Assembly: GCF_900240285.1 (NCBI RefSeq)
Contig: NZ_OESS01000002.1
Span: forward strand, 930,001-994,000
Reading direction: 5' to 3'
Length of the DNA: 64,000 nt
Source of the DNA: Halobacillus sp. Marseille-P3879
Lineage (GTDB): Bacteria > Bacillota > Bacilli > Bacillales > Halobacillaceae
Shown: positions 1 through 64,000 of the stretch, piece after piece
Layout of the letters: each line of letters starts with the position of its first letter
How positions within the stretch are numbered: the first letter of the stretch is position 1
Notes under the pieces: model-generated
Told to the model about the DNA's origin: nothing
Database searches by the model: none
Seen by the model: only the letters and a program-made list of their open reading frames with translations
Program-made: the position numbers and the translations under genes

Positions 1-1296
1 TTGGTCATTATTTGCATCAATTGAACCGAAATCAAATTGCACATCATCACTTGAACTATAGTCAGCATTTTTACTTGTACCTGCTATTGTAGCTGAGTAC
101 GAAACCATTGAAGCTCCATTTTGAGCAGTTGCTTTTGCAGAAGCAGGAATAGTGACCACAAGGTTAGAATGATTGGAGATTATGTATTGATCGTTTAGTG
201 TAATATCCTTCGTAGTTTGATTTGTGTCTGCATACGTATAATTTTCTTCAAATATCGGATTACTGTTTCTAACGTTGAAATTAAGTAATTCACTTGTGGT
301 ACTCCTAACCTTTATGCCATTGTAGAACGTCTCAACTTCAATTGAACCATCTTTACTCTTATCGTTCGGCATCTGATCATATAGACTCGTCTTTTCTGTT
401 GCATCAGGAGTCCAAGAAAATGAAGAGTCTACATCTGTAAATGTCTTCGTGTATGAACCTAATTTTATTCTTAGATTATGTTCAAAATCAGAATGATCTT
501 TATCCAGTGTTCCAGAGATTGTATCATCTACATAAACATAATGATCGAACTTGCTATTTGGTTTACTTGCAGACGGTGCTGTTAAAGTACCATCATAATA
601 TCTGCTACCAATCCAATTGTCTCCATCATATGTTTGAAGAATTACATGGGTTGGTGCGCTTGATCTTCCGTCTAACAGTTCAAAAATATTAGTATTCTGT
701 AACAAACTGAATGAAGTTGACTTAGAAGTTTCAGAAGTGGATAGCAACACTTGATTTACGTGTTGTTCATCTCCTGATCTATCAAACACATACATTTCAA
801 CTTCATGCCTAAACCTAGAAGAATACCTTTTAATTGTTATTGTACGGTTACTACCTGCTGTCCAAGATGGACTAGAGGTTAAATGTGACTGTCTTGGAAT
901 CGTGTTTAATGTAAAGGATTGTTGATCTAAATCAATCCTACCTACCCAACCACTAATATCAACCTCAGCGTCAAAATAACCATCTAATGAAAAATTTCCT
1001 TTACCATCATCGTCATGATTAATTGTAAACTCGTAGGTCTGAATCCATTTCTTCTGATTAGCTTTAAGAGCAGCCATACCACTAGCTGTTCTTGTTACAA
1101 ACGAACCGTTATTATATTGCATTGCACATGTTTTCGTTGCACTTGAGTAAACTGCACCGTAATCATCTCTAGCGATCCAGTACATCTTTGCAGTTACATC
1201 AGATTTATTTCCTGATATGTCTTGAGTTGCAGACCAATCAATTTGTAACCTCCAATGTCCATTTACATTCTTTCCAAAACTACCACTTAACGCCAT
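1..1296 (-). CDS. Phage tail-associated structural protein, DUF859-like (3' end outside window)
   Basis: This is the open frame read leftward from an ATG at 1296; it has no stop before base 1, so at least 432 residues are present and the C-terminus is missing. The N-terminus (MALSGSFGKN, then HWRLQIDWSATQ, MYWIARDDYGAV and DGYFDAEVDISGW) resembles the Siphovirus DUF859 family of minor structural proteins found next to tail genes in Firmicute phages. The rest is rich in Ser, Thr, Asn and aromatic beta-type segments, as expected for a virion surface protein. It lies directly after the Tal-like tail protein, where receptor-binding or baseplate-associated proteins usually sit. The family call is from remembered sequence pattern; its role in host contact is inferred from position. 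Confidence 0.7.
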   Translation of the reverse strand, partial: MALSGSFGKNVNGHWRLQIDWSATQDISGNKSDVTAKMYWIARDDYGAVYSSATKTCAMQYNNGSFVTRTASGMAALKANQKKWIQTYEFTINHDDDGKGNFSLDGYFDAEVDISGWVGRIDLDQQSFTLNTIPRQSHLTSSPSWTAGSNRTITIKRYSSRFRHEVEMYVFDRSGDEQHVNQVLLSTSETSKSTSFSLLQNTNIFELLDGRSSAPTHVILQTYDGDNWIGSRYYDGTLTAPSASKPNSKFDHYVYVDDTISGTLDKDHSDFEHNLRIKLGSYTKTFTDVDSSFSWTPDATEKTSLYDQMPNDKSKDGSIEVETFYNGIKVRSTTSELLNFNVRNSNPIFEENYTYADTNQTTKDITLNDQYIISNHSNLVVTIPASAKATAQNGASMVSYSATIAGTSKNADYSSSDDVQFDFGSIDANNDQ

Positions 1297-1315
1297 ACTA
1301 TTTATCTATCCTTTC

Positions 1316-3481
1316 TTAATCAATACTTGGGATGAATGCCAGCCCCTTTATTTCAGGAGAGTCTACAACTACCATCTTTACAGGCTTAATGTTAATTTCT
1401 TTATCAACTTGTACTTTAGACACTTCTGTAACATCGCCATTTAACGTAAATACTTTTTCCATATAAACATTTCCCTCTTCATCTGCTACCTCTGAATACC
1501 CAGAAAACTCTTCAGGTGTGATTGCTGTATAACCTTTAGTATTGAATGAATTAACCTTGATACCGTTCATATCAATCCTTACATTAGTATTGTAAATTTC
1601 TCCATTAGCCATCGACCATTGACGGGGAGAGTCACCTTCGTTGAGCATAATGTTTGTGAAAGTAGCATCAGCATCATTTGACCCTACTCTAAGAGTAATA
1701 TCATCCTCTTGAGCAATAAAGGTTGCTGAATAATATTTATATCCATCTGTATCCACATCGGTTTCAGTGTATTGAGAAAAGGCTCTACGGTCATCATTCA
1801 TGTCACCGTTGTAAACTATCACATAAGCACGATTGTCGGAATTAGTTGCTTTAACATACCAAGACATTGTATATTCTTGACCAGCACTAACCTTAATATC
1901 TTGGTAAAGGTTTACCCAATCCGTACTCTTCTTGAAGTGAAAACCAGAACCAGCACCGATTTTTTTAAGTTCATCGTTTTGAATGGTTTCAGGTGTTCCA
2001 CCACCGGTATACCAGAAATCCATATCTGCATAGCCAACAGAGTTGTTGATTAAGTTTGTTCCATTACTTTTAGAAATTTTAAAGTCAAAGGATTCTGCAG
2101 ACTGTGTAAGTTCAGTCTTTGTGGCATAAGGAGAATAGTCAATATTAGCAATCTTATCGTCGGTGTTTGAATTGATTTCCTCAGCTTTTTGATCTAATTC
2201 GTCTTTAGATACCTTGTCGCCAAGTTCTTCTGCATTCGCCTTTTCATCCATTGAGTTTTGATAAGAAGGATTTGACATTACAGTTTTAACCATAGCATCT
2301 TCAGTAATCTTTTCTTCTGCATTTCCCACACGTGTATCTAATTGATCTGACATTTCTTTTGCTTTAGTCCATTCATTTTGCTTCATAGTTACGGATTGCT
2401 GTATTCTTTTAGCTGCAACAATAGGATCAACTCTTAATTGAGCATATTCCCCTAATACCACACTTCCCTTTTCAGGCTCAGTCGTACTAGATATTTTTTC
2501 TAATACACGAGCATTTAAGTAAAGCTCTGGTTCAAATGTTCTGTCTTTAATCATAATCGTGTCACCAATTGAAACATTTCCAATTAGAGAAATATCAACT
2601 TCATACTTATACTGAGGCTTATTATGCTTTTCTAATTGAGCACAAGTGTTGTTATACAATTCAGTTGGAGATGAAGCGGAATTATCTTGATAAATACCAA
2701 AGATATGTTTTCCATTGTTGCCGTATAATTCTAGGGCTTCTGGATCTGCTACAAAGTCATCACCAGTTTCAAATTTATCCCATTTAGGATCACCAACAGC
2801 CTTATCTTTAATCATCATTCCATCTCTAATACCAATCATGGCTGTGAAAAGTTGGTCAGTATTTTTAAGACGTCTTACACCTTGCAGGTTGTTACCATAT
2901 TCAAATATTTTGTTAGTCTTACTTCCTCGTTTATCATATAGATTGACTACTTTTCTAACTATCCTCGTACCATTAAATTCAACCTTAAACTCAATTTCTG
3001 CATCGAATGCTTCTATTGCTTGATGAATTGCATCTAAAGAGGTAGGATAGTCTTGATATTGAATAGTCACTACATTATCGTAATAACTTTCACCTAACTC
3101 CCAACCAGTATTTGCAAGTAGCGTACTTACTACTTGGGTTAAATTTTGAGAAGTAAATTCTACAGGTCTAATTCGTTGTGTAAGCAGGTCTGCAGTAGCA
3201 CCTGGCTCGCATTCTACAGTCTTTATCATTTGTTCCCCATGAATTTCTCGTATTCTTTTTATTCGATAAAACTCACTTCCATTATCATCTGTAAACACAA
3301 CAAAACCTTCTGTTTCCAGAAGGCTTGCAGTCTTATGAATTACAGGAACATCAAAGGTTAATGTGTTGTATCCATTTAGAATTTGTTCTTTTCTATTGTC
3401 GTTTAAAATAGGGCAGCCATTTGGTATTGTATTATCTAAAATGCCTACTGGCTTATACTTAGCGTCTAAAACAAACCACAT
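1316..3481 (-). CDS. Tail endopeptidase-like (Tal) baseplate protein with C-terminal carbohydrate-binding-like domain
   Basis: 721 residues. The first ~370 residues (MWFVLDAKYKPVGIL, LNGYNTLTFDVP, a central segment VRRLKNTDQLFTAMIGIRDG) match the prophage tail / Tal family (Prophage_tail type), the baseplate hub at the tail tip of siphoviruses. A helical linker of about residues 370 to 470 follows. Residues ~475 to 620 (GTNLINNSVGYADMDFWYTG, then VNLYQDIKVSAGQEYTMSWYVKA) have the look of a galactose-binding jelly-roll (CBM4/9-like) module, which would contact cell-wall glycans. The gene starts 4 bp after the Dit stop and precedes the DUF859-like protein, the usual Dit-Tal-RBP order. No peptidoglycan hydrolase motif was recognised. 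Confidence 0.82.
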   Translation of the reverse strand: MWFVLDAKYKPVGILDNTIPNGCPILNDNRKEQILNGYNTLTFDVPVIHKTASLLETEGFVVFTDDNGSEFYRIKRIREIHGEQMIKTVECEPGATADLLTQRIRPVEFTSQNLTQVVSTLLANTGWELGESYYDNVVTIQYQDYPTSLDAIHQAIEAFDAEIEFKVEFNGTRIVRKVVNLYDKRGSKTNKIFEYGNNLQGVRRLKNTDQLFTAMIGIRDGMMIKDKAVGDPKWDKFETGDDFVADPEALELYGNNGKHIFGIYQDNSASSPTELYNNTCAQLEKHNKPQYKYEVDISLIGNVSIGDTIMIKDRTFEPELYLNARVLEKISSTTEPEKGSVVLGEYAQLRVDPIVAAKRIQQSVTMKQNEWTKAKEMSDQLDTRVGNAEEKITEDAMVKTVMSNPSYQNSMDEKANAEELGDKVSKDELDQKAEEINSNTDDKIANIDYSPYATKTELTQSAESFDFKISKSNGTNLINNSVGYADMDFWYTGGGTPETIQNDELKKIGAGSGFHFKKSTDWVNLYQDIKVSAGQEYTMSWYVKATNSDNRAYVIVYNGDMNDDRRAFSQYTETDVDTDGYKYYSATFIAQEDDITLRVGSNDADATFTNIMLNEGDSPRQWSMANGEIYNTNVRIDMNGIKVNSFNTKGYTAITPEEFSGYSEVADEEGNVYMEKVFTLNGDVTEVSKVQVDKEINIKPVKMVVVDSPEIKGLAFIPSID

Positions 3482-3484
3482 AGA

Positions 3485-4945
3485 CTACTTCCACCTTTCT
3501 TTGAAGTTGATGACACAATCAGTAATTGCATCAGTATCAGAAACGGCAATACCATTTAAGCCCTTATCTAACATTAAAAAGGTTGATGAAGGGTATAACC
3601 TATCATAAAATTCTTCACCATTTAAATAAATTTCGCCCTTATCATTGTCAATTATTAGGTCATCGTCAACTCTAAATACAAAATCAATACTGTTCTCTTC
3701 AAAAGTAAGATGTTCCCATACAGTTGTGCGCCAGATAAACATATCATCAGTAGGTGCTCTGTCGTCATATGCTCCAATATGGATTTGAACGGCTGCTAAA
3801 CCTTTTGAGTATGTATCTGATTGATCAATCCAGCTTCCTTCAAGTTTTTTGGTGTATCTTTCTTTATCTGAATCCCAATATCTGATACTTGCTTCCCACT
3901 CGTTTCCTTTACGGGAAATCTCCATTCTTCCGTAGAACTGGCTAAAATAATCTTTAGTTCTTCCAAAGTCATTAACAAAATAATGACCTTCTTGATAAGA
4001 GCCTGCTCGTGCTTCAAATTTTGGAAAGTCACCAGAAGTGTAATTATCAACCAATGCAACTTTACCAATTTTATTTCCATCTATGTCCAACAAGTAAAGC
4101 TCTACTCTGCCCTTTTGATCTTTATTCGTTGCTCTAAATCCTATATGCACATGGGCAGTGAAATCCTGAATTTCTGCTCCTATAGAGTGAATCATTGAAG
4201 CTCCATGCCACTTTGTTCCTTCTCCATAATCTTTACCGGATTGTCTGAATGACCTGTTATTCGTTTCAAATTCACCTACAACGCTACCACCATCAACACT
4301 AACTCCACTTGTCCAACCATCGAATGAATCCATTTCTCGGTAAACATGTTTAGGCTTAAGGTCTTTAATTACATTTACCTCTTCATCGAACGGCTCTCCA
4401 AAGTAAAGCATGTTATTATCTGTAGTTACAGCAAAATCAGTAACGTCTTTAACAAATCTCATAGACATAATTGGTGCAGTTTCTTTGTTACCCTCATTAT
4501 TTACCATAGTCGTAGGATCTTCTTGATTGCCTTCATACACGTATTGCTTATCAGCTCCATAACCGTGAGGGTCATAACAGACAAATGTAATCTGTCCCTT
4601 ACCAGAAGAACTGAACCGTTCGATGTCCGTTGAGCTTTCTACGATTGCCATGTAATAGATATTAGGTTTGTCTCTGAGAATAAACTTTTGAGGTTCATCA
4701 TAGTCTAGCCAATCTGCTAAGTCATCCATCATTTCAAGAAGTGTCCTGTCTTTAGGAACTTTTATTGCTACATCAGCAACGAAAGTTCTAATTCCCAAAG
4801 TCTTATTTAAAAACATTTCACCATTTTTCATAGGTATGTTCATGGAATTTACTCTAGCTGGTGGGAGTGTTTGAGGTGTAACCCTTTCAACAATTAAAAA
4901 AGAGGGTGTTTCCACCCCCGCATAACTCTTTATTTCACTTGCCAT
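3485..4945 (-). CDS. Distal tail protein (Dit), extended form
   Basis: 486 residues, against roughly 250 for a minimal Dit. The N-terminal ~150 residues (ETPSFLIVERVTPQTLPPAR, MFLNKTLGIRTFVADVAIKVP, LADWLDYDEPQKFILRDKP) are typical of the siphovirus tail-component family (Sipho_tail). This ring protein joins the tail tube to the baseplate. Residues ~200 to 420 form an inserted beta-rich domain (FDGWTSGVSVDGGSVVGEF ... HVHIGFRATNKDQKGRVELYL), consistent with an evolved Dit that carries a carbohydrate-binding insertion. The C-terminal segment (EIYLNGEEFYDRLYPSSTF) returns to the galectin-like Dit pattern. It sits between the tape measure gene (1 bp away) and the Tal gene. Confidence 0.85.
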   Translation of the reverse strand: MASEIKSYAGVETPSFLIVERVTPQTLPPARVNSMNIPMKNGEMFLNKTLGIRTFVADVAIKVPKDRTLLEMMDDLADWLDYDEPQKFILRDKPNIYYMAIVESSTDIERFSSSGKGQITFVCYDPHGYGADKQYVYEGNQEDPTTMVNNEGNKETAPIMSMRFVKDVTDFAVTTDNNMLYFGEPFDEEVNVIKDLKPKHVYREMDSFDGWTSGVSVDGGSVVGEFETNNRSFRQSGKDYGEGTKWHGASMIHSIGAEIQDFTAHVHIGFRATNKDQKGRVELYLLDIDGNKIGKVALVDNYTSGDFPKFEARAGSYQEGHYFVNDFGRTKDYFSQFYGRMEISRKGNEWEASIRYWDSDKERYTKKLEGSWIDQSDTYSKGLAAVQIHIGAYDDRAPTDDMFIWRTTVWEHLTFEENSIDFVFRVDDDLIIDNDKGEIYLNGEEFYDRLYPSSTFLMLDKGLNGIAVSDTDAITDCVINFKERWK

Positions 4946-7900
4946 TTAAATCACTCCATGCGCACGATTTTTGTCATTATCTTGTCGTTCTAATTCGTAT
5001 CTAATTTCCTTAACCAATTCCTGTATATCATTACCTTTCGTATTACCTGTGTAAGCAACATAAACATTATAGTTATAATTGTTATTGCTTGTATTTGAGG
5101 TAGTGTTTCCACCTCTGGAATATCCGGCAGATGGTAAATCAGGCTGTGGCATATGAATCATACCAAGTTTTTCACCAGCTTGAAGCCATAACTCCTTCGC
5201 TCGATCACGGTATTGTTCGAGTGGAATTACAACTTCCTTTTTATTACCTTCACCGACCATAGCGTAATGCTCTTTATTGATGAATCCACCTTGTTCGTAA
5301 CCTACATAACCTCCACCCTGAGACATAGCTGCGATACCCGGTGTGTTAAACACAGAGCCATAACGAGACTTAATGTAACGAATAGCTGCAACTGCATTAT
5401 GTATAGGGTTATAAATATCATTCATACCCTTCATTTTATGAGCATTAAATGTAGGATCAATGGTCTGAAATAAACCCTTAGATGGTATCCCTCGTTTAGC
5501 GTTAATATCCCAAAGGTTGATTGCTCTAGGATTGTAGCCAGATTCTTTCTGTGCCTTAACCATCATAGCAGGAAGCCAAGACATAGGTGTATTGGTAACA
5601 CTAAGTGCTTGTTTTACCCATCCTTCAACCTGCTTATTACTTGCAACTTTACCTGTGAAGCTACCTGCTCCGAATCCCCAATCGTCAATAAGGTCATCAA
5701 TTAAATTCTTAGACCAACCGCCAATAATACCCGAAACGTTACCTACAGCATTTTTAAAGGTTTTAGGTAAGAGGCTGTCACCGAATCCCATTTTTTCAGC
5801 AGCTAGTTTCCATACAGCTTTAGAACCTTTTGTAATTACGTCAAAGTAATCTCCAATACCGTTAGCGTACATAGGCGGAAAATTATAAGAGCTAAGGAGA
5901 GCTTCTGTATGAGGGTTTGGAAGTACAGATGAGCCTGCAGGAAGGTTCTTGATAAACTCCGGTCCTTTAGTACCAAGCATAGTCAAACCTTTACCCGGAA
6001 TATGGGCTAATTCTCGACCTTCTTCGCCTACAATTGCTTCTCCACCGGGATGCCTGTTGCCATTGTGTGTACCTTCTGCGTATTTTCCAACATCTCTGAA
6101 TCCAGTTGCTTTTTCGCCTTTATGCTTATAGCGTAACTTTACCGTACCCTTTTTCTTAAGTTTATCCATGCCGAATAGGTCTCTAATCCAGTTTACAGCG
6201 TCAATAACTCCACCATACATTTTGTCCCAACCATTGAGGACTTCACCAGTTTCCCAGTTTACATCATCAACGTGTTCGCCAGCTTGATCTCGTGCGGAAC
6301 GAACAACATCCTCATGCATATTGTTAGCATTTCTTACTACACCGTCTTTTTGTAACTCAGCTTCGTCAATTAATTTCTGAGCTTGTTCTTCCGAAATAAC
6401 CCCTAGAACATCTCGTTGGTATGTAATATTGTCAACAGTATCCTCGTATTGCTTTTCAGCATTTTCAACTGTTTTATCACGTTGTTCTTTTGAGTTAGCT
6501 ACAACGTCTGCTGCTTGTCTTGCTGTAATGTTTTCAGCTTGGTCTTTTAGCCTACCTAAGATAATCATTTGCTCTTCTTCCGATTCGCTCATAGTTTTCA
6601 CGGCAGATTCTTTCATTTTGTCCTGAATACCTTCGATTTCTATACGTTCGGATTCTGTTAAAGCACGTTTTTCATTACTTGCCGTATTAACAATTTCAGC
6701 TATTTGATCTTCGTACTCTTGCTGTTTTTCTTTTCTTGTAGCATGTTTCTTGTCCATATCTTCAAGTATTTTTGCTTCTTCTTCGGCTGATAAAGCACTA
6801 CTGTCTTCAAACAATTTCTTAGTTTTCCCAAGTTCTTCCTCGTGTCTTTCGTCCATCTTTGTAAGTATAGTGTTATTCATTTCATCATATTGACCTATTA
6901 AGTCTTCAGCCATATCTTTTGTGATTTCCGATTGCGACCATGCCATTTCGTTTAAAGCTAAAGTAGCATCTTCATCCATTTTCATGTAATCCCCAACAGC
7001 TTTTTGTGTTGAGTCAGATACTTTATCATTAAACAAATCCATTGAAGGAATAACTTCTTCATTAGCTTCCTTAAAGCCTTTCACTGCCGCAACTACTCCA
7101 CCGAAAGGAGTTGCTAAGGCTAGTATATTTGTTGCCAAAGGTCCGATCTTCTCATTAAGTTTATCCCAGTTTTTCCATAAGAGGACTCCACCTGCAACAA
7201 GTCCGCCAATAGCTGCAACTGTTATTCCTATCGGTCCGGTAGCTAAACCTGCTATAGCTGCACCTAATCCACCTGCACCAGCAATAGAACCAATAACTCC
7301 TGAAACAATCGGTACTAACCCACCTATTACCCCTGCAATTGATCCTACAGCCACAAGTAACGGACCTGCTGCGGCAGTTACTGCACCTAATTTAAGGGCA
7401 AAATCCTGTGTTTTAGGAGATAAATCATTCCACCAATCAACCATACTGCTTACACCATCAGTTATTTTAGGAAGGATATCTTCCCCAACAGCTAAGAGTT
7501 TTTCGCCTAGTGGTACTAAGTCTTCCTGTGCAGTACGAAAAGCAACCTTTAATTTATGACCGAATGACTTATCTACATTTTCACCTGAGTTAGCCATTGC
7601 TCCATCAACATTTTCTAGCTCACCAGTAATGTTACCCATAGCGTACATAGAATCTTGTTCAAGGTCTTCCCATTTAGTACCGTATAGCTCTACTCCTATT
7701 TGGTTAGCTTCTACTTGATCTTCCATTCCTGAAAGGTCTTTGATTGCAGAGTTATGTAAGTCTTTAATAGTAGCTTCACCATTTTTGAAGTCCTCAAATA
7801 CACCTTGAGTAGTCGGGGATAATTGACCAATAGCCTCAGCTACCCCTTCAGTTCCATCTTTAGTACGAATTTGAAACTCTTTCATAACATCGTTTATGTA

Positions 7901-8872
7901 ATCGAGATTATAAACACCTGAATCAGTACCCTTTTTCAGTAGTTCAAAATATTCTTCTGCAGAAAATCCCATATCTTTATACAAAGGTGCATACTCAGCA
8001 AGATTGTCAAACATTTCATTAGAGAAATTCAAGCCATTTTGAGCACCCCATGCCATTAAATCAAAGGCTTCTTCTGAAGTTTCTCCGAAACCTTGCATAA
8101 GGTTATTTCCTGCTCTTGTAACTTCATTTACGTCAGCATCGAATACTCCTGCTAATGTCATTGCGTCTCTGGTTACTTGCTCTAAATCAGACTCATTTAA
8201 GTCTTTCATGTTCTGTTTTACTTGAATAATACCATCTTCGACAGCACCCATATCTTCACCGAAACCGTCTTTCCATATATCACGGGCTGTTTGGGTTAAT
8301 TTTTCAGCTTCTTCTTTAGTCGATCCAAAGTATTGTTGTAATCTCTGCCTTGAAGAATCGGCATCATCAGCAACTTTTCCAAGAGCCGTACCTAAACCAC
8401 CAATAAGAGGGGTAAGACTTGAAGACAGTTTACCGCCCACATCTTTTGATTTATCACCAAACTTCTCAAGTCCCTCTTGTGCTTTCTTAGCTCTGCTAGT
8501 TTGATCTTTTAAGGCTTTCTCAACGTCTTTGATTTGCCTCTCCGTCTTATTCATTGCGTTTTTAGTTTTATTGTACTGTATAAGAAGGTTTTCAGAGGCT
8601 TTATCATCTTTCCCTTTAGCCTTTACAGAATCGTCGTATCTTTTCTTCAATTCTTTTAACTTAGCTTCCTGCAAGCCGAATTGTCTGGTAAGCATCTCAT
8701 TCTTGGCTTTAAGACCATCGGCTGATTGAGCAAAATCTTTAGTACCATCATGGACAGCATCAAACTCAGACTTTACACCTTTCAGCTTTCGGTTTAAATC
8801 TACCAAACTGGTAGTTGCTTGCGCTGAATCCAAACCAAGAGAGATCTTAAAAGCACCTAAGCCTTCTGACAT
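4946..8872 (-). CDS. Tail tape measure protein with lytic transglycosylase domain
   Basis: 1308 residues, the longest gene in the tail module. The N-terminal ~130 residues are charged coiled coil (LNRKLKGVKSEFD ... MNKTERQIKDVEKALKDQ). Residues ~150 to 430 match the phage tail tape measure core (TQTARDIWKDGFGEDMG, MAWGAQNGLNFSNEMFDNL). A hydrophobic Gly/Ala-rich stretch, likely membrane-inserting, spans ~490 to 575 (VGSIAGVIGGLVPIVSGVIG). Residues ~640 to 870 are again long helical coiled coil. Residues ~1085 to 1185 form a soluble lytic transglycosylase fold: AQKESGYNP with candidate catalytic Glu ~1110, then SKGLFQTIDPTFNA. The protein sets tail length and is ejected to open peptidoglycan during DNA entry. 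Confidence 0.93.
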   Translation of the reverse strand: MSEGLGAFKISLGLDSAQATTSLVDLNRKLKGVKSEFDAVHDGTKDFAQSADGLKAKNEMLTRQFGLQEAKLKELKKRYDDSVKAKGKDDKASENLLIQYNKTKNAMNKTERQIKDVEKALKDQTSRAKKAQEGLEKFGDKSKDVGGKLSSSLTPLIGGLGTALGKVADDADSSRQRLQQYFGSTKEEAEKLTQTARDIWKDGFGEDMGAVEDGIIQVKQNMKDLNESDLEQVTRDAMTLAGVFDADVNEVTRAGNNLMQGFGETSEEAFDLMAWGAQNGLNFSNEMFDNLAEYAPLYKDMGFSAEEYFELLKKGTDSGVYNLDYINDVMKEFQIRTKDGTEGVAEAIGQLSPTTQGVFEDFKNGEATIKDLHNSAIKDLSGMEDQVEANQIGVELYGTKWEDLEQDSMYAMGNITGELENVDGAMANSGENVDKSFGHKLKVAFRTAQEDLVPLGEKLLAVGEDILPKITDGVSSMVDWWNDLSPKTQDFALKLGAVTAAAGPLLVAVGSIAGVIGGLVPIVSGVIGSIAGAGGLGAAIAGLATGPIGITVAAIGGLVAGGVLLWKNWDKLNEKIGPLATNILALATPFGGVVAAVKGFKEANEEVIPSMDLFNDKVSDSTQKAVGDYMKMDEDATLALNEMAWSQSEITKDMAEDLIGQYDEMNNTILTKMDERHEEELGKTKKLFEDSSALSAEEEAKILEDMDKKHATRKEKQQEYEDQIAEIVNTASNEKRALTESERIEIEGIQDKMKESAVKTMSESEEEQMIILGRLKDQAENITARQAADVVANSKEQRDKTVENAEKQYEDTVDNITYQRDVLGVISEEQAQKLIDEAELQKDGVVRNANNMHEDVVRSARDQAGEHVDDVNWETGEVLNGWDKMYGGVIDAVNWIRDLFGMDKLKKKGTVKLRYKHKGEKATGFRDVGKYAEGTHNGNRHPGGEAIVGEEGRELAHIPGKGLTMLGTKGPEFIKNLPAGSSVLPNPHTEALLSSYNFPPMYANGIGDYFDVITKGSKAVWKLAAEKMGFGDSLLPKTFKNAVGNVSGIIGGWSKNLIDDLIDDWGFGAGSFTGKVASNKQVEGWVKQALSVTNTPMSWLPAMMVKAQKESGYNPRAINLWDINAKRGIPSKGLFQTIDPTFNAHKMKGMNDIYNPIHNAVAAIRYIKSRYGSVFNTPGIAAMSQGGGYVGYEQGGFINKEHYAMVGEGNKKEVVIPLEQYRDRAKELWLQAGEKLGMIHMPQPDLPSAGYSRGGNTTSNTSNNNYNYNVYVAYTGNTKGNDIQELVKEIRYELERQDNDKNRAHGVI

Positions 8873-8899
8873 AATCCCACCTCTTTTCTTAATTCACTT

Positions 8900-9543
8900 T
8901 TAAAAGAAATCCAACGCATCTATACTCACTCTTTCATTTTTACCAATTTCTCGTTTTTTCGTTTTTGCATTTACATTGGTATTCTGTTGAGGCTTAGTCA
9001 TTTTCTTTTTCATGTCCCAAATAAGATTCAATTTTCTCATTGTCATTCTCCAAAATCTTTCTTCGGGAATATTTAATTCTTGAGTAGCTAAATAATAGTA
9101 CCAATCCCAAGCAATAGGATTGTCTTGAGATTGGTTATTTAGTTTTTTGAGTCTTCGTCTTCCTTACTTTCTTCTTTAGAATTGTCCTCTTGCTTAAGTT
9201 GTGGGAAGAATAACGTTATACCATCAATAATTACTTCAAATATTTCTTCATAATATTTCTTATCTGCAGCCATAATTTGCCCCAAATATCGACCAACTTG
9301 ATTAAGAGTAAGGTCAAACTCTTCATTTTCCTTTTCTACTAAGTGTCCAGCTAGTAAAGAAGCATATAGTAATGCACGTAAACATTTAACATCTCCCGTA
9401 GCCATTCCATTAACAGCTACGAATGGATCAATATAATGATCTTGTAACTCGCATAAAGCGTTAAAATCAAACGTCAATGGTCTTTCTTTGTCCAACTCGA
9501 TATTCACTAATTTTGCTTGCTTAAAATCTTTACCTTTAATCAT
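8900..9543 (-). CDS. Tail assembly chaperone GT, -1 frameshift product
   Basis: The upstream chaperone frame ends GAC TCA AAA AAC TAA. The heptamer A AAA AAC (minus-strand bases 9148 to 9142) is in register for -1 slippage just before the stop. After slippage the -1 frame continues open for 80 residues to a TAA at 8900-8902. The extension contains DNPIAWDWYYYLATQELNI and PEERFWRMTMRKLNLIWD, with a Trp-rich WDWYYY start like other T extensions. The ~214-residue fusion is the longer tail assembly chaperone that loads the tape measure protein. This explains the otherwise empty 260 bp before the tape measure gene. Frameshift efficiency and any stimulatory structure cannot be judged here. Confidence 0.85.
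9139..9543 (-). CDS. Tail assembly chaperone G (short product)
   Basis: 134 residues, acidic and helical, ending in a Lys/Glu/Asp tail (EESKEDEDSK). It contains PLTFDFNALCELQDHYIDPF and YASLLAGHLVEKENEEFDLT, similar to small siphovirus tail assembly chaperones encoded between the major tail protein and the tape measure gene. Position and size support the call, as does the A AAA AAC slippery sequence on its last codons, which yields the GT fusion. The protein coats the tape measure during tail assembly and is absent from the virion. A terminator lies between this gene and the major tail gene, which would lower its expression relative to tail tube protein. Confidence 0.85.
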   Translation of the reverse strand: MIKGKDFKQAKLVNIELDKERPLTFDFNALCELQDHYIDPFVAVNGMATGDVKCLRALLYASLLAGHLVEKENEEFDLTLNQVGRYLGQIMAADKKYYEEIFEVIIDGITLFFPQLKQEDNSKEESKEDEDSKN

Positions 9544-9577
9544 TTATAAATTCCTCATTTCTATAATTGGTTGAAAA

Positions 9578-9616
9578 TAAAAAAAGGGGCAAGGAGATTA
9601 AAACTCCCTACCCCTT
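9578..9616 (-). terminator. Terminator after major tail protein gene
   Basis: On the minus strand the sequence AAGGGGTAGGGAG-loop-CTCCTTGCCCCTT is followed by a T run and AT-rich sequence. The stem is GC rich, about 12 bp with one small mismatch. It lies just after the major tail protein stop, so it probably ends most capsid/tail-tube transcripts with partial read-through into the chaperone and tape measure genes. Confidence 0.85.
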
Positions 9617-9631
9617 AGTATTTATAATGTT

Positions 9632-10201
9632 TTATGCAGTAGTATCTTCAGGAGTTTCATAAACAGCGTCAAACCAAGTGTCTGTTGTGCCAGCTCCTAC
9701 TTCTTCATCGTCAGAATCTACTCTTGCTCTCCATTGTCCATCATCACGTTTAACGAATGTACCAGAAATAGACTGAGTTTGGTGGTCAGCAGAGTCAGCT
9801 TGTGTTTGGAAAGTCTCTTCTGGTGATTGGAATTTACCTTTGTAAAGCCAAACATAACGATATTCACCATTTGACTTCTTAGAACGGAAGCCCATAGCAA
9901 AGAAAGGTGCTAAATCCTTAGCTGAGTCAATCACTACTCCGTTAGAATCCTTTTCTTTACCAAGTAAGAGTGCATAATTTTCTGAACCTAATTCGTTAAT
10001 TGTAAATGAAACTTCAACAGAAGAGAACTGTGTAATGATCTCAGCAACCGTATCATCTGCGAATAGATTTTGAGTATCAACAGATGGTGTAATGTTAGCG
10101 TCAATCGCATCTTTAATATGTACAGGTGTGTCGTAAGTTTCCACACCGTCTACTTCTTCTAATTTTGCAACGTATAATTTATCTAGACCAACTAAAGCCA
10201 T
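9632..10201 (-). CDS. Major tail tube protein (phi13 family)
   Basis: 189 residues. It starts MALVGLDKLYVAKL and contains TPVHIKDAIDANITPSV, ADDTVAEIITQFSSVEVSFT, FFAMGFRSKKSNGEYRYVWL and YKGKFQSPEETFQTQ, all characteristic of the phi13-type siphovirus major tail protein family. The protein polymerises around the tape measure to form the tail tube. It lies after the tail terminator gene and is followed by a strong terminator, consistent with high expression. Length matches the family (about 190 to 200). Confidence 0.92.
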   Translation of the reverse strand: MALVGLDKLYVAKLEEVDGVETYDTPVHIKDAIDANITPSVDTQNLFADDTVAEIITQFSSVEVSFTINELGSENYALLLGKEKDSNGVVIDSAKDLAPFFAMGFRSKKSNGEYRYVWLYKGKFQSPEETFQTQADSADHQTQSISGTFVKRDDGQWRARVDSDDEEVGAGTTDTWFDAVYETPEDTTA

Positions 10202-10256
10202 TCTAATTTCCTTCTTTCATAATAATTTTTTATGAGCAGGGCAGCATATCCACCTT

Positions 10257-10586
10257 CTACTCGACTTGCTTATTCAACCTAAAGGACAAGTTTTTACGGT
10301 ACGTTTTTGTACTAATATCATACAACTCCATAGCCCAAGTCCTTCTAAATCCATGTTCCTTTAAAGCATCTTTAACTTGCTGTTCCAATGTTTCAAGATT
10401 TCCCTTGCTATAAAGATCAACTTGTATACTATAAATCGTTGATTTCTCATCATCGTCAGCAATCAATCCTGACCTTTCGTTATAAGTGAAGAATGTTATA
10501 TAAGTTGTTTCCGAACCTGTATAATGGTGAAAAGCAACAGGGGCATAAGGTTTAAGAGCATTTATGATAGTTGAATTTACACTCAT
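10257..10586 (-). CDS. Tail terminator / tail completion protein
   Basis: 109 residues. It begins MSVNSTIINALKPYAPVAF and contains STIYSIQVDLYSKGNLETLE and LYDISTKTYRKNLSFRL, a pattern of siphovirus tail terminator (SPP1 gp17-like) proteins that cap the tail tube and meet the head connector. The call rests mainly on position (between the HK97 gp10-like gene and the major tail protein) and size. It overlaps the preceding gene by 4 bp (ATGA type). Confidence 0.75.
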   Translation of the reverse strand: MSVNSTIINALKPYAPVAFHHYTGSETTYITFFTYNERSGLIADDDEKSTIYSIQVDLYSKGNLETLEQQVKDALKEHGFRRTWAMELYDISTKTYRKNLSFRLNKQVE

Positions 10587-11017
10587 AATTTAGTCGCCTT
10601 CCTTATTACTTCACCCATTGCTTGCTGAATCTCTCCTACACTGTTCTCTAATGAAGGACGCATAAACGGTTTTGCGGGAATTGAAGGAGTAGTATAAGTC
10701 TTACCATCTTTACCTTTGTATGTACCGCTTTTAGCACCGACTTCATGGAAAAATAAATAAAAGAAATCATCAGATACACCAATATCGTACAGGTCTTCAT
10801 TTACATTCTTAACAACCTTGAAATTATCACGGGCATGTCGCTTATTTTGGCTTGATACAGGCACATTAGGATGCTTCTCGATCTTACTTTTTACGACTTC
10901 TGCGCCTGTTTTCATAGCCTTATCTTTCGTTTCACCGTCAAGATTTTTAGCCATCTTAGCTATTTCCCTAGTTAAATCATCGAATTTTTCTAATCCTTGA
11001 ACGCCAAACTTGGACAT
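10583..11017 (-). CDS. HK97 gp10-like neck / head-tail joining protein
   Basis: 144 residues with KFGVQGLEKFDDLTREIAKM near the start, AEVVKSKIEKHPNVPVSS, a central NVNEDLYDIGVSDDFFYLFF and C-terminal PAKPFMRPSLENSVGEIQQA. This is the layout of HK97 gp10-family proteins, which end in a 'PA.PF.RP' motif. The family acts at the head-tail interface during siphovirus assembly. The start codon abuts the stopper gene (position 11017 shared) and the end overlaps the tail terminator gene, so the connector genes are translationally coupled. Confidence 0.88.
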   Translation of the reverse strand: MSKFGVQGLEKFDDLTREIAKMAKNLDGETKDKAMKTGAEVVKSKIEKHPNVPVSSQNKRHARDNFKVVKNVNEDLYDIGVSDDFFYLFFHEVGAKSGTYKGKDGKTYTTPSIPAKPFMRPSLENSVGEIQQAMGEVIRKATKL

Positions 11018-11355
11018 TAAGACACTTCCCTTCCCATAATAGTTAGGGTAATATTTGCCTCATTGTCGTTAATGACTGATTCAATTTCATAAACCCTATC
11101 TTTGTAGATAACTTTCATACTATCATCTACGTGTAACCCTTTACGATAACGAATAATAAACCTTGTGATATTCTCAGTCTGATCTGCTTTAGCTTTGTGA
11201 TATTCTTGTGCTGAGACAGGTTTAACCTTTGCTCGGACACTGTAAGTAGTAGGCTCAGGGTTTTCAATTAAATATCCATCATGGTCATACTGTGGCTCAT
11301 CAGATGATTTACCTTGTATTTTGATACGCTTATTAAGATCCCCTGCTGAAATCAT
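11017..11355 (-). CDS. Head closure (stopper) protein, SPP1 gp16-like
   Basis: 112 residues beginning MISAGDLNKRIKIQGKS and continuing TYSVRAKVKPVSAQEYHKA, ENITRFIIRYRKGL, VIYKDRVYEIESVIND. This is the classic beta-barrel stopper family pattern (phage head-tail adaptor, SPP1 gp16-like), which closes the connector after DNA packaging. It overlaps the adaptor gene upstream by ATGA and touches the gp10-like gene downstream. Confidence 0.9.
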   Translation of the reverse strand: MISAGDLNKRIKIQGKSSDEPQYDHDGYLIENPEPTTYSVRAKVKPVSAQEYHKAKADQTENITRFIIRYRKGLHVDDSMKVIYKDRVYEIESVINDNEANITLTIMGREVS

Positions 11356-11669
11356 TCCTCTTCTTCCTCTACATGTGTATAAGTCAACTGAGCCAGTAAA
11401 GCTCTTACAGTGAAATCCACTTTATTTACAGCAACGTGTGAACTGGAAACAATTGACCTGTGATCATACCAGTGTGAAGTGAGCAATTTAACTATCAATT
11501 TTGCAGTGTCAGGCTGTTCATCTTCAAATTTGAATCCCGTAGCCCTCTTTACATAGTCTTCAGCAGCCAGAATAAAACTGTTAATATCCGCATCTTCTTC
11601 AATATCATCTGGTTCCAATCTCAAATAGCTTTTCATTTCGTCTAGGGTGACTAAAATTGGTTCTAACAT
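11352..11669 (-). CDS. Head-tail connector (adaptor) protein, gp6/gp15-like
   Basis: 105 residues: VTLDEMKSYLRLEPDDIEED, FILAAEDYVKRATGFKF and KLIVKLLTSHWYDHRSIVS match the small helical adaptor family (HK97 gp6 / SPP1 gp15, 'QLRG' DNA-packaging type). It binds below the portal ring to extend the connector. The gene is first in the connector cluster after the capsid gene, separated from it by a short palindrome. The acidic C-terminus (HVEEEEE) overlaps the stopper start. Confidence 0.9.
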   Translation of the reverse strand: MLEPILVTLDEMKSYLRLEPDDIEEDADINSFILAAEDYVKRATGFKFEDEQPDTAKLIVKLLTSHWYDHRSIVSSSHVAVNKVDFTVRALLAQLTYTHVEEEEE

Positions 11670-11692
11670 TTAATCGCCTCCCCTAATTTAAG

Positions 11693-11712
11693 AAGGGGCT
11701 TATAAGCCCCAT
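11693..11712 (-). terminator. Palindrome after capsid gene, probable weak terminator
   Basis: The perfect 16-bp palindrome GGGGCTTATAAGCCCC lies just past the major capsid stop and is followed on the minus strand by TTCTTAAATTA. The stem is strong but the U tract is interrupted, so it may act as an mRNA 3'-end stabiliser or partial terminator that keeps capsid expression above connector genes. Confidence 0.6.
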
Positions 11713-11717
11713 TTCAA

Positions 11718-12848
11718 TTATGCAGTTTCAGTCACGTCAATTTCTGCTAGTACATATGCACTTGAATCAGCCTGACGCACGTCAAACCTCTCAACTACAC
11801 GAGCAACGTTTTGGTTCTTAGTGAATCCAGCTTCTGTAGAAACAGCTACTTCATAAACGCCACGGTCAAAGAATTTAGCACCTTCGCTAGTAGCACCGAT
11901 AAACATTGGAGCTTTGTATCCATCAGTTTCATCACCAGTTGTAGGAAGTTCTGCGTTAGAATAAACGTGTACTGGAAGACCAAGTACTAGGTATTGAGTA
12001 GCGTTTGCAGGGTCTTTCTGAAGTAATGGACGACCATTTTCATCTTCCATACCATCAAGAGCATTGAAAGCGTCTTGGTTCATAGCCATTACAGCCAGTG
12101 CTTTGATTGCAGGATCAAGGTCAACATTAACGATTTTCTTAAGAGATTTAAGGTCAGTAACAGCTTTAGCAGTCTTACCTTGTTTAAGTGCAGCAAAGAT
12201 TTTAGCATTTTCAGTACGAATAGCTTTCTTAGCGAAATGTCCATTAAGGAAATTCATGAAATTAGCTGTTTCGTCTTGAAGGAAACTACGAGAAATAGGA
12301 GTTACAGAACCATAGTTAGCAACTTTGTACTCAATGTTACGGAATTTAGGCTGTTGTTCAGCAAGACCACTGTTATCTTCGTCAAAGTTTACAAGCTCAG
12401 TAATACCAGCAAGGTCTTCTTGTACGAAAGAACCGGCTTCAGTAGATACAGGAACAGTACCAATGATGTCTTTTGCAGACTTATATTGACGCTTAAGTTC
12501 GTTAATTTCATTTTTGATTTCTTCTGGTACTAGGTATCCTCCCTCAGCACTAACAGATGCTTGAACAAGAGCTCTTTCTTCTTGTGTAAGAGACTTCCCT
12601 TGTACTGCTTTAGTAAATACTGTACGGATCTCTAATTTTTGTTCTTTGTTATCACGTTTTTCCATTTTAATTTCCACCTCACGCTGTTCTTCTTTATCAA
12701 GTTCCATTTGGATTTCAATTTGTTTTTCTAGTGAACGTAATTCTTCTAACTTAGTACTTGCTTCCTCAATCTTGTTTTCTGCGTTTAGAGAACGCACTTC
12801 TTCTTTAAGTCCAGCCTTCATTTGCTTTAATTCATCTACTTTTTTCAT
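11718..12848 (-). CDS. HK97-fold major capsid protein
   Basis: 376 residues. Residues 1 to ~95 are a charged coiled coil (VDELKQMKAGLKEEVRSLN ... EVEIKMEKRDNKEQ), the delta/scaffold domain removed by the prohead protease. The capsid fold follows from ~105: SVSAEGGYLVPEEIKNEINE, VPVSTEAGSFVQEDLAG, YGSVTPISRSFLQDETANF, a C-terminal KNQNVARVVERFDVRQADSS. These are standard HK97-family motifs. The gene follows the protease gene, the usual portal-protease-capsid order. Confidence 0.95.
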   Translation of the reverse strand: MKKVDELKQMKAGLKEEVRSLNAENKIEEASTKLEELRSLEKQIEIQMELDKEEQREVEIKMEKRDNKEQKLEIRTVFTKAVQGKSLTQEERALVQASVSAEGGYLVPEEIKNEINELKRQYKSAKDIIGTVPVSTEAGSFVQEDLAGITELVNFDEDNSGLAEQQPKFRNIEYKVANYGSVTPISRSFLQDETANFMNFLNGHFAKKAIRTENAKIFAALKQGKTAKAVTDLKSLKKIVNVDLDPAIKALAVMAMNQDAFNALDGMEDENGRPLLQKDPANATQYLVLGLPVHVYSNAELPTTGDETDGYKAPMFIGATSEGAKFFDRGVYEVAVSTEAGFTKNQNVARVVERFDVRQADSSAYVLAEIDVTETA

Positions 12849-12878
12849 TTAAAATTACCTCTTCCATTAATTTTTGGT

Positions 12879-12912
12879 ATTAAAAAAGAACTTTCCTTTT
12901 AGAAAAGTTCCA
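12879..12912 (-). terminator. Hairpin overlapping protease gene end
   Basis: On the minus strand GAACTTTTC-loop-GAAAGTTC is followed by six T. The stem is AT rich and 7 to 8 bp, and overlaps the last codons of the prohead protease. It would partially separate protease and capsid expression. Confidence 0.55.
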
Positions 12913-13522
12913 GTTCAATTTCTATTTGTTTTTGTCGAAGTGCTCTTGCTTCCTTTTGTGCTTGAGCCTTCCTTAAATCTTCTTGAGCTTTCTTATGATC
13001 CTCTAGACTACGTTGTGCAATCGTTGATTCACTTGCCTGATAAGCAGGGTATGTAACTACAGATACATCGAAAATTTTGTCGAAACGCTTTATGGTACGT
13101 AAGTAAATATCATTTTGTTCATCATATTCCCATTCGTCACCGTCACCTGTAATACTGAATCCAAAGGAGCTTTGATCTATGTCGCCTCGCCCCATAGAGA
13201 AGGCTAAATCTCGTGCAAAAGACGTATCTGGTGGATCAATTATGTATTTTAGACCGAACTCGTCAACTTCGAGAGTTAATGTTCCTGATTTTGAGCGAGC
13301 TAACACCATATTAGGATCGTGATTAAAAAGTCCTCTCACATCACTCATATCAGCACCATTTAATGCAGATGGATCTATAACTTCCACAAATCCACCTAGA
13401 TTCTCTGATTTTGAGTTAAATTTAAGAGCATAACCAACAATAACCTGTTTATTCTCATCATTCTCGCTTGCTCTAAGCTCAATCGGCATCGTTAGAGTCC
13501 TTGTTTCCTTGTTCATCGTCAA
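12899..13522 (-). CDS. HK97-family prohead protease
   Basis: About 207 residues. The ribosome-binding site AAGGAGGTG lies 8 nt before a TTG at 13522, with an in-frame ATG at 13516 as alternative; a longer frame opening at 13564 lacks such a site. Motifs: KQVIVGYALKFNSKSENLGG, DVRGLFNHDPNMVLARS (His of the catalytic triad), MGRGDIDQSSFGFSI (catalytic Ser) and DVSVVTYPAYQAS. This matches the U35/S78 prohead protease family that trims the capsid delta domain. The gene starts inside the 3' end of the portal gene (about 40 bp overlap), common in this module. A Lys/Glu/Gln-rich tail forms the last ~35 residues. Confidence 0.93.
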   Translation of the reverse strand: MTMNKETRTLTMPIELRASENDENKQVIVGYALKFNSKSENLGGFVEVIDPSALNGADMSDVRGLFNHDPNMVLARSKSGTLTLEVDEFGLKYIIDPPDTSFARDLAFSMGRGDIDQSSFGFSITGDGDEWEYDEQNDIYLRTIKRFDKIFDVSVVTYPAYQASESTIAQRSLEDHKKAQEDLRKAQAQKEARALRQKQIEIELELF

Positions 13523-14759
13523 TGTTTTCACCTCCTTCAAAGGCATCTTTGCCCTGACTTTCATAAGCCATTCCTACTTTATCAAGAGGTTGCATTGTTC
13601 CATTGACAATTAATCGGTCTCCGCCTTCTGCAGATATCAAATCTTCCTTTTTCCTTGCTTCATTTGGCTTCAAGAAACCCTTTTCAATTCCTATCGCATA
13701 AGCGTCATAACGAGTCTTAATATCAGCTCTGAGGATAGCATCAACATTAAACTTAAAGAATTTACCTTGGTTAATTTCCTTCTCAGTTAGTAACTTGTAT
13801 GTAAGTTCTTGCTCATACATAGTGAGGATGGATTGTAATGTATCTCGATAAAATTCTTCATTCTGCTGAGTAACATTATTAAATTTAGCCCCAGACAAAT
13901 CATTGATCATATGCTGCTTGATACCAAATGCACTTGCTATCTGTCTGATTGACAAGTTAGTTATTTCAAAGAATTGAGCATCAGCCATTGAAGTATTTAT
14001 GGTTTGAAATTGGTATCCCGGTGGAACAGGCAGGATCTTACCTACGTTATCCATACCATTAGCCATTTTTTCAAACCTTTGTTTGACTCTGTTGATAGCT
14101 TCTGGTTCAATATCTCCAGTGTATTGTAAAAGCCCTTTAGCTGTTAGACCGCCTTTAAAATACTTATTTACATAATCAGAACTGTATTGCAGATTCTCTA
14201 CAACAGTTGATAAGTAATCCTTGATCGGCATACCGTGAATACCATCACGAGTTAAACCTTTGAAATGTAAAACTTCTTCACTTCTGAACTTAAACTCTCT
14301 TGTATTCTGTTTGTAAACGTACCAAATAGCACTGTCTTTACCAATAATGGCATTATTATCAACCCAAATTTCAACATTAGCCATATCTAATGGATGCAAA
14401 CCTTCCACTTTACCGTTAGGTGCAGTATGGATAGCAACAACAGAGTGACCGAAATAATTACGTTGAAACTCGACCATCTTCCAAAAATCAGAGGAAGACA
14501 TGTTCTTATTAGGTCTTAACTTCATTTTATTATGTAGATAATGCTTACTAGCAACATCTGTTCCATTAGTGGACTCTTCATACAACTTTAATGGGAGTTT
14601 CGACACAGTATCACTAAGAATACGTAAACAAGTATAGAATGTAGCTTCACGAGCTTTATTACTCGATATACCGTCTATGTCAATCCCTAATGACCTTGCA
14701 AGTTCTTCATCAGTTGTTGTTAAACTTCTCTTACTAATCTTGTTTTTCTTGAATAGCAA
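13479..14759 (-). CDS. HK97-family portal protein
   Basis: 426 residues with TFYTCLRILSDTVSKLPLKL, HYLHNKMKLRPNKNMSSSDF, YFGHSVVAIHTAPNGKVEGL, LHFKGLTRDGIHGMPIKDYL and RQIASAFGIKQHMINDLSGA, all signature blocks of the HK97 portal family. It forms the dodecameric ring through which DNA is packaged and ejected. The C-terminal ~45 residues are acidic and overlap the protease gene. It begins just after a small membrane protein gene downstream of the large terminase. Confidence 0.95.
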   Translation of the reverse strand: MLFKKNKISKRSLTTTDEELARSLGIDIDGISSNKAREATFYTCLRILSDTVSKLPLKLYEESTNGTDVASKHYLHNKMKLRPNKNMSSSDFWKMVEFQRNYFGHSVVAIHTAPNGKVEGLHPLDMANVEIWVDNNAIIGKDSAIWYVYKQNTREFKFRSEEVLHFKGLTRDGIHGMPIKDYLSTVVENLQYSSDYVNKYFKGGLTAKGLLQYTGDIEPEAINRVKQRFEKMANGMDNVGKILPVPPGYQFQTINTSMADAQFFEITNLSIRQIASAFGIKQHMINDLSGAKFNNVTQQNEEFYRDTLQSILTMYEQELTYKLLTEKEINQGKFFKFNVDAILRADIKTRYDAYAIGIEKGFLKPNEARKKEDLISAEGGDRLIVNGTMQPLDKVGMAYESQGKDAFEGGENIDDEQGNKDSNDAD

Positions 14760-14764
14760 CTAAT

Positions 14765-15034
14765 TCACCTCCCTCCACGAGCAAGTATATTGGAATCCAA
14801 GAAACCTAAGCCCACAAGTACCATAAATACGCCTGCTACATACAAGGCAGGTGCAATTCCAAATGAAATCAATGTTGCAACTACGATTAGCAGCAATCCT
14901 AAGAAAATCAATACGTCTTCTACATTGTCAGTTACAAATTCGACTGTATTCTTACTCTTTTTTAGAGTTTTAACTTTAGTTTTAGAACATGTTTTCTTAA
15001 TCTTAGACCATGTTTCCTTCAATTTTTCTTTCAC
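14765..15034 (-). CDS. Small membrane protein between terminase and portal genes
   Basis: 89 residues. The first ~35 are basic (KEKLKETWSKIKKTCSKTK), then two hydrophobic segments (VLIFLGLLLIVVATLISFGI and APALYVAGVFMVLVGLGFL) make a likely two-helix inner-membrane hairpin. Small proteins of this kind (for example the DUF1056 type) often sit between TerL and portal genes in HK97-like Firmicute phages, with no established function. The assignment to a named family is tentative. Confidence 0.7.
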   Translation of the reverse strand: MKEKLKETWSKIKKTCSKTKVKTLKKSKNTVEFVTDNVEDVLIFLGLLLIVVATLISFGIAPALYVAGVFMVLVGLGFLDSNILARGGR

Positions 15035-15038
15035 CTTA

Positions 15039-16745
15039 TCACCATCCCAACTTATCTAACTCTTCGTCACTGTAATTACCTACATCGCCGTATTGATAAT
15101 GGAATCTTGCATGAGCATGTGCGGTTATAATACTTGCTACTGGATCAATTCTTTGACTTGATTTCGATTTATCCAACATGAAATTTTCGTTATGATCCAT
15201 TTTTGTGACAGCATTACCCATAGCAAAATTAATTACAGGGTTATTATCATGAATTATTTTTTCTTGATACACCAATTCTCTAAAATCTTTTGAAGCTGGT
15301 GCTAATGTCTTCATACCTTGAACGACTTTAACTGTTATGTAACCTAAATCTGCAGCATTATTAGCAAATTGAGTGGCGTTCCAATCGTCATAATAGAGAG
15401 CTTTAACTTTCCAATTGTACTTTTCAACCTGTTCGTCTATATACTTTTGCAGAAACCGATAATCCACTACATCTCCGGGGGTAAATGAGAGCCAACCTTG
15501 ACGTTCGTATAAGTCATACGGCACTTTGTCGGTATTCATCTTAGACATTAACGTATTCTCAGGCATAAACGAGTGTCCTTTGACAACAAATTTATCTTCG
15601 CCAATAGGTATTAAAAAAGCCACACTCGTTAAATCGAGAGTAGCACTCAAATCTATTCCTATATAAACTTCTTTACCTGAGATATCAGGAAGGCTTTCAC
15701 CCTTTCCAATACCACAATTATTCCAACGTTTAAGATCCATATAGCCATTTTCTTTTGCTTGAACCCAAATATTCATGTGTTTAGTTAGAAATTCAGTCAT
15801 TTTTTCTGGTTGTTCTAAGGCTACTTTCAATCTGCTTCTTAAAGCATCCATACCTTCTTCATAAGTAGCAACGATGGGGTTTGCCTTTATCCAGTTTTTT
15901 TCCAATTTTATGTCATCTTCTGGCTCTAATTCGCAGATCATAGCGAAATATTCATCATTATCGACAGTACTTTCAGGGTCTAATATTTTAGATACGTATT
16001 CATACTCTTTAAAGCAAGGAACATTTAAATCAAGACCTGCTGTGGTTATGACTACATGGAGGGTGTTCAGCCTACCAATCATACCTGATAATAAAACGTC
16101 AAATATTTCAGATGTCTCATGGGCATGGTACTCATCAATAATATTAAGAGAAGGGAATTTACCATCTCCGGTTTTTCTCGCTTCTTTAGATAATGGTTGA
16201 ATTACAGATCCACTTTTTTTATGTGTAATGACTCCGTAAGAGGTCTTGTATTTACCACTTAAGAATTTTGCATTATCAATTTGATCTAATATCTGTTGAT
16301 ACACAATCTTCGACTGTTCTTTGGTTACGCCAGCTATGTAAATCTGTTGTTTTTCTTCGCTTAAGAAACCTACATATGATGCTATTAATGCTTGCAGTTG
16401 CGATTTCGCTTGTTTCCTAGCTAATTGTATGTAAACACGTTTGAACTTTCGTGTATGGTTCTTTTTAGACTTCCAACAAAAGATATTTGCAACTAGAAAC
16501 AACTGGAAATCAGTTAACTCAATAGGTTGATTAGCAAGTTTTCCTTCAACATGCTTGAACATTTTTGCCCAATCGTAGAAATCAATCAGCTCATCACCAT
16601 CGAAGTAATACTCAAAATCATCATCTTCAATCTTATTTACATCGTCAAAGAACCTTTGACATGCTTGGACGTGCTTTTTGCAAGCCAGAATATCCCCTTC
16701 AACTATGTCAGTTGCATAACTCCATACTCTTTCAATCAGGCTCAT
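15039..16745 (-). CDS. terL: Terminase large subunit
   Basis: 568 residues. The ATPase half has a Walker-A-like element in RVYIQLARKQAKSQLQALIA and a Walker B at SLNIIDEYHAHETSE. Further motifs are FLSEEKQQIYIAGVTKEQS, VITTAGLDLNVPCF and the nuclease-domain start VYIGIDLSATLDLTSVAFLI. These match the phage terminase family (Terminase_1, HK97/phi-105-type). The protein cuts and translocates DNA through the portal. The start overlaps the TerS stop (ATGA). Length is typical for the family (about 560 to 580). Confidence 0.95.
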   Translation of the reverse strand: MSLIERVWSYATDIVEGDILACKKHVQACQRFFDDVNKIEDDDFEYYFDGDELIDFYDWAKMFKHVEGKLANQPIELTDFQLFLVANIFCWKSKKNHTRKFKRVYIQLARKQAKSQLQALIASYVGFLSEEKQQIYIAGVTKEQSKIVYQQILDQIDNAKFLSGKYKTSYGVITHKKSGSVIQPLSKEARKTGDGKFPSLNIIDEYHAHETSEIFDVLLSGMIGRLNTLHVVITTAGLDLNVPCFKEYEYVSKILDPESTVDNDEYFAMICELEPEDDIKLEKNWIKANPIVATYEEGMDALRSRLKVALEQPEKMTEFLTKHMNIWVQAKENGYMDLKRWNNCGIGKGESLPDISGKEVYIGIDLSATLDLTSVAFLIPIGEDKFVVKGHSFMPENTLMSKMNTDKVPYDLYERQGWLSFTPGDVVDYRFLQKYIDEQVEKYNWKVKALYYDDWNATQFANNAADLGYITVKVVQGMKTLAPASKDFRELVYQEKIIHDNNPVINFAMGNAVTKMDHNENFMLDKSKSSQRIDPVASIITAHAHARFHYQYGDVGNYSDEELDKLGW

Positions 16746-17242
16746 ACTCGACCACCAAATTTATTGCCTTCATCATCTTCTTTGACTTCATTAATCATGT
16801 TTCTAGCTAATGAAGCACGAGCAGCAGGCGTTAATCCAAACTCACCCATTAATTTGCTCATCTGATCAAAGGCTTGTTTCTTCTTAGTCAGGAGTGGATG
16901 AGGAATACTGTTTGTTGCCCCTGCTTTGTTCGTTTGCTCAATAGTAAAACCTTCTTCTTCAACGGTTCTTGTACATTCTATGTAATCAAGTAAAGCATCA
17001 GCGTATAAGGCTAAAGCATTGACATCAACATTCTTAAGTAATCCAGAACCCTTGAACTCTTTAACCAGTTTATTAAAGTGTTTCTTAGCTTCTTTCCTAA
17101 GCCAAGTTGGTGCTCTAACTGCATCGTCTTTAAAATTCATGTCCTCTTCTGCTTGCTTTCTTTTTTCTAATTCATCATTAGAACGATGACTCTTTGAACC
17201 CTCTAACAAATGCAAATGAGCAGGTTTTGCTTTTCTTCCCAT
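16742..17242 (-). CDS. terS: Terminase small subunit, P27 family
   Basis: About 166 residues starting at the ATG at 17242, 8 nt after AAGGAG; an upstream GTG at 17251 overlaps the ribosome site. It starts GRKAKPAHLHLLEGSKSH, then VRAPTWLRKEAKKHFNKLVK, VNALALYADALLDYIECTRT and FDQMSKLMGEFGLTPAARA, which is characteristic of the P27 terminase small subunit family. It recognises the phage cos/pac site and recruits TerL. P27-type TerS with an adjacent HNH gene is usual in cos-packaging phages. Confidence 0.93.
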   Translation of the reverse strand: MGRKAKPAHLHLLEGSKSHRSNDELEKRKQAEEDMNFKDDAVRAPTWLRKEAKKHFNKLVKEFKGSGLLKNVDVNALALYADALLDYIECTRTVEEEGFTIEQTNKAGATNSIPHPLLTKKKQAFDQMSKLMGEFGLTPAARASLARNMINEVKEDDEGNKFGGRV

Positions 17243-17251
17243 CGGTATCAC

Positions 17252-17556
17252 TCCTTTCTAAGTGGATTTACTTTTCCCCATCCCCAAATTAAAGGGGAGT
17301 TTGTTCACAGAAGACTTGCCGGCGACTACTGAAACATATTTTAAAGTTTTCGACTATCCCCCCATGCCATAAAAAATTTTTCTTCATCAATCTCTCAATT
17401 TAAAAAATTCATTTTACTTTTTCATTCATAATTTTATTCAATAAAAAAACATTCGATCAAATATTAATCACGAATGTCTCACCATATTCTAATTCCATAA
17501 CCATAAACCCTAAACCTTATTCCATAATGCTAATTCCTAATCCTATTGCCTAATAC
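17252..17556. other. Noncoding gap between HNH and terS genes, candidate cos/TerS site
   Basis: About 300 bp without a credible gene. It contains CCCCAAATTAAAGGGG (17282-17297), a GC-rich spot GCCGGC near 17320, a C-run CTATCCCCCCATGCC near 17355, and long AT-rich stretches. From ~17505 to 17575 a degenerate repeat of the form CCTAAT(A)CCTATTGC recurs two to three times. In HNH/P27-terminase phages the cos site usually lies here, but no site can be proven from sequence alone. Confidence 0.35.
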
Positions 17557-17907
17557 CTATTGCTTAGTCCTATGTATGGATTGGTGACAGGAAACACAAA
17601 CACTTTGTAAGTTACTTAGTGTTAACCTTAGTGACCAATCTTCCTTGACCTCAACGATGTGGTGAACAATGTCAACAGGTGTTAGCTTATCCTTGGTCAT
17701 ACATATCTCACACAATGGATTCATCTGTCTCTTCACATTCCTTAGATTGATCCATGCTTTACTTGAATAGAACTTCTGTTCTCTCTTATCATTACGATTC
17801 TTCTTGTATTCTTTATGTACTTCTTTACTATGCTTATCACAGTACGTATCCTTAGTTAGTACAGGGCAATGCAAATAGGCACATGCTTTAAAAGACTTAC
17901 CAGGCAT
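17557..17907 (-). CDS. HNH endonuclease (packaging-associated)
   Basis: About 116 residues if it starts at the ATG at 17907 (MPGKSFKACAYLHCPVL, the usual beginning of this phage HNH family); an upstream ATG at 17964 would add 19 residues. Zinc-binding Cys pairs are CAYLHC and CDKH near the N-terminus and CEICMTK ... CVSCHQSIH in the C-terminal half, with the HNH core VDIVHHIVEVKEDW. HNH proteins next to terminase genes stimulate cos cleavage with TerL/TerS (HK97 gp74 type). It is the first gene of the packaging module. Confidence 0.9.
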   Translation of the reverse strand: MPGKSFKACAYLHCPVLTKDTYCDKHSKEVHKEYKKNRNDKREQKFYSSKAWINLRNVKRQMNPLCEICMTKDKLTPVDIVHHIVEVKEDWSLRLTLSNLQSVCVSCHQSIHRTKQ

Positions 17908-18142
17908 AGATAAATACCTACCCTTCTCAAATAAATCCCTTCCGTTACAAACGGGGTAGCCCATCTAAAACACTTACCCCATCAATACACTGTGGGTATC
18001 CCTAACCTTACAGTCAGATACCCTTTAACAATAACGGCATAGCTATATCAATACAGTGAGATAGGCTATTACATAATGGCATAAGAAAAGAGGTACAGCA
18101 TAAGCCATACCCCTATCGTGTAGAACACTATCCCCTATTTAG

Positions 18143-18334
18143 TTACTCATCATCTAACCCTAACTCCCGTATCTTCTCAGTTACTAACCTCTCAATAACA
18201 AATGCAGCAGAGATGTTAAGTTTGCTACCTGTCTGTTTGTATAACTCTTCCTTATAATGAGCTACTAACTTTTCCATATCATCTACAGTATCCTGTTCTA
18301 ATCTGTAACTCTTTTGCACCTTCAAAATAAACAC
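18143..18334 (-). CDS. Small ribbon-helix-helix-like protein
   Basis: 63 residues. KVQKSYRLEQDTVDDMEKLV gives a short beta strand followed by a helix, and LNISAAFVIERLVTEKIREL gives a second helix. This is the size and layout of an RHH DNA-binding protein that dimerises through the strand. It lies between the lipoprotein gene and the HNH/terminase genes and may be a phage regulator of late genes. The family call is by pattern only. Confidence 0.6.
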   Translation of the reverse strand: MFILKVQKSYRLEQDTVDDMEKLVAHYKEELYKQTGSKLNISAAFVIERLVTEKIRELGLDDE

Positions 18335-18357
18335 TCCTAATATACGATCACCAATAT

Positions 18358-18840
18358 CTACTTAATTATAACTGTTGCATTAATTATTGGCATTCCGGTA
18401 GATTCATCAGGATCTCCAACAGTCCCATAAACCGTTACGATGTCACCTTCAGCATAAGCTGCTTCAGTAGTGTTGACTAGTTGCACTTCATACATCCCGA
18501 CCCCATCGCCTTCTTCTGACGATATAGTGAACTGTTCAAATACAGAGTCATCAACTAACGCACTTACTTCGCCTTCAACAAAAACTTTTGTTCCAACTTC
18601 AGTTTCACCACTGTTTATTGCTACAAAGTCTGCTTCTACAGCTTCATTCATTAATTCCTCATTTAGTTCTTCTGGAGTTTCTTCATCTTCGTTACTCTCT
18701 TCATCTACATTAGTTGTATCGTTTTCTGATGAGTAATCACTTGAATCAGAACTTTCTTCACTCTCGGCAGATCCACAACCAACGACACTAACTAGTAACC
18801 CAGCAAGAACAAACAAAGGAAGCAGCTTTTTAGTTTTCAT
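18358..18840 (-). CDS. Prophage-encoded lipoprotein with OB-fold-like domain
   Basis: About 160 residues from the ATG at 18840; a longer frame opening at 18879 would place extra residues before the signal peptide. MKTKKLLPLFVLAGLLVSVVGC is a lipoprotein signal with lipobox SVVGC (Cys lipidated). A low-complexity acidic Ser/Glu/Asp linker covers ~35 residues. The C-terminal ~80 residues (GTKVFVEGEVSALVDDSVF, EGDIVTVYGTVGDPDES) resemble the tRNA_anti-like/OB-fold domain of other Gram-positive lipoproteins. It would be exposed outside the membrane of the lysogen. Possible roles are superinfection exclusion or lysogenic conversion; neither is shown by sequence. Confidence 0.8.
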   Translation of the reverse strand: MKTKKLLPLFVLAGLLVSVVGCGSAESEESSDSSDYSSENDTTNVDEESNEDEETPEELNEELMNEAVEADFVAINSGETEVGTKVFVEGEVSALVDDSVFEQFTISSEEGDGVGMYEVQLVNTTEAAYAEGDIVTVYGTVGDPDESTGMPIINATVIIK

Positions 18841-18875
18841 CCCATCGTCCCTTTTAGAGTATTTTGAAACTAATA

Positions 18876-19346
18876 TCATTGTAATTCAATTGTCTTACAT
18901 AAGTCAACCGTTTGTTTTACATTTAATTCATTTTCGATTATGTATCTATACAACTCATTTGGTTTTAAAACCATATCCTTATCAAACAATAATGTAGTTA
19001 TAATTTCACTGCAGATGTATGCGTTTGGTGCATTCCAAGGGCGTTGAATTAAATAAGAGATGATCTGTCGATAGTCATACCAACGCCCCGTAAGACTTGC
19101 AGCATTACGAACAATCATGTCTTTCCTTATATCGCTCAAAGGTATCCTCACTACTTCATAATCATTAAATTCCATTGGCACTATCCGTACTCGTGTATTC
19201 CATTGAGACTCAATACAATGAGTATTAGAAATCATCAAAGCAACATGGGAAAACTCTCCCTGGTCAAACAGTCGCACTAGAAAAGAAACAGGTGATTTAC
19301 CTCGAACGAAGATTATGTCTCCTATTTCCATATCTAATTTGTTCAT
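18876..19346 (-). CDS. NlpC/P60-like (YiiX-type) cysteine hydrolase
   Basis: 156 residues. MEIGDIIFVRGKSPVSFLVR then GEFSHVALMIS supplies the likely catalytic His, and NAYICSEIITTLLF supplies a Cys. This His-before-Cys order with a GDIIF start is the permuted papain-like (YiiX/YebB-type) branch of the NlpC/P60 clan. Members act on cell-wall peptides or lipids. No signal peptide is seen. The start overlaps the stop of the coiled-coil gene upstream (ATGA), and the lipoprotein gene follows, so the three are probably co-expressed. It does not resemble an endolysin in position. Confidence 0.75.
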   Translation of the reverse strand: MNKLDMEIGDIIFVRGKSPVSFLVRLFDQGEFSHVALMISNTHCIESQWNTRVRIVPMEFNDYEVVRIPLSDIRKDMIVRNAASLTGRWYDYRQIISYLIQRPWNAPNAYICSEIITTLLFDKDMVLKPNELYRYIIENELNVKQTVDLCKTIELQ

Positions 19347-19561
19347 TTTTCTTCAAAAGAACCTGACTTTTCAATAGTTTCTTGATGATAAGTACTTATA
19401 TCAAATGCTCCTTCTTCATTCATCTCAGTCAATTTCTGGTTAGTTTTGTCCATCTGAGCATTAAGTTTTTTAAACATTTCCATCTTACGTTTGTTGCTTT
19501 CCTCGAGAGCTTCGATAGCCTTGTTGAATCGCTGTATTTCTATATCATAATAATCAGTCAT
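19343..19561 (-). CDS. Small coiled-coil protein
   Basis: About 72 residues from the ATG at 19561, preceded by AAAGGATGGAAT. The central part (IQRFNKAIEALEESNKRKME, MFKKLNAQMDKTNQKLTEMN) is a single amphipathic coiled coil. No family is recognised. It is translationally coupled by ATGA to the NlpC/P60-like gene, suggesting a joint function. Confidence 0.7.
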   Translation of the reverse strand: MTDYYDIEIQRFNKAIEALEESNKRKMEMFKKLNAQMDKTNQKLTEMNEEGAFDISTYHQETIEKSGSFEEK

Positions 19562-19582
19562 ACTTATTCCATCCTTTCTAAT

Positions 19583-19614
19583 AAAATAAAAAGCCACTCT
19601 TAAGGGAGTGACTT
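19583..19614 (-). terminator. Terminator after DUF4429/SHOCT gene
   Basis: Minus strand: GTCACTC-CCTTAA-GAGTGGC followed by TTTTTATTTT. Stem of 7 bp (one G-T), then a U tract. It separates the SHOCT gene from the coiled-coil/hydrolase/lipoprotein cassette. Confidence 0.8.
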
Positions 19615-20077
19615 AAAGTCCTAATAAATCTTTTTTCTTACTATTAAATTCTTCTGCAGTTATAATTCCGTCATCAAGTAGTTCTTTATACTTCCTTAAC
19701 TCATCTGCATCACTAGACTGGCCAGATATTTGCCTTTGGGAGGAGTAGTATTCGTTCTGCAGCGATTCAATAAGTTGCTTTAATTCTTTAGCCTGATTTA
19801 ATTCCTTTTTAGTAAATGTAATGGTGTTTTCATCTTTAACAGCGTCCATTACTCCACCCTTACTTTCTGATGCACCGCTGTAAGCAAATTGAATATATCC
19901 AGTAGTAACTTTAGGCTCTTTTAGTTGTATTGCTGAAATTTCCCTAATGGGTATATTCTTTTCACCTTTGGAACCTTGCACGAAAAAGTTTTGCATTCCC
20001 TTTCGAGTCCAACGTAAATACCCATTCTCTACAGTCACAAAGAATTTGCCGTTTGATTTAAAAACAAATTCAGGCAT
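19613..20077 (-). CDS. DUF4429/SHOCT-domain protein
   Basis: 154 residues. The N-terminal ~95 residues (YLRWTRKGMQNFFVQGSKGE, IPIREISAIQLKEPKVTTGY, FAYSGASESKGGVMDAVKDE) fit the PH-like DUF4429 type. Residues ~125 to 154 (ELRKYKELLDDGIITAEEFN) are a SHOCT domain, a short oligomerisation helix pair. Such proteins are frequent in Firmicute prophages and plasmids without a defined role. It is followed by its own terminator and preceded by a ~200-bp gap that may hold a promoter, so it may be expressed in the lysogen. Confidence 0.82.
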   Translation of the reverse strand: MPEFVFKSNGKFFVTVENGYLRWTRKGMQNFFVQGSKGEKNIPIREISAIQLKEPKVTTGYIQFAYSGASESKGGVMDAVKDENTITFTKKELNQAKELKQLIESLQNEYYSSQRQISGQSSDADELRKYKELLDDGIITAEEFNSKKKDLLGL

Positions 20078-20280
20078 AATTTTTTAACCCCCTTTTATCT
20101 AATTATTCACTACAATATTTCGACACACAGTTTTTTTCTCCTTCTTTTAAACCAGTATTAAATCAGGTGCTTTTATACGTCTCTTACCATCTTTAAGAAA
20201 TAAATTAGAATTTATTGTCCTTAAAGTTTTAGTCAACTACCATACCTCTTCGTAGAGTTTAGGCCATATTCATCAGTTTA

Positions 20281-20835
20281 TTACTCATCTAGTTCCCTTC
20301 CAGGTCGATTAATTTTTCTATCAACCGAATGTAATTGGTTATTAACAAGATCTAAAACTTGATCATGACGGTCTATTTCTTCATCCAAAGATTCGACTTG
20401 ATCCCTTAATTCGTCAAGAGTCTTTTTCTGCTTTTCAATTATTTCTTTGTACTTCCTTTTCTCTTCAGTTCGAAGCTCACTAAAATATAGAAGATAAAAA
20501 GTAATTCCTAGTGTCATTAAAAATAAATAATTTGCTGTTATTTCTAATTTACCTTCAGGGATATTGTTTAATAAATTTACATTGGGCAATACTATGATGG
20601 CAAAAAAAGCGCCTAGATAATTAAATTCTATAAACCATTCAAACCACTTAGCCTTTCTCTCTGATAATGCCCCTAATTCAAATCTTATTTTTGTAAAATC
20701 TGCAGTAGCAAGAAAGAAAGAAGAGACGGTTAGTCCTAATAGCAATTGAACATCTAAGTTGACAAAGCCTAGAATATACAGACTCGCATAAAGGATAAAT
20801 ACAAAACCGATAGTATAAGAGAATTTATTCGTCAT
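20281..20835 (-). CDS. Integral membrane protein with C-terminal coiled coil
   Basis: 184 residues. Four likely membrane helices: YTIGFVFILYASLYILGF, VQLLLGLTVSSFFLATADF, YLGAFFAIIVLPNVNLL and NYLFLMTLGITFYLLYF. Residues ~122 to 170 form a charged coiled coil (KYKEIIEKQKKTLDELRDQV). The start is preceded by GAGGTGG. No family is recognised. Membrane proteins with cytoplasmic coiled coils in accessory regions sometimes act in phage exclusion, but that is only a possibility here. Confidence 0.65.
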   Translation of the reverse strand: MTNKFSYTIGFVFILYASLYILGFVNLDVQLLLGLTVSSFFLATADFTKIRFELGALSERKAKWFEWFIEFNYLGAFFAIIVLPNVNLLNNIPEGKLEITANYLFLMTLGITFYLLYFSELRTEEKRKYKEIIEKQKKTLDELRDQVESLDEEIDRHDQVLDLVNNQLHSVDRKINRPGRELDE

Positions 20836-20893
20836 ATTACCACCTCTATCTAATCATCTTCGACAGAAAGTGATATAATCCTTCTCTTGGAAT

Positions 20894-20930
20894 TTTAAAA
20901 AGCACCCACACAAAATGTGCAAGTGCCTTA
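20894..20930 (-). terminator. Terminator after the 160-residue protein gene
   Basis: Minus strand AAGGCACTTGCACA-TTTTG-TGTGGGTGCTTTTTAAAA: an 11-bp stem with one mismatch and a run of five T. It lies directly downstream of the gene ending at 20942. Confidence 0.85.
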
Positions 20931-20941
20931 AAACTCTAACC

Positions 20942-21421
20942 TTAGTAATAAACAATATCGTCAGTTGCATCCACATTCGATGAAGTCTCTTCTAACAACT
21001 TCCTAGTGGTAATTAAACTATAGATATTATCTATTTTCCTGTAAAATTCCTCTAAATGATTCTCATTAGTATCTTGTTCGTTATTAAAGTAGAAAACGTT
21101 ATTTGGAACTTCGACCTTCAAAGTTTGCCTATCAGATTTTTGATAGTCTAATTCAAGCACAATCGATTTGATCTCTTGGTAATTATAATTACTAATCCAA
21201 AACATGTTTCTCTTCTCATCAATCGAAACGTGAGTTAATGAGCTATCATTAAACAAAAACATTTCTAAGAGTTCATTAGTAAAAATATTCTTAGGATAAA
21301 AAACCTTGGGCTCTCCAATTTTAAGCTTTTTCAACTTTAAAATTGCTTGATGGTAAACTGCTGTTGGTTTACCTTTTAATGAAGAGTAATTTTTCTGAAA
21401 GTCTCCAAGTGTTAATGCCAT
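20942..21421 (-). CDS. Phage protein of unknown function
   Basis: About 159 residues; GGGGGTG precedes the ATG at 21421 (another ATG at 21424). It contains MALTLGDFQKNYSSLKGKPT, EVPNNVFYFNNEQDTNENHL and IYSLITTRKLLEE. It may belong to a DUF3908-like family of Bacillus phage and plasmid proteins, but I am not certain. It has no signal peptide, membrane segment or recognised motif, and is followed by a strong terminator. Confidence 0.6.
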   Translation of the reverse strand: MALTLGDFQKNYSSLKGKPTAVYHQAILKLKKLKIGEPKVFYPKNIFTNELLEMFLFNDSSLTHVSIDEKRNMFWISNYNYQEIKSIVLELDYQKSDRQTLKVEVPNNVFYFNNEQDTNENHLEEFYRKIDNIYSLITTRKLLEETSSNVDATDDIVYY

Positions 21422-21496
21422 CATTTCACCCCCTTCAGCCTACTACTTCTAGACTAAAAAGAGAAATCCTGCTAGATTCTGTAAATTTCATGTATG

Positions 21497-21694
21497 CTAT
21501 TCCTTGCCTTTGCATTCTTCAACTGCTTTACTTATCGCTTGTTGTCTAGTCTCTCCATACGTAAACGTTCTAAATTGATTTGCCGAGTCTGCTCTAAAAC
21601 AAGAAATTTCATAACCTTCTCCTACTTGCCAAATGTCATACATGAAGACCCCATCCTCGGTTCGATAAACTTCACGCTCTGGTTTTATATACAC
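21497..21694 (-). CDS. Small phage protein, GTG start
   Basis: 65 residues read from a GTG at 21694, 8 nt after GGAGG; there is no ATG with a comparable site. The sequence REVYRTEDGVFMYDIWQVGE ... GETRQQAISKAVEECKG suggests a small alpha/beta protein. No family is recognised. Confidence 0.65.
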   Translation of the reverse strand: MYIKPEREVYRTEDGVFMYDIWQVGEGYEISCFRADSANQFRTFTYGETRQQAISKAVEECKGKE

Positions 21695-21808
21695 CTTATA
21701 TCCCTCCTTCCATCTATCGTATACATTACTCTTTCGAGGGAACTAAGAGAAAAACCTGCAAAAATATGTAAAATTTTAATTTTATTTGACCTAAGTTTAT
21801 ATTATGTA

Positions 21809-22369
21809 TTAAATTAAACCATTTGTTAAACGCTTGTGTGACTTACCTTTCAGTAAATAATAAACAGTATTATAATGCTTCTCATAGGCTTCGCTCATTG
21901 CAAGCACAAACGAGGAAAACTTAAATCCTTTAGTATCTCTAAATTCTATAAATTGCTCTAAGATCTCACAAACTTCATCATCTCTAAGTCGCTTAAATTT
22001 TCCTAACTTACCACGTACATTAGGATCATACTGATCTTCATATTGTTGTTTGCGTGTGCATAGCGACATTTTATAAAAGCTATCGGGATTCTCCCCAAAC
22101 TTATCGTCGTGATTTATTTCCAATCCCTGATTGAGCCACCAATTACATTTAACTCCCATACCTGCACTCATAATTAAACTATGTACTGAATAAGGAGAAG
22201 ATTTACCATTAACTTTGAGTGTAGTATAGCGATATCCAAAACGATTCGCTTTTTGTTTTAGGTAGCGATTACTCTTAACGCTCCAAATTAATCCCTTGTC
22301 TAAATCTGCTAAATACTCCTTACTAAAATCCAACTCCGGAATTGGTACTAAAACTGTTTCTTCTTTCAT
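21809..22369 (-). CDS. HNH homing-type endonuclease-like protein
   Basis: 186 residues. KGLIWSVKSNRYLKQKANRF and GYRYTTLKVNGKSSPYSVHS resemble NUMOD-type / phage HNH proteins. LEINHDDKFGENPDSFYKMS, followed by CTRKQQYEDQYD, is equivalent to the HNH core 'vNH.DG...N...NLe.vt...N'. The C-terminal ~65 residues (LRDDEVCEILEQFIEFRDTK) look like a helix-turn-helix DNA-binding tail. It is a freestanding gene upstream of accessory genes. Activity is uncertain because the core is divergent. Confidence 0.6.
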   Translation of the reverse strand: MKEETVLVPIPELDFSKEYLADLDKGLIWSVKSNRYLKQKANRFGYRYTTLKVNGKSSPYSVHSLIMSAGMGVKCNWWLNQGLEINHDDKFGENPDSFYKMSLCTRKQQYEDQYDPNVRGKLGKFKRLRDDEVCEILEQFIEFRDTKGFKFSSFVLAMSEAYEKHYNTVYYLLKGKSHKRLTNGLI

Positions 22370-22531
22370 CTAAAACATCCTTCTATAATTTTTTGGTAAT
22401 GTACAATCGCTTATACATTCCATTCGACTTCATCCACTATTCGGTAATATTAAAATGGACTCCAGATAGCTAACCTGAAGCCCGCACACTACCAAAAAGG
22501 ACTTAAGGATGAGAAAAGCCCAATGCAACAC

Positions 22532-22566
22532 ATAAAAAGATACCCTGCCAATAAGACAGGGCTATA
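22532..22566 (-). terminator. Terminator in the gap before the HNH-like gene
   Basis: Minus strand AGCCCTG-TCTTATTGG-CAGGG followed by TATCTTTTTATG. It sits in the gap between the RNA polymerase-like gene and the HNH-like gene, with another terminator upstream, so a short transcript may begin and end between the two. Confidence 0.65.
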
Positions 22567-22711
22567 TAAGGAGAAAATATTAATATTCCCAACGCTTCTC
22601 ACCGTTGGATAATTCGCTGTAAAATTTAATTTATCTCTTGCAATTCCATTGACTATCCTTTAATATAGAATTAAGCAATAAATAATCAGGAGAAGTTTGT
22701 GATTTTTTAAG

Positions 22712-22812
22712 TAAAAATAATAAAAAAGAGAAGAGAACGCACCTACTGGTCTTTTAGACTTTCAATGGGCGAAATCAAAGACTAGTCTTCGCACTACATT
22801 CTCCCTCTATAT
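22712..22812 (-). terminator. Large terminator after the RNA polymerase-like gene
   Basis: On the minus strand, ~40 nt after the stop, GAGAA and GCG pair with GC and GTTCTC through an interrupted lower stem. ACTAGTCTTT pairs with AAAGACCAGT (one mismatch) in the upper stem, around a ~22-nt loop. It is followed by TTCTCTTTTTTATTATTTTT. The long interrupted stem is larger than a typical intrinsic terminator. Confidence 0.65.
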
Positions 22813-22850
22813 TGGAAACTTCACAAACCCCTATAAATCAACCTATATGG

Positions 22851-25541
22851 CTATTTTTGCGAACTTTTTTCAGTAAATATTGACAAAAACGTCTCTCTAT
22901 GAGTTGTGTAAAGCATATTCATCATTTTACTAGCAATCTTACTCTTATTATTCAACACATTCTTAATTATGTAATACATGGTGTCCTCATTAATCTTCTT
23001 CTTTTCTATGTAAAACTGACAATACTTTACTACATTGTCCATCGCTTCAAACTGTTCAGTTTCATTAGAATACTTTTTAGCCTTAATACTATTTACTTGT
23101 CTGACCATTTTACCAACTCGGTCAAGGATATCGTTATGTTGTTTTTTATTTACATTACGTTTTGGGTATGTATTCATTAATTTCATTATGTCAATGTTAT
23201 CAAGTGGTTCTGATCGTTCAATATTATCCAGTATGTTATGTAAGTAGTCCATTGATGTCTTATAAGCTGTTACCCTATCTTTAATAGTTTTACTTTGCTT
23301 AACTGTTTTAAAAAATAAAGGTTTCAACGGCTTCAAATCTGTCGTCTCTTCCATGTATTCGATCTCATCACCAATATTGAGGTCATATAGTTTTTTAGCC
23401 ATATCTATTGAGATCTCTGAAAGAATGGTGAATATTTCTGTTTTCTTTAACAACTCCTCTAATACTTCATCGTCTTCTCCATTTGTCTTTCCATCCCAAT
23501 ACAAACTAAGGATCTCTTGAGCCAGATTAACAACTGTACCAATGTTATCTGTAGACTCACCTAAAACATGATCGATTTCAGATTTATCTAGCATATTCAA
23601 TTTATAATTCTTCTTCTGACTTTTTACGTTGTTGATTGACACCGGATATTTGCCATCCATCTCTTTTGCTCGCTGTAGAAGGATTTCAGAATCGAATAAG
23701 CAAACGACATCTCCGTCTTGGTCAGCTCCCGATAAAATATCTAAAACAGGAAATCCAATAACGTTAATAGCTACAACGTTACTTCCTAAATTGAAATACT
23801 TGTCAATTTTATCACTTTTAACATTATCAGTTATTAACACATTCGATGGGCTAGTATGTGGATTTCTGAAACCAACGTACTCTTTACCAAAAGGAAATAA
23901 TTCAGTATGTATTTGATTACCTTTTAATGGTTGCTGATCTTCTTTTATGTTATGAATATCAAACTTGCGAATACTATGTAAAAGCATTTCATAGCAATTA
24001 CCGATTAAAACACAGTAGTCACCGGGTATTCTTAGCTTACCCCTCTTAATGTGGTTTTTAAATCTATTCTTTTCAGCTTTTCGGAAATCACGAAACATTT
24101 TAGTTTGTACGAAGTCGGAGTTATGTCGGTACAAATCAATTAACATTTCGTTCATGTTCACTTCATTAATGCCTTTATACAGATGCTCAATATATTCATC
24201 ATCATTAGATAAATTTCTTATGTATTTCACATCAAACTCTGATAGTTTTTCAACATCTTCCTCTGTAAGTTGCATTGAATTTATCATCTGATAACTGGTT
24301 TGTTGAACAAACTGCCCATCATCGTTTGTTCCTCTACTTGTTTTTGATTCAGATTTACAAACACCGAATACATTACCTTCAGTTTCTACAAACTGTCTCC
24401 AATAGTCCCACATCTGTCTTTCTTTATTGCCCCCTGAGAATAAGTGGCTGAATTTCAGAAACTTAGCAGACGAAGGAGTAGTGATCATGTCTACATCCTT
24501 AGCTTTAATTGGCTGATTAAACATGTTCTTAATTTCCCATTCGTCAAAAGAAGTATCCTCTGGACAATTAGCTTCCATAAAATCAGTTATGTTTGTAGAA
24601 AAGCTAGCTGTTTTAAACATGTGGTTTCTAAGTTGCAGCATATGTTCATCTACTTTAAAAAATTTACTATGTAATAAGCTTTGACCGTCAAATAAACTAT
24701 TGGTTATTTCGGCATTTTCATCTAATATACAGTCCAGGAATCCATTTTTACCTTTTTGGACTACATTAGCCTTCCAGTTAAATGTACTTTCTACATCATC
24801 CACAATCAAGATTTTGTTTGGGTCAATGTTAAGTGTCTTTTCAATACTAGATCCAACCAAGCTCTCATATGCCATTAAAGAAGCTAAGTCAACATTAAAA
24901 TTCTTGTGAAAAGGAAGTTCCATTCTCGACCACTTAATCATCTTGCTATAAAGTGATTTTTTGATAAACAAGCACTCGCCTTTTCTAGATTTTGAAGAGC
25001 TTCGTTTGTACATTTTGTATTCAGTTTTTTTACCTTTATCATCCGTTATGGTAAACCCTTTATCGTAGAGTTTCTCTCTTAACTCTTTATTCTTAACTTC
25101 CTTCCATTCCGGATACCTTTTTGGGTCACTAAATTCGTTTTCCTTAAACTCTTCAAGGCTTCGCTTGTATTGTTTTTTATTCTGAATGCGTTCTTGAATC
25201 TTTTCTTTCTGTTTACTACCTATTTGCTTATCATTAATTTTCGAATTGAGCTCTCTGATTTCCTTTTCAATATCTTTTATCTTCCTCATAACACCTTTTT
25301 GAACTTCTCCCCAACCTTCAACTTTCTGATTGAAACGGACATTTATTAAGTCGTTACTCATCAATTTTTCGCTAGTTTTATTGGGAATCGTTTTCAATTT
25401 CATTTTATGTAGTTTCATTAGTTCTAAGCTATAAGGTATCATACCCACATGCTCAAGTTTCAGGTTTTGACCTCTTTTCTCATGTCCATACAGAGCAGCG
25501 CCTTCTACGCTTGGAATATATACAGATTGTTTTTTGCTCAT
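22851..25541 (-). CDS. YonO-like single-subunit RNA polymerase (DxDGD family)
   Basis: 896 residues, close to SPbeta YonO (about 900). Residues 604-611 are SGADQDGD: the DxDGD metal-binding motif (Asp607, 609, 611) of two-barrel RNA polymerases (multisubunit beta', eukaryotic QDE-1 RdRPs, phage YonO). About 50 residues earlier GFRNPHTSPSNV matches the Arg-Pro element that precedes DxDGD in those enzymes. SRKGECLFIKKSLY (~185-197) may come from the other barrel and supply basic active-site residues. Residues ~80 to 135 are a charged coiled coil. Established for the family: YonO is a DNA-dependent RNA polymerase for phage late genes. Inference: this protein transcribes this prophage's middle or late genes. 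It lies 28 bp downstream of the initiator-like gene and is followed by a large terminator. Confidence 0.82.
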   Translation of the reverse strand: MSKKQSVYIPSVEGAALYGHEKRGQNLKLEHVGMIPYSLELMKLHKMKLKTIPNKTSEKLMSNDLINVRFNQKVEGWGEVQKGVMRKIKDIEKEIRELNSKINDKQIGSKQKEKIQERIQNKKQYKRSLEEFKENEFSDPKRYPEWKEVKNKELREKLYDKGFTITDDKGKKTEYKMYKRSSSKSRKGECLFIKKSLYSKMIKWSRMELPFHKNFNVDLASLMAYESLVGSSIEKTLNIDPNKILIVDDVESTFNWKANVVQKGKNGFLDCILDENAEITNSLFDGQSLLHSKFFKVDEHMLQLRNHMFKTASFSTNITDFMEANCPEDTSFDEWEIKNMFNQPIKAKDVDMITTPSSAKFLKFSHLFSGGNKERQMWDYWRQFVETEGNVFGVCKSESKTSRGTNDDGQFVQQTSYQMINSMQLTEEDVEKLSEFDVKYIRNLSNDDEYIEHLYKGINEVNMNEMLIDLYRHNSDFVQTKMFRDFRKAEKNRFKNHIKRGKLRIPGDYCVLIGNCYEMLLHSIRKFDIHNIKEDQQPLKGNQIHTELFPFGKEYVGFRNPHTSPSNVLITDNVKSDKIDKYFNLGSNVVAINVIGFPVLDILSGADQDGDVVCLFDSEILLQRAKEMDGKYPVSINNVKSQKKNYKLNMLDKSEIDHVLGESTDNIGTVVNLAQEILSLYWDGKTNGEDDEVLEELLKKTEIFTILSEISIDMAKKLYDLNIGDEIEYMEETTDLKPLKPLFFKTVKQSKTIKDRVTAYKTSMDYLHNILDNIERSEPLDNIDIMKLMNTYPKRNVNKKQHNDILDRVGKMVRQVNSIKAKKYSNETEQFEAMDNVVKYCQFYIEKKKINEDTMYYIIKNVLNNKSKIASKMMNMLYTTHRETFLSIFTEKSSQK

Positions 25542-25568
25542 TACATTACCCCTTTTTATTAGTAGTTT

Positions 25569-26762
25569 TTAAAATTTGTATGCTAAATCTGAATGATCGT
25601 AGTCCATCTTATCTTCATCGTTCCATTCTCCGTTTTCATCTGGACGGTACAACTCTATTTCATCTAATTCCATAATGGATGTAGAGTGAACGCCCCAAAC
25701 CATACCATCAGGAGACATAGAATCCATAGTTCCATACTGATAATAAATACGGCTTGGGACAGTTTTCTTGTTCCATGCTTTGTGTGAAATCAATTTGTCA
25801 TTTACAAGCAAAACTACATCATTTGTATTTTCGATGATTTCACCTGCAGCAACCTTGTTTCTCTCTTCATTCTTTGCTTCAACACTTTCTTTGGCTTTTT
25901 CCATATATGGTTTATCTACTGACTTCTTGAACCAATCACCCTTAGAACTCTTCATGATCCGTTTACGTTTCTTGTCACACTCTGCTTTAAAATCTTTGTT
26001 ACTGATATTTTTTATGTAAATTATGTAATCATTTTCATCTAAGTTATTGTTGTTCAGCCAATTACCAGTATCGAAATAATACTCATCGTTAGAGTTAAAA
26101 TCAGGCTCACTAGAGCGGTTTTCTTCTGCTACTGGCGTTTCCTTGTCGAAAGGCTCAACGCTGTACTGGTTGCTATCCTTTTTCTTCTGACCTGCTCTTA
26201 CTTCCTTATCTGTGTAATTGCCAGCCTTACAATAAATGACCTCTCTATCAACAGCATCATTAACCTTCCTCTCAGCAGTCTTAGTTGACATGTCTAAGAT
26301 GTTTCCCCAACGCTCATAAGAACAAGTAAACGATCCTGCTTTCTTCCACCTGGAAACAATAAAAGTTATGTATAAATCGGTTTTACCTGTCTTACCTTCA
26401 ACTGAATCAAAATAATCGTATGTAATTTGCTCATGACCTAAAACCTTATCTTCCTTTAAACCTTCGACAAATGTTACCTTGAAAAAGTTTGCACTTGAAA
26501 CTTCTCGATCAATATTGATTACGGCTTTTTCTTGCAGCGACATTAGATATGTAGAAACACGTTGTCTTCCTTCTCTTGCTCTACTGTGGAAAGGACTGTT
26601 ACAATAATTTCTGACATACTCTTCAATACCGTTAACGTTTACGTATGTTTCACCTTTGTAATTTGATAACCTTCTTAACACTGAATACAAATACAACTCT
26701 TCCACTGACAAGTGGTACTGACTTTTTTCCTCACCTAATACGTTATACAATTTAATGAACAT
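25569..26762 (-). CDS. Putative replication initiator / winged-helix DNA-binding protein
   Basis: About 397 residues from the ATG at 26762, 9 nt after GGATGGAG; a longer frame opens at 26801 without a suitable site. Two helix-turn-helix-like blocks are visible. The first is SVEELYLYSVLRRLSNYKGE to GRQRVSTYLMSLQEKAVINI (~15-100), and the second is YITFIVSRWKKAGSFTCSYE to DMSTKTAERKVNDAVDREVI (~135-200). A tandem winged-helix N-terminus recalls plasmid and phage initiators. The C-terminal half is acidic and unrecognised. Three iteron-like repeats lie 180 to 270 bp upstream. It is the only replication candidate between the integrase and the packaging genes. It could instead be a transcription regulator. 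Confidence 0.5.
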   Translation of the reverse strand: MFIKLYNVLGEEKSQYHLSVEELYLYSVLRRLSNYKGETYVNVNGIEEYVRNYCNSPFHSRAREGRQRVSTYLMSLQEKAVINIDREVSSANFFKVTFVEGLKEDKVLGHEQITYDYFDSVEGKTGKTDLYITFIVSRWKKAGSFTCSYERWGNILDMSTKTAERKVNDAVDREVIYCKAGNYTDKEVRAGQKKKDSNQYSVEPFDKETPVAEENRSSEPDFNSNDEYYFDTGNWLNNNNLDENDYIIYIKNISNKDFKAECDKKRKRIMKSSKGDWFKKSVDKPYMEKAKESVEAKNEERNKVAAGEIIENTNDVVLLVNDKLISHKAWNKKTVPSRIYYQYGTMDSMSPDGMVWGVHSTSIMELDEIELYRPDENGEWNDEDKMDYDHSDLAYKF

Positions 26763-26829
26763 TCTTCGATTCTCCATCCTTTTAAAATTAATAACCAACA
26801 AACAACAACAAACAATGTCAAAGTTGGTT

Positions 26830-26863
26830 TTGACCTTGACCTTTTCTCTTATCTTTTGACCTT
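26830..26863. repeat. Triple TTGACCTT repeat upstream of the initiator-like gene
   Basis: TTGACCTT occurs at 26830-26837, 26836-26843 (overlapping by two bases) and 26856-26863, just upstream of the putative initiator start. The reverse form is AAGGTCAA. It may be a binding site for an activator or for the initiator; nothing else supports a role. Confidence 0.45.
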
Positions 26864-26939
26864 CAAAGTGAAACTAAACACCTGACCTATATGTATTGTC
26901 TATGTGTATATATAGTCTATCTGTATACGTAGTAATTTC

Positions 26940-27032
26940 ATGTACAATCTGTACACGTTTTTTCAAAATACGAGAAATTTTATGTACAATCCGTACAAGA
27001 TTTTTCAAAAAAGTATGTACAATCTGTACACG
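26940..27032. repeat. Three iteron-like repeats, putative origin or operator
   Basis: The 18-mer ATGTACAATCTGTACACG occurs at 26940-26957 and 27015-27032, and a near copy ATGTACAATCCGTACAAG at 26982-26999. Start-to-start distances are 42 and 33 bp, close to four and three helical turns. Each unit contains TGTACA-N3-TGTACA. Each is followed by a T-rich run, and the flank 26881-26935 is AT rich with degenerate TGTAT/TATAC words. This is the arrangement of initiator iterons or a multi-site operator. The region is noncoding (about 280 bp). Confidence 0.65.
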
Positions 27033-27045
27033 TTTTTTTCGGAAA

Positions 27046-27240
27046 CTATTGCTCACCGTAATTATCCAATGCCTTTTGGAGTTTAGAACTCTTTGCGTAT
27101 AAGCTGAAAGTATGCCCACTCTTAGGATTAACTGCGACTGTTAGAGGGACAATTTTTGAATGGTGATATATCCAATCAGCCAACTTTCGACTATAGCAGT
27201 AGAACAGGTCTTCATTAGTAATCGTTTTATTAGTATCCAT
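27046..27240 (-). CDS. Small phage protein, DUF5659-like
   Basis: 64 residues. FYCYSRKLADWIYHHSKIVP then VNPKSGHTFSLYAKSSKLQK fits the short phage family that reads 'aYSp.LA.yL...g......n.k....F.f..t..l..aL..Y' (DUF5659 type). No function is known. It overlaps the upstream gene by 11 bp and belongs to the early operon. Confidence 0.6.
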   Translation of the reverse strand: MDTNKTITNEDLFYCYSRKLADWIYHHSKIVPLTVAVNPKSGHTFSLYAKSSKLQKALDNYGEQ

Positions 27241-27406
27241 TTTTAATTATCGTCTCCCTTTCTTCATCTTTTTCTAATGAATCGCTTTCTAATAAAGCAT
27301 TGAAAAGTATCTTGTAAACGTGGTGAATCTTCCTTTGCATCTCTTCTGGTGGTCCGTCCTCTTTTCTAATTATGGTGTGAAATGTATATTCCTTTCTTTT
27401 TCCCAT
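27230..27406 (-). CDS. Small early phage protein
   Basis: 58 residues from the ATG at 27406, preceded by the strong site GGGAGGTGAAAAG; a frame opening at 27445 lacks this. The sequence GKRKEYTFHTIIRKEDGPPE and VYKILFNALLESDSLEKDEE has no recognised motif. It starts the short operon that leads to the initiator-like gene and the RNA polymerase-like gene. Confidence 0.65.
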   Translation of the reverse strand: MGKRKEYTFHTIIRKEDGPPEEMQRKIHHVYKILFNALLESDSLEKDEERETIIKNGY

Positions 27407-27477
27407 CTTTTCACCTCCCTTCAATATTCCCAATAAAATGTCCATTTTAATCGATTACAAAAATTTCACTCTTAGCC

Positions 27478-27506
27478 TTGCATTAGATAATGAATCATAT
27501 TATAAT
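27478..27506 (+). promoter_or_regulatory. Plus-strand sigma-A-like promoter
   Basis: TTGCAT (27478-27483), a 17-bp spacer and TATAAT (27501-27506). The -10 is perfect and the -35 matches only 3 of 6. It points away from the early operon and toward the hairpin at 27653, with no gene between. Confidence 0.4.
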
Positions 27507-27512
27507 GAAGTC

Positions 27513-27688
27513 AGTTCTTGAAATGGCGTATAACATTTATTATCACGTCAAAATGAATTACGCTTTAGAGTATTCACCTTTTTATTGACCGAAAATAAGA
27601 GTTAATATTAAATTTTCAAGGTCCGAAACAGTAAAATTATGTAAGAAAAGAAAGGCAGTCCTGTAGCTACAGACTACCTCTTTTTAGT
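27513..27688 (+). ncRNA. Candidate small RNA between a promoter and a terminator
   Basis: A transcript from the promoter at 27478-27506 would end at the hairpin 27653-27686, giving about 175 nt. The only frame inside is 27 codons without a ribosome site. It runs opposite to the surrounding genes. Support is limited to the two flanking signals. Confidence 0.3.
27653..27686. terminator. Two-way terminator hairpin
   Basis: GGCAGTCCTGTAGC-TACAGACTACC forms a stem around the palindrome CTGTAGCTACAG. It is followed by TCTTTTTAG on plus and by TTTCTTTTCTT on minus. It can end the minus-strand transcript of the 46-residue gene and any plus-strand transcript. Confidence 0.75.
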
Positions 27689-27778
27689 ATAGCACAAATT
27701 ATGTGGTTTGTGTGTATTTTCGTGTGTAAAAAATTTATTTTTTGACTATTAATAGGATCTTCACCTAAGAACTTCCAA

Positions 27779-27919
27779 TTAATCGTCTCTTTCTACTTCG
27801 AATTCAGTGTTCGTATGAATATAGTCCATTAACATCTCAATCATTTTATCACGAACAGTGTATTCAGAATCTTCTACTATGTTAACTTCACATTCCGACA
27901 TATCAATTTTTCTTTTCAT
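27779..27919 (-). CDS. 46-residue early phage protein
   Basis: Short gene from an ATG at 27919 with GGGGGGAT 5 to 6 nt upstream and a TAA at 27779-27781. The product begins MKRKIDMSECEVNIVEDSEY and continues TVRDKMIEMLMDYIHTN, an acidic helical protein. A hairpin terminator follows. No family is recognised. The strong ribosome site and codon pattern suggest it is real. Confidence 0.6.
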   Translation of the reverse strand: MKRKIDMSECEVNIVEDSEYTVRDKMIEMLMDYIHTNTEFEVERDD

Positions 27920-27980
27920 TGTATCCCCCCTGATATTCTCTCTTTATCAATATAACACACCAATCCAAAAAAAGAGGTCT

Positions 27981-28059
27981 CTGAGCCATTCTAGAGTTTA
28001 TGTATGCCTTAGTACTCCAAAGCATATAGAATGGATATAGGAAAGGCTCAGGTAGCCTT
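27981..28059 (-). promoter_or_regulatory. Structured intergenic element, possible attenuator
   Basis: Between the early 159-residue gene and the 46-residue gene. Fold one: CCATTCTA (27986-27993) with TAGAATGG (28027-28034), inner TATGC/GCATA, outer CTGAG/CTCAG. On the minus strand it ends near TCTTTTTTTGG. Fold two: AAGGCT (28043-28048) with AGCCTT (28054-28059), which uses the same GGCT. The two cannot form fully at once, so this may be a terminator with a competing fold. Confidence 0.45.
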
Positions 28060-28070
28060 GTAAATATTTC

Positions 28071-28550
28071 TTAGACTAATCCTTCAAATAGTCTGTTCAT
28101 TGAAAGTGAATCGGAAACTTTAATTTCAGGTCTTTCAAGCTCTCTTAGAAGGCTTTCCGCAGAGTGGTTAGGGTTAAGACTTATTATGTCGTAAAGTCTC
28201 ACTGCTCCCTTCTCCACTAGGCTCATGCCTACATCTCGTCTGATTTTTTGCTGTAATAAAACCTCGATAGCATTAATGTTAAAATTTTGGATAAATGATT
28301 GCTTACTCACCATGTTCTGTGTCTGCTTGAACATTTTAAATTTGTTAATGGATACTGGAATGTTTTCTCCAAGGAAATCTTGAACGAATAATTTAATGTC
28401 CTCTACAGATTGAATGGTGTAGTTAAGTACAGATACATGATGTTCAAAAACTAATCCTAGACTCTCAATAAGTATTTCCTTCTCTTGATCCAGACTTAAT
28501 CCTTCTACTCCACCAAATTCAGGCACTACAGTAAATGTTTGATTTTTCAT
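28071..28550 (-). CDS. First early-operon protein, unknown function
   Basis: About 159 residues from the ATG at 28550 (GGGAG 8 nt upstream; another ATG at 28556 is too close to it). The product includes TFTVVPEFGGVEGLSLDQEK, FVQDFLGENIPVSINKFKMF and MVSKQSFIQNFNINAIEVLL. It is largely helical, with no recognised domain. It is the first minus-strand gene opposite the Xre-type regulator, sharing the intergenic operators, which is the place of Cro, antirepressor or early control proteins. Its role is unknown. Confidence 0.65.
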   Translation of the reverse strand: MKNQTFTVVPEFGGVEGLSLDQEKEILIESLGLVFEHHVSVLNYTIQSVEDIKLFVQDFLGENIPVSINKFKMFKQTQNMVSKQSFIQNFNINAIEVLLQQKIRRDVGMSLVEKGAVRLYDIISLNPNHSAESLLRELERPEIKVSDSLSMNRLFEGLV

Positions 28551-28632
28551 CTTCATTTCTCCCTTATTCTTTTTTTTGGTTAATACATAGTATTATTATT
28601 AAAAACACTATTGGTTACTTTTTTGTAACAGG

Positions 28633-28652
28633 AAGTTTATTTTTGTAAACTT
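28633..28652. promoter_or_regulatory. Operator palindrome 1
   Basis: AAGTTTA-TTTTTG-TAAACTT, a 7-6-7 inverted repeat between the divergent regulator and early genes. A related shorter palindrome GTTAC-TTTTTT-GTAAC lies just left at 28614-28629. It is a likely binding site for the adjacent Xre-type regulator. Confidence 0.65.
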
Positions 28653-28714
28653 TTTTCTAGTTAATCTAAATATATACTAGCTTGGAAAATAATACAACCC
28701 CTTTTTATGAAAAA

Positions 28715-28734
28715 AAGTTTATTTTTTTAAACTT
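28715..28734. promoter_or_regulatory. Operator palindrome 2
   Basis: AAGTTTA-TTTTTT-TAAACTT, identical in both arms to operator 1 and 82 bp from it. It lies immediately upstream of the -10 TATAAT of the plus-strand regulator gene, so it is well placed for autoregulation. Confidence 0.65.
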
Positions 28735-28738
28735 TACG

Positions 28739-28767
28739 TTTTAAGACAAGTTTCGATAGGGTATAAT
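28739..28767 (+). promoter_or_regulatory. Promoter of the Xre-type regulator gene
   Basis: TATAAT at 28762-28767, with a weak TTTTAA at about 17 to 18 bp upstream (28739-28744). It is 23 bp before the start codon at 28791 and directly follows operator 2. Confidence 0.5.
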
Positions 28768-28790
28768 AGGTGACGAGAGGTGAATTTTAT

Positions 28791-29048
28791 ATGGCAATTA
28801 AAAGAAAACCAACTTCAATCATGCCTTGTTATAAGCCGTTTGAGCACACTCTTATCAATAAGGGAATCAAGAAGCAAACCCTTCGAGACGAATTAGGCAT
28901 ATCCGGGGCTACTTTTAGTAAAATGAAGAGAAATGAAAGCTTAAACATAGACACAATTGGTCTTATTTATGAGTACTTAGAATGTGAAAGCATTGAAGAA
29001 ATTGTCCGGTTTGTGCCAATTGAGCCTGAAGAAAGCCCCTCCAAATAG
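28791..29048 (+). CDS. Xre/Cro-type helix-turn-helix regulator (putative repressor)
   Basis: 85 residues from the ATG at 28791 (AGAGGTG 8 nt upstream; an ATG at 28770 is inferior). The core YKPFEHTLINKGIKKQTLRD, then ELGISGATFSKMKRNESLN and IDTIGLIYEYLECESIEEIV, is a complete five-helix Cro/C1-type HTH. It lacks a C-terminal dimerisation or cleavage domain. It is the only plus-strand gene of the visible prophage and faces the early operon across two perfect palindromes, so it probably maintains lysogeny or acts in the switch. No RecA-cleavable repressor is visible. Confidence 0.82.
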   Translation: MAIKRKPTSIMPCYKPFEHTLINKGIKKQTLRDELGISGATFSKMKRNESLNIDTIGLIYEYLECESIEEIVRFVPIEPEESPSK

Positions 29049-29064
29049 GAAGGGCTTTTATTTT
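29032..29064. terminator. Two-way terminator between regulator and integrase genes
   Basis: AAAGCCCCTCC-AAAT-AGGAAGGGCTTTTATTTT: the stem AAAGCCC/GGGCTTT plus inner pairs, with a T run on plus. It overlaps the regulator stop and lies just beyond the integrase stop, so it serves the converging transcripts. Confidence 0.85.
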
Positions 29065-29066
29065 GC

Positions 29067-30038
29067 CTATATATCCAAGAAATTCATAGGTGAATGTTTC
29101 TGATATTTTTTACCGATTTCTTCCTCTGTGAAGTCCACATAGGCTTTTTGAGTTACTTCTGCGCTGCTATGACCTAATATCCTACTCAGCGTTGACCAAT
29201 CCCCACCATTTAACAAATAATACTTAGCAAAGTTATTACGAAGTTGGTGTGGATGAACACTTACTCCTGCTTTATCTCCAACCTTTTTTAATGCACGTTC
29301 AAAATTACGAACATCTTGCTTTGTACCTCGTGTTGTTGGAAACACGTAAGGACTGTCTGAATACCGATCACGATATTTCATCCACCTTTTCAGCTCTACA
29401 TTCATCTTCCTTGAAAAGTAAACATACCTCTCTTTATTGTTCTTGGGATTCCTAATTAGAATAGAATTATATTGAAAATCAATATCCTCTGGAAGCAGTT
29501 CGCATGATTCTCCTGCTCTAATACCCGTATCTAGAATTAATCTACATTGGAGCCATGCCCTATAATTGTGAAAAGTTGTAACGTCAAAGTGCTTAAAAAA
29601 TCTTCTTAGTTCATCAGGAGTCAATAATTTCTTTTGCTTTCTTGATGGTTTAATTGCTGGAATATTATCTACGGGATTCCTCATTATCTCCTTTTCGTTA
29701 TAAAGGAAATTGAAAAACACTTTAATATTTCTCAAATAATTAGAAATCGTTGTATCAGATATAGTTTTCCCTAAATCACTTCTTCGATCAGGGTAATTCT
29801 TGGTCATTGAAGATTCATTTGAAACCACAGAATACTTACCACGTTCCCTCAAATTTTTAATGTACTGCCTAATGTGAGCAGAACTTACTTTTTCTACAGA
29901 GCTAATATCATGTTCTTGCTGTAAGTAAATCTGGAACAGTCTGAGTGATTGTTCGTAACTGGCTAGTGTTTTTCGACTCAAATTTTTCGAGTCACAGTAA
30001 AGTAAAAAATTGTCTAGTTGAAATTCAAAATTATCCAT
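29067..30038 (-). CDS. int: Tyrosine-type phage integrase
   Basis: About 323 residues from the ATG at 30038, 7 nt after GGAGG; a GTG at 30053 overlaps the ribosome site. The N-terminal core-binding domain spans FQLDNFLLYCDSKNLSRKTL to ~155. The catalytic domain has LDTGIRAGESCEL (Arg), NPKNNKERYVYF (Lys), VSVHPHQLRNNFAKYY (His-x-x-Arg), LSRILGHSSAEVTQKAYVDF (His and nucleophile Tyr). All R-K-H-R-H-Y residues are present, so it is likely active. It lies at the chromosome junction next to spo0A. It inserts and, with a directionality factor not identified here, excises the phage. Confidence 0.95.
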   Translation of the reverse strand: MDNFEFQLDNFLLYCDSKNLSRKTLASYEQSLRLFQIYLQQEHDISSVEKVSSAHIRQYIKNLRERGKYSVVSNESSMTKNYPDRRSDLGKTISDTTISNYLRNIKVFFNFLYNEKEIMRNPVDNIPAIKPSRKQKKLLTPDELRRFFKHFDVTTFHNYRAWLQCRLILDTGIRAGESCELLPEDIDFQYNSILIRNPKNNKERYVYFSRKMNVELKRWMKYRDRYSDSPYVFPTTRGTKQDVRNFERALKKVGDKAGVSVHPHQLRNNFAKYYLLNGGDWSTLSRILGHSSAEVTQKAYVDFTEEEIGKKYQKHSPMNFLDI

Positions 30039-30053
30039 AAAAATAGCCTCCAC

Positions 30054-30193
30054 TCCACCAATATCACTCGATGAATAGAAGGCAATAAACTAAAATATTG
30101 GTTGGCTATAAAGAATAAGTTTATCGGTACACACAGAAGTTTATTGGTAAACTGTGTATGGCTTTATTCCTTATAAAGACCGTCAAATCAACA
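30054..30193. other. Prophage-chromosome junction (att region) downstream of spo0A
   Basis: The 140 bp between the integrase ribosome site and the spo0A stop must contain one attachment junction unless the phage extends further. It holds direct repeats AGTTTATCGGTA (30118-30129) and AGTTTATTGGTA (30138-30149), an inverted half-copy GCAATAAACT (30082-30091) and a short hairpin GG-CTTTAT/ATAAAG-CC (30160-30181) after spo0A. Repeated short words of this kind match integrase arm-binding sites. The core cannot be named without the other junction. Confidence 0.5.
30138..30153. promoter_or_regulatory. Operator-like palindrome upstream of integrase
   Basis: AGTTTA-TTGG-TAAACT, with arms matching the operators at 28633 and 28715 but a 4-bp instead of 6-bp centre. 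It is in the likely int promoter region, so the Xre-type regulator may also control integration. The different spacing weakens the link. Confidence 0.45.
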
Positions 30194-30967
30194 TTAAGAC
30201 GCTTTGTGCTCTAATCTTAAGCGGTCAGCTACCATCGCTATAAATTCGCTGTTTGTCGGTTTTGCTTTTGTAGAGGAGATTGTATAGCCAAATAAAGATG
30301 AAATTGCTTCAATATTTCCTCGGTTCCACGCCACTTCTATGGCATGACGGATAGCTCGTTCTACCCTCGAAGCCGTAGTATTATACTTAGCTGCAATATC
30401 TGGGTAAAGGACTTTTGTAATGGATCCAAGCAGGTCAATATCTGTGTAAACCATGGTGATGGCTTCTCTTAAATATAAATAGCCTTTAATGTGAGCAGGA
30501 ACCCCTACTTCATGAATAATATGAGTTATACTTGTATCCAAATCAGGCTTCTTAGACTTTGTATAACTGCTGCCCATGGCCCGGTTAATTGGATCACCTA
30601 CATGTTTGATCTGTCTCACCTGCTCACCTAAATGATCTAAATCAAACGGTTTCATCATAAAGTATGCCGCGCCCAATTCAACAGCTTTCTTCGTTACCTC
30701 TTCTTGTCCAAAAGCAGTAAGCATGATTACCTCAGGTGATTGGTCTCTACCTTTGAGTTCCTGTAAAACAGCCAGTCCATCAACATGAGGCATAATAATG
30801 TCCAGAATAAGTACATCCGGCTTTTTTTCCTTTAACATTTCCAAGCAGTCCCTGCCATTGAACGCCGTACCAATTACTTCAATATCTTTAGCATCTGAGA
30901 AATAATCCTCCAGAAGTCTTACTAACTCACGGTTATCATCAGCTAAACACACTTGAATTTTATCCAT
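30194..30967 (-). CDS. spo0A: Sporulation master regulator Spo0A
   Basis: 257 residues. The receiver domain has acidic Asp10/Asp11 (CLADDN), phospho-acceptor Asp56 (VLILDIIMP) and Lys in YFMMKPF. The C-terminal DNA-binding domain begins ~145 ([20 protein letters not shown]), with the recognition region [20 protein letters not shown], and ends LRLEHKAS as in other Bacillaceae. Established role: the phosphorelay end-point that commits cells to sporulation. The gene is intact although a prophage begins within about 140 bp of its stop. AAGGAGGAAGG precedes the ATG. It follows spoIVB in the same direction, as in Bacillus subtilis. Confidence 0.98.
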
Positions 30968-31012
30968 TTGCCCTTCCTCCTTACAAGATAATCCTGACTC
31001 TTATATAACAAA

Positions 31013-31152
31013 TTCGACATCAGGAATAGTAACCCTCTTTATTATAGCAAATTTATTTACAAAAAATAAGGTTATCTTGAAAATGCTCCTATTTGCTCTT
31101 ATATTCTATGTATTTCGATATATTTCTACATTATAAGTCGAATATTGTCGAA
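31013..31152 (-). promoter_or_regulatory. spo0A promoter region with 0A boxes
   Basis: The upstream region contains TGTCGAA sites: TTCGACA at 31013-31019 (minus-strand TGTCGAA), TGTCGAA at 31146-31152 and AGTCGAA at 31136-31142. A TATAAT-containing stretch (minus strand CTATAATAAAG, ~31035-31047) and AATAGGAGCATT (~31085) could be sigma-A and sigma-H elements. 0A boxes upstream of spo0A are established in B. subtilis; individual promoter positions here are inference. Confidence 0.65.
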
Positions 31153-31159
31153 TGAATAT

Positions 31160-31190
31160 AAAAAGAGAGCCCTTTCTTAGAGCTCCCTTT
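31160..31190 (-). terminator. Terminator after spoIVB
   Basis: Minus strand GGGAGCTC-TAAGAAA-GGGCTCTC then TTTTTAT, an 8-bp stem with two G-T pairs. It lies 4 bp after the spoIVB stop and separates it from spo0A. Confidence 0.8.
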
Positions 31191-31193
31191 ATA

Positions 31194-32447
31194 TCAGCTT
31201 GCTTTATCATGTTCCTGTTCTTGTTCATAAATATTTACTCCTGCTTCCTTCAGCATCCATTCTATATGAACACCATAACCTGAGGTGGGATCATTAACAA
31301 ATACGTGGGTCACAGCACCGATTATTTTATCATTTTGAATGATTGGGCTGCCACTCATTCCCTGAACAATTCCTCCTGTTTTATCTAATAACTCCGGATC
31401 AGTTATTTTAACAATCATTCCTTTTGTAACAGGAGAATCCTTTGGCATATTTCGTATGATCTCAACATCAAAAGACTGTAATTTATCTCCGTTTAAGACG
31501 GTGAGTATCTCAGCTGGACCTTCTTCAATTTCATCATCTAAAGCAATGGGTAAGCCCTCTTTATATTTTTCATTTTTTAAAGGGTTCTCCAATTCTCCAA
31601 ATACTCCAAAAGAACTGTTCTTTGTTATCGTACCCATACGATCATCCGTCAAGGAAAATTCAGCTTTCTTTTCACCCGGAACTCCTTGATTTCCTTTTTG
31701 TATAGAAGTTACGCGTGAATTAACGATGGTTCCTTCATGAATTTCAATTGGCTTTTTTGTATCCATATCTGCAATCACATGGCCAAGAGCTCCATATTTT
31801 TTTGAATCTGGGTCATAGAAAGTCATCGTTCCAATTCCAGCGGCTGAATCTCGGACGTACAATCCAATTTGGTACTGATCCTCTGATTTATTTATTTGTG
31901 GTTTAATTGACGTTTTAAATGTTTCTTCTCCACGTTTTACGTCAAATTTTACTTCCTCATTTTTTTCTCCGGCTTCTTTCACGATACCAGAAAGATCTTC
32001 CATATGATTTAATTCTTTACCATTTCCTTTTAAAAGAATATCTCCTACTTGAATGTCTCCATTCTCTCCCGGTGATGTCTGTCTTTCTTTATCTTCACTA
32101 ACAAGGTGGTGACCAACTACAAGTACACCTTTTGTTTGTAATTCTACCCCTACCGACTGTCCTCCAGGAACTAAACGAATATCCTTAAGACGCTTCATAT
32201 CTGTTTTTTTAACAGGAATTCCAGCGTATTCGTGGAATATAGCGTCCGATGTGTTCATTTTATCCATTGATAAGGCAGGGACTGACGAATCTTCATCTGT
32301 TTGTGCATTTGCCGTCTGCGATGAAGTCAGATTAATCTCGGTTGGAATTGATATATACTCTTGAAGTGGGCTTAATAAAGGGATAACAAGCATCATCAAC
32401 AGGAGCATGGAGCCTAGAATATATTTCATCCTTTGTTTCTTATCCAA
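31194..32447 (-). CDS. spoIVB: SpoIVB peptidase (S55)
   Basis: 417 residues, similar to B. subtilis SpoIVB (425). One N-terminal membrane anchor (MKYILGSMLLLMMLVIPLLS). A PDZ domain covers about 95 to 185 (VGVELQTKGVLVVGHHLVSE ... VGDILLKGNGKELN). The S55 serine peptidase has AALGHVIAD-type His (YGALGHVIAD) and the Ser motif GMSGSPIIQN (Ser ~365). Established role: made in the forespore, secreted to the intermembrane space, and cleaves SpoIVFA to activate pro-sigma-K processing. It lies upstream of spo0A as in other Bacilli. Confidence 0.97.
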   Translation of the reverse strand: MDKKQRMKYILGSMLLLMMLVIPLLSPLQEYISIPTEINLTSSQTANAQTDEDSSVPALSMDKMNTSDAIFHEYAGIPVKKTDMKRLKDIRLVPGGQSVGVELQTKGVLVVGHHLVSEDKERQTSPGENGDIQVGDILLKGNGKELNHMEDLSGIVKEAGEKNEEVKFDVKRGEETFKTSIKPQINKSEDQYQIGLYVRDSAAGIGTMTFYDPDSKKYGALGHVIADMDTKKPIEIHEGTIVNSRVTSIQKGNQGVPGEKKAEFSLTDDRMGTITKNSSFGVFGELENPLKNEKYKEGLPIALDDEIEEGPAEILTVLNGDKLQSFDVEIIRNMPKDSPVTKGMIVKITDPELLDKTGGIVQGMSGSPIIQNDKIIGAVTHVFVNDPTSGYGVHIEWMLKEAGVNIYEQEQEHDKAS

Positions 32448-32582
32448 GGTCTACCACTCCTTTTTACTCCTGAACCAAACAAATGGCTTACTTATAATGT
32501 GGGCCTGAAACCACTTTTTTAAACGAGCATAATCACAGAAAATATAGGATGGTTTCCCTTGGCTTGAAACATTCACCAAAAG

Positions 32583-32612
32583 AAAAAACGCATGAGCTGT
32601 TTCATGCGTTCT
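32583..32612 (-). terminator. Terminator at the recN end
   Basis: Minus strand AACGCATGA-AACAGC-TCATGCGTT then TTTTTC, a 9-bp perfect stem. It includes the recN stop codon (GCA TGA). Confidence 0.9.
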
Positions 32613-34329
32613 GCTTATGTTTATTAGCTAAGGATAACAATTCTTTTGCGTGTTCTACAGTTGTTTCAGTCAATTCCGCACCTGTAATCATGCGGGAGAT
32701 TTCATCAGCTTTATCCCGGTCTGTCAGTTCTTTTACAATGGTTGAAGTCCGTTCATTAACAACCTGCTTTTCTATCCTTATGTGGGTATCAGACATCGCA
32801 GCGACTTGTGGCAGATGTGAAATACAAAGCACCTGTGATCCTCGAGAAATTCCATATATCTTTTCGGCGATGGCCTGAGCTACCCTGCCGCTCACCCCTG
32901 TATCCACTTCATCAAAAATCACACTCGTCACTCCCTGATGCTGTGAGAAGATCCGCTTTAATGCAAGCATAATTCGTGACAACTCGCCACCTGAAGCGGT
33001 CTTATGTATTTCTTTTAAAGGTTCTCCAGGATTTGTAGAAATTAAAAAAGAAATATTATCCATACCTTTAGAATGCAATTTTACAGGTTTCCCGTTTATT
33101 TCCGGATCCGTTGCTGACCCTTCTTTCACAGAAAAACCTACATCAAATGCAGCCTTTTCTAAATAAAGGTCTTTTAGCTCCTCAAGAATCGATTCAATTA
33201 ACTGCTCTGCAGCTTCTTTACGTATATCGTGTAAATGCTTGGCCTCTAATACTGCATCCTCACCACATTCAACAATTTGTGATTCCAATTTGGATAGATG
33301 AGAATCCTTGTTCTTAATTTCATCAATTTCTTCTTCAATCCGCGAGATGTATTCCATCATATCTTCAACGGTTTGTCCATATTTTTTCTTTAAACGACTT
33401 AATTCGTTCAAACGAGCCTCTATAAAATCTAAACGATCAGGATCGTATTCAAGTTCAGACATTTGAGCACTCAACTGAAAACTAAGCTCTTCAATAATAT
33501 AGTAGGAGTTAGTCATTTCCTCAGAGAGTTTTCTTACTTGCTCATCGTAACCCGCCGCACTTTCTAGTGAAGACATTGCGTGACTCAGCCAGTCCAAACC
33601 TTTTTGCTCCCCGTACAATGCATTGTAAGCATCATGGATTCCCTGATAAAGCTTCTCATAATTCATAAGCTTTTGTCTTTCCTCAGTCAATTGCTCATCT
33701 TCGAGAGGTGACAACTCTGCTTCCTGAAGCTCTCTAAATTGAAATTCAAGCAAGTCAAGCCTTTGGGCCATCTCTTGTTCATTTTCACTTAACTCTTTAT
33801 AACGTTTCTTTAATGTACTTAGATGGTTATACAGCCTGCGGTAGTCCTTTAAAGTACGCTCCAGCTTATTCCTCGCATAAAGATCTAATAGTTCTATATG
33901 GCGGTCTGGGTCCATCAATGATTGAGTTTCATGCTGGCTGTGAATATCAATTAATGAGCGTCCAAACTCTTTGAGAATACCTAACGTCACCAGTTTTCCG
34001 TTCACTCGGCAAATGCTCTTACCCTGGTTCGTAATCGTACGTTGGAGCACCACCATGCCTTCTTCACCAATGTCCACTCCGAAAAGATCACCCTTCTCAT
34101 AAACAGGATGATTTTTTTCGATGGTAAACAAACCTTCAATTTCAGCTTTCTCGGTTCCGTGACGGACAAATTCAACCGATCCACGGGAACCTGATAATTG
34201 TTGAATCGCATCGATGATAATCGATTTTCCAGCTCCTGTTTCACCTGTTAATACCGTTAACCCCTCTTTAAATTGAATGGATACTTGATCAATAATGGCA
34301 AAATCTTTAATTGACAATTCCGTTAACAT
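32602..34329 (-). CDS. recN: DNA repair protein RecN
   Basis: 575 residues, the normal length. Walker A GETGAGKS (29-36), coiled-coil arms from ~160 to 360, ABC signature in GGELSRIMLALKRIF and Walker B SVIFDEVDTGVSGRVAQ. SMC-like ATPase that acts early in double-strand break repair with RecA. It follows argR by 17 bp in the conserved argR-recN arrangement, with a terminator overlapping its 3' end. Confidence 0.98.
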   Translation of the reverse strand: MLTELSIKDFAIIDQVSIQFKEGLTVLTGETGAGKSIIIDAIQQLSGSRGSVEFVRHGTEKAEIEGLFTIEKNHPVYEKGDLFGVDIGEEGMVVLQRTITNQGKSICRVNGKLVTLGILKEFGRSLIDIHSQHETQSLMDPDRHIELLDLYARNKLERTLKDYRRLYNHLSTLKKRYKELSENEQEMAQRLDLLEFQFRELQEAELSPLEDEQLTEERQKLMNYEKLYQGIHDAYNALYGEQKGLDWLSHAMSSLESAAGYDEQVRKLSEEMTNSYYIIEELSFQLSAQMSELEYDPDRLDFIEARLNELSRLKKKYGQTVEDMMEYISRIEEEIDEIKNKDSHLSKLESQIVECGEDAVLEAKHLHDIRKEAAEQLIESILEELKDLYLEKAAFDVGFSVKEGSATDPEINGKPVKLHSKGMDNISFLISTNPGEPLKEIHKTASGGELSRIMLALKRIFSQHQGVTSVIFDEVDTGVSGRVAQAIAEKIYGISRGSQVLCISHLPQVAAMSDTHIRIEKQVVNERTSTIVKELTDRDKADEISRMITGAELTETTVEHAKELLSLANKHKQNA

Positions 34330-34346
34330 GAAGGGATCACCTCAAT

Positions 34347-34796
34347 TTATAGCATATTTAACAGCTGGTCACTAATGTCTTCAGTCTGCTCTTGGCTTCT
34401 GCAAATAATTAAGCAAGTGTCATCTCCGCAAATGGTACCCATAATTTCTTCCCACTCCAGGTTATCAATTAAAGCACCGACCGCATTAGCATTTCCAGGT
34501 AAGGTTTTTAAGATAATAAAATGACCTGCACGATCAATGCTGACGAAGGCATCCATCATCAGGCGTTTTAGCTTTTCCAAAGGATTAAATCGCTGATCTG
34601 CCGGCAGACTGTACTTATAACGTCCATCCATCATCGGAACTTTCACCAGGTGCAGTTCTTTAATATCTCTGGACACAGTGGCCTGTGTTACGTTATATCC
34701 CATGCCTTTTAACCGATCCACTAATTCATCCTGTGTTTCAATGTCATCATTAGTAATTAATTCACGAATCTTTATGTGACGCTGGCCTTTATTCAT
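34347..34796 (-). CDS. argR: Arginine repressor ArgR (AhrC)
   Basis: 149 residues from the ATG at 34796, 6 nt after GGGAGG (a GTG lies 6 nt earlier). N-terminal winged helix [20 protein letters not shown] to [21 protein letters not shown]-terminal hexamerisation/arginine-binding domain with [17 protein letters not shown]. It controls arginine biosynthesis and catabolism. It lies between tlyA and recN as in other Bacillaceae. Confidence 0.97.
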
Positions 34797-34821
34797 AATC
34801 ACCCTCCCAATTTCTCCTTAA

Positions 34822-34850
34822 TAAAAGAGGCTGCTTATGAGCCTCTTTAT
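34822..34850 (-). terminator. Terminator between tlyA and argR
   Basis: Minus strand AAAGAGGCT-CATAAGC-AGCCTCTTTTATT, a perfect 9-bp stem directly after the tlyA stop. Confidence 0.85.
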
Positions 34851-34859
34851 TAATTATTA

Positions 34860-35675
34860 TCATCTTTGGTGAACCGCATGTGCTTCATTAATGACAAGTT
34901 TAATATCATTAGAAGTCACTGCCTGTTCCTTTGTTTCATCTGTTTGGAAGTGAGCCAGAAACTCAATGTTTCCATCTCCTCCGGTTATCGGAGAAAAGGT
35001 TACGGCTTGAGCTTTAAAACCATATTCAGAAGCAAAAGATAAAATTGTCCGAACGACGTTAAAATGCACATCCGGGTCTCTTACAATCCCTCTCTTGCCA
35101 ACTTGTTCTCTTCCTGCCTCAAATTGAGGTTTAATTAAGGCCACAATATCACTTTTATCTTTCAGTAATGTACGGAGGACAGGAAGGATGATTTTTAAAG
35201 AAATAAAGGAAACATCAATAGAAGCAAATTCTGGTTTCCCATATTTTAAATCCTCTGGGGTAACGTAACGAAAATTTGTCCTCTCCATTACGATCACCCG
35301 TTCATGATTCCTTAGTTTCCAATCTAATTGATTATAACCAACATCCACCGCATAACTTAACGCCACACCGTTTTGCAAAGCACAATCTGTAAATCCACCC
35401 GTAGAAGAACCTACATCAATCATGACTTTATCCTGAAGGTTAAGATCAAAATTCTTTAAAGCTTTTTCTAATTTAAGGCCTCCACGACTGACATACGGCA
35501 GGGGTCTGCCTTTTATGGTTATATCCGTATTCTCATCGACTTTAACCCCTGGTTTATCTAACCGGACCTGATCCTGAAAAACCTGTCCTGCCATAATCGT
35601 TCGTTTTGCCTTTTCTCTTGTCTCGATAAGACCTCGTTCAACGAGAAGCACATCTAACCTTACTTTTTTACCCAT
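34860..35675 (-). CDS. tlyA: TlyA family S4-domain RNA methyltransferase (YqxC)
   Basis: 271 residues. N-terminal S4 RNA-binding domain (RLDVLLVERGLIETREKAKR), then an FtsJ-like Rossmann methyltransferase with MIDVGSSTGGFTDCALQNG (SAM site), ASIDVSFISLKIILP and VALIKPQFEAGREQVG. The family methylates rRNA (2'-O) and some members are called hemolysin TlyA. It is 5 bp from dxs, in the same operon. Confidence 0.95.
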   Translation of the reverse strand: MGKKVRLDVLLVERGLIETREKAKRTIMAGQVFQDQVRLDKPGVKVDENTDITIKGRPLPYVSRGGLKLEKALKNFDLNLQDKVMIDVGSSTGGFTDCALQNGVALSYAVDVGYNQLDWKLRNHERVIVMERTNFRYVTPEDLKYGKPEFASIDVSFISLKIILPVLRTLLKDKSDIVALIKPQFEAGREQVGKRGIVRDPDVHFNVVRTILSFASEYGFKAQAVTFSPITGGDGNIEFLAHFQTDETKEQAVTSNDIKLVINEAHAVHQR

Positions 35676-35679
35676 TATT

Positions 35680-37569
35680 TTAAGCCCTTTGCTGTTTAGT
35701 AAAAGTTATTCCTTTAATTTGACTGATTATATTTTCCTCTGTCAGACCGATCTCCTCCCAGAGCTTGCCGACGCTGCCATGTTCAATAAACCGGTCAGGT
35801 ACACCTAGTCGTTTAATCCATGAATTATAGTTAAACTCTTCTTTGAACTCAAGCACACTTGAGCCAAAGCCTCCTTGTAAAACAGCTTCTTCTATTGTTA
35901 ACACCGGAATGTTCTCTTTCATAATATCATGAAGCATAGATTCATCTAATGGCTTCATAAAACGAGCGTTTACCACTCGTACGGTTATCCCTTCTTTTCT
36001 TAACCGTTTACTGGCGCTAAGAGCAAGGGGGATGGTCGTGCCGAAAGTAAGAATAACTGCATCCTCACCTTCTTCGAGTACTTCCCAGCTTCCAATTGGA
36101 ATGGTTTTTAACTCTTCGTCCATAGCCACACCAAGTCCATTTCCTCTTGGATAACGAACGGCGATTGGCCCGTCATTATATTGCACAGCCGTATGAACCA
36201 TATGCTGCCCTTCATTCTCATCTTTAGGCATCATTAGGACGATGTTTGGAACAGAACGAAGGAAGGCAATATCAAAAACACCCTGGTGTGTTTCCCCATC
36301 TGCACCGACTAAACCTGCCCTGTCAATTCCAAACATAACATTTAAGTTCTGCCTGGCTACATCATGAATAACTTGATCATACCCCCGCTGCAGGAATGTG
36401 GAATAGATCGCCAGAAACGGCTTCATACCTTGTGAAGCCAGCCCCGCTGATAATGTGGTTGCATGCTGTTCTGCTATTCCTACGTCATAAAGCCGGTCAG
36501 GAAACTCTGCTTGAAATTTCTCAAGCTTCGAACCAAGAACCATTGCAGGCGTTACAGCTACAATCCTTTTATCATTACGTGCTTCTTTTCTAAGCGTATC
36601 ACTAATAACTTCACTCCAGGCAGGCGGTCCATCTGCTGCTTTTATTTTTTCCCCTGACTCAATTTTATAAGGCCCAACTCCATGCCATTTGTCCTTCTGG
36701 TCAGACTCAGCTGGATGATAACCTTTACCTTTTTGAGTAATTACATGAATGATTACTGGACCTTCTGTCTTTTTTGCATAATTTAAATTTTCAAGTAAAT
36801 CATGATAATCATGACCGTCTACAGGACCATAATATGTGAAACCAAGCTCTTCAAAGAACATTCCAGGCACCACAAAATACTTCATACTGTCTTTTAGACG
36901 TTCTGCAGCTTGTGCAAGTTTACCCCCAACCGCTGGAATTCGTTTTAGAAGCCATTCCAAATCATCTTTCGCACGGTTATATTTACCTGCACTGCGCATA
37001 CGTCCTAAAGCGCTATGAAGAGCACCTACGTTTCTTGCTATTGACATTTCATTATCATTTAAGATAACGGTTACATTCTTTTTCTCATCACCAATGTGAT
37101 TCAAGGCTTCAAGAGCCATTCCACCTGTTAAGGCTCCGTCTCCAATTATAGGGAGAATGGAGTGATTTTCACCATTTAAATCCCTGGCAATTGCCATACC
37201 CATAGCAGCCGATAATGAGGTTGAGCTATGTCCGGTTTCCCATATGTCATGTTCACTTTCATTTCTTTTTGGAAATCCGCATAACCCTTGATACTGCCGC
37301 AGAGTGTCAAATTTTTCAGCACGTCCGGTAAGAATCTTATGAATATAGGACTGATGCCCCACATCAAAAAGAAATCGATCTTTGGGACTTTCAAATACTT
37401 TGTGTAAAGCCAGCGTTAATTCAACAACACCGAGATTTGCTCCTAAGTGGCCTCCAGTGGAAGATAAGTTTTCAATTAGAAACTTTCTGACATCCATCGA
37501 TAATTGATTTAATTGATCAATTGACATTCCCTTCAAGAAAGAAGGATCTTTAATCTTGTACAGATCCAT
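35680..37569 (-). CDS. dxs: 1-deoxy-D-xylulose-5-phosphate synthase
   Basis: 629 residues, standard for the enzyme. TPP-binding [19 protein letters not shown] ... [10 protein letters not shown], transketolase His in [13 protein letters not shown], second half [31 protein letters not shown] and [18 protein letters not shown]. It makes DXP, the first step of the MEP isoprenoid pathway, from pyruvate and glyceraldehyde 3-phosphate. It follows oapA and lies near ispA, so isoprenoid precursor and prenyl chain synthesis are grouped. Confidence 0.98.
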
Positions 37570-37588
37570 AAATGGACCCCCTTATTAG

Positions 37589-38185
37589 TCATCGTGATTT
37601 TCTGGTGGATTTTGTAGTGGAAAGTATGTTTATTTTCAAATTCGATTCAATCCACGCAATCACTCTCGCAGCTGCAAAAATAATTTTTGTTGAGGAATGG
37701 ATCGCAAAAAACTTGCCGACAGCCTTGCCGCCAACCGTTAGTGCTGCAACAATACTGGTCAATATTACCGACAGAGTGATTTGAACAGTTGATCCATCAG
37801 AGTGACCAAATACATTAGCCAGCTGTATAACTACTACGGCTGATGCCGTTCCACTCACTATACCAGATATATCCCCTATTACGTCGTTACAAAAACTTGC
37901 AAAGCGGTCAGCGTTTCTCACTATTACAATTGCTTCTTTCGCTCCAGGAATCTTCTCTGCAGCCATAGCATGGAATGGAGGCTCTGAAGCAGCTGTGGCA
38001 GCTATTCCTAGCATATCAAAAATAACACCAGTAAATACAATTAAAAGGACAATGATAAGACCTATTCCCCACACCACTCCGCTTAACACAGAAGAGGATA
38101 TAATTGAAAAAATAGCCGCTAACACAAAAGTGATAACGGCAATACTAAAACTAAACTTTAGCGATTTTCTAAATTTATTGTCCAT
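37589..38185 (-). CDS. oapA: OLE RNA-associated membrane protein OapA
   Basis: 198 residues from the ATG at 38185 (AGG 6 nt upstream; a TTG at 38197 opens the frame). Several hydrophobic helices: SIAVITFVLAAIFSIISS, VVWGIGLIIVLLIVFTGVI, IVSGTASAVVVIQLANVF, ITLSVILTSIVAALTVGG, and probably a re-entrant segment. A conserved polar block is RNADRFASFCNDVIGDISG. Established: OapA is encoded beside OLE RNA and binds it at the membrane, affecting tolerance to alcohols, cold and Mg2+ stress. It resembles the DUF21/CNNM Mg2+ transporter type. The gene begins 37 nt after the OLE RNA 3' helix. Confidence 0.9.
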   Translation of the reverse strand: MDNKFRKSLKFSFSIAVITFVLAAIFSIISSSVLSGVVWGIGLIIVLLIVFTGVIFDMLGIAATAASEPPFHAMAAEKIPGAKEAIVIVRNADRFASFCNDVIGDISGIVSGTASAVVVIQLANVFGHSDGSTVQITLSVILTSIVAALTVGGKAVGKFFAIHSSTKIIFAAARVIAWIESNLKINILSTTKSTRKSR

Positions 38186-38221
38186 TTTCAACCTCAATAT
38201 TCAAGAATAAGACTTATGTAG

Positions 38222-38828
38222 AAAGGAATGGTCGCAAATTGAGTAAAAATTACGGCTTAGGTCTAGTAGGTTTTCCCATTCGGATACCGAGTGTCACCAC
38301 TCTGGCGGTTCCCCTTTAAACCCGAATCAACTCCGTTTCCGAAAGTTGGACTAGATTACCACTCAGTCCGTACTATAATTCCCAATTAACGTCCATAGAA
38401 CAGCCTAGGGGATTTCCCCGACAGCCTTTAACCGTTCCTTAGCCTCTTTTGCAGTTCTGATTTCATATAGTTACCAGTTCAAATTTTAGTGGCCACCTAA
38501 AATCTTGAAAGGTCCATGACTATAATCCCCTCAAAACCACTCAAGGCAGGCTACGCTACCTATACAGAATCACTCCATATAAAAGTAGGTTCATACCCCA
38601 TTTCATAAGAGTCTCCGGCTTAGAGACTCTCACAAGAATGGGCCTCCGCGGAAGCAGGGTCAACGCCCACATGCCTTTGTGGATCGCCCTGCGACCTTAA
38701 CTCCCAGCACCGACCCAAGGCTGGGCGCCTCAAGCCGACACAAGGAACTTCATCGATGTGCCCTTTGGCGGATTTTTAGGCCCGCCTTCAGGAACGGAGG
38801 GCCGACTAGGATACTGCACCATTCCTTT
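38222..38828 (-). ncRNA. ole: OLE RNA (ornate, large, extremophilic)
   Basis: A 607-nt GC-rich, highly structured noncoding stretch between ispA and oapA. Its ends pair perfectly: AAAGGAATGGT (38222-38232 plus strand) with ACCATTCCTTT (38818-38828), an 11-bp closing helix. Inside are many local hairpins, for example TCCGCCAAAGGGCAC, GGCGCCCAGCC/GGGTCGGTGCTGGG-type elements, GAGAGTCTCTAAGCCGG/AGACTCT and CCTAGG-rich arms. Size (~610 nt), location in ispA-OLE-oapA-dxs order and neighbouring oapA agree with known OLE loci in halophilic and alkaliphilic Firmicutes. Short reading frames inside it are not genes. Confidence 0.93.
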
Positions 38829-38887
38829 TGTAAATCAAATATACCACAATCTTTAAACTTCCTCAATTATAAAACTTTGTGATACCC

Positions 38888-39769
38888 TTACCGGTCTCTT
38901 TGGCTTAAATATTTTATTAATTCAGATAAAATGGTGTTATTTACTCCTGCATGATCCAAAGATTTATAAGCAATTTCAGCATAGTAATTTTTTTGGTTAA
39001 CCGCACCTTCCATTCCTAGAAGCTGGGGGTATGTACTTTTATGATTGCCTTCATCACTTCCAGTGGGTTTCCCAATCGTGTTTACATCCCCAACAACGTC
39101 CAGAATGTCATCTTGAATCTGGAACAGCAAACCGAGAGCATCAGCCATCCGGGTTAATTCAATCGTTTCATGATTATTTGCTTGTGCTAAAAATGCTCCC
39201 GCCATTATTGAAAATTTAAGTAGGGCACCCGTCTTGTACTTATGAATAGTTTCCAGCTTATCAAGAGGAATTGTTTGGTTCTCACTGTCCATATCCTGCA
39301 TTTGACCATCGACCATTCCTTTAGGACCACTCGCTGCGGATAATTCCTTTATAAGGTACACTTTTTCTTCACTGGTTAACTCTTTGGATTCCGAAATAAT
39401 TTGGAAACTTAAGGTTAAAAGTGCATCTCCAGCTAAAATAGCGGTGGCCTCATCAAACTGCTTATGGTTCGTAGGCTGTCCTCTTCTAACAGCATCATTA
39501 TCCATTGCTGGCAAATCATCGTGAATTAACGAATAAGTATGGATCATTTCTAAAGCACATGCCACACTTATCCCCTTTTTAGTATCCTGTTTAAATGAAT
39601 CTAATACTGCTAACAAGAGGATCGGCCGTATACGCTTCCCGCCAGCCTGAATGGAATACAGCATAGCGTCACGTAAACGTCCTTCGTTTGTATTATTGAT
39701 TATATATTTCTCTAATTCAATGGTAATCTGTTGCTTATGTTTCTTAAGAAACACCATTAAACTATCCAC
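38888..39769 (-). CDS. ispA: Farnesyl diphosphate synthase
   Basis: 293 residues. First Asp-rich motif in HDDLPAMDNDAVRRGQPTNH, second in LLFQIQDDILDVVGDVN, plus GGKRIRPILLLAVLDS and FDEATAILAGDALLTLSF. It condenses IPP with DMAPP/GPP to give farnesyl diphosphate. It overlaps xseB by one base and belongs to the nusB-folD-xseA-xseB-ispA operon. Confidence 0.97.
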   Translation of the reverse strand: MDSLMVFLKKHKQQITIELEKYIINNTNEGRLRDAMLYSIQAGGKRIRPILLLAVLDSFKQDTKKGISVACALEMIHTYSLIHDDLPAMDNDAVRRGQPTNHKQFDEATAILAGDALLTLSFQIISESKELTSEEKVYLIKELSAASGPKGMVDGQMQDMDSENQTIPLDKLETIHKYKTGALLKFSIMAGAFLAQANNHETIELTRMADALGLLFQIQDDILDVVGDVNTIGKPTGSDEGNHKSTYPQLLGMEGAVNQKNYYAEIAYKSLDHAGVNNTILSELIKYLSQRDR

Positions 39770-40005
39770 TATTCTTCCTCCTGAACATCGAACGGCTCAA
39801 ATTCCCCATGTTCATTTAGAATTTGCTGCATTTGCTTTTCCACTGTATTTAGTTTTTCATTGCAGATTTTAGAAAGCTTCATTCCATCCTGATAATACTG
39901 GATCGCTTTCTCTAAAGGAACTTCCCCTGTTTCAAGTTTTTCAACAAGTTCTTCAAGCTGATTCATTGCTTCTTCAAAACTTAGTTCGTTCTGCTCTGCA
40001 TTCAT
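39769..40005 (-). CDS. xseB: Exodeoxyribonuclease VII small subunit
   Basis: 78 residues: [40 protein letters not shown] and [13 protein letters not shown] match the family. It pairs with XseA in degrading single-stranded DNA. Overlap of one base with both neighbours shows tight coupling. Confidence 0.96.
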
Positions 40006-41351
40006 TAATTCTCCTCCTCTTTCACACCGGTAATTTCACACCACAGCGTCCCATTCTTTACGTCTACCGTTATTTCATCCCCTCGTGTCACTTGATCTAC
40101 ACTTTTAATAACATGTCCTTTATTCGTATAAGGTATCGCATATCCTCGTTTCATGGTGTCTAAAGGATTTAGCAGAGTCAATTTTTCAAGTGTTGAACGA
40201 AATTGGTCTTTTTTCGTCCCCAGGCTGTACTGAAACTGGGTTTGTAATTGCTTCGTTACTTCTTGAAGCTGCTTTTGTTTTGCTTCTACCTCTGCCTGTG
40301 GGTGCTGCTGTTTGAGTCGGCTTCTTAAAAAGGTTAAGCGTTCATTCTGCTGTCGTGAAACAGATTTCAAATTAGAAGACATTCGTTCTATAAGTCGATC
40401 TAGTTCCTGTTCCTTTTGCTTCATTAATTGTTCAGGGTATTTAAAAGCATAGGATTTGGTTAACTGATGTAACCGCTTTTCAGCAGCAGACCGCTCAACC
40501 TCCATTGCTCTTTGCAGTCTTCTTCTTAACTGATCTACTCTTTCCTTTAATTCCAGTAAAGATGGGACTGATAGCTCTGCAGCTCCTGAAGGGGTTGCTG
40601 CCCTGATATCGGCAACGAAATCACTTATCGTTGTATCTGTCTCATGCCCTACGGCTGAAATAACAGGTATATTTGAGCGGGCAATTGCTCTTGCCACTTC
40701 TTCTTCATTAAATCCCCAGAGATCCTCTAATGAACCTCCTCCTCTACCTACAATTAATACATCACAATCCAGATTGTGATTTGCATAGTCAATGGCCTTT
40801 GAAACCGAGCTCGCTGCAGACCTCCCCTGCACAAGTACCGGAAGGATTGACACTTTAACAATGGGATATCTTCTTTTAAGCGTCGTTAATATATCACGGA
40901 TTGCTGCACCTGTTGGTGAAGTCACCACCCCAATGTGCTTTGGATAGAGAGGGATCTCCTTTTTCCTTTCTGCGTTAAACAAGCCTTCTTTTTGGAGCTT
41001 TTCTTTTAACTGTTCAAACGCTAAGTAGAGAGCTCCAATGCCATCAGGCTGCATATCCTGAATATACAGTTGGTAGCTGCCCATCGGTTCATATACATTA
41101 ATTTCACCACGGACTAAAACGTTCATACCGTTTTCGGGTCTGAACGCCAGTGAGCGATTATTTCCCGCGAACATAACTGCTTGAATTCTTGATTTTTCAT
41201 CCTTTAAGGAAAGATACATGTGTCCCCTGCTGTGATGCTTGAAGTTTGAGATTTCTCCACGCAGCCAGACCTCCTTAAGATGAGGATCAAATGAAAGCTT
41301 CTTTTTTATATATTTAGTAAGAGCCGTAACAGTTAAATAACGATCATTCAC
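40005..41351 (-). CDS. xseA: Exodeoxyribonuclease VII large subunit
   Basis: 448 residues. N-terminal OB-fold ([20 protein letters not shown]), catalytic block [40 protein letters not shown] and [20 protein letters not shown], then long coiled coil from ~260 to 390. Length is normal. It acts on single-stranded DNA ends in repair. It follows folD by 12 bp. Confidence 0.97.
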
Positions 41352-41363
41352 TTGAATGTCCCC

Positions 41364-42215
41364 TTATTGTTTATGAATCCACTTCGCAGCTTTAATTGTA
41401 TTATTAAGAAGCATAGTAATCGTCATTGGGCCAACCCCTTTAGGAACGGGCGTGATGTAGGAGGCTTTATCTAAGGCGGAATCGAAGTCCACGTCGCCTG
41501 TCAGCTTACCATCTACACGGTTCACCCCTACATCAATAACTACTGCACCCTCCTTAATGTCTTCTCCACTAATCATGTGAGGTTTACCTACCGCTACGAT
41601 AAGAATGTCTGCTTGTTTAGTAAGTTCTTTCATGTTTCTCGTACGGGAGTGACAATAAGTTACAGTAGCGTTTTCGTTTAGCAACAGCTGACCTACAGGC
41701 TTGCCTACTAAATTACTGCGCCCCACGACTACTACATGACTTCCTTCAATTTTTATGTTTGCACGTTTTAACATTACAAGGATACCAAAGGGGGTACAAG
41801 GGTAGAAAGTATCCTGACCTGTCATTAGCTTACCAATATTAATCGGATGAAACCCATCTACATCTTTCTTAGGATCTATCGCTTCAATTACTTTCTGCTC
41901 ATTAATCTGCTCTGGTAGAGGAAGTTGTACCAATATACCGTGTACTTCATCATCTAAATTAAGCTCATTAATTATATTTAACAGTTTTTGTTCAGGCGTA
42001 TCGGCTGGAAGCTCCAATAAATCAGACTTCATACCAATATTGTCAGAGGCACGCTGTTTTCCTTTAACATAGGATTGGGAAGCTGGATCTTCCCCAACGA
42101 TAATCACGACAAGCTTAGGGTAAATGCCTTCTGTACTTAAAGCAGCTACTTCCTCCTTCATTTCCTGCCTAATCTGGAGTGCTAATTCCTTACCGTAAAT
42201 AATTTCTGCTGACAT
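41364..42215 (-). CDS. folD: Methylenetetrahydrofolate dehydrogenase/cyclohydrolase
   Basis: 283 residues. SYVKGKQRASDNIGM carries the catalytic Lys, ILVQLPLPEQINEQKV and PKKDVDGFHPINIGKL are folate-site motifs, VVVGRSNLVGKPVGQLLL is the NADP site, and PVPKGVGPMTITMLLNNT closes the protein. It interconverts 5,10-methylene- and 10-formyl-THF, linking to the glycine cleavage system encoded further along. Confidence 0.97.
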   Translation of the reverse strand: MSAEIIYGKELALQIRQEMKEEVAALSTEGIYPKLVVIIVGEDPASQSYVKGKQRASDNIGMKSDLLELPADTPEQKLLNIINELNLDDEVHGILVQLPLPEQINEQKVIEAIDPKKDVDGFHPINIGKLMTGQDTFYPCTPFGILVMLKRANIKIEGSHVVVVGRSNLVGKPVGQLLLNENATVTYCHSRTRNMKELTKQADILIVAVGKPHMISGEDIKEGAVVIDVGVNRVDGKLTGDVDFDSALDKASYITPVPKGVGPMTITMLLNNTIKAAKWIHKQ

Positions 42216-42231
42216 AAAATAATCTTCCTTC

Positions 42232-42612
42232 CTACCTTATCATTTTTGATAAAACACCGTTTATAAACTTACCAGACTGATCTTCCCCAAAAATCTTTGC
42301 CAACTCAACAGCTTCGTTAATTGCTACTTGAGAAGGGACGTCTTCGTTAAATTTAATTTCATATGCAGCCATTCGAAGTAGTGTTTTCTCAACACGCGCT
42401 AAACGGGCAAACGTCCAGTTTTCAAGATGGCTTTCAATCCAGGTATCAATTTGCTCTTTATTCTCAAGGACACCTAAGACCAATTGGGTCAGAAAATCGT
42501 CTGATTCTCCCTCATTAAGTACATGATCGATTGCTTCATGAGCACTAATCTCACTTGAATCCATTTGAAAAAGCGCTTGAAATGCTTTCTCTCTTGCTAA
42601 TCGTCGTTTCAT
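42232..42612 (-). CDS. nusB: Transcription antitermination factor NusB
   Basis: 126 residues: RRLAREKAFQALFQMD at the start, VLGVLENKEQIDTWIESHLE, RLARVEKTLLRMAAYEI and INEAVELAKIFGEDQSGKFI. It binds boxA RNA with NusE during rRNA transcription. It is followed by folD after 16 bp. Confidence 0.97.
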   Translation of the reverse strand: MKRRLAREKAFQALFQMDSSEISAHEAIDHVLNEGESDDFLTQLVLGVLENKEQIDTWIESHLENWTFARLARVEKTLLRMAAYEIKFNEDVPSQVAINEAVELAKIFGEDQSGKFINGVLSKMIR

Positions 42613-42687
42613 CTATACTTTTCTCCTTTAAAGTCATATCCGATAGAATCATAACATTTTCAATTGGTAAATGCTATTCACCATTAA

Positions 42688-42726
42688 TAAAAGACCAGCC
42701 AGGATGAATCCCCTGCTGGCCTTTTA
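42688..42726 (-). terminator. Terminator after yqhY
   Basis: Minus strand AAAGGCCAGCAGG-GGATTCAT-CCTGGCTGGTCTTTTA, a stem of about 13 bp with a U tract. It lies just after the yqhY stop and separates the acc group from the nusB group. Confidence 0.88.
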
Positions 42727-42729
42727 TCA

Positions 42730-43128
42730 TTACTCTTCTTCAGTAGCCGCTTCTTCCCTTGCTTCCATTTGCACACCTACGACATGAACATTAATTTCTT
42801 TAATTTCAAGAGCTGTCATATTTTTTAACGCCTGACGGGTGTTATCCTGAATTTGTTGAGCTGTCTCCGGTATTGAAATGCCGTAATCCATAACAACATA
42901 AGCATCAATTAGGATTCCTTCTTCATCCAGTTCAACTTTGACCCCTTTTCCATGGCTCTTTTTACCAAGACGTTCGACAACACCGGTAGCAAAATTCCCT
43001 CTCATTGCTGCTACACCTGACACTTCAGAAACAGCTATTCCGGCTATTACTTCTATCACTTCTGGAGCAATCTCTACATTACCAAGAGTTGAGCCTTCTG
43101 TAACGTTTAACAATTGTCTTTCGTCCAC
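42730..43128 (-). CDS. yqhY: Asp23/Gls24 family protein YqhY
   Basis: 132 residues read from a GTG at 43128 with AAGGAG 9 nt upstream. NVEIAPEVIEVIAGIAVSEV and SGVAAMRGNFATGVVERLGK with IDAYVVMDYGISIPETAQQI are family motifs. In Bacillus it is cotranscribed with accBC and modulates acetyl-CoA carboxylase activity; here it is 17 bp after accC. No signal peptide is present. Confidence 0.92.
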   Translation of the reverse strand: MDERQLLNVTEGSTLGNVEIAPEVIEVIAGIAVSEVSGVAAMRGNFATGVVERLGKKSHGKGVKVELDEEGILIDAYVVMDYGISIPETAQQIQDNTRQALKNMTALEIKEINVHVVGVQMEAREEAATEEE

Positions 43129-43145
43129 TTGTGACCACTCCTTAA

Positions 43146-44501
43146 TTATTCATCCTCCATAACAGTGTACTTCTCAAGGAATTTAGTGTTAAAATCCCCT
43201 TTCACAAATACTTCGTGCTCCATCATTCTTTGATGGAAAGGGATAGTAGTTTTAACACCCTCGATTACAAATTCGTCAAGTGCCCTTTTCATTTTTTGCA
43301 CGGCTTCTTCACGATCTTTACCGTATGTGATTAATTTAGCTACCATCGAATCATAATAGGGAGGAATCATGTATCCTGGATATGCAGCTGAATCCACCCG
43401 AACGCCGAGGCCGCCTGGAGGTAAATACATATCAATCTTACCGGCTGAAGGCATAAAGTTTTTAAATGGATCTTCCGCATTAATTCTGCACTCCATCGCC
43501 CATCCTTCAAATTGTATATCCTCCTGTGTAAAGCTTAACTCTTCATTATTGGCTACTTTTAACTGTTCTTTGATAAGATCGACTCCCGTAACCATCTCCG
43601 TTACAGGGTGTTCCACTTGAATCCGTGTATTCATCTCCATAAAGTAAAATTTCTGATCCTTTTGGTCATATATAAACTCGACAGTCCCTGCTCCTGAATA
43701 ATCAACAGCCAGAGCAGCCTTTACCGCTGCATCTCCCATTTTCTGGCGCATATCAGGGTCAATAGCAGGTGAAGGCGTTTCTTCAATTAATTTTTGCAAG
43801 CGTCGCTGAATCGAACAATCCCTTTCTCCTAGGTGAACAGCGTTCCCATGGTTGTCGGCAAGCACCTGGATTTCAACGTGACGGAAGTCTTCAATGAATT
43901 TCTCAATGTAAACCCCAGGATTCCCAAACGCAGTTTCCGCTTCCTGTTGAGTGACTCTAATACCTTTTTCCAGGTCCTCTTCGTTTCTTGCCACTCGAAT
44001 TCCTTTTCCGCCGCCGCCGGCAGTCGCTTTAATAATTACAGGGTAGCCGATCTCTTCTGCAATTTGTTTTCCTTCTTCCACATCCTTAATAATACCTGTA
44101 GAACCAGGGACAACCGGTACGCCAGCTTCTCGCATAGTTTCTCTTGCTACATCTTTTGTACCCATCTTTTGAATCGCATAGGAAGAGGGACCTACAAAAG
44201 TTATTTTACATTCCTCACACATCTCTGCAAATTCTGCATTTTCCGCTAAAAAACCATAACCAGGATGAATAGCATCCGTTTCAGTAAGTGTAGCTAAACT
44301 CATAATGTTCGTATAATTCAAGTAACTATCTTTACTTAAAGTAGGGCCTACACAATAAGCTTCATCAGCAATTTGCACGTGTAATGCTTCTTTGTCCGCT
44401 TCTGAATATACTGCGACTGTTTCTATTCCCATTTCTTTGCATGCACGTATAATTCGAACTGCTATTTCTCCACGGTTCGCTATCAAAACTTTTTTTATCA
44501 T
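43146..44501 (-). CDS. accC: Biotin carboxylase subunit of acetyl-CoA carboxylase
   Basis: 451 residues: [58 protein letters not shown] (ATP lid), [20 protein letters not shown] and [19 protein letters not shown]. It carboxylates biotin on AccB, the first step of fatty-acid synthesis. It follows accB by 17 bp. Confidence 0.98.
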
Positions 44502-44518
44502 GCCATTGAACCCCCCGA

Positions 44519-45013
44519 CTATGCTGTCTTCACTCGAAATAATGGCTGGCCATATTCGACGAGCTCTCCATCTTCTACTAAGATTTCTACAATTTCTCCG
44601 GAAACCTCAGCCTCAATCTCATTAAACAGCTTCATTGCTTCTACAATACATACGACTGAGTCTTTTTTCACTTGATCGCCAACTTTAATATAGGCGTCTT
44701 GATCAGGTGAAGGGGACTGATAAAAGGTTCCCACCATCGGGGAAGTGATTTCTTTATCATAATCAGTCTGTTTCTCTTCAGATTCTATCTTCTCATCCTT
44801 TTTCGGTGCTTCTTCTTTTGGAGCAGGGGCTGTATTAACCGCTGGTTCTGCATCTTTTGAAGCAGGCGCCTGCTGAACAGGAGCCTCTGTTACAACTTGT
44901 CCTCCGCTTTTCTTCATACATACCTTTGTTCCATTGGTTTCGTATGAAAATTCATCAATTTCTGATTCATCAATTAATTTAATAAGTTCACGTATTTCTT
45001 GAACCTTTAACAT
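44519..45013 (-). CDS. accB: Biotin carboxyl carrier protein
   Basis: 164 residues. N-terminal [20 protein letters not shown], an Ala/Pro/Lys/Glu-rich linker (~45-90), and a C-terminal biotinyl domain with [20 protein letters not shown], Lys of EAMK being the biotin site. The ~200 bp upstream has no gene and probably holds its promoter. Confidence 0.98.
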
Positions 45014-45179
45014 AGTTGGGCACCCCTTTATGTATATAGCTTTATGACTGGTATTAATAACTCCTTATAACATTTTACGATAGATGACCACTTCCCTGCA
45101 ACTTTCCGTATCATTCACTCAAATCAACCATTAAAACCTGGTGGTGTGCAGCACCTTGATAAACTTTAACACAAACAGA

Positions 45180-45213
45180 AAATCCCCTTCACATCTATTG
45201 AGAAGGGGGTTCT
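45180..45213 (-). terminator. Terminator after spoIIIAH
   Basis: Minus strand AACCCCCTTCTC-AATAGAT-GTGAAGGGGATTTTC, a stem of about 11 bp with a T run, directly after the spoIIIAH stop. Confidence 0.85.
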
Positions 45214-45219
45214 AGTGAA

Positions 45220-45756
45220 TTATGAAGTTGGTTGGAATTTCACTTCTACTCTCTTTTGACCAAACTCATCTGAAACCATCTGCATAATTTCTCTCGTTTC
45301 TGCCTTTGTCAGTTCTTCTGCTTGAACAGTGACTTGAATAACATCACCTTCTGATCTGACAAGGACATCATCATATGGAATGCTCGCCCGAATTGTATTT
45401 TCTAATATAGATTCCTTAGAAGATGTTTCTTGTAAAGTTTCCATTTCTTCCATTGCATCATTTTTTTCTTCTGCAGAGTAATCGCTTGAAGCTACAATCT
45501 CCGACAGTTGTTCAGATTTTTGATCTCTTTCATTCTGCATTTCTAACCGAATGGAGGCAAATAATTCATCGGTTGGCATCTCAGAACTCACTACATCTTC
45601 CGCCGCTCCTTCTTCTTCTGCGCTTTCGATGTCCTGCCATTCCTCATCCTGTATAAAAGCCATTTCTCCATTATCCGGGGAAGTCATATAATACACACTT
45701 AAAACAATAAGTAAGCTCAACATTGTTAACAACCATACCGTTTGTTTTTTTACCAA
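45220..45756 (-). CDS. spoIIIAH: Stage III sporulation protein AH
   Basis: 178 residues. N-terminal membrane anchor (TVWLLTMLSLLIVLSVYYM), an acidic linker and a C-terminal YscJ/FliF-like domain (MQMVSDEFGQKRVEVKFQP). It forms a ring across the intermembrane space with forespore SpoIIQ. It is shorter than B. subtilis AH (218), mainly in the linker. Confidence 0.95.
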   Translation of the reverse strand: MVKKQTVWLLTMLSLLIVLSVYYMTSPDNGEMAFIQDEEWQDIESAEEEGAAEDVVSSEMPTDELFASIRLEMQNERDQKSEQLSEIVASSDYSAEEKNDAMEEMETLQETSSKESILENTIRASIPYDDVLVRSEGDVIQVTVQAEELTKAETREIMQMVSDEFGQKRVEVKFQPTS

Positions 45757-45768
45757 GTGAAACCCTCC

Positions 45769-46380
45769 CTATGATTTAGGCAGAACCGAAACTCTGTGAC
45801 TCGGAACATCGAGCACTCGCGATACAGCTTCTACCACCCATTCTTTTACTTTCATTTGTTCAACACCTTTAGCTGTAACAAACACTCCGCTGACATCCGG
45901 TTTATTTGTTTGTGTCAGCAGTGGAACTTCCTGATCACCCTGCCTGACTAATACTAGCTGCTGTTCCTTTGAATAATCCTCAATTTGCCGTTCCCCTCCA
46001 TTCTTATCTGTTTCTTTAGTTGTCTGCTTTCCAATGATTAGGTTTTTGTCATACACTTTCTCCTCCGTTGCGGCCAGATTAATCATTAGATCAACCTCAC
46101 TGACTCCTTGAATGTTTTCCAGGAGAGGTTTCAATTGTTGTTCATACTCTTCTTCCAGGTGATCTACAGAAAGCGATGGTTCATCCGCCTTTTCCTTTGC
46201 TGTAGAACTTTCATTAGATGGAGGCGGCGGGGCACTAGTGTCAGGAGTTTGAAACCAGTTGCTAAGTAAAATGAACATCACACCAACTAACCCTATAATG
46301 ATCAAGTATTTTGGCTTGTTCAGTTTCTGCCCCTCTTTCGATGACAAAGGACTTAACAGCTTACTCCACCAATTACTCAT
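45769..46380 (-). CDS. spoIIIAG: Stage III sporulation protein AG
   Basis: 203 residues, one N-terminal membrane segment (YLIIIGLVGVMFILLSNWF), a Ser/Pro linker, and a ring-forming domain with VSEVDLMINLAATEEKVYDK and VEQMKVKEWVVEAVSRVLD. It builds the mother-cell ring of the SpoIIIA-SpoIIQ channel. It overlaps spoIIIAF by 8 bp. Confidence 0.95.
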   Translation of the reverse strand: MSNWWSKLLSPLSSKEGQKLNKPKYLIIIGLVGVMFILLSNWFQTPDTSAPPPPSNESSTAKEKADEPSLSVDHLEEEYEQQLKPLLENIQGVSEVDLMINLAATEEKVYDKNLIIGKQTTKETDKNGGERQIEDYSKEQQLVLVRQGDQEVPLLTQTNKPDVSGVFVTAKGVEQMKVKEWVVEAVSRVLDVPSHRVSVLPKS

Positions 46381-46981
46381 GATTTTCCTCCCAGCGTATT
46401 TCTATTTGTTCCTTGTTTAGATCCAACTGCTGAGCTGCTAACTCTTTTATCGAATCCTCATCATGATGAGGCTCGTCAGCTCTTTCCTCTTGATCCGATG
46501 CTGAGATAATAATTTCCTCGACAGACCCGGCTGCTTCTGTGGAGGACACGAATAACACAAGCTTGTCCAATGACTCAAGGGAATGAGGAGTCTCAAAAAA
46601 AGTTAAGTCGACTTCATTAATGGTTACATTCTCCGCCTTTTTAACTGGCTCTTTAAGCTGTGTGATAATTGCTTCCTCTACCTGTTTTAATGTATATGCA
46701 TCTTGTCCACTCATTATTTCATTTTTCTTTTCTTCTATTGCACTCGTCATCTCTTCCGTTTCCATACTGGACTGCATTTGTCTTTCAACAGAGCTAAGTA
46801 TCTGGTTGGGATCAAGTTTTAGAAATTGAAGCAGTGGATTTATAATAACGAGCAGTAATAAAATGGACATTACTAACCTTGCATACTTTTTCATAAGGCC
46901 TGACGGAAGGAGAGCGTCTGCTACCATTGCCAAAAATAAATATAATACAATTTCAGTAATCCATTGGATAAATGCCTGCAT
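46373..46981 (-). CDS. spoIIIAF: Stage III sporulation protein AF
   Basis: 202 residues with two N-terminal helices (WITEIVLYLFLAMVADALL and YARLVMSILLLLVIINPLL) and a soluble ring-building domain. Length matches B. subtilis AF (206). It is part of the feeding-channel complex. Confidence 0.94.
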   Translation of the reverse strand: MQAFIQWITEIVLYLFLAMVADALLPSGLMKKYARLVMSILLLLVIINPLLQFLKLDPNQILSSVERQMQSSMETEEMTSAIEEKKNEIMSGQDAYTLKQVEEAIITQLKEPVKKAENVTINEVDLTFFETPHSLESLDKLVLFVSSTEAAGSVEEIIISASDQEERADEPHHDEDSIKELAAQQLDLNKEQIEIRWEENHE

Positions 46982-46993
46982 AATTCATCCACC

Positions 46994-48169
46994 TTATCGA
47001 ACCATCATTGTAATATTACTAGCTGCCACCATGATGACAATAACTAAGAAAAACATCATCGATACCATAAGCAGTGATGCAAATATATACATCATATGCT
47101 TACTGATTACAGACATAGCCGTTACAACAGGGCCGTCTCCTACAGGTTGGAGAAGAGCGGCAGCTATTTTATAAATAAGAGCAATCGCTAAAATCTTTAG
47201 TGCAGGAAAAAGAGCAATCCCTAACAGAATAACAACGCCTGCGATTCCCAGAGTGTTTTTCAATATGAGAGAGGCCCCTAATATGGTGTCAGTAGCATCT
47301 GTAAATAAACGGCCGACTACGGGAACGAAATTCCCAGTAACAAATCGTGCCGTTTTCATTGTGACCCCATCCTGAACAGCTGTTACGGTCCCTTGTACGG
47401 ATATTACTCCTAAAAAAAGTGTGAGATAGACACCCATAACAGCCATCCCCGCTTTTCTCAGCAGCTCTGCTAGCTGATCAACTTTAAAGGTTTCATTTAG
47501 AGATCCCATAATCATCAGCAGAGCAGAAGAAGCAAACAGAGGAATAAGTATAAACTTTACCAGCAGTCCACTAGACTGAACGAGAGCTACAATAATCGGA
47601 TGAAAAAAAGAAATCGACATAAGATGACTAAAGGATGCCATGATTCCTAATAATAAAGGGAGTAAACCGATCATAAAGCTGCTCATGTGATTAATAGCGC
47701 CTAAAGTATATTCAATGACTTGTCCAAAGCTTTCTAAGGCTAATCCGATTAAAACAAGATAGATAACCATATAAGCTATTCTGCTGACAACTGTGTTTTC
47801 AAAAGAGGACTGCATGGCTTGCAATAATGTGCTGAACAGAGTCAGGAACAACAACGATCCTAAAAGCTTGCCATTAGATAGAAGTTCATGGAATAAAAAT
47901 GATACGATGCCAGTAAGCCATCCTTCATCAGCGCTTTCTTCTTCACCCCATTGACTGAGATCTTTAAAATCCACTTTCGGCATGTATTCCCCATATTGAT
48001 CTTGAAGCTGATCATAATTCTGCTCGAGTTCTTCGGTAGAGATATGATTCATCAGTGAGTTGACCTCTTCATCATTAGATGTAGTTGATGCCTCAGTGGT
48101 GGCTGGATTAATCCATAAGAACAAACTTATGCAGTAAAAAAGTAGTATTATTTTCATTTCAAACCTCAA
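46994..48169 (-). CDS. spoIIIAE: Stage III sporulation protein AE
   Basis: 391 residues with a signal sequence (IILLFYCISLFLWINPATT) and about seven to eight membrane helices (VSFLFHELLSNGKLLGSLLF, MSSFMIGLLPLLLGIMASF and others). It is a polytopic, probably export-like channel component and the largest SpoIIIA protein. It begins 3 bp after spoIIIAD. Confidence 0.96.
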   Translation of the reverse strand: MRFEMKIILLFYCISLFLWINPATTEASTTSNDEEVNSLMNHISTEELEQNYDQLQDQYGEYMPKVDFKDLSQWGEEESADEGWLTGIVSFLFHELLSNGKLLGSLLFLTLFSTLLQAMQSSFENTVVSRIAYMVIYLVLIGLALESFGQVIEYTLGAINHMSSFMIGLLPLLLGIMASFSHLMSISFFHPIIVALVQSSGLLVKFILIPLFASSALLMIMGSLNETFKVDQLAELLRKAGMAVMGVYLTLFLGVISVQGTVTAVQDGVTMKTARFVTGNFVPVVGRLFTDATDTILGASLILKNTLGIAGVVILLGIALFPALKILAIALIYKIAAALLQPVGDGPVVTAMSVISKHMMYIFASLLMVSMMFFLVIVIMVAASNITMMVR

Positions 48170-48172
48170 TCC

Positions 48173-48571
48173 TTACCCTGCGGCTCCGGGTATAAAATCC
48201 AGTATGGTCTCAATTAAGGCTGTAATGATTGGAATCGCAAGCATTAAGATAAATAGTTTGCCTGCCAGTTCGACTTTTGAAGCTAAAGAATTTAGTCCGG
48301 CATCGCGAATCAGCTGAGCTCCAAATTCAGTAATGTACGCAATGCCGATTATTTTTAAGATTGTTTTAAAGTACACGGATTCTACTTGTGCCTTCTCTGC
48401 CATGTATTGAAGAAGGGAAAATATATACTTTACGTGCTCGATCACAGACAGAAATATTAAGATGACTGTGAAGAGCAATAGCAGGAATGCAATAGAAGAC
48501 TTCTGTTCTTTTAACAATATAATCAGCAGGCTTGCAACAAGACCTAGAGAGACAATCTGCACAATATCCAT
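48173..48571 (-). CDS. spoIIIAD: Stage III sporulation protein AD
   Basis: 132 residues and several membrane helices: IVSLGLVASLLIILLKEQKS, IAFLLLLFTVILIFLSVIEH, LFILMLAIPIITALIETIL. It is standard in size and place. Confidence 0.95.
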   Translation of the reverse strand: MDIVQIVSLGLVASLLIILLKEQKSSIAFLLLLFTVILIFLSVIEHVKYIFSLLQYMAEKAQVESVYFKTILKIIGIAYITEFGAQLIRDAGLNSLASKVELAGKLFILMLAIPIITALIETILDFIPGAAG

Positions 48572-48577
48572 AGCGCT

Positions 48578-48784
48578 CTATCCCTGGTATAAAAAAACGG
48601 ATTTAATTTGCTGAAATAAGTCTGCCAGCCTGTGTAATACAATAAACAAAACAATAATAAACCCTGTCAGCGTCACAACCTGAGCAATTTCCTCTTTCCC
48701 CATTTGCTTCAAAATGCTATGGATCATAGCGACGATTATTCCTATGCCCGCAATTTGAAATAGGATGGATGCGTCTTGAAACAC
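48578..48784 (-). CDS. spoIIIAC: Stage III sporulation protein AC
   Basis: 68 residues and two membrane helices (ILFQIAGIGIIVAMIHSIL, VTLTGFIIVLFIVLHRLA) joined by KQMGKEEIAQ. Length equals B. subtilis AC. Confidence 0.95.
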   Translation of the reverse strand: MFQDASILFQIAGIGIIVAMIHSILKQMGKEEIAQVVTLTGFIIVLFIVLHRLADLFQQIKSVFLYQG

Positions 48785-48802
48785 AACGGTCCCTCCCCCT
48801 CA

Positions 48803-49312
48803 TCATATAAGTAGTAAAACGACTAACAACCCACTTAACACCCCCACACCTCGTGCCAGTTTTTCATGTTTACCTGAACTTTCAATGGCTTCGTTAAGCT
48901 GTAAGTCTAGATGATGAGTCGTCAGTTTTATTTGTTTCTGCTGCTGCACCAAGTCGTGCTGGCCTATTGTCGCTCCAAACTGAATTAGTATGTCAAGATC
49001 ACTCTTAGACATTGCATTCCAAAACCAATGTTTCCTCAATTCAGAACTCCAGAGTTTACTAAAATCTGTGCAATTATCTTTCTCTTTAACGAGTCCTGAG
49101 AAAAAATAGCTTACAGGCGGAGGAAGGATATGTGACAATTTTTCACAAACTTCCCAAAGGGATGATTGACTATAAACCATTTCAGCTTCAATCATCTGAA
49201 GTGCACTTTTCCATTGTCTGATTTGCCCAGGTCGTTTTCTAAACTTCGCCGCGATATCAAATCCTACCCATGTGGTTGCGACTAACACGATCAGGGCTCC
49301 GAACCATTCCAT
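48803..49312 (-). CDS. spoIIIAB: Stage III sporulation protein AB
   Basis: 169 residues from the ATG at 49312 (AAAGGGG 9 nt upstream; the ATG at 49321 overlaps it). N-terminal helix WFGALIVLVATTWVGFDIA, a cytoplasmic GspF-like helical domain (LQMIEAEMVYSQSSLWEVCE, LSHILPPPVSYFFSGLV) and C-terminal helix GVLSGLLVVLLLI. It probably partners the ATPase SpoIIIAA; the 56-bp overlap with spoIIIAA is longer than usual. Confidence 0.95.
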   Translation of the reverse strand: MEWFGALIVLVATTWVGFDIAAKFRKRPGQIRQWKSALQMIEAEMVYSQSSLWEVCEKLSHILPPPVSYFFSGLVKEKDNCTDFSKLWSSELRKHWFWNAMSKSDLDILIQFGATIGQHDLVQQQKQIKLTTHHLDLQLNEAIESSGKHEKLARGVGVLSGLLVVLLLI

Positions 49313-50234
49313 TGTTCCCATCCCCTTTCACGCTCGCCAATCGTTTTCCATTTAAATCTAATACTGTTAAATAATAATTAGATTTCGCTTGCAGCCTTTC
49401 CAATACTAAATAGCGCTCAAACAGCTGTTCTTCGACTAAATATCCAACATCCTTCCTTTTACTAACAGAAGATAGATCCTGACCGTGAACACTGCATATT
49501 ACCTTAACACCTGTGTGAACTGCTTCCTTTACTGCTGCTGCGTCCTCAGCTCCTCCAATTTCATCTGCTATTAACACATCTGGGGACATTGACCGAATCA
49601 TCATCATCATCCCTACGGCTTTAGGACAGCCGTCCATGACATCGGTCCGGTTTCCCACGTCCATTTGTGGAATCCCTTCGCGGCATGCAGCCAGCTCAGA
49701 CCTTTCGTCGACAATCCCTATTTTCGCAGCCTCCTGTAGATAATTCGCTGAACCCACCCATCTTGAGATGTTTCGTAACACCGTAGTTTTACCCGAGTGA
49801 GGGGGGCCGATAATTAATGTGCTTTTCCAGCTGCGATTCTCAAAAATATATGGCAAAATTTCTTTGGCATTATCTATATGATTGTGGGCAACTCTTATGT
49901 TCATAAATGTAATATTTTTTAAAGAATCTATTTCATTGTTTTGAATGTTTGCCTTACCTGCTAATCCTACTCGATGCCCCCCTTCGATAGTGATAAATCC
50001 TTCCTTCATTTCTTCCTTAAACTTATAAACAGAGAATTGACTTACTTGATTTAGAACAAATGATAGATCGGCTGAAGAGATGACAGTATTCGCGATAGTT
50101 TTTACACCGTTCGCATCAATGACCTCTATCGACTTGTTCACTCGTAACCGAATTTCCTGGACAATTTTCCATCTGACGTGTCGTGATAATGCTGATGTAT
50201 ATACTTGAGGAAACAAGCGCATAATTTCTTTCAT
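49257..50234 (-). CDS. spoIIIAA: Stage III sporulation protein AA, secretion-type ATPase
   Basis: 325 residues, slightly longer than B. subtilis AA (307). Walker A in LIIGPPHSGKTTVLRNISRW, aspartate-containing Walker B in VLIADEIGGAEDAAAVKEA. It resembles type II/IV secretion ATPases and powers the mother cell to forespore channel. First gene of the operon; the ~20-residue C-terminal extension overlaps spoIIIAB. Confidence 0.96.
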   Translation of the reverse strand: MKEIMRLFPQVYTSALSRHVRWKIVQEIRLRVNKSIEVIDANGVKTIANTVISSADLSFVLNQVSQFSVYKFKEEMKEGFITIEGGHRVGLAGKANIQNNEIDSLKNITFMNIRVAHNHIDNAKEILPYIFENRSWKSTLIIGPPHSGKTTVLRNISRWVGSANYLQEAAKIGIVDERSELAACREGIPQMDVGNRTDVMDGCPKAVGMMMMIRSMSPDVLIADEIGGAEDAAAVKEAVHTGVKVICSVHGQDLSSVSKRKDVGYLVEEQLFERYLVLERLQAKSNYYLTVLDLNGKRLASVKGDGNNGMVRSPDRVSRNHMGRI

Positions 50235-50266
50235 CTAAGGTTGTCCCCTTTTCCTGCTTTATCTTA

Positions 50267-50294
50267 TATGTATGTCCTCTCTTAAAATATATGA
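50267..50294 (-). promoter_or_regulatory. Probable sigma-E promoter of the spoIIIA operon
   Basis: Minus strand TCATATAT, 16-bp spacing between the ATA elements, then CATACATA, close to the sigma-E consensus (ATA and CATACA-T). It lies about 35 bp upstream of spoIIIAA. Sigma-E control of this operon is established in B. subtilis; the exact site is inferred. Confidence 0.65.
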
Positions 50295-50401
50295 CTGTTG
50301 ATAGGAAGCTTGATTAAAGTCTAATTGCCCGCCTTTTAAATAAGAAGAACATACTCTCACCAAACCTCTTATCCAAACTGATTGAATGTATTTTTCACAA
50401 C

Positions 50402-50436
50402 AAAAAAGAGTGACCCCGTACCGGGATCACTCTATT
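50402..50436 (-). terminator. Terminator after efp
   Basis: Minus strand AGAGTGATCCC-GGTAC-GGGGTCACTCTTTTTT, an 11-bp stem with one wobble pair and six T. Confidence 0.9.
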
Positions 50437-50449
50437 ACCATTATGCTAA

Positions 50450-51007
50450 TTATGCTCGAGATACATATTTACCATCCGAAGTATTGATTACCAATACTTC
50501 TCCTTCATTTATAAAGAAGGGTACTTGAACGATTAAACCTGTCTCAAGTGTGGCAGGCTTCGTTCCACCACTTGCCGTATCACCTTTAATTCCTGGCTCT
50601 GTCTCAATAACTTTAAGCTCTACGTTGTTAGGAAGCTCGACTCCAATTGTCTCGCCTTCATAAGATTGAATTTGGACTTCCATGTTTTCTCTAAGATAAT
50701 TCAACTGTTCCGATATCTGGGCAGTAGGAAGTTCAACTTGCTCATAAGTTTCAGTATCCATGAAAGCGTGCATGTCTCCCGAACCATACAAATACTGCAT
50801 TTTACGGTTCTCAATATGTGCTTTCTCTACTTTTTCCCCAGCACGAAAAGTTTTTTCCTGTATATTACCATTACGTAGATTACGCAGTTTTGAACGAACA
50901 AACGCAGCCCCTTTTCCCGGTTTTACGTGTTGAAAGTCTACTACCTGCCATATCCCACCATCCACTTCGATGGTAAGACCTGTTTTAAAATCATTAACTG
51001 AAATCAT
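50450..51007 (-). CDS. efp: Translation elongation factor P
   Basis: 185 residues, the usual length: [40 protein letters not shown] (modification loop, Lys in PGKGAA), and [20 protein letters not shown]. It relieves ribosome stalling at polyproline. It follows the M24 peptidase gene by 12 bp. Confidence 0.98.
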
Positions 51008-51019
51008 AACTCTTCCTCC

Positions 51020-52081
51020 TTAAAGCGTAATTAATTCTTTCGGTGAATGACTCAGGGTTTCATTACCTGTCTCAGTCACTACAGTGTCATCTTCAATGCG
51101 GCAGCCACCGACCCCGGGAACATAAATACCAGGTTCGACTGTTACAACCATCCCTGATTCAAGTACAACATCCGAACGGTAAGAGAGAGCTGGGCCTTCG
51201 TGTACATCTAAACCAATTCCATGACCTGTAGAATGGCCAAAATAATCACCGTACCCTTTTTCTTTAATGTAGTCACGGGTCAGGGCATCAGCTTCTTTTC
51301 CTGTTATACCGGCTCTTATACCGTTCATTCCTCTTAATTGAGCTTGTAAAACGGTTTGATAGATTTCCTGCAACTCGTCACTGATTTGTCCGACAGCAAC
51401 AGTACGAGTGATATCGGAACAATAGCCGTGATAAAGTGCTCCGAAATCCAGGGTTATTAATTCCCCTGTTTCAATCTTTTTATCAGAGGCTACCCCATGC
51501 GGTAAAGCCGATCTGTGTCCAGAAGCCACAATGATATCGAAGCTGGATGAAGCCGCACCTTGTTTTCTCATAAAAAATTCAAGCTCATTTGAAACTTCAA
51601 TTTCTTTAACCCCTGGTTTTATGTAATTAAGAATATGAGAAAATGCGTCATCTGCAATCTTTGCAGCATCCTTTAATATAGTAAGCTCATCTTCGGACTT
51701 AATCAAGCGCAAATTCTCGACTAATCCGGACGTGGGGATTAATTCCGCTTTTACATGCTTACGGAATAGATCGTATTGTCCGTATGTAAGTAAATCCTTT
51801 TCAAATCCAAGCTTCGTTATATTCAATTGGTTGGCTTGTTTCGCCACTTCTTCCTGCAGGGCAGCTTTATGCTCAATAATTTTAAACCCTTTAGCTTGTT
51901 CAGCCGCCTGCTCAGTATATCTGAAATCGGTGATAAACAGAGCTTCATCTTCAGTTATTAGCAAAGCACCTGCAGTCCCAGTGAAATCAGCAATATAACG
52001 TCTGTTTTTATCTGACATAATTACTATTCCATCTACGCCCTGCTCCCCGAGGGCTTCGCGCAACTTGCCTAATTTAGTCAT
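51020..52081 (-). CDS. M24 family Xaa-Pro dipeptidase/aminopeptidase
   Basis: 353 residues. Creatinase N-domain (~1-125) and pita-bread M24 domain with metal ligands in LITLDFGALYHGYCSDITRT (two Asp), FGHSTGHGIGLDVHEGPAL (His), MVVTVEPGIYVPGVGGCRIE (Glu) and IEDDTVV (Glu). It is the YqhT-type peptidase next to efp, conserved in Bacillus, and would cleave Xaa-Pro peptides. Confidence 0.95.
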   Translation of the reverse strand: MTKLGKLREALGEQGVDGIVIMSDKNRRYIADFTGTAGALLITEDEALFITDFRYTEQAAEQAKGFKIIEHKAALQEEVAKQANQLNITKLGFEKDLLTYGQYDLFRKHVKAELIPTSGLVENLRLIKSEDELTILKDAAKIADDAFSHILNYIKPGVKEIEVSNELEFFMRKQGAASSSFDIIVASGHRSALPHGVASDKKIETGELITLDFGALYHGYCSDITRTVAVGQISDELQEIYQTVLQAQLRGMNGIRAGITGKEADALTRDYIKEKGYGDYFGHSTGHGIGLDVHEGPALSYRSDVVLESGMVVTVEPGIYVPGVGGCRIEDDTVVTETGNETLSHSPKELITL

Positions 52082-52097
52082 TTTAACGGCTCTCCCT

Positions 52098-52544
52098 TCA
52101 ATTTATAATTTTTTCAATCAAGCCCAGCGTGGCTAGACGATAACCGTCCGTTCCAAAACCGACAACCTGTCCTGCACAAACAGCCGCAAGCATGGAGCGG
52201 TGACGAAATTCCTCACGTTGATGAACATTGGAAATATGGACTTCAATTACGGGAGCAGTTATAGAGGCAACCGCATCTCGTAATGCCACGCTCGTATGTG
52301 TATACGCAGCAGGGTTGAAAACTACTCCTGATATTTCTCCTTCTGTCTCGTGAAGTTTGTCAATCAACTCACCTTCATGGTTGGACTGAAAGTGTTCCAG
52401 CTGGAAACTGTGTTCTTCTGCTACTTCTTTGACCTTATTAATAATATCTTCTATTGTATCTGTTCCATATGTTTCGGGTTCCCTTTGTCCAAGTCTGTTA
52501 AGATTAGGACCGTTTAGAAGTAACAATCGTTGCACCTGCATCAT
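52098..52544 (-). CDS. aroQ: Type II 3-dehydroquinate dehydratase
   Basis: 148 residues (the second ATG at 52541 is an alternative start). LLLLNGPNLNRLGQREPETY with catalytic Tyr/Arg, QSNHEGELIDKLHETEGE, FNPAAYTHTSVALRDAV and IEVHISNVHQREEFRHRS. It catalyses the third step of the shikimate pathway. Confidence 0.97.
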   Translation of the reverse strand: MMQVQRLLLLNGPNLNRLGQREPETYGTDTIEDIINKVKEVAEEHSFQLEHFQSNHEGELIDKLHETEGEISGVVFNPAAYTHTSVALRDAVASITAPVIEVHISNVHQREEFRHRSMLAAVCAGQVVGFGTDGYRLATLGLIEKIIN

Positions 52545-52603
52545 CCACCCAACTTTAACAAAATGAATATCCTCGTCTATTTTATCATACTATGAGCATA
52601 TCT

Positions 52604-53098
52604 TCACTTTGCAGGATGCTGATTATATTCCTGATATTCATAGGATATTGAGTAGCCAATAAAAACTCCATATAATATATATAAACAAACACTTGTTACA
52701 TAAGTATCACCAGTAAGTTCATTCCAGGCCGGGACCGCTGAGAAAATAGGGTTTAATGCAAAAAATATCACAGCAAATAACGCTATTCCAAATACGATTC
52801 CAGGCCATATTCCATTTATCCGCTTCAGTGTAACATAGTAAATTAATGACACAAACATGGAGAAAAGACTTACTATAATTACAGCCAGTATCTCTGCTAA
52901 AAGAGAGCTCGTCCAATTAGTGTACCAAAAAGACCTAAAGATAAATGAAGCAGCCGATACTTCAGAAAAACTAAAATAATAAGAAATAGCACCAAGTGTA
53001 CTCCACAAAATTCCTGAAACAAATCCTATTGTTATAGCCTTGGCTAAAACGCTTTGCGGCGGCTCTTGTTTCCTTTGATCTTTCATCTTATCTGCCAT
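52604..53098 (-). CDS. yqhR: YqhR-family membrane protein
   Basis: 164 residues from the ATG at 53098 (AGGTG 6 nt upstream; further starts at 53104 and 53107). Four membrane helices: AITIGFVSGILWSTLGAISY, LLAEILAVIIVSLFSMFVSL, WPGIVFGIALFAVIFFALN, TSVCLYILYGVFIGYSISY. Location beside aroQ matches yqhR of Bacillus. Function unknown. Confidence 0.85.
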   Translation of the reverse strand: MADKMKDQRKQEPPQSVLAKAITIGFVSGILWSTLGAISYYFSFSEVSAASFIFRSFWYTNWTSSLLAEILAVIIVSLFSMFVSLIYYVTLKRINGIWPGIVFGIALFAVIFFALNPIFSAVPAWNELTGDTYVTSVCLYILYGVFIGYSISYEYQEYNQHPAK

Positions 53099-53403
53099 TA
53101 CCATCACCTCACCCTTATATTTTCCAACTTCTCATTTTTCATCCAATTCATTGCAGAAAAATGGTAGTGAAACTTTTAATATTGCTGTAAAATAATAATT
53201 GAGAATGTTTTAAGACTGATAATGAAATAATGATAAATTCTCTCTTTCTATGCATAATTAACACGGGCTTGGAAAGAATTTAAAGAGCTGGTTAAATCAA
53301 CGTCTCAAAATAATATGTTAAATTATGATAATCAGAAGCACTAAAGTGGTATACAAAGAGTAAGAACATCCTTAATTGAATCTAAATAAAGGAGGAACAT
53401 ACT

Positions 53404-53802
53404 ATGACGAGGAACTGGGTGACTCCCGTAATTTATACACTTATTGCCCTGGCTGTATTTTATGTTGGGGTACAACTATTCACTAACACTTCCAGTTTTC
53501 TATCCTCTATTGTGATGATGATTGGGATCGCTGTCCTTATTTACGGGGCTATTTATTTCTTCTTCCTTCGCAATCGCATAGGTTCAGGAGCGAACAGGAA
53601 TGAGATGAGAAAATACAAACAGGCTGTGAAGCAATCAAAGCAAAAATACAAAGCACCGAAGCCGGTCAAAGCTGCCAAAACTAACGCTGCAGCTTCAAAA
53701 TCTACTTCTTTACAAAAGAAGAAATCAAAACGTAAGCAGCCCTCTCATTTAAGAGTAATTGAAGGGAATAAGAATAATAAAAAAGATCGTGCCTCGTTTT
53801 AA
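53404..53802 (+). CDS. yqhP: SA1362-family (YqhP-like) membrane protein
   Basis: 132 residues with two membrane helices (VIYTLIALAVFYVGVQLF, IVMMIGIAVLIYGAIYFFFL) and a long basic cytoplasmic tail (KYKQAVKQSKQKYKAPKPVK). AAAGGAGGAAC precedes the ATG. It is read opposite to its neighbours and converges on the phospholipase gene. The 300 bp upstream contains no gene, only its probable promoter. Function is unknown. Confidence 0.82.
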   Translation: MTRNWVTPVIYTLIALAVFYVGVQLFTNTSSFLSSIVMMIGIAVLIYGAIYFFFLRNRIGSGANRNEMRKYKQAVKQSKQKYKAPKPVKAAKTNAAASKSTSLQKKKSKRKQPSHLRVIEGNKNNKKDRASF

Positions 53803-53820
53803 TAAAGGCTCGATCTTTTA
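53781..53820. terminator. Two-way terminator between yqhP and the phospholipase gene
   Basis: AAAAGATCG-TGCC...GGC-TCGATCTTTTATTTT: a long stem (about 13 bp, one bulge) with A and T runs on both sides, serving both converging genes. Confidence 0.85.
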
Positions 53821-54711
53821 TTTTGACCATCTTTTCAGAAAAGTTACCGCCTGTTCTCTTCCGATATTCAGGAGCTTCTCCTTTTGGACAGGACTAATAT
53901 AGAAATCAGTCGTTTCAACTCCTTCTACTGGTATAAAAATAATGTCACGGCTTTTTGTGGTAGATATATAACGCGCATCATGAGCCTGTTTCATCGTACT
54001 GAATAAAGCTTGAAACATCTGGATCGAATTTTTTATTTTCCGCTCAGGCAGTTGATCAGGAGGATCACTCAGCTGCATTCCGATAATGGGACGTTTTCTC
54101 CTCCCGTGCTCATTTTCAAATAACCAGATTGGAAAGTTGCTTAACACTCCTCCGTCTACCAATAAAGATTTCCCTTTCTTGCCGTGAAGTTTTACCGGTA
54201 TAAAAAAATAAGGAAGACTAGCACTGATCCTCACCGCCTTCGCCACTGAAAAAGTTCTTGGATCGATTCCATAAACCTCTTTTAAGTCATCTGGAATAAC
54301 AACCATCCTGCCTAAAGTAAGATCCGAACAAATTACTTTTAAGCTTCCTTTTGGCAGGTCGCCGAATGTACGAATGTTTTTCTTCCCTAACCATTTTGCT
54401 AATAACTGCTCTAATCTTATCCCTTTATACAAACCCATTCTAAAATATAGAAATAACCATTTAGAAAAAGGAAAAATCTGATCACTAAGAGGCTGATCAA
54501 TGAGCTTCTCAAAGGAGAGTTCATCCAGAATGACATTTAAGTCTTTTGCTTCATAGCCTGCAGCTTTCAAGGAAGCTACAATAGCTCCAGCAGAAGTACC
54601 TGCTACTCTTTCAAATTGGTAATTATTTTCTTCAAGCACTTCTAAAGCTCCGATAAAAGCAAGTGCTTTCACTCCACCTCCAGAGAATACACCATCTATA
54701 TTCATACGCAT
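53818..54711 (-). CDS. yqhO: Patatin-like phospholipase (YqhO)
   Basis: 297 residues (an ATG at 54705 is also possible). Oxyanion loop GVFSGGGVKALAFIGALEVL, nucleophile elbow AGTSAGAIVASLKAAGY (GTSAG) and Asp of SLLVDGGVLSNFPIWLFE give the Ser-Asp dyad of patatin lipases. No signal peptide is seen. It is the YqhO place in Bacillus. Substrate unknown, probably membrane lipid. Confidence 0.93.
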   Translation of the reverse strand: MRMNIDGVFSGGGVKALAFIGALEVLEENNYQFERVAGTSAGAIVASLKAAGYEAKDLNVILDELSFEKLIDQPLSDQIFPFSKWLFLYFRMGLYKGIRLEQLLAKWLGKKNIRTFGDLPKGSLKVICSDLTLGRMVVIPDDLKEVYGIDPRTFSVAKAVRISASLPYFFIPVKLHGKKGKSLLVDGGVLSNFPIWLFENEHGRRKRPIIGMQLSDPPDQLPERKIKNSIQMFQALFSTMKQAHDARYISTTKSRDIIFIPVEGVETTDFYISPVQKEKLLNIGREQAVTFLKRWSK

Positions 54712-54763
54712 CCCCCCACACTTATATATAGAAGAAACGCGGATTTTCTAGAACAGTGAACAT

Positions 54764-54795
54764 GAAAAAAAGGCGTCAATAATAAACGCCTTTAA
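54764..54795 (-). terminator. Terminator after mntR
   Basis: Minus strand AAAGGCGT-TTATTATTG-ACGCCTTTTTTTC, an 8-bp perfect stem with a T run overlapping the mntR stop. Confidence 0.88.
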
Positions 54796-55229
54796 ATTTC
54801 TTCGTTATTTTGTTCTTCATTTTTCTGTTGAACTTCTCTCAGACTGGAAACACGGCTCTTATCTTCTTCAAAATATTGAACCAGGTCTCCGATCCTGTCT
54901 ATTGAATCCCAGCTTAAATGGTGCTCAATTCCCTCAACATCTTCATATATTTTGTCATTCTCTACTCCAATGATCTCCAGAAACTGTTCGAGCAGTTCGT
55001 GCCGGTACACTAGCCTTTTCCCTACTTTTTTTCCTTTGGGTGTAAGTATCAATCCTCGATATTTCTCGTAATTCAAATATTGGTCCCGATCCAGCTTCTG
55101 GACCATCTTTGTCACAGAAGATGGGTGGACTTGCAGATTCTCAGCTATATCCGATACACGTGCATACCCTTTATCTTCAATTAATATGTATATTTGTTCA
55201 ATATAATCTTCCATACTTGGCGTTGGCAT
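54792..55229 (-). CDS. mntR: Manganese transport regulator MntR
   Basis: 145 residues. DtxR family: [23 protein letters not shown], metal ligands Asp8 and Glu11 (MEDYIEQIY), His77 ([12 protein letters not shown]) and Glu/His of [12 protein letters not shown]. It represses Mn2+ importers when Mn2+ is high. The C-terminal ~15 residues are a Gln/Glu/Asn tail. Manganese sensing next to a B12 (metal-independent radical) reductase may be meaningful. Confidence 0.97.
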
Positions 55230-55376
55230 CTTAAACCCCCAATATAGCTAGTGGTCTGTAGTTCTTTTCATGAAAATGATACACTAGTTTCCTTTGGATG
55301 ACAAGGAAGGTGAGAAGTCACCCAGAGTTAACGCAGACAGACTCCTGCAGCTCAGTGCTTGTTTTTTCTCGATTTT

Positions 55377-55407
55377 AAAAAGGTACTTGCGAAAACGCAA
55401 GTACCTC
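55377..55407 (-). terminator. Terminator after nrdJ
   Basis: Minus strand GGTACTTGCG-TTTT-CGCAAGTACC then TTTTT: a perfect 10-bp stem with tetraloop. Confidence 0.95.
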
Positions 55408-55416
55408 TTCACTATA

Positions 55417-57993
55417 TTATAACCCGCATTTTAACTGGGCATTACAATTGGTACAAGTATTACATCCTCCAATGTCCTCTACAGTTCCTTTACGGCAGAC
55501 AGGGCATGTATCCCCTACCTCTGATCCGATAGTTACATTCGTTTTTTCGAGTTCGTGCACAGTATCCATTAATACAACGTGAGGTTTCTTATCTTCTTCA
55601 AATTCAAATTCAGTCTGTTCTCCATCAAACGCATTTTCTTCTGCTTTCAATGTCAGCACCTGACTGTCACGGCTTCCGTCAACGTATACTGTGCCGCCTT
55701 TTGCGCCGCCATGATACAATCTTTGGTACACTTTCTCTACTTGTTCAACAGAATACCCTCTAGGTGCATTTACGGTCTTGGAAATAGAGCTGTCCACCCA
55801 GCGTTGAATGACGCATTGCGTATCTGCGTGGGCTTCTGGAGTCATTGTCATAGCTGTAATAAACCATTCAGGAAGTTGGTCAGCATCCTGCTCCGGATTT
55901 CTTTCTAGATATTCTTTAACAATATCAGCTTTTACTTCAATAAATTTACCAAGACGGCCGCTTCGATAATAAGAGAAAGAAAAATATGGTTCGAGTCCTG
56001 TGCTTACGCCAACCATTGTTCCCGTGCTTCCGGTTGGAGCTACTGTAAGCAAGTGGGAGTTTCTAATTCCGTATTGGCGGACTCCTTCCCTAATGTCTTC
56101 AGGCATATCCTTCATGTACCCTGTGTTAACAAAATTCTCTCGTAATTGTTTCGTCTCTTCATCGGTCTGTCCGATAAGGAAAGGAAAACTTCCTTTCTCT
56201 TTCGCTAACTCAATGGAAGAACGGTAAGCTGTTGTAGCGATCACTTCAAAAATCTCATCAACGAGCTGATTCCCTTCTGTGGATCCATATTCCGTTTCAC
56301 AATAAATCAGCAAGTCATGTAATCCCATTACTCCCAGGCCGACACGCCTTTCACCAAGAGCCTGCTTTTTATTCTCTTCAAGGAAATATGGAGTAGCATC
56401 GATGACATTGTCCTGCATACGCACTCCGGTAGCTACTGTTTTTCTCAGCTTATCAAAATCAACCCGCTTAGCTTCTTTGTCCGCTACAGATGCCAAATTT
56501 ACAGCGGCCAGATTACAGACAGAGAATGGTGCCAGCGGCTGTTCACCACATGGATTCGTTGCTACCACTTTTTGCCCGTAAGCACTGGCATTCGTTTTTT
56601 CGTTTGCATTATCGATAAAGAAAATGCCAGGCTCAGCTGAATAAGTGGCACAGATATTAATCAGTTTCCATAATTCTGCTGCTTTTACTGTGCGGTATGT
56701 ACGCACAGCCAGTCCTCTTTTTTCCCATTCGCGAACATCTCCACTCTCCTGCCACTCAGCGTTGTAAAGCTTCATTTCTTCTTGGGTGTAAGATTCCACA
56801 TCAGGAAAACGCAGACGATAATCTTCATTATTTTCGACAGCATCCATAAATTCTTTGGTAATACACACAGAAATATTTGCACCGGTTAAAAATTCAGGGT
56901 TATTTACTGTGTAAGTTCCTCCAGTGTGAAGTTTCTCTTCCGCTTCACGAATGCTGCTTTCGGTAAAACCACCTTGGCCGGGCATGGCTTTATAGTTAAC
57001 CACACTCTGGTATAAGTCGCGTTCTGTTTCAGTTAGCGGAGTAAATTTGAGCTTTTCTTTTGCTAGTTCTTTAATCTGTTCATCTTCTGTGTTTTCAATT
57101 AAATAACGTAATATTCTCGGGTTTTGCATTTTAGAGATAATAAATTCTACAATGTCCGGATGCCAGTCAGCTAACATAATCATTTGGGCCCCGCGTCTTG
57201 ACCCACCCTGTTCAACTAAGTGAGTCAGCTTAGCAATATCATCAAGCCAGGATACAGAACCGGAAGATTTCCCGTTAACCCCACGTGCTAACGTATTTCT
57301 AGGTCTTAAAGTTGAACCATTTGTTCCAACTCCTCCGCCTCGGGACATGATTTCCATCACTTGTTTACGGTGATCAGAAATCCCTTCACGAGAATCCTGG
57401 ATGTATGGCATGACATAACAATTAAAGTAGGTAACATCTGTGTTTGACCCTGCGCCATAGAGAACCCTTCCTGCAGGAATAAAGTTTAAATCAGAGAGTT
57501 CCTCGTAAAAATCTTCAAAACTCTGCCGACGTGTCTCCTCATTCGATTCTACAGCAGATAACCCTGTGGCATTTCTTAACGCTATTTGTTCATAATATAC
57601 TTCAAGTGGTTTATCTATCGTGTCTAAGCTGCGTGTAATTAATCCTGACTCTCGTTCTTCTTCACTATCAAGAACGTTGACAAAATCAGGCTCCACTTTT
57701 ACAACTGCTTTATGAGTCTGCCAGTCAATTGATTGAATGAAACCATATCCTCTAGCCGGAAACTTAGGATCGTCCTTCACCGTTAAGACGACAAAATCAC
57801 CTTCTGCTAAGGTTAATTTCTCTGTGTCCTTGAATGCATAGCGGTCAAGCATTACTAATCTCGAAACACCGCTGTGTGTAATATGCATATTTGGGGTTAT
57901 TTCATGAACCTGGTCAAATTGACGAATGTCCTCGTTTAACCGTACTACATTGATTTTTGCATTAGCGTCATTTGTTGTGGACGTCACTTGCAT
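55417..57993 (-). CDS. nrdJ: Adenosylcobalamin-dependent ribonucleotide reductase (class II)
   Basis: About 858 residues from the ATG at 57993, after GGGAGAGG; a TTG at 58011 overlaps that site. SDLNFIPAGRVLYGAGSNTD, MSRGGGVGTNGSTLRPRNTL, VATNPCGEQPLAPFSVCNLA (NPCGE with active-site Cys) and GVMGLHDLLIYCETE mark the catalytic barrel. The C-terminus has a Cys-rich zinc-like motif CPVCRKG ... CNTCTNCNAQLKCG. It makes deoxynucleotides using B12 and needs no oxygen or separate radical subunit. Two NrdR boxes are upstream. Confidence 0.96.
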   Translation of the reverse strand: MQVTSTTNDANAKINVVRLNEDIRQFDQVHEITPNMHITHSGVSRLVMLDRYAFKDTEKLTLAEGDFVVLTVKDDPKFPARGYGFIQSIDWQTHKAVVKVEPDFVNVLDSEEERESGLITRSLDTIDKPLEVYYEQIALRNATGLSAVESNEETRRQSFEDFYEELSDLNFIPAGRVLYGAGSNTDVTYFNCYVMPYIQDSREGISDHRKQVMEIMSRGGGVGTNGSTLRPRNTLARGVNGKSSGSVSWLDDIAKLTHLVEQGGSRRGAQMIMLADWHPDIVEFIISKMQNPRILRYLIENTEDEQIKELAKEKLKFTPLTETERDLYQSVVNYKAMPGQGGFTESSIREAEEKLHTGGTYTVNNPEFLTGANISVCITKEFMDAVENNEDYRLRFPDVESYTQEEMKLYNAEWQESGDVREWEKRGLAVRTYRTVKAAELWKLINICATYSAEPGIFFIDNANEKTNASAYGQKVVATNPCGEQPLAPFSVCNLAAVNLASVADKEAKRVDFDKLRKTVATGVRMQDNVIDATPYFLEENKKQALGERRVGLGVMGLHDLLIYCETEYGSTEGNQLVDEIFEVIATTAYRSSIELAKEKGSFPFLIGQTDEETKQLRENFVNTGYMKDMPEDIREGVRQYGIRNSHLLTVAPTGSTGTMVGVSTGLEPYFSFSYYRSGRLGKFIEVKADIVKEYLERNPEQDADQLPEWFITAMTMTPEAHADTQCVIQRWVDSSISKTVNAPRGYSVEQVEKVYQRLYHGGAKGGTVYVDGSRDSQVLTLKAEENAFDGEQTEFEFEEDKKPHVVLMDTVHELEKTNVTIGSEVGDTCPVCRKGTVEDIGGCNTCTNCNAQLKCGL

Positions 57994-58088
57994 GCAAACC
58001 TCTCCCTTCAATCATGCTTCCTGAGGCATGTCCAATAACTTCTAAAATGATTAACTATATGTAACATACCACATACAAGAATTTTTAA

Positions 58089-58131
58089 TCAATATATTGT
58101 ACTCAAAACAAAAAATATTTCTATATATTGT
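58089..58131 (-). promoter_or_regulatory. Two NrdR boxes upstream of nrdJ
   Basis: CAATATATTG at 58090-58099 and CTATATATTG at 58121-58130, each close to the NrdR palindrome (consensus core C-A/T-ATATAT-A/T-G), start to start 31 bp (three helical turns), the usual pairing. A minus-strand promoter TTGATT-18-TATGTT overlaps the box nearer the gene. The rest of the ~390-bp gap shows no gene and no cobalamin riboswitch that I could recognise. Confidence 0.8.
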
Positions 58132-58400
58132 GGTTTTGAACAAATATGTAGAAGTTTGTCAATTTAAAAATCGTGCAATATTCTAAGTGATCAGAAGATA
58201 TCTGAAGAAAATACCTTTCTGAACTTAAAAAACCACTTTTTTTATCATTTGCATTGTGAAACTTGTGAAGTTTCGACAAAATCTTTTTGAAAAAGCTTCT
58301 CTATCATAAAATATTACCAACTCTATTTCAACGATAAAAAAACTTTGAAATAAGAAGAGTTCCCCCATATAATAGATAGGGGAAGAGGGGGTATATAGAA

Positions 58401-58781
58401 ATGGATCTTTGGATTTTAATTGGCGCAATCGTCTTCTTAATCGCATTCGGTATCTTCCGATTTATGAAGGCTAGAAAAATATTAACAACATTATCTGAAG
58501 AAGAATTTCGTCAAGGATACAGAAAAGCTCAGCTTATTGACGTACGTGAACCAAAAGAATTTGACGGCGGGCATATATTAGGAGCACGCAATATTCCACT
58601 TTCTCAAATGAGAAACCGCTTAATCGAAATTCGTAAGGATAAACCTGTTTACCTTTACTGCCAAAGTGGAGCACGCTCTACGCGTGCAGCCTTAATGCTT
58701 AACAAAAAAGGCTATAAAGACCTTAATCAGCTTCAAGGCGGCTTTAAAAAGTGGAACGGGAAGATTAAAACGAAAAAGTAA
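58401..58781 (+). CDS. yqhL: Membrane-anchored rhodanese-like protein (YqhL type)
   Basis: 126 residues. One N-terminal helix (WILIGAIVFLIAFGIFRFM), then a rhodanese domain: QLIDVREPKEFDGGHILGAR and active-site loop YLYCQSGARSTRAALML (Cys as persulfide carrier), ending LQGGFKKWNGKI. GAGGGGG precedes the ATG. It is read opposite to nrdJ and converges on gcvPB through a two-way terminator. Sulfur substrate unknown. Confidence 0.93.
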   Translation: MDLWILIGAIVFLIAFGIFRFMKARKILTTLSEEEFRQGYRKAQLIDVREPKEFDGGHILGARNIPLSQMRNRLIEIRKDKPVYLYCQSGARSTRAALMLNKKGYKDLNQLQGGFKKWNGKIKTKK

Positions 58782-58812
58782 AGACGCTGCGATCGCCGCA
58801 GCGTCTTTTTTC
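58780..58812. terminator. Two-way terminator between yqhL and gcvPB
   Basis: AAAGACGCTGCG-ATCG-CCGCAGCGTCTTTTTT, an 11-bp GC-rich stem with A and T runs on both sides. Confidence 0.93.
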
Positions 58813-58813
58813 A

Positions 58814-60286
58814 TTAATTTTCTTTCTGATAACGAAGAATCGGCTTCCTCGCAGCTGTCGTTTCATCCATGCGGCTGACAATTGTAGTATGAGGGGCTTC
58901 CTGAACCTTCTCAGGCTCATTTTTTGCTTCTTCAGCAATCTGAAGCATCGCGTCAACAAAAGCATCCAGCGTTTCTTTTGATTCTGTTTCTGTTGGCTCA
59001 GCCATAATTGCTTCTTCTACATTTATCGGAAAATAAATGGTAGGAGGATGGTAGCCAAAATCCAACAGACGTTTAGCTATATCCAGCGTACGAACGCCCA
59101 GCTTCTTCTGCAGTCTGCCAGATAGTATAAACTCATGTTTACAATGCCGGTCAAACGGCAGTTCGTACTCGCCTTGCAGTCTGCGCATCATATAGTTTGC
59201 ATTCAGTACTGCATATTCACTAACCTTCTTCAGCCCTTCAGCTCCCATTGTACGAATATAAGTGTACGCGCGGACATTAATTCCGAAGTTGCCATAATAA
59301 GGTTTCACACGACCAATTGATTTTGGCCGGTCATAATCAAATTCATAGCTTTCTTTCCGTTTGGTTAGGATCGGTTTAGGCAGGAAGGGTTCGAATTCTG
59401 CTGTGACACCAACCGGACCAGATCCTGGACCTCCCCCGCCATGCGGGCCTGTAAATGTTTTATGCAAATTTAAATGGACGACATCAAAGCCCATATCCCC
59501 TGGACGTGCATAACCTAGGATTGCATTCAAATTCGCTCCGTCATAATATAACTTTCCTCCAGCCTCGTGAATAATGGAAGCCATTTCTTCAATATGCTCT
59601 TCAAATAAACCGAGCGTATTTGGATTGGTGAGCATTAACGCTGCTGTTTGTTCATCGACCACTCGTTTAAGGTCTTCTAAGTCAACAAGTCCCTGGTCAT
59701 TGGATTTGACTGTTACTGCTTCAAAACCAGCCACTGTAGCTGACGCAGGGTTTGTCCCGTGGGCGGAATCAGGTACGATGACTTTTGTGCGGTTATAATC
59801 ACCATTTCCTTCATGGAAGGCACGAATCATCATTAAACCTGTCCATTCCCCGTGAGCACCTGCCGCAGGTTGAAGAGTAACACTGTCCATTCCTGTAATC
59901 TCTGCCAAAATCTCCTGTAAGTCATACATAAGCTCAAGAGCACCTTGAACCGTTTCAATCGGCTGAAGAGGATGAATATGACTGAACCCAGTAAGCCTTG
60001 CGATATCTTCATTGACTTTAGGGTTATATTTCATCGTACAAGACCCCAGCGGATAAAATCCTGAATCTACTCCATGGTTTCTGGTCGATAATGCGGTGTA
60101 ATGGCGCATAATCTGCAGTTCGCTTACTTCAGGAAGATCGGGTTCATTCTTTCTTACAAATGCATCGCCTAGTTGTTTATCTATATGAGACTCTGGGACA
60201 TCAAATTCAGGAAGACTAAATCCTGTACGACTCTCTTGACTAAGTTCAAAAATTAATGGAAAGTCTTGTTTAGCCACAAATATCAC
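58814..60286 (-). CDS. gcvPB: Glycine dehydrogenase (decarboxylating) subunit 2
   Basis: 490 residues. PLP Lys in [19 protein letters not shown]; other motifs [39 protein letters not shown] and [20 protein letters not shown]. With GcvPA it forms the P-protein of the glycine cleavage system. It overlaps gcvPA by 17 bp, so the subunits are co-translated. Confidence 0.97.
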
Positions 60287-61619
60287 CTACCTCTTTAACA
60301 AACTGATCTATTTCCTCTTTTGTCCGCACTTCCGTGACAGCTATTAGCATATGGTTTTTCAGCTTCCTATTATCTCTGGATAAATCGTAGCCGCCAATTA
60401 TCCCTCTTTCCAGCAATTTACGATTTACTGTCTCTATATCATCGTTAAGTTTGACTACCAGCTCGTTGAAGAAAGCTCCACTAAAGGGAATTTCAAAACC
60501 TGCACGCTCCAGCTGGTCCTTCATATAGGATGCTTTCTGTATGTTCAACCAGGCCATCCTTTTAAGTCCCTGCTTTCCAAGGGAAGACATGGCTGCTGAT
60601 GAGGCCAGTGCGTTTAAAGCCTGATTCGAACAAATATTGGAAGTTGCTTTGTCTCGTCTAATGTGCTGTTCCCGAGCCTGCAGCGTCAGCACAAAACCCC
60701 TTCTTCCTTCTTCGTCTTTTGTCTGACCAACAAGTCTTCCAGGCACCTTTCGCATTAATTTTTTGGTTGTCGCAAAATAACCACAATGTGGTCCCCCAAA
60801 TTGAGCAGGTATACCAAACACCTGAGCATCCCCTACAACAATATCCGCCCCAAATTCTCCGGGAGGTGTGAGGTATCCAAGAGCTAATGGGTTACTTGAC
60901 GTAATCATCATCGTTTTTTTCTGCTGATCCACCAATTCTCTCACTCGATCAAGACGTTCAATTTGACCGAAGAAATTAGGATATTGCAAAACCACGCTTG
61001 CTGTATTCTCATCCAGTTCCTTTTCTAACTGATCTAAATCAGTAACGCCATTAACATGTTCAATTTCAACAATTTCAACGCCCGGCCCCTTAGCGTAAGA
61101 GTAAATAACTGCAAGAGATTCAGGGTGAATAGCTTTTGAAACAAGAACTTTCTGTTTTTTTGTCTGCCCTGCTGACAGGTTTACTGCTTCTGCTAGCGCA
61201 GTCCCTCCATCATACATAGAGGAATTGGCTACATCCATACCCGTTAACTCACAAATCATTGTCTGGAACTCAAAAATTGCCTGCAGCTCCCCTTGCGAGA
61301 TTTCAGGCTGGTATGGGGTGTATGCCGTATAAAATTCAGAGCGTGATATAACGTGATCAACAATGGAAGGGATGTAGTGATCATATACGCCTGCTCCAAG
61401 GAAGCTGGTATGGGATTTAGTATCTACATTACGGTTAGCTAATTGAGTAAGCTCCTTCGTTAACGCATATTCATTTTTTGGAGGTTTAATCTTTAATTCT
61501 CCGTTGTATCGTACAGATTCCGGTATATCTGCAAATAATTCATCTGTTGACTTTACGCCAATGGTTGACAGCATTTCTTGTTTATCCTGTTCTGTCATCG
61601 GTAAGTATCGAAATTCCAT
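60270..61619 (-). CDS. gcvPA: Glycine dehydrogenase (decarboxylating) subunit 1
   Basis: 449 residues from the ATG at 61619 (GGAGG 8 nt upstream; a TTG opens the frame at 61634). [60 protein letters not shown] and [20 protein letters not shown] are family signatures. N-terminal half of the split P-protein. Confidence 0.97.
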
Positions 61620-61636
61620 AATGATTTCCTCCAATC

Positions 61637-62737
61637 TTAACGTTTATAAAAAGGGGTAGGTACAACCTTTGCTTTTAACTTTCTCTTGCGGACTTGCACA
61701 GTGACTTCTGTTCCGGGTGTTATATATTCGATTTTTACCAGGGCCAACCCAATGTTCTTACCAAGTGTAGGAGATTGAGTTCCTGTAGTTACAAATCCAA
61801 TGTTCTCATTTCCATCAAACACTTCATAACCAGTACGGGGAATACCTTTATCAATCATTTCTAAGCCAACAAGCTTTCTGGTTAAACCCTGTTCTTCTTG
61901 ACGAATTAGAGCTTCTTTGCCGATAAAGTCAGCTTCTTTATTAAGTTTAACGGCAAATTTAAGCCCGGCTTCCAGCGGAGTGATGTCCGGACTTAATTCC
62001 TGACCATACAGGGCTAAATTCGCTTCAAAACGCAAGGTATCACGTGCGCCAAGCCCAATCGGCTGAACACCGTGTTCCTGTCCATATTGTAGTATTGCCT
62101 GCCATAATTCCGGACCTGCTTCACTCGGGAGATAAATTTCAAATCCATCTTCCCCTGTATATCCTGTGCGTGAAACAATTGCTTCCGCATCCACATCCTT
62201 AAATCGTACTCTTTGAGCAAAGTTAAAGAATTTAATATCAGCCAGGCTGGTCTCTGTTAACCCCTGTAACGTCTGTTCAGCAGCAGGACCCTGAAGAGCT
62301 AGCTGAACATATTCATCCGAAACATCAGAAATAGTTACTTTCTCTCCAGCATGTTTTTTCAGCCAGTCAACGTCTTTACTGCGGTTTGCTGCATTTATAA
62401 CCAGCAGATATTTATTTTCCTCCAGCATATAAACAATTAAATCATCAACGGTTCCACCATTTTCATAACACATAATCGTGTACTGGGCTTTACCAGGCTT
62501 CAGTTTAGATATATCGTTTGTCAGTAATTTTTGCAGGAAAAATAAGCTGTATTCTCCTTCTACCAATACCTCTCCCATATGAGAAACATCAAACAGACCC
62601 GCTTTCTTACGAGTAGCATGATGTTCATCTTTTATACTGGAAAATTGAACGGGTAAATCCCAGCCGCCGAAATCAATTGTTTTGGCCCCAAGTTTTTTAT
62701 ATTCAGGATACAAAGGGGTTCGCTTTAAATCTGCCAT
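61637..62737 (-). CDS. gcvT: Aminomethyltransferase (T-protein)
   Basis: 366 residues: [59 protein letters not shown] and [15 protein letters not shown]. It transfers the aminomethyl carbon of glycine to THF, feeding methylene-THF to FolD. First gene of the operon under the glycine riboswitch. Confidence 0.98.
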
Positions 62738-62765
62738 TTAACCACTCCTTTTTTTCATAGTTGAC

Positions 62766-62985
62766 ATAAAAAAGAGACTCCACCGTATAAAGTAGGAGTC
62801 TCTGTCCGTGCACCAGAAAGTTTCGCGTTATTCATTACGCTTGCTTCTTGGGTGGTTTACTCTCTTTAGTAAACTCTCTCCAGAGCTGCGTCCTACAGAG
62901 GTCTTCTTTGCCTGAGAGATTCACAATCATTTGCTTGCTCCTTCGGCGCTACATTACGTAGGCTCTCCCCCTGCAGTCATTCGCA
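62766..62985 (-). promoter_or_regulatory. Tandem glycine riboswitch with terminator
   Basis: On the minus strand, aptamer 1 runs from GGGGGAGAGCC (~62970) through CGCCGAAGGAGCAAGC to AATCTCTCAGGCA and AAGAAGACCTCTG. Aptamer 2 runs from CTCTGGAGAGAG through ACCACCCAAGAAGCAAGC to CTTTCTGGTGCACGGACAGAG. A terminator follows, AGAGACTCC-TACTTTATACGG-TGGAGTCTC-TTTTTT (62767-62804). This is the established gcvT leader of Bacilli that turns on the operon when glycine is abundant. Confidence 0.95.
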
Positions 62986-63064
62986 TTAGTATTTAGTTAG
63001 ATTGAACGGGACATACTAACCTGTAAAGAATACGATAAACTCTCTCATTTTTTCAGCTTCATTA

Positions 63065-63080
63065 TACCATAGCGATTTGA
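63065..63080 (-). promoter_or_regulatory. Extended -10 promoter of the gcv operon
   Basis: Minus strand TATGGTATAATGAAG has TG one base before a perfect TATAAT; the -35 region is weak. It lies about 90 bp upstream of the riboswitch 5' end. Confidence 0.6.
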
Positions 63081-63149
63081 AACGTACAGATCAGATTTTA
63101 AAATTTCAAATAAATCTATAAATCGTACCGGAACAAGGAGGAATTTGAT

Positions 63150-64000
63150 GTGATCACAATACACCCGGACAATACGTTTTTACCAAAACTCTCGCAACGC
63201 CTTGAAGAATCGGATTCCCTTTGCAGCTATGAAGAATTTAAGCTCGCTTGGCAGGGACTTAAGCTTCAATCCATTCCTCAGTTTGAGGGTGTACTAGCCT
63301 TAAATCAGCTGCCGCACATCCAATTTCTTGAACACCAGATTGATGCCTGTAACAAAGTAGTTCATGAAATGAGCGGAAGAGCGATCCTTGCAGACGAAGT
63401 AGGTCTTGGAAAAACACTCGAAGCCGGTTTAATCCTAAAAGAATACATGATTAGGGGAATGGCAAAAAAAGTATTGATCCTCACTCCCGCTTCGTTGGTT
63501 AATCAGTGGATGCAGGAACTCAGTGAGAAGTTCTATATTCAAGCAGCCTCTCCGAGAAAAAAACATGCTGACTGGAAGCACTGGGATATAACCGTAACTT
63601 CTATAGATATGGCCAAAAGAGAGCAGCACAAAGAGGAAATTCTATCTATTTCTTATGACATGATTATTATTGATGAAGCGCACAAACTGAAAAACCATCA
63701 AACGAAAAACTTTCAATTTGTGAAACAATTGAAGAAGACATATTGTCTGTTACTTACAGCGACCCCTATCCAAAATAAATTAAGTGACTTATTTAATTTA
63801 GTGTCAATACTTAAACCGGGCTATTTAGGTGATTTAACAGAATTTAAAAAGAAATATAAGAATACATCTCTTGAGGAGGAAGATACCCAGAACCATATTC
63901 ATTCGCTTTTAGGCAAACTAATGATAAGGAACCTTCGAAAAGACACCGGTCTGGATGCTTCGAAACGTAAAGTCAAAAACATTACTTTGAACTTTAATGA
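63150..64000 (+). CDS. yqhH: SNF2-family DNA/RNA helicase (YqhH-like), 5' part
   Basis: Starts at a GTG at 63150 with AAGGAGGAAT 6 to 7 nt upstream and is still open at the right edge (at least 283 residues). ILADEVGLGKTLEAGLILKE (Walker A), VLILTPASLVNQWMQEL (motif Ia), MIIIDEAHKLKNHQTKNFQF (DEAH) and LLTATPIQNKLSDLFNLVSI identify the SNF2 helicase domain. In Bacillus a YqhH-type helicase lies divergent from gcvT, as here. Substrate unknown; the C-terminal helicase half is outside the window. Confidence 0.93.
   Translation, partial: MITIHPDNTFLPKLSQRLEESDSLCSYEEFKLAWQGLKLQSIPQFEGVLALNQLPHIQFLEHQIDACNKVVHEMSGRAILADEVGLGKTLEAGLILKEYMIRGMAKKVLILTPASLVNQWMQELSEKFYIQAASPRKKHADWKHWDITVTSIDMAKREQHKEEILSISYDMIIIDEAHKLKNHQTKNFQFVKQLKKTYCLLLTATPIQNKLSDLFNLVSILKPGYLGDLTEFKKKYKNTSLEEEDTQNHIHSLLGKLMIRNLRKDTGLDASKRKVKNITLNFN

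Follow-up and report, generated by a model that had tools for sequence, protein, structure and literature searches.

A YonO-type single-chain RNA polymerase gene in a compact Halobacillus prophage is followed by a promoter-like box and a structured RNA that may serve late transcription

The window analysed here, a 64,000-nt stretch of the Halobacillus sp. Marseille-P3879 genome, includes part of an element of about 40.2 kb bounded by a 193-bp exact repeat in the 3′ end of spo0A, which was identified at the repeat by NCBIfam TIGR02875 (396 bits). The right copy of this attachment repeat (30193..30385) makes up the last 64 codons of spo0A, stop counted; its partner begins at window position -10020. 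A tyrosine integrase (29067..30053, minus strand) lies next to a gene on the plus strand (28770..29048) for a Cro/C1-type helix-turn-helix (HTH) protein (PF13443, E 2.1e-8), a probable repressor that is divergent from the early operon and gave no match in a PHROG search at E≤1e-4. On the minus strand follow a gene for a 410-aa protein (25569..26801), the polymerase gene (22851..25541), a 481-nt non-coding gap (22370..22850) and, as the first gene behind the gap, an HNH endonuclease (21809..22369). The late packaging, head and tail genes (1316..17251) lie on the polymerase strand; PHROG profiles find the small and large terminase subunits, portal, head protease, major head protein and tape measure, and the remainder was assigned by position. 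This bears out an earlier note, made from the sequence letters, which had described a compact siphovirus prophage. The same note had placed a putative initiator upstream of the polymerase gene. The 410-aa neighbour is indeed found there, 27 nt upstream, while its identity as a replication initiator is plausible only, with no credible family match. It has a homologue in one relative, L025 (BLAST E 1e-11); at this position others encode proteins without detectable similarity, some of them HTH-like and two helicase-like. A reading of the neighbour as a promoter-specificity factor was dropped, because most relatives encode a dissimilar protein at that place.

The polymerase frame has 896 codons, as first described, and lies on the minus strand, which the description had omitted; the plus strand across the same interval contains many stops. 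The product carries SGADQDGD at residues 604-611 and Arg-Asn-Pro at 559-561, again as described, within an FRNP that begins at residue 558, and its catalytic aspartates are residues 607, 609 and 611. R559, P561, the three aspartates and lysines K310, K360 and K716 show no variation across the 13 aligned members, among them SPBc2 YonO and an Enterocloster-phage homologue, so SGADQDGD is not a chance motif in this protein; K310 and K360 are candidate barrel-1 lysines. Unusually, the window polymerase reads DxDGD, whereas the residue at position 610 is serine in at least 90% of 21 aligned sequences, the window's own included in the set. Direct computation placed the protein in the YonO family: phrog_8308 is matched by both the window polymerase (512 bits) and SPbeta YonO (1220 bits), and hhalign compared the two profiles at 98.1% (E 9.1e-14) over 516 columns with the catalytic motifs in register. 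In addition, a broad family profile extends to QDE-1-type polymerases (E 0.0046) over the RxP...SGxDxDGD segment. Taken together, these comparisons support the assignment as a YonO-type single-chain polymerase, putatively of two-barrel fold. That the protein is instead an inactive polymerase, a dead or repurposed barrel protein, is hardly credible, given the intact 896-codon frame and the strict conservation of the aspartates, of R559 and P561 and of the candidate lysines among the aligned members.

The likeness to the eukaryotic RNA-dependent RNA polymerases (QDE-1; PF05183) is restricted to the catalytic segment; PF05183 was matched by 3 of 21 aligned family members (best E 3.4e-7) and not by the window polymerase. 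By tblastn, relatives were found in 11 of 50,697 phage records, and none was found in a search of plasmids. Among them are the polymerases of Enterocloster and Thomasclavelia phages and of unannotated human-gut phage contigs, at less than 30% identity, some of which are annotated as ‘RNA-dependent RNA polymerase’.

SPbeta offers the closest known point of comparison. According to Forrest et al. 2017 (PMC5467207), the SPbeta late genes form one operon transcribed by YonO, with a start that lies upstream both of yonK and of an unannotated non-coding RNA, and that paper leaves open the YonO promoter sequence and the need for other factors; no later answer was found in the literature searched. SPbeta shares with the window element a phrog_8308 polymerase with the same motif order and non-coding DNA that separates the polymerase region from the late genes. 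SPbeta YonO stands at 18-22% identity, however, and the layouts differ: SPbeta is 134 kb long, with yonN between the polymerase and a gap of 1.7 kb, whereas the window element has about 40.2 kb and its 481-nt gap directly behind the gene.

Turning to this gap, a search against phages gave short, weak matches only. The gap does contain a promoter-like box, CAATATAGAGGGAG (22801..22814, minus strand), which begins 36 nt past the polymerase stop, was found by motif search and is a candidate late promoter. The family consensus, YWWATRRWRRRRR, aligns to the window box from its second base. Expectation maximization (EM) on the 22 sequences from which the motif was derived gave, at width 12, a log-likelihood ratio (LLR) of 81.3, against 31.7-43.3 in 12 shuffles. 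Because the shuffles in such earlier runs had fewer restarts, EM was repeated with equal restarts on 82 non-redundant sequences (90 reduced by similarity), which yielded 187.1; 6 shuffles reached 49.2-61.5, and 6 samples of genuine DNA taken downstream of other open reading frames in these loci reached 52.4-78.0. Furthermore, a matrix of 20 sites, picked by eye with the help of EM, was applied to 71 of 75 new loci (L071-L073 and L103 were omitted as near copies; L147, L160 and L163, with a misplaced stop, were kept), and the 160 nt behind the gene ranked within the top 5% of windows in 28 loci and within the top 2% in 18.

Several results limit how sharply the box is defined. At width 8, EM on the 22 sequences preferred another, ribosome-site-like pattern (LLR 40.2 against 18.5-27.1); at width 12 it differed in place from the by-eye reading in L034, L035, L037 and L039; and the region 130-300 nt behind the gene gave a T-rich pattern with an LLR of 75.3 that also exceeds the first region's shuffles, which were run with fewer restarts. 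In the window itself the box scores weakly, outside the top 6 sites reported over 40.6 kb and at rank 3 in a second ranking, and in 50 of 81 loci some other site of the available stretch scores better than the box. A logo of 50 sites is inflated, since these were selected by score. Repeated promoters across the late region were also sought, using each phage's own site (19 nt, at most 4 mismatches), and this was rejected: a second site appeared in 9 of 64 loci, mostly a poor one and in one case the site's own palindrome, with most phages available in part only.

The gap also holds a structured RNA of about 91 nt (22722..22812, minus strand), identified by covariation and by a covariance model built on 10 sequences, the window RNA among them. 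Its closing stem, P1, starts at the box; P2 bears a palindromic loop, GACUAGUC, and 19 of 24 RNAs have a palindrome in this loop; and P3 contains a GAA/AGUA internal loop. Covariation is strong. In the 10-row alignment its score was 0.546 against a shuffled mean of 0.212, with 0 of 500 shuffles as high, and in 24 rows, in an alignment fitted to the model, it was 0.591 against 0.214, again with 0 of 500. Compensatory changes were seen by covariation in P2 and P3 and by arm pairing in P1, whose arms pair at -15.7 kcal/mol with their own partner versus -10.3 kcal/mol with a foreign one (21 RNAs, the 24 minus the near copies L050, L067 and L053; none of 5000 permutations reached so low a value). 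The folding energies are mildly low (median z -1.5), and RNAalifold on a MAFFT alignment recovers P3 only, P1 and P2 having been read by hand. Rfam gave no match across 22722-22812 when window positions 17000-30300 were searched at E≤10, and on six further sources only two Pistol matches and one tRNA, all elsewhere, at the gathering score. To judge from the palindromic loop, the RNA probably dimerises, and it would be a class unlisted in Rfam and tied to YonO-type polymerases.

We then asked how far the RNA goes with the polymerase gene. In 75 further loci, chosen for the presence of that gene, the model found 16 matches at E≤0.01, of which 15 lie directly behind the polymerase gene on its strand. 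These are not 75 independent events, because several loci are close (L070-L073; L050, L067 and L076; L053 and L086). L036 was omitted as a near copy of L024, and the 24 RNAs include L154 and L136 despite E values of 0.23 and 0.30. The RNA begins 33-102 nt past the polymerase stop, on the coding strand, in 24 of 25 placed RNAs (distances for L071-L073 taken from equal offsets); the exception, L153, has it 3.8 kb behind the gene. Whole genomes were searched with stricter filters, under which weak matches are lost. Across the order the RNA was present in 2 of 299 genomes, both within the 4 that carry the polymerase gene, and across the phylum in 1 of 398, the window's own; both distinct genomes carry the gene, and in whole genomes the RNA was found only together with it. 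The tie is one-way, the RNA not being present with every family gene: within the order, the remaining 2 of the 4 genomes with the gene yielded no match under the strict filters, and a wider RNA model, run on a further 78 loci of which almost all are polymerase loci, left 77 without a match at E≤0.01.

This regular placement also suits an unlikely alternative, in which box and RNA act in cis within the 3′ untranslated region of a host-made polymerase mRNA, either as a complex terminator or as a feedback or stability element. It would account for the position of 24 of 25 placed RNAs, immediately past the gene and on the same strand; a run rich in U that follows P1 in several members fits a terminator as well, and two ordinary terminator-like hairpins (22562-22542 and 22483-22457, minus strand) deeper in the gap also speak for it. 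Yet the palindromic loop and the conserved GAA/AGUA module would be superfluous in a terminator, and L153 retains the RNA 3.8 kb from the gene. Moreover, the best conserved bases of the box, YWWAT, are positioned at the edge of P1 or outside it, which looks like a sequence signal. An Rfam JA04 match over 22525-22608 fell far under the gathering score and was taken as chance.

Less probable still is an independent phage RNA that acts in trans, whether in packaging, in the priming of replication or in regulating the host, and simply accompanies the polymerase gene. The compact fold and probable dimerisation loop are reminiscent of phi29 pRNA, a small structured phage RNA with loop-loop contact through kissing loops, and no locus has more than one match at E≤0.01; against this, the RNA was seen in whole genomes only with the polymerase gene, whereas the neighbouring genes vary among relatives. 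HK022 put RNA is a leader that acts on polymerase. The window RNA differs from both phi29 pRNA and put in position and structure, and has no Rfam match there. In T7-type late promoters, T-A-rich bases precede a purine-rich start region, and a single phage polymerase reads them. The layout of the box is alike, although the polymerase is unrelated and, unlike in T7-type phages, there is mostly one site per available stretch, and the presumed start coincides with a structured RNA.

Neither box nor RNA was recovered in SPbeta. Both RNA models gave no match on stretches of SPBc2 and phi3T or on the relatives PMBT24 and MT835469, and the box matrix did not single out the yonN-yonK gap of SPbeta. The published SPbeta start (position 2225998 of NC_000964; RNA-seq GSE80786), placed by putative prophage ends, fell inside the yonN-yonK gap and not at a box; this placement was discarded. 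Behind the gene in L015, L016 and MT835469, strings that resemble TATGAGAAGGG or TATGGAGAGGG and precede a hairpin were noticed by eye and are supported by no model. L015 and L016 are closer YonO homologues.

We favour, at a probability of about 0.58, the reading that the YonO-type polymerase, as a DNA-dependent enzyme of a small temperate siphovirus, drives the late genes from the box behind its own gene, with the RNA opening the late transcripts. Computation establishes the family membership, the box, the RNA fold and the company that this RNA keeps with the polymerase gene; we infer the box as a start site, its use by this polymerase and a role for the RNA. Against this reading stand the lack of box and RNA matches in SPbeta, the many polymerase loci with no RNA match, the better sites elsewhere in many loci, the weakness of the box in the window, the mildly low folding energies, the terminator-like U-rich run and the distant RNA of L153. 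The suggestion in the earlier note that the phage has its own transcription switch, likewise inferred, gains its strongest support from box and RNA, which sit just outside the coordinates of that note and had been missed there. In such a scheme the Cro/C1-type repressor would keep the early operon off; upon induction, the host polymerase would transcribe that operon, giving the 410-aa protein and the phage polymerase, and the latter would then initiate at the box that follows the gene encoding it. Late transcripts would open with a folded RNA of about 90 nt, its first stem at or next to the start site, and the RNA, probably dimerised through the palindromic loop, would act either on the late transcript or on the polymerase, perhaps by making the enzyme more processive or through release as a separate small RNA. 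More tentatively, and as a possibility we hold to be doubtful, there may be a new class of small RNA that is the first 90 nt or so of transcripts from a subgroup of YonO-type polymerases, dimerises by kissing loops and acts on its own polymerase, making a late system of protein and RNA with a promoter of about 20 bp.

The polymerase family was already known, and the novelty is the module of box and RNA. Single-chain two-barrel polymerases have been proposed to resemble the ancestor of the cellular enzymes (Forrest et al. 2017, PMC5467207). The family is present in many contigs of about 28-42 kb and can therefore be studied in small genomes, beyond the 134-kb SPbeta. Since several dozen phages have the conserved box at a constant position downstream of the gene, the promoter question becomes directly testable on a short template, and an RNA seen only in the company of these polymerases hints that a minimal polymerase may have an RNA partner.

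The gene for a single-chain RNA polymerase that an earlier note had placed at 22851–25541 was borne out as an open reading frame of 896 codons on the minus strand, with the motifs of its product exactly where that note had put them. The proposed kinship with YonO of SPbeta also held: when a profile of 21 sequences (the window protein and 20 relatives) was aligned with YonO using hhalign (probability 98.1%, E 9.1e-14, 516 columns), both RNPH/RSPH and DxDGD fell in register. The window protein (512 bits, residues 4–895) and SPBc2 YonO (1220 bits) share the PHROG family phrog_8308, to which PHROGs assigns no function. Residues K310, K360, R559, P561, D607, D609, D611 and K716 are among those that never vary in a 13-member alignment reaching out to YonO and further distant homologues. 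Searched by itself against solved structures, the window protein gave no match at E ≤ 1; the 21-member profile put QDE-1-type polymerases at the top (E 0.38–1.2), and the 13-member profile, which includes YonO, found them at E 0.0046, with no YonO structure in the latter's match list. Pfam RdRP matched 3 of the 21 aligned members and not the window protein. Judged by these sequence comparisons, the window polymerase is confirmed as a new member of the known YonO family. At residue 610, within DxDGD, the window enzyme is like SPbeta YonO and QDE-1, while Ser occupies this position in 90% or more of the 21 sequences aligned.

The host genome holds one copy of the window protein, which is 100% identical in a 39,685-bp IMG/VR prophage record. 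Within the order, the gene is present in 4 of 299 genomes (E ≤ 0.001), and a scan of 398 genomes across the phylum found phrog_8308 in five, and also in the control B. subtilis. Viral-contig scans returned 1, 18, the best 80 of 163, 37 and 4 relatives in overlapping sets. Many relatives lie on contigs of about 28–42 kb, and seven are on genome contigs from Paenibacillus, Jeotgalibacillus, Sporolactobacillus, Caryophanon and Lysinibacillus. When the window protein was used in tblastn, a relative was found in 11 of 50,697 phage records, all below 30% identity, and in none of 72,556 plasmids. Two genes for YonO-type polymerases, in opposite orientations, occur in one Paenibacillus locus (L037).

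The prophage is an element of about 40.2 kb, flanked by a 193-bp exact repeat corresponding to the final 64 codons of spo0A, stop codon included, with the right copy at 30193–30385 and the left at window position -10020 (7981–8173 of L002, the locus covering the left end). It is inserted in the 3' end of this sporulation master regulator, of which a full 257-aa frame remains (TIGR02875, positions 1–262 of 262). The order, starting with the integrase, runs through a divergent Cro/C1-type protein, a few small genes, the gene for a 410-aa protein, that for the polymerase, a gap of 481 nt and an HNH gene to further small genes and then the genes for terminase, portal, protease, head and tail; holin and endolysin genes lie past the window edge, and one strand carries most of the predicted genes. 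Integrase, HNH, terminase and portal were seen again in several relatives. The gene preceding the polymerase is mostly not conserved: only L025 has a homologue of the 410-aa protein there (BLAST E 1e-11), none being detectable in the other relatives, and a Pfam scan of eight such genes left three without a match, three HTH-type (two below cut-off) and two helicase-like. Since this gene mostly does not recur and in some relatives is HTH- or helicase-like, a role in replication is likelier for the 410-aa protein than one as a polymerase factor. The left end (L002:8354–11575) encodes, past the lysis genes, an FtsK/SpoIIIE-like ATPase (PHROG E 1.3e-96), a neighbouring 196-aa protein that resembles a replication-relaxation protein by eye only and has no NCBIfam match, and a second Cro/C1-type protein (L002:11384–11575), odd cargo for a small siphovirus.

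Behind the polymerase gene, in the window and 23 relatives, a TATATGG-AGGG string recurs. Expectation-maximisation at width 12 on the first 200 nt of 22 of these 24 sequences returned ATATGGAAGGGG (LLR 81.3 versus 31.7–43.3 in 12 Markov shuffles). Using a leave-one-out matrix on both strands, the site behind the gene was the best of its locus (11–40 kb each) in 11 of 21, and of 71 new loci, 28 had a best site in the first 160 nt after the stop that ranked in the top 5% of 160-nt windows, with 18 of these reaching the top 2%. The 82 pooled non-redundant sequences gave a log-likelihood of 187.1, against 49.2–61.5 for six shuffles with equal restarts and 52.4–78.0 for six samples of real DNA taken downstream of other ORFs in those loci. 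A 24-bp leave-one-out matrix ranked the box first in 31 of 81 loci, and 9 of 64 have a second similar site. In a logo built from 50 sites selected by score, T at -3 (78%) and an invariant AT precede eight positions nearly free of pyrimidines save one A/T position. The window's own box, CAATATAGAGGGAG (22801–22814, minus strand), is among the weaker copies. On a 91-kb contig (L117), a 19-nt site occurs twice, once 77 nt past the polymerase stop and once 6.9 kb ahead of it; the copies share TAAGTTACCTAATGG, with two mismatches in all, and this phage perhaps has two promoters.

At the box begins a structured RNA of about 91 nt (22722–22812, minus strand), whose fold is shared by ten sequences: a closing stem, P1, which opens at the box, and stems P2 and P3. 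P2 stems differ in sequence and keep their pairing. The P2 loop carries a 6-nt palindrome in nine of ten (shuffle mean 2.97, maximum 8 in 2000 shuffles; seven different hexamers) and an 8-nt one in seven (mean 0.86, maximum 4), and in the P3 internal loop the 5' side is mostly GAA-like and the 3' side holds AGUA without exception. In the ten-row alignment, made with MAFFT and with P2 positioned manually and P3 adopted from RNAalifold, 80% of cells pair versus 58.9% in shuffles, and both sides change in 10 of 12 pairs. A 24-row alignment scored 0.591 for covariation versus 0.214 for shuffles (0 of 500 as high); the ten-row count is the safer one, because the larger alignment was fitted to a covariance model. 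P1, excluded from that model and examined separately in 21 RNAs, pairs better with its own partner arm (-15.7 kcal/mol, a value reached by none of 5000 permutations, versus -10.3 with arms of other RNAs), ranking poorly in L136, L025, L052, L030 and L141. By raw count, a Watson-Crick 6-nt palindrome lies in the P2 segment of 19 of 24, including 10 of 14 outside the model set. Since folding energies are only mildly below shuffles (median z -1.5), the case for the RNA rests on covariation and placement. Rfam had no match at its location. Of six sources searched, two hold Pistol ribozymes (RF02679), at L024:896–962 (minus) and L069:2824–2895 (plus), which are separated from the polymerase gene by about 9 kb and 3 kb, respectively. 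By eye, another AT-rich stretch that looks conserved (TTAAAAAA...TCCTGATTAT-like) follows the RNA at about 22640–22700, and in the same place in L019, L025, L032 and L033.

The covariance model, built from P2 and P3 of the ten sequences, was run on both strands of 75 new loci (986,560 bases). Of 16 matches at E ≤ 0.01, 15 lie just behind the polymerase on its coding strand, and the remaining one, in L153, lies 3.8 kb behind the gene, after inserted genes. Three further, weaker matches fall behind the gene (two) or within it (one). The 24 aligned RNAs begin 33–102 nt past the polymerase stop. Two of the 299 genomes of the order have the RNA, both among the four with the gene, and the other two gene-bearing genomes gave no RNA match; in the phylum it was found in 1 of 398, the window's own genome, a match expected by construction because this RNA is in the training set. 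Among 78 further loci, almost all of them with a polymerase gene, a wider RNA model matched one at E ≤ 0.01, and SPbeta has neither box nor RNA by these models. Presence of the RNA implies the polymerase gene; the reverse does not hold.

In the available text of Forrest et al. 2017 (PMC5467207), YonO synthesises RNA on DNA, 37 induced SPbeta genes including the late cluster depend on it, and a YonO start lies upstream of yonK and an unannotated non-coding RNA; that text leaves the promoter sequence and any extra factors open. Like that account, the prophage has a polymerase gene, a sequence signal, a folded RNA beginning at the signal, and late genes. Because the anatomy matches, as far as that text goes, we read the box as a putative late promoter of the phage polymerase and the folded RNA as what would be the start of the late transcript. 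We hold this joint reading somewhat likelier than its alternatives together, at roughly 0.58, lowered slightly from 0.60 because the one-way tie between RNA and gene weighs against it; the base-level start, use of the box by this polymerase and the job of the RNA are inferred. The main rival reading is an element in the 3' untranslated region of the polymerase mRNA.

No earlier report of the box or the RNA was found among the matches listed in literature other than bioRxiv preprints and most subscription papers, including the available text of PMC11534266, PMC7824862 and PMC8270828. Taken together, the box and RNA form a well-supported and apparently undescribed module, with which the promoter question of YonO-type polymerases becomes testable.
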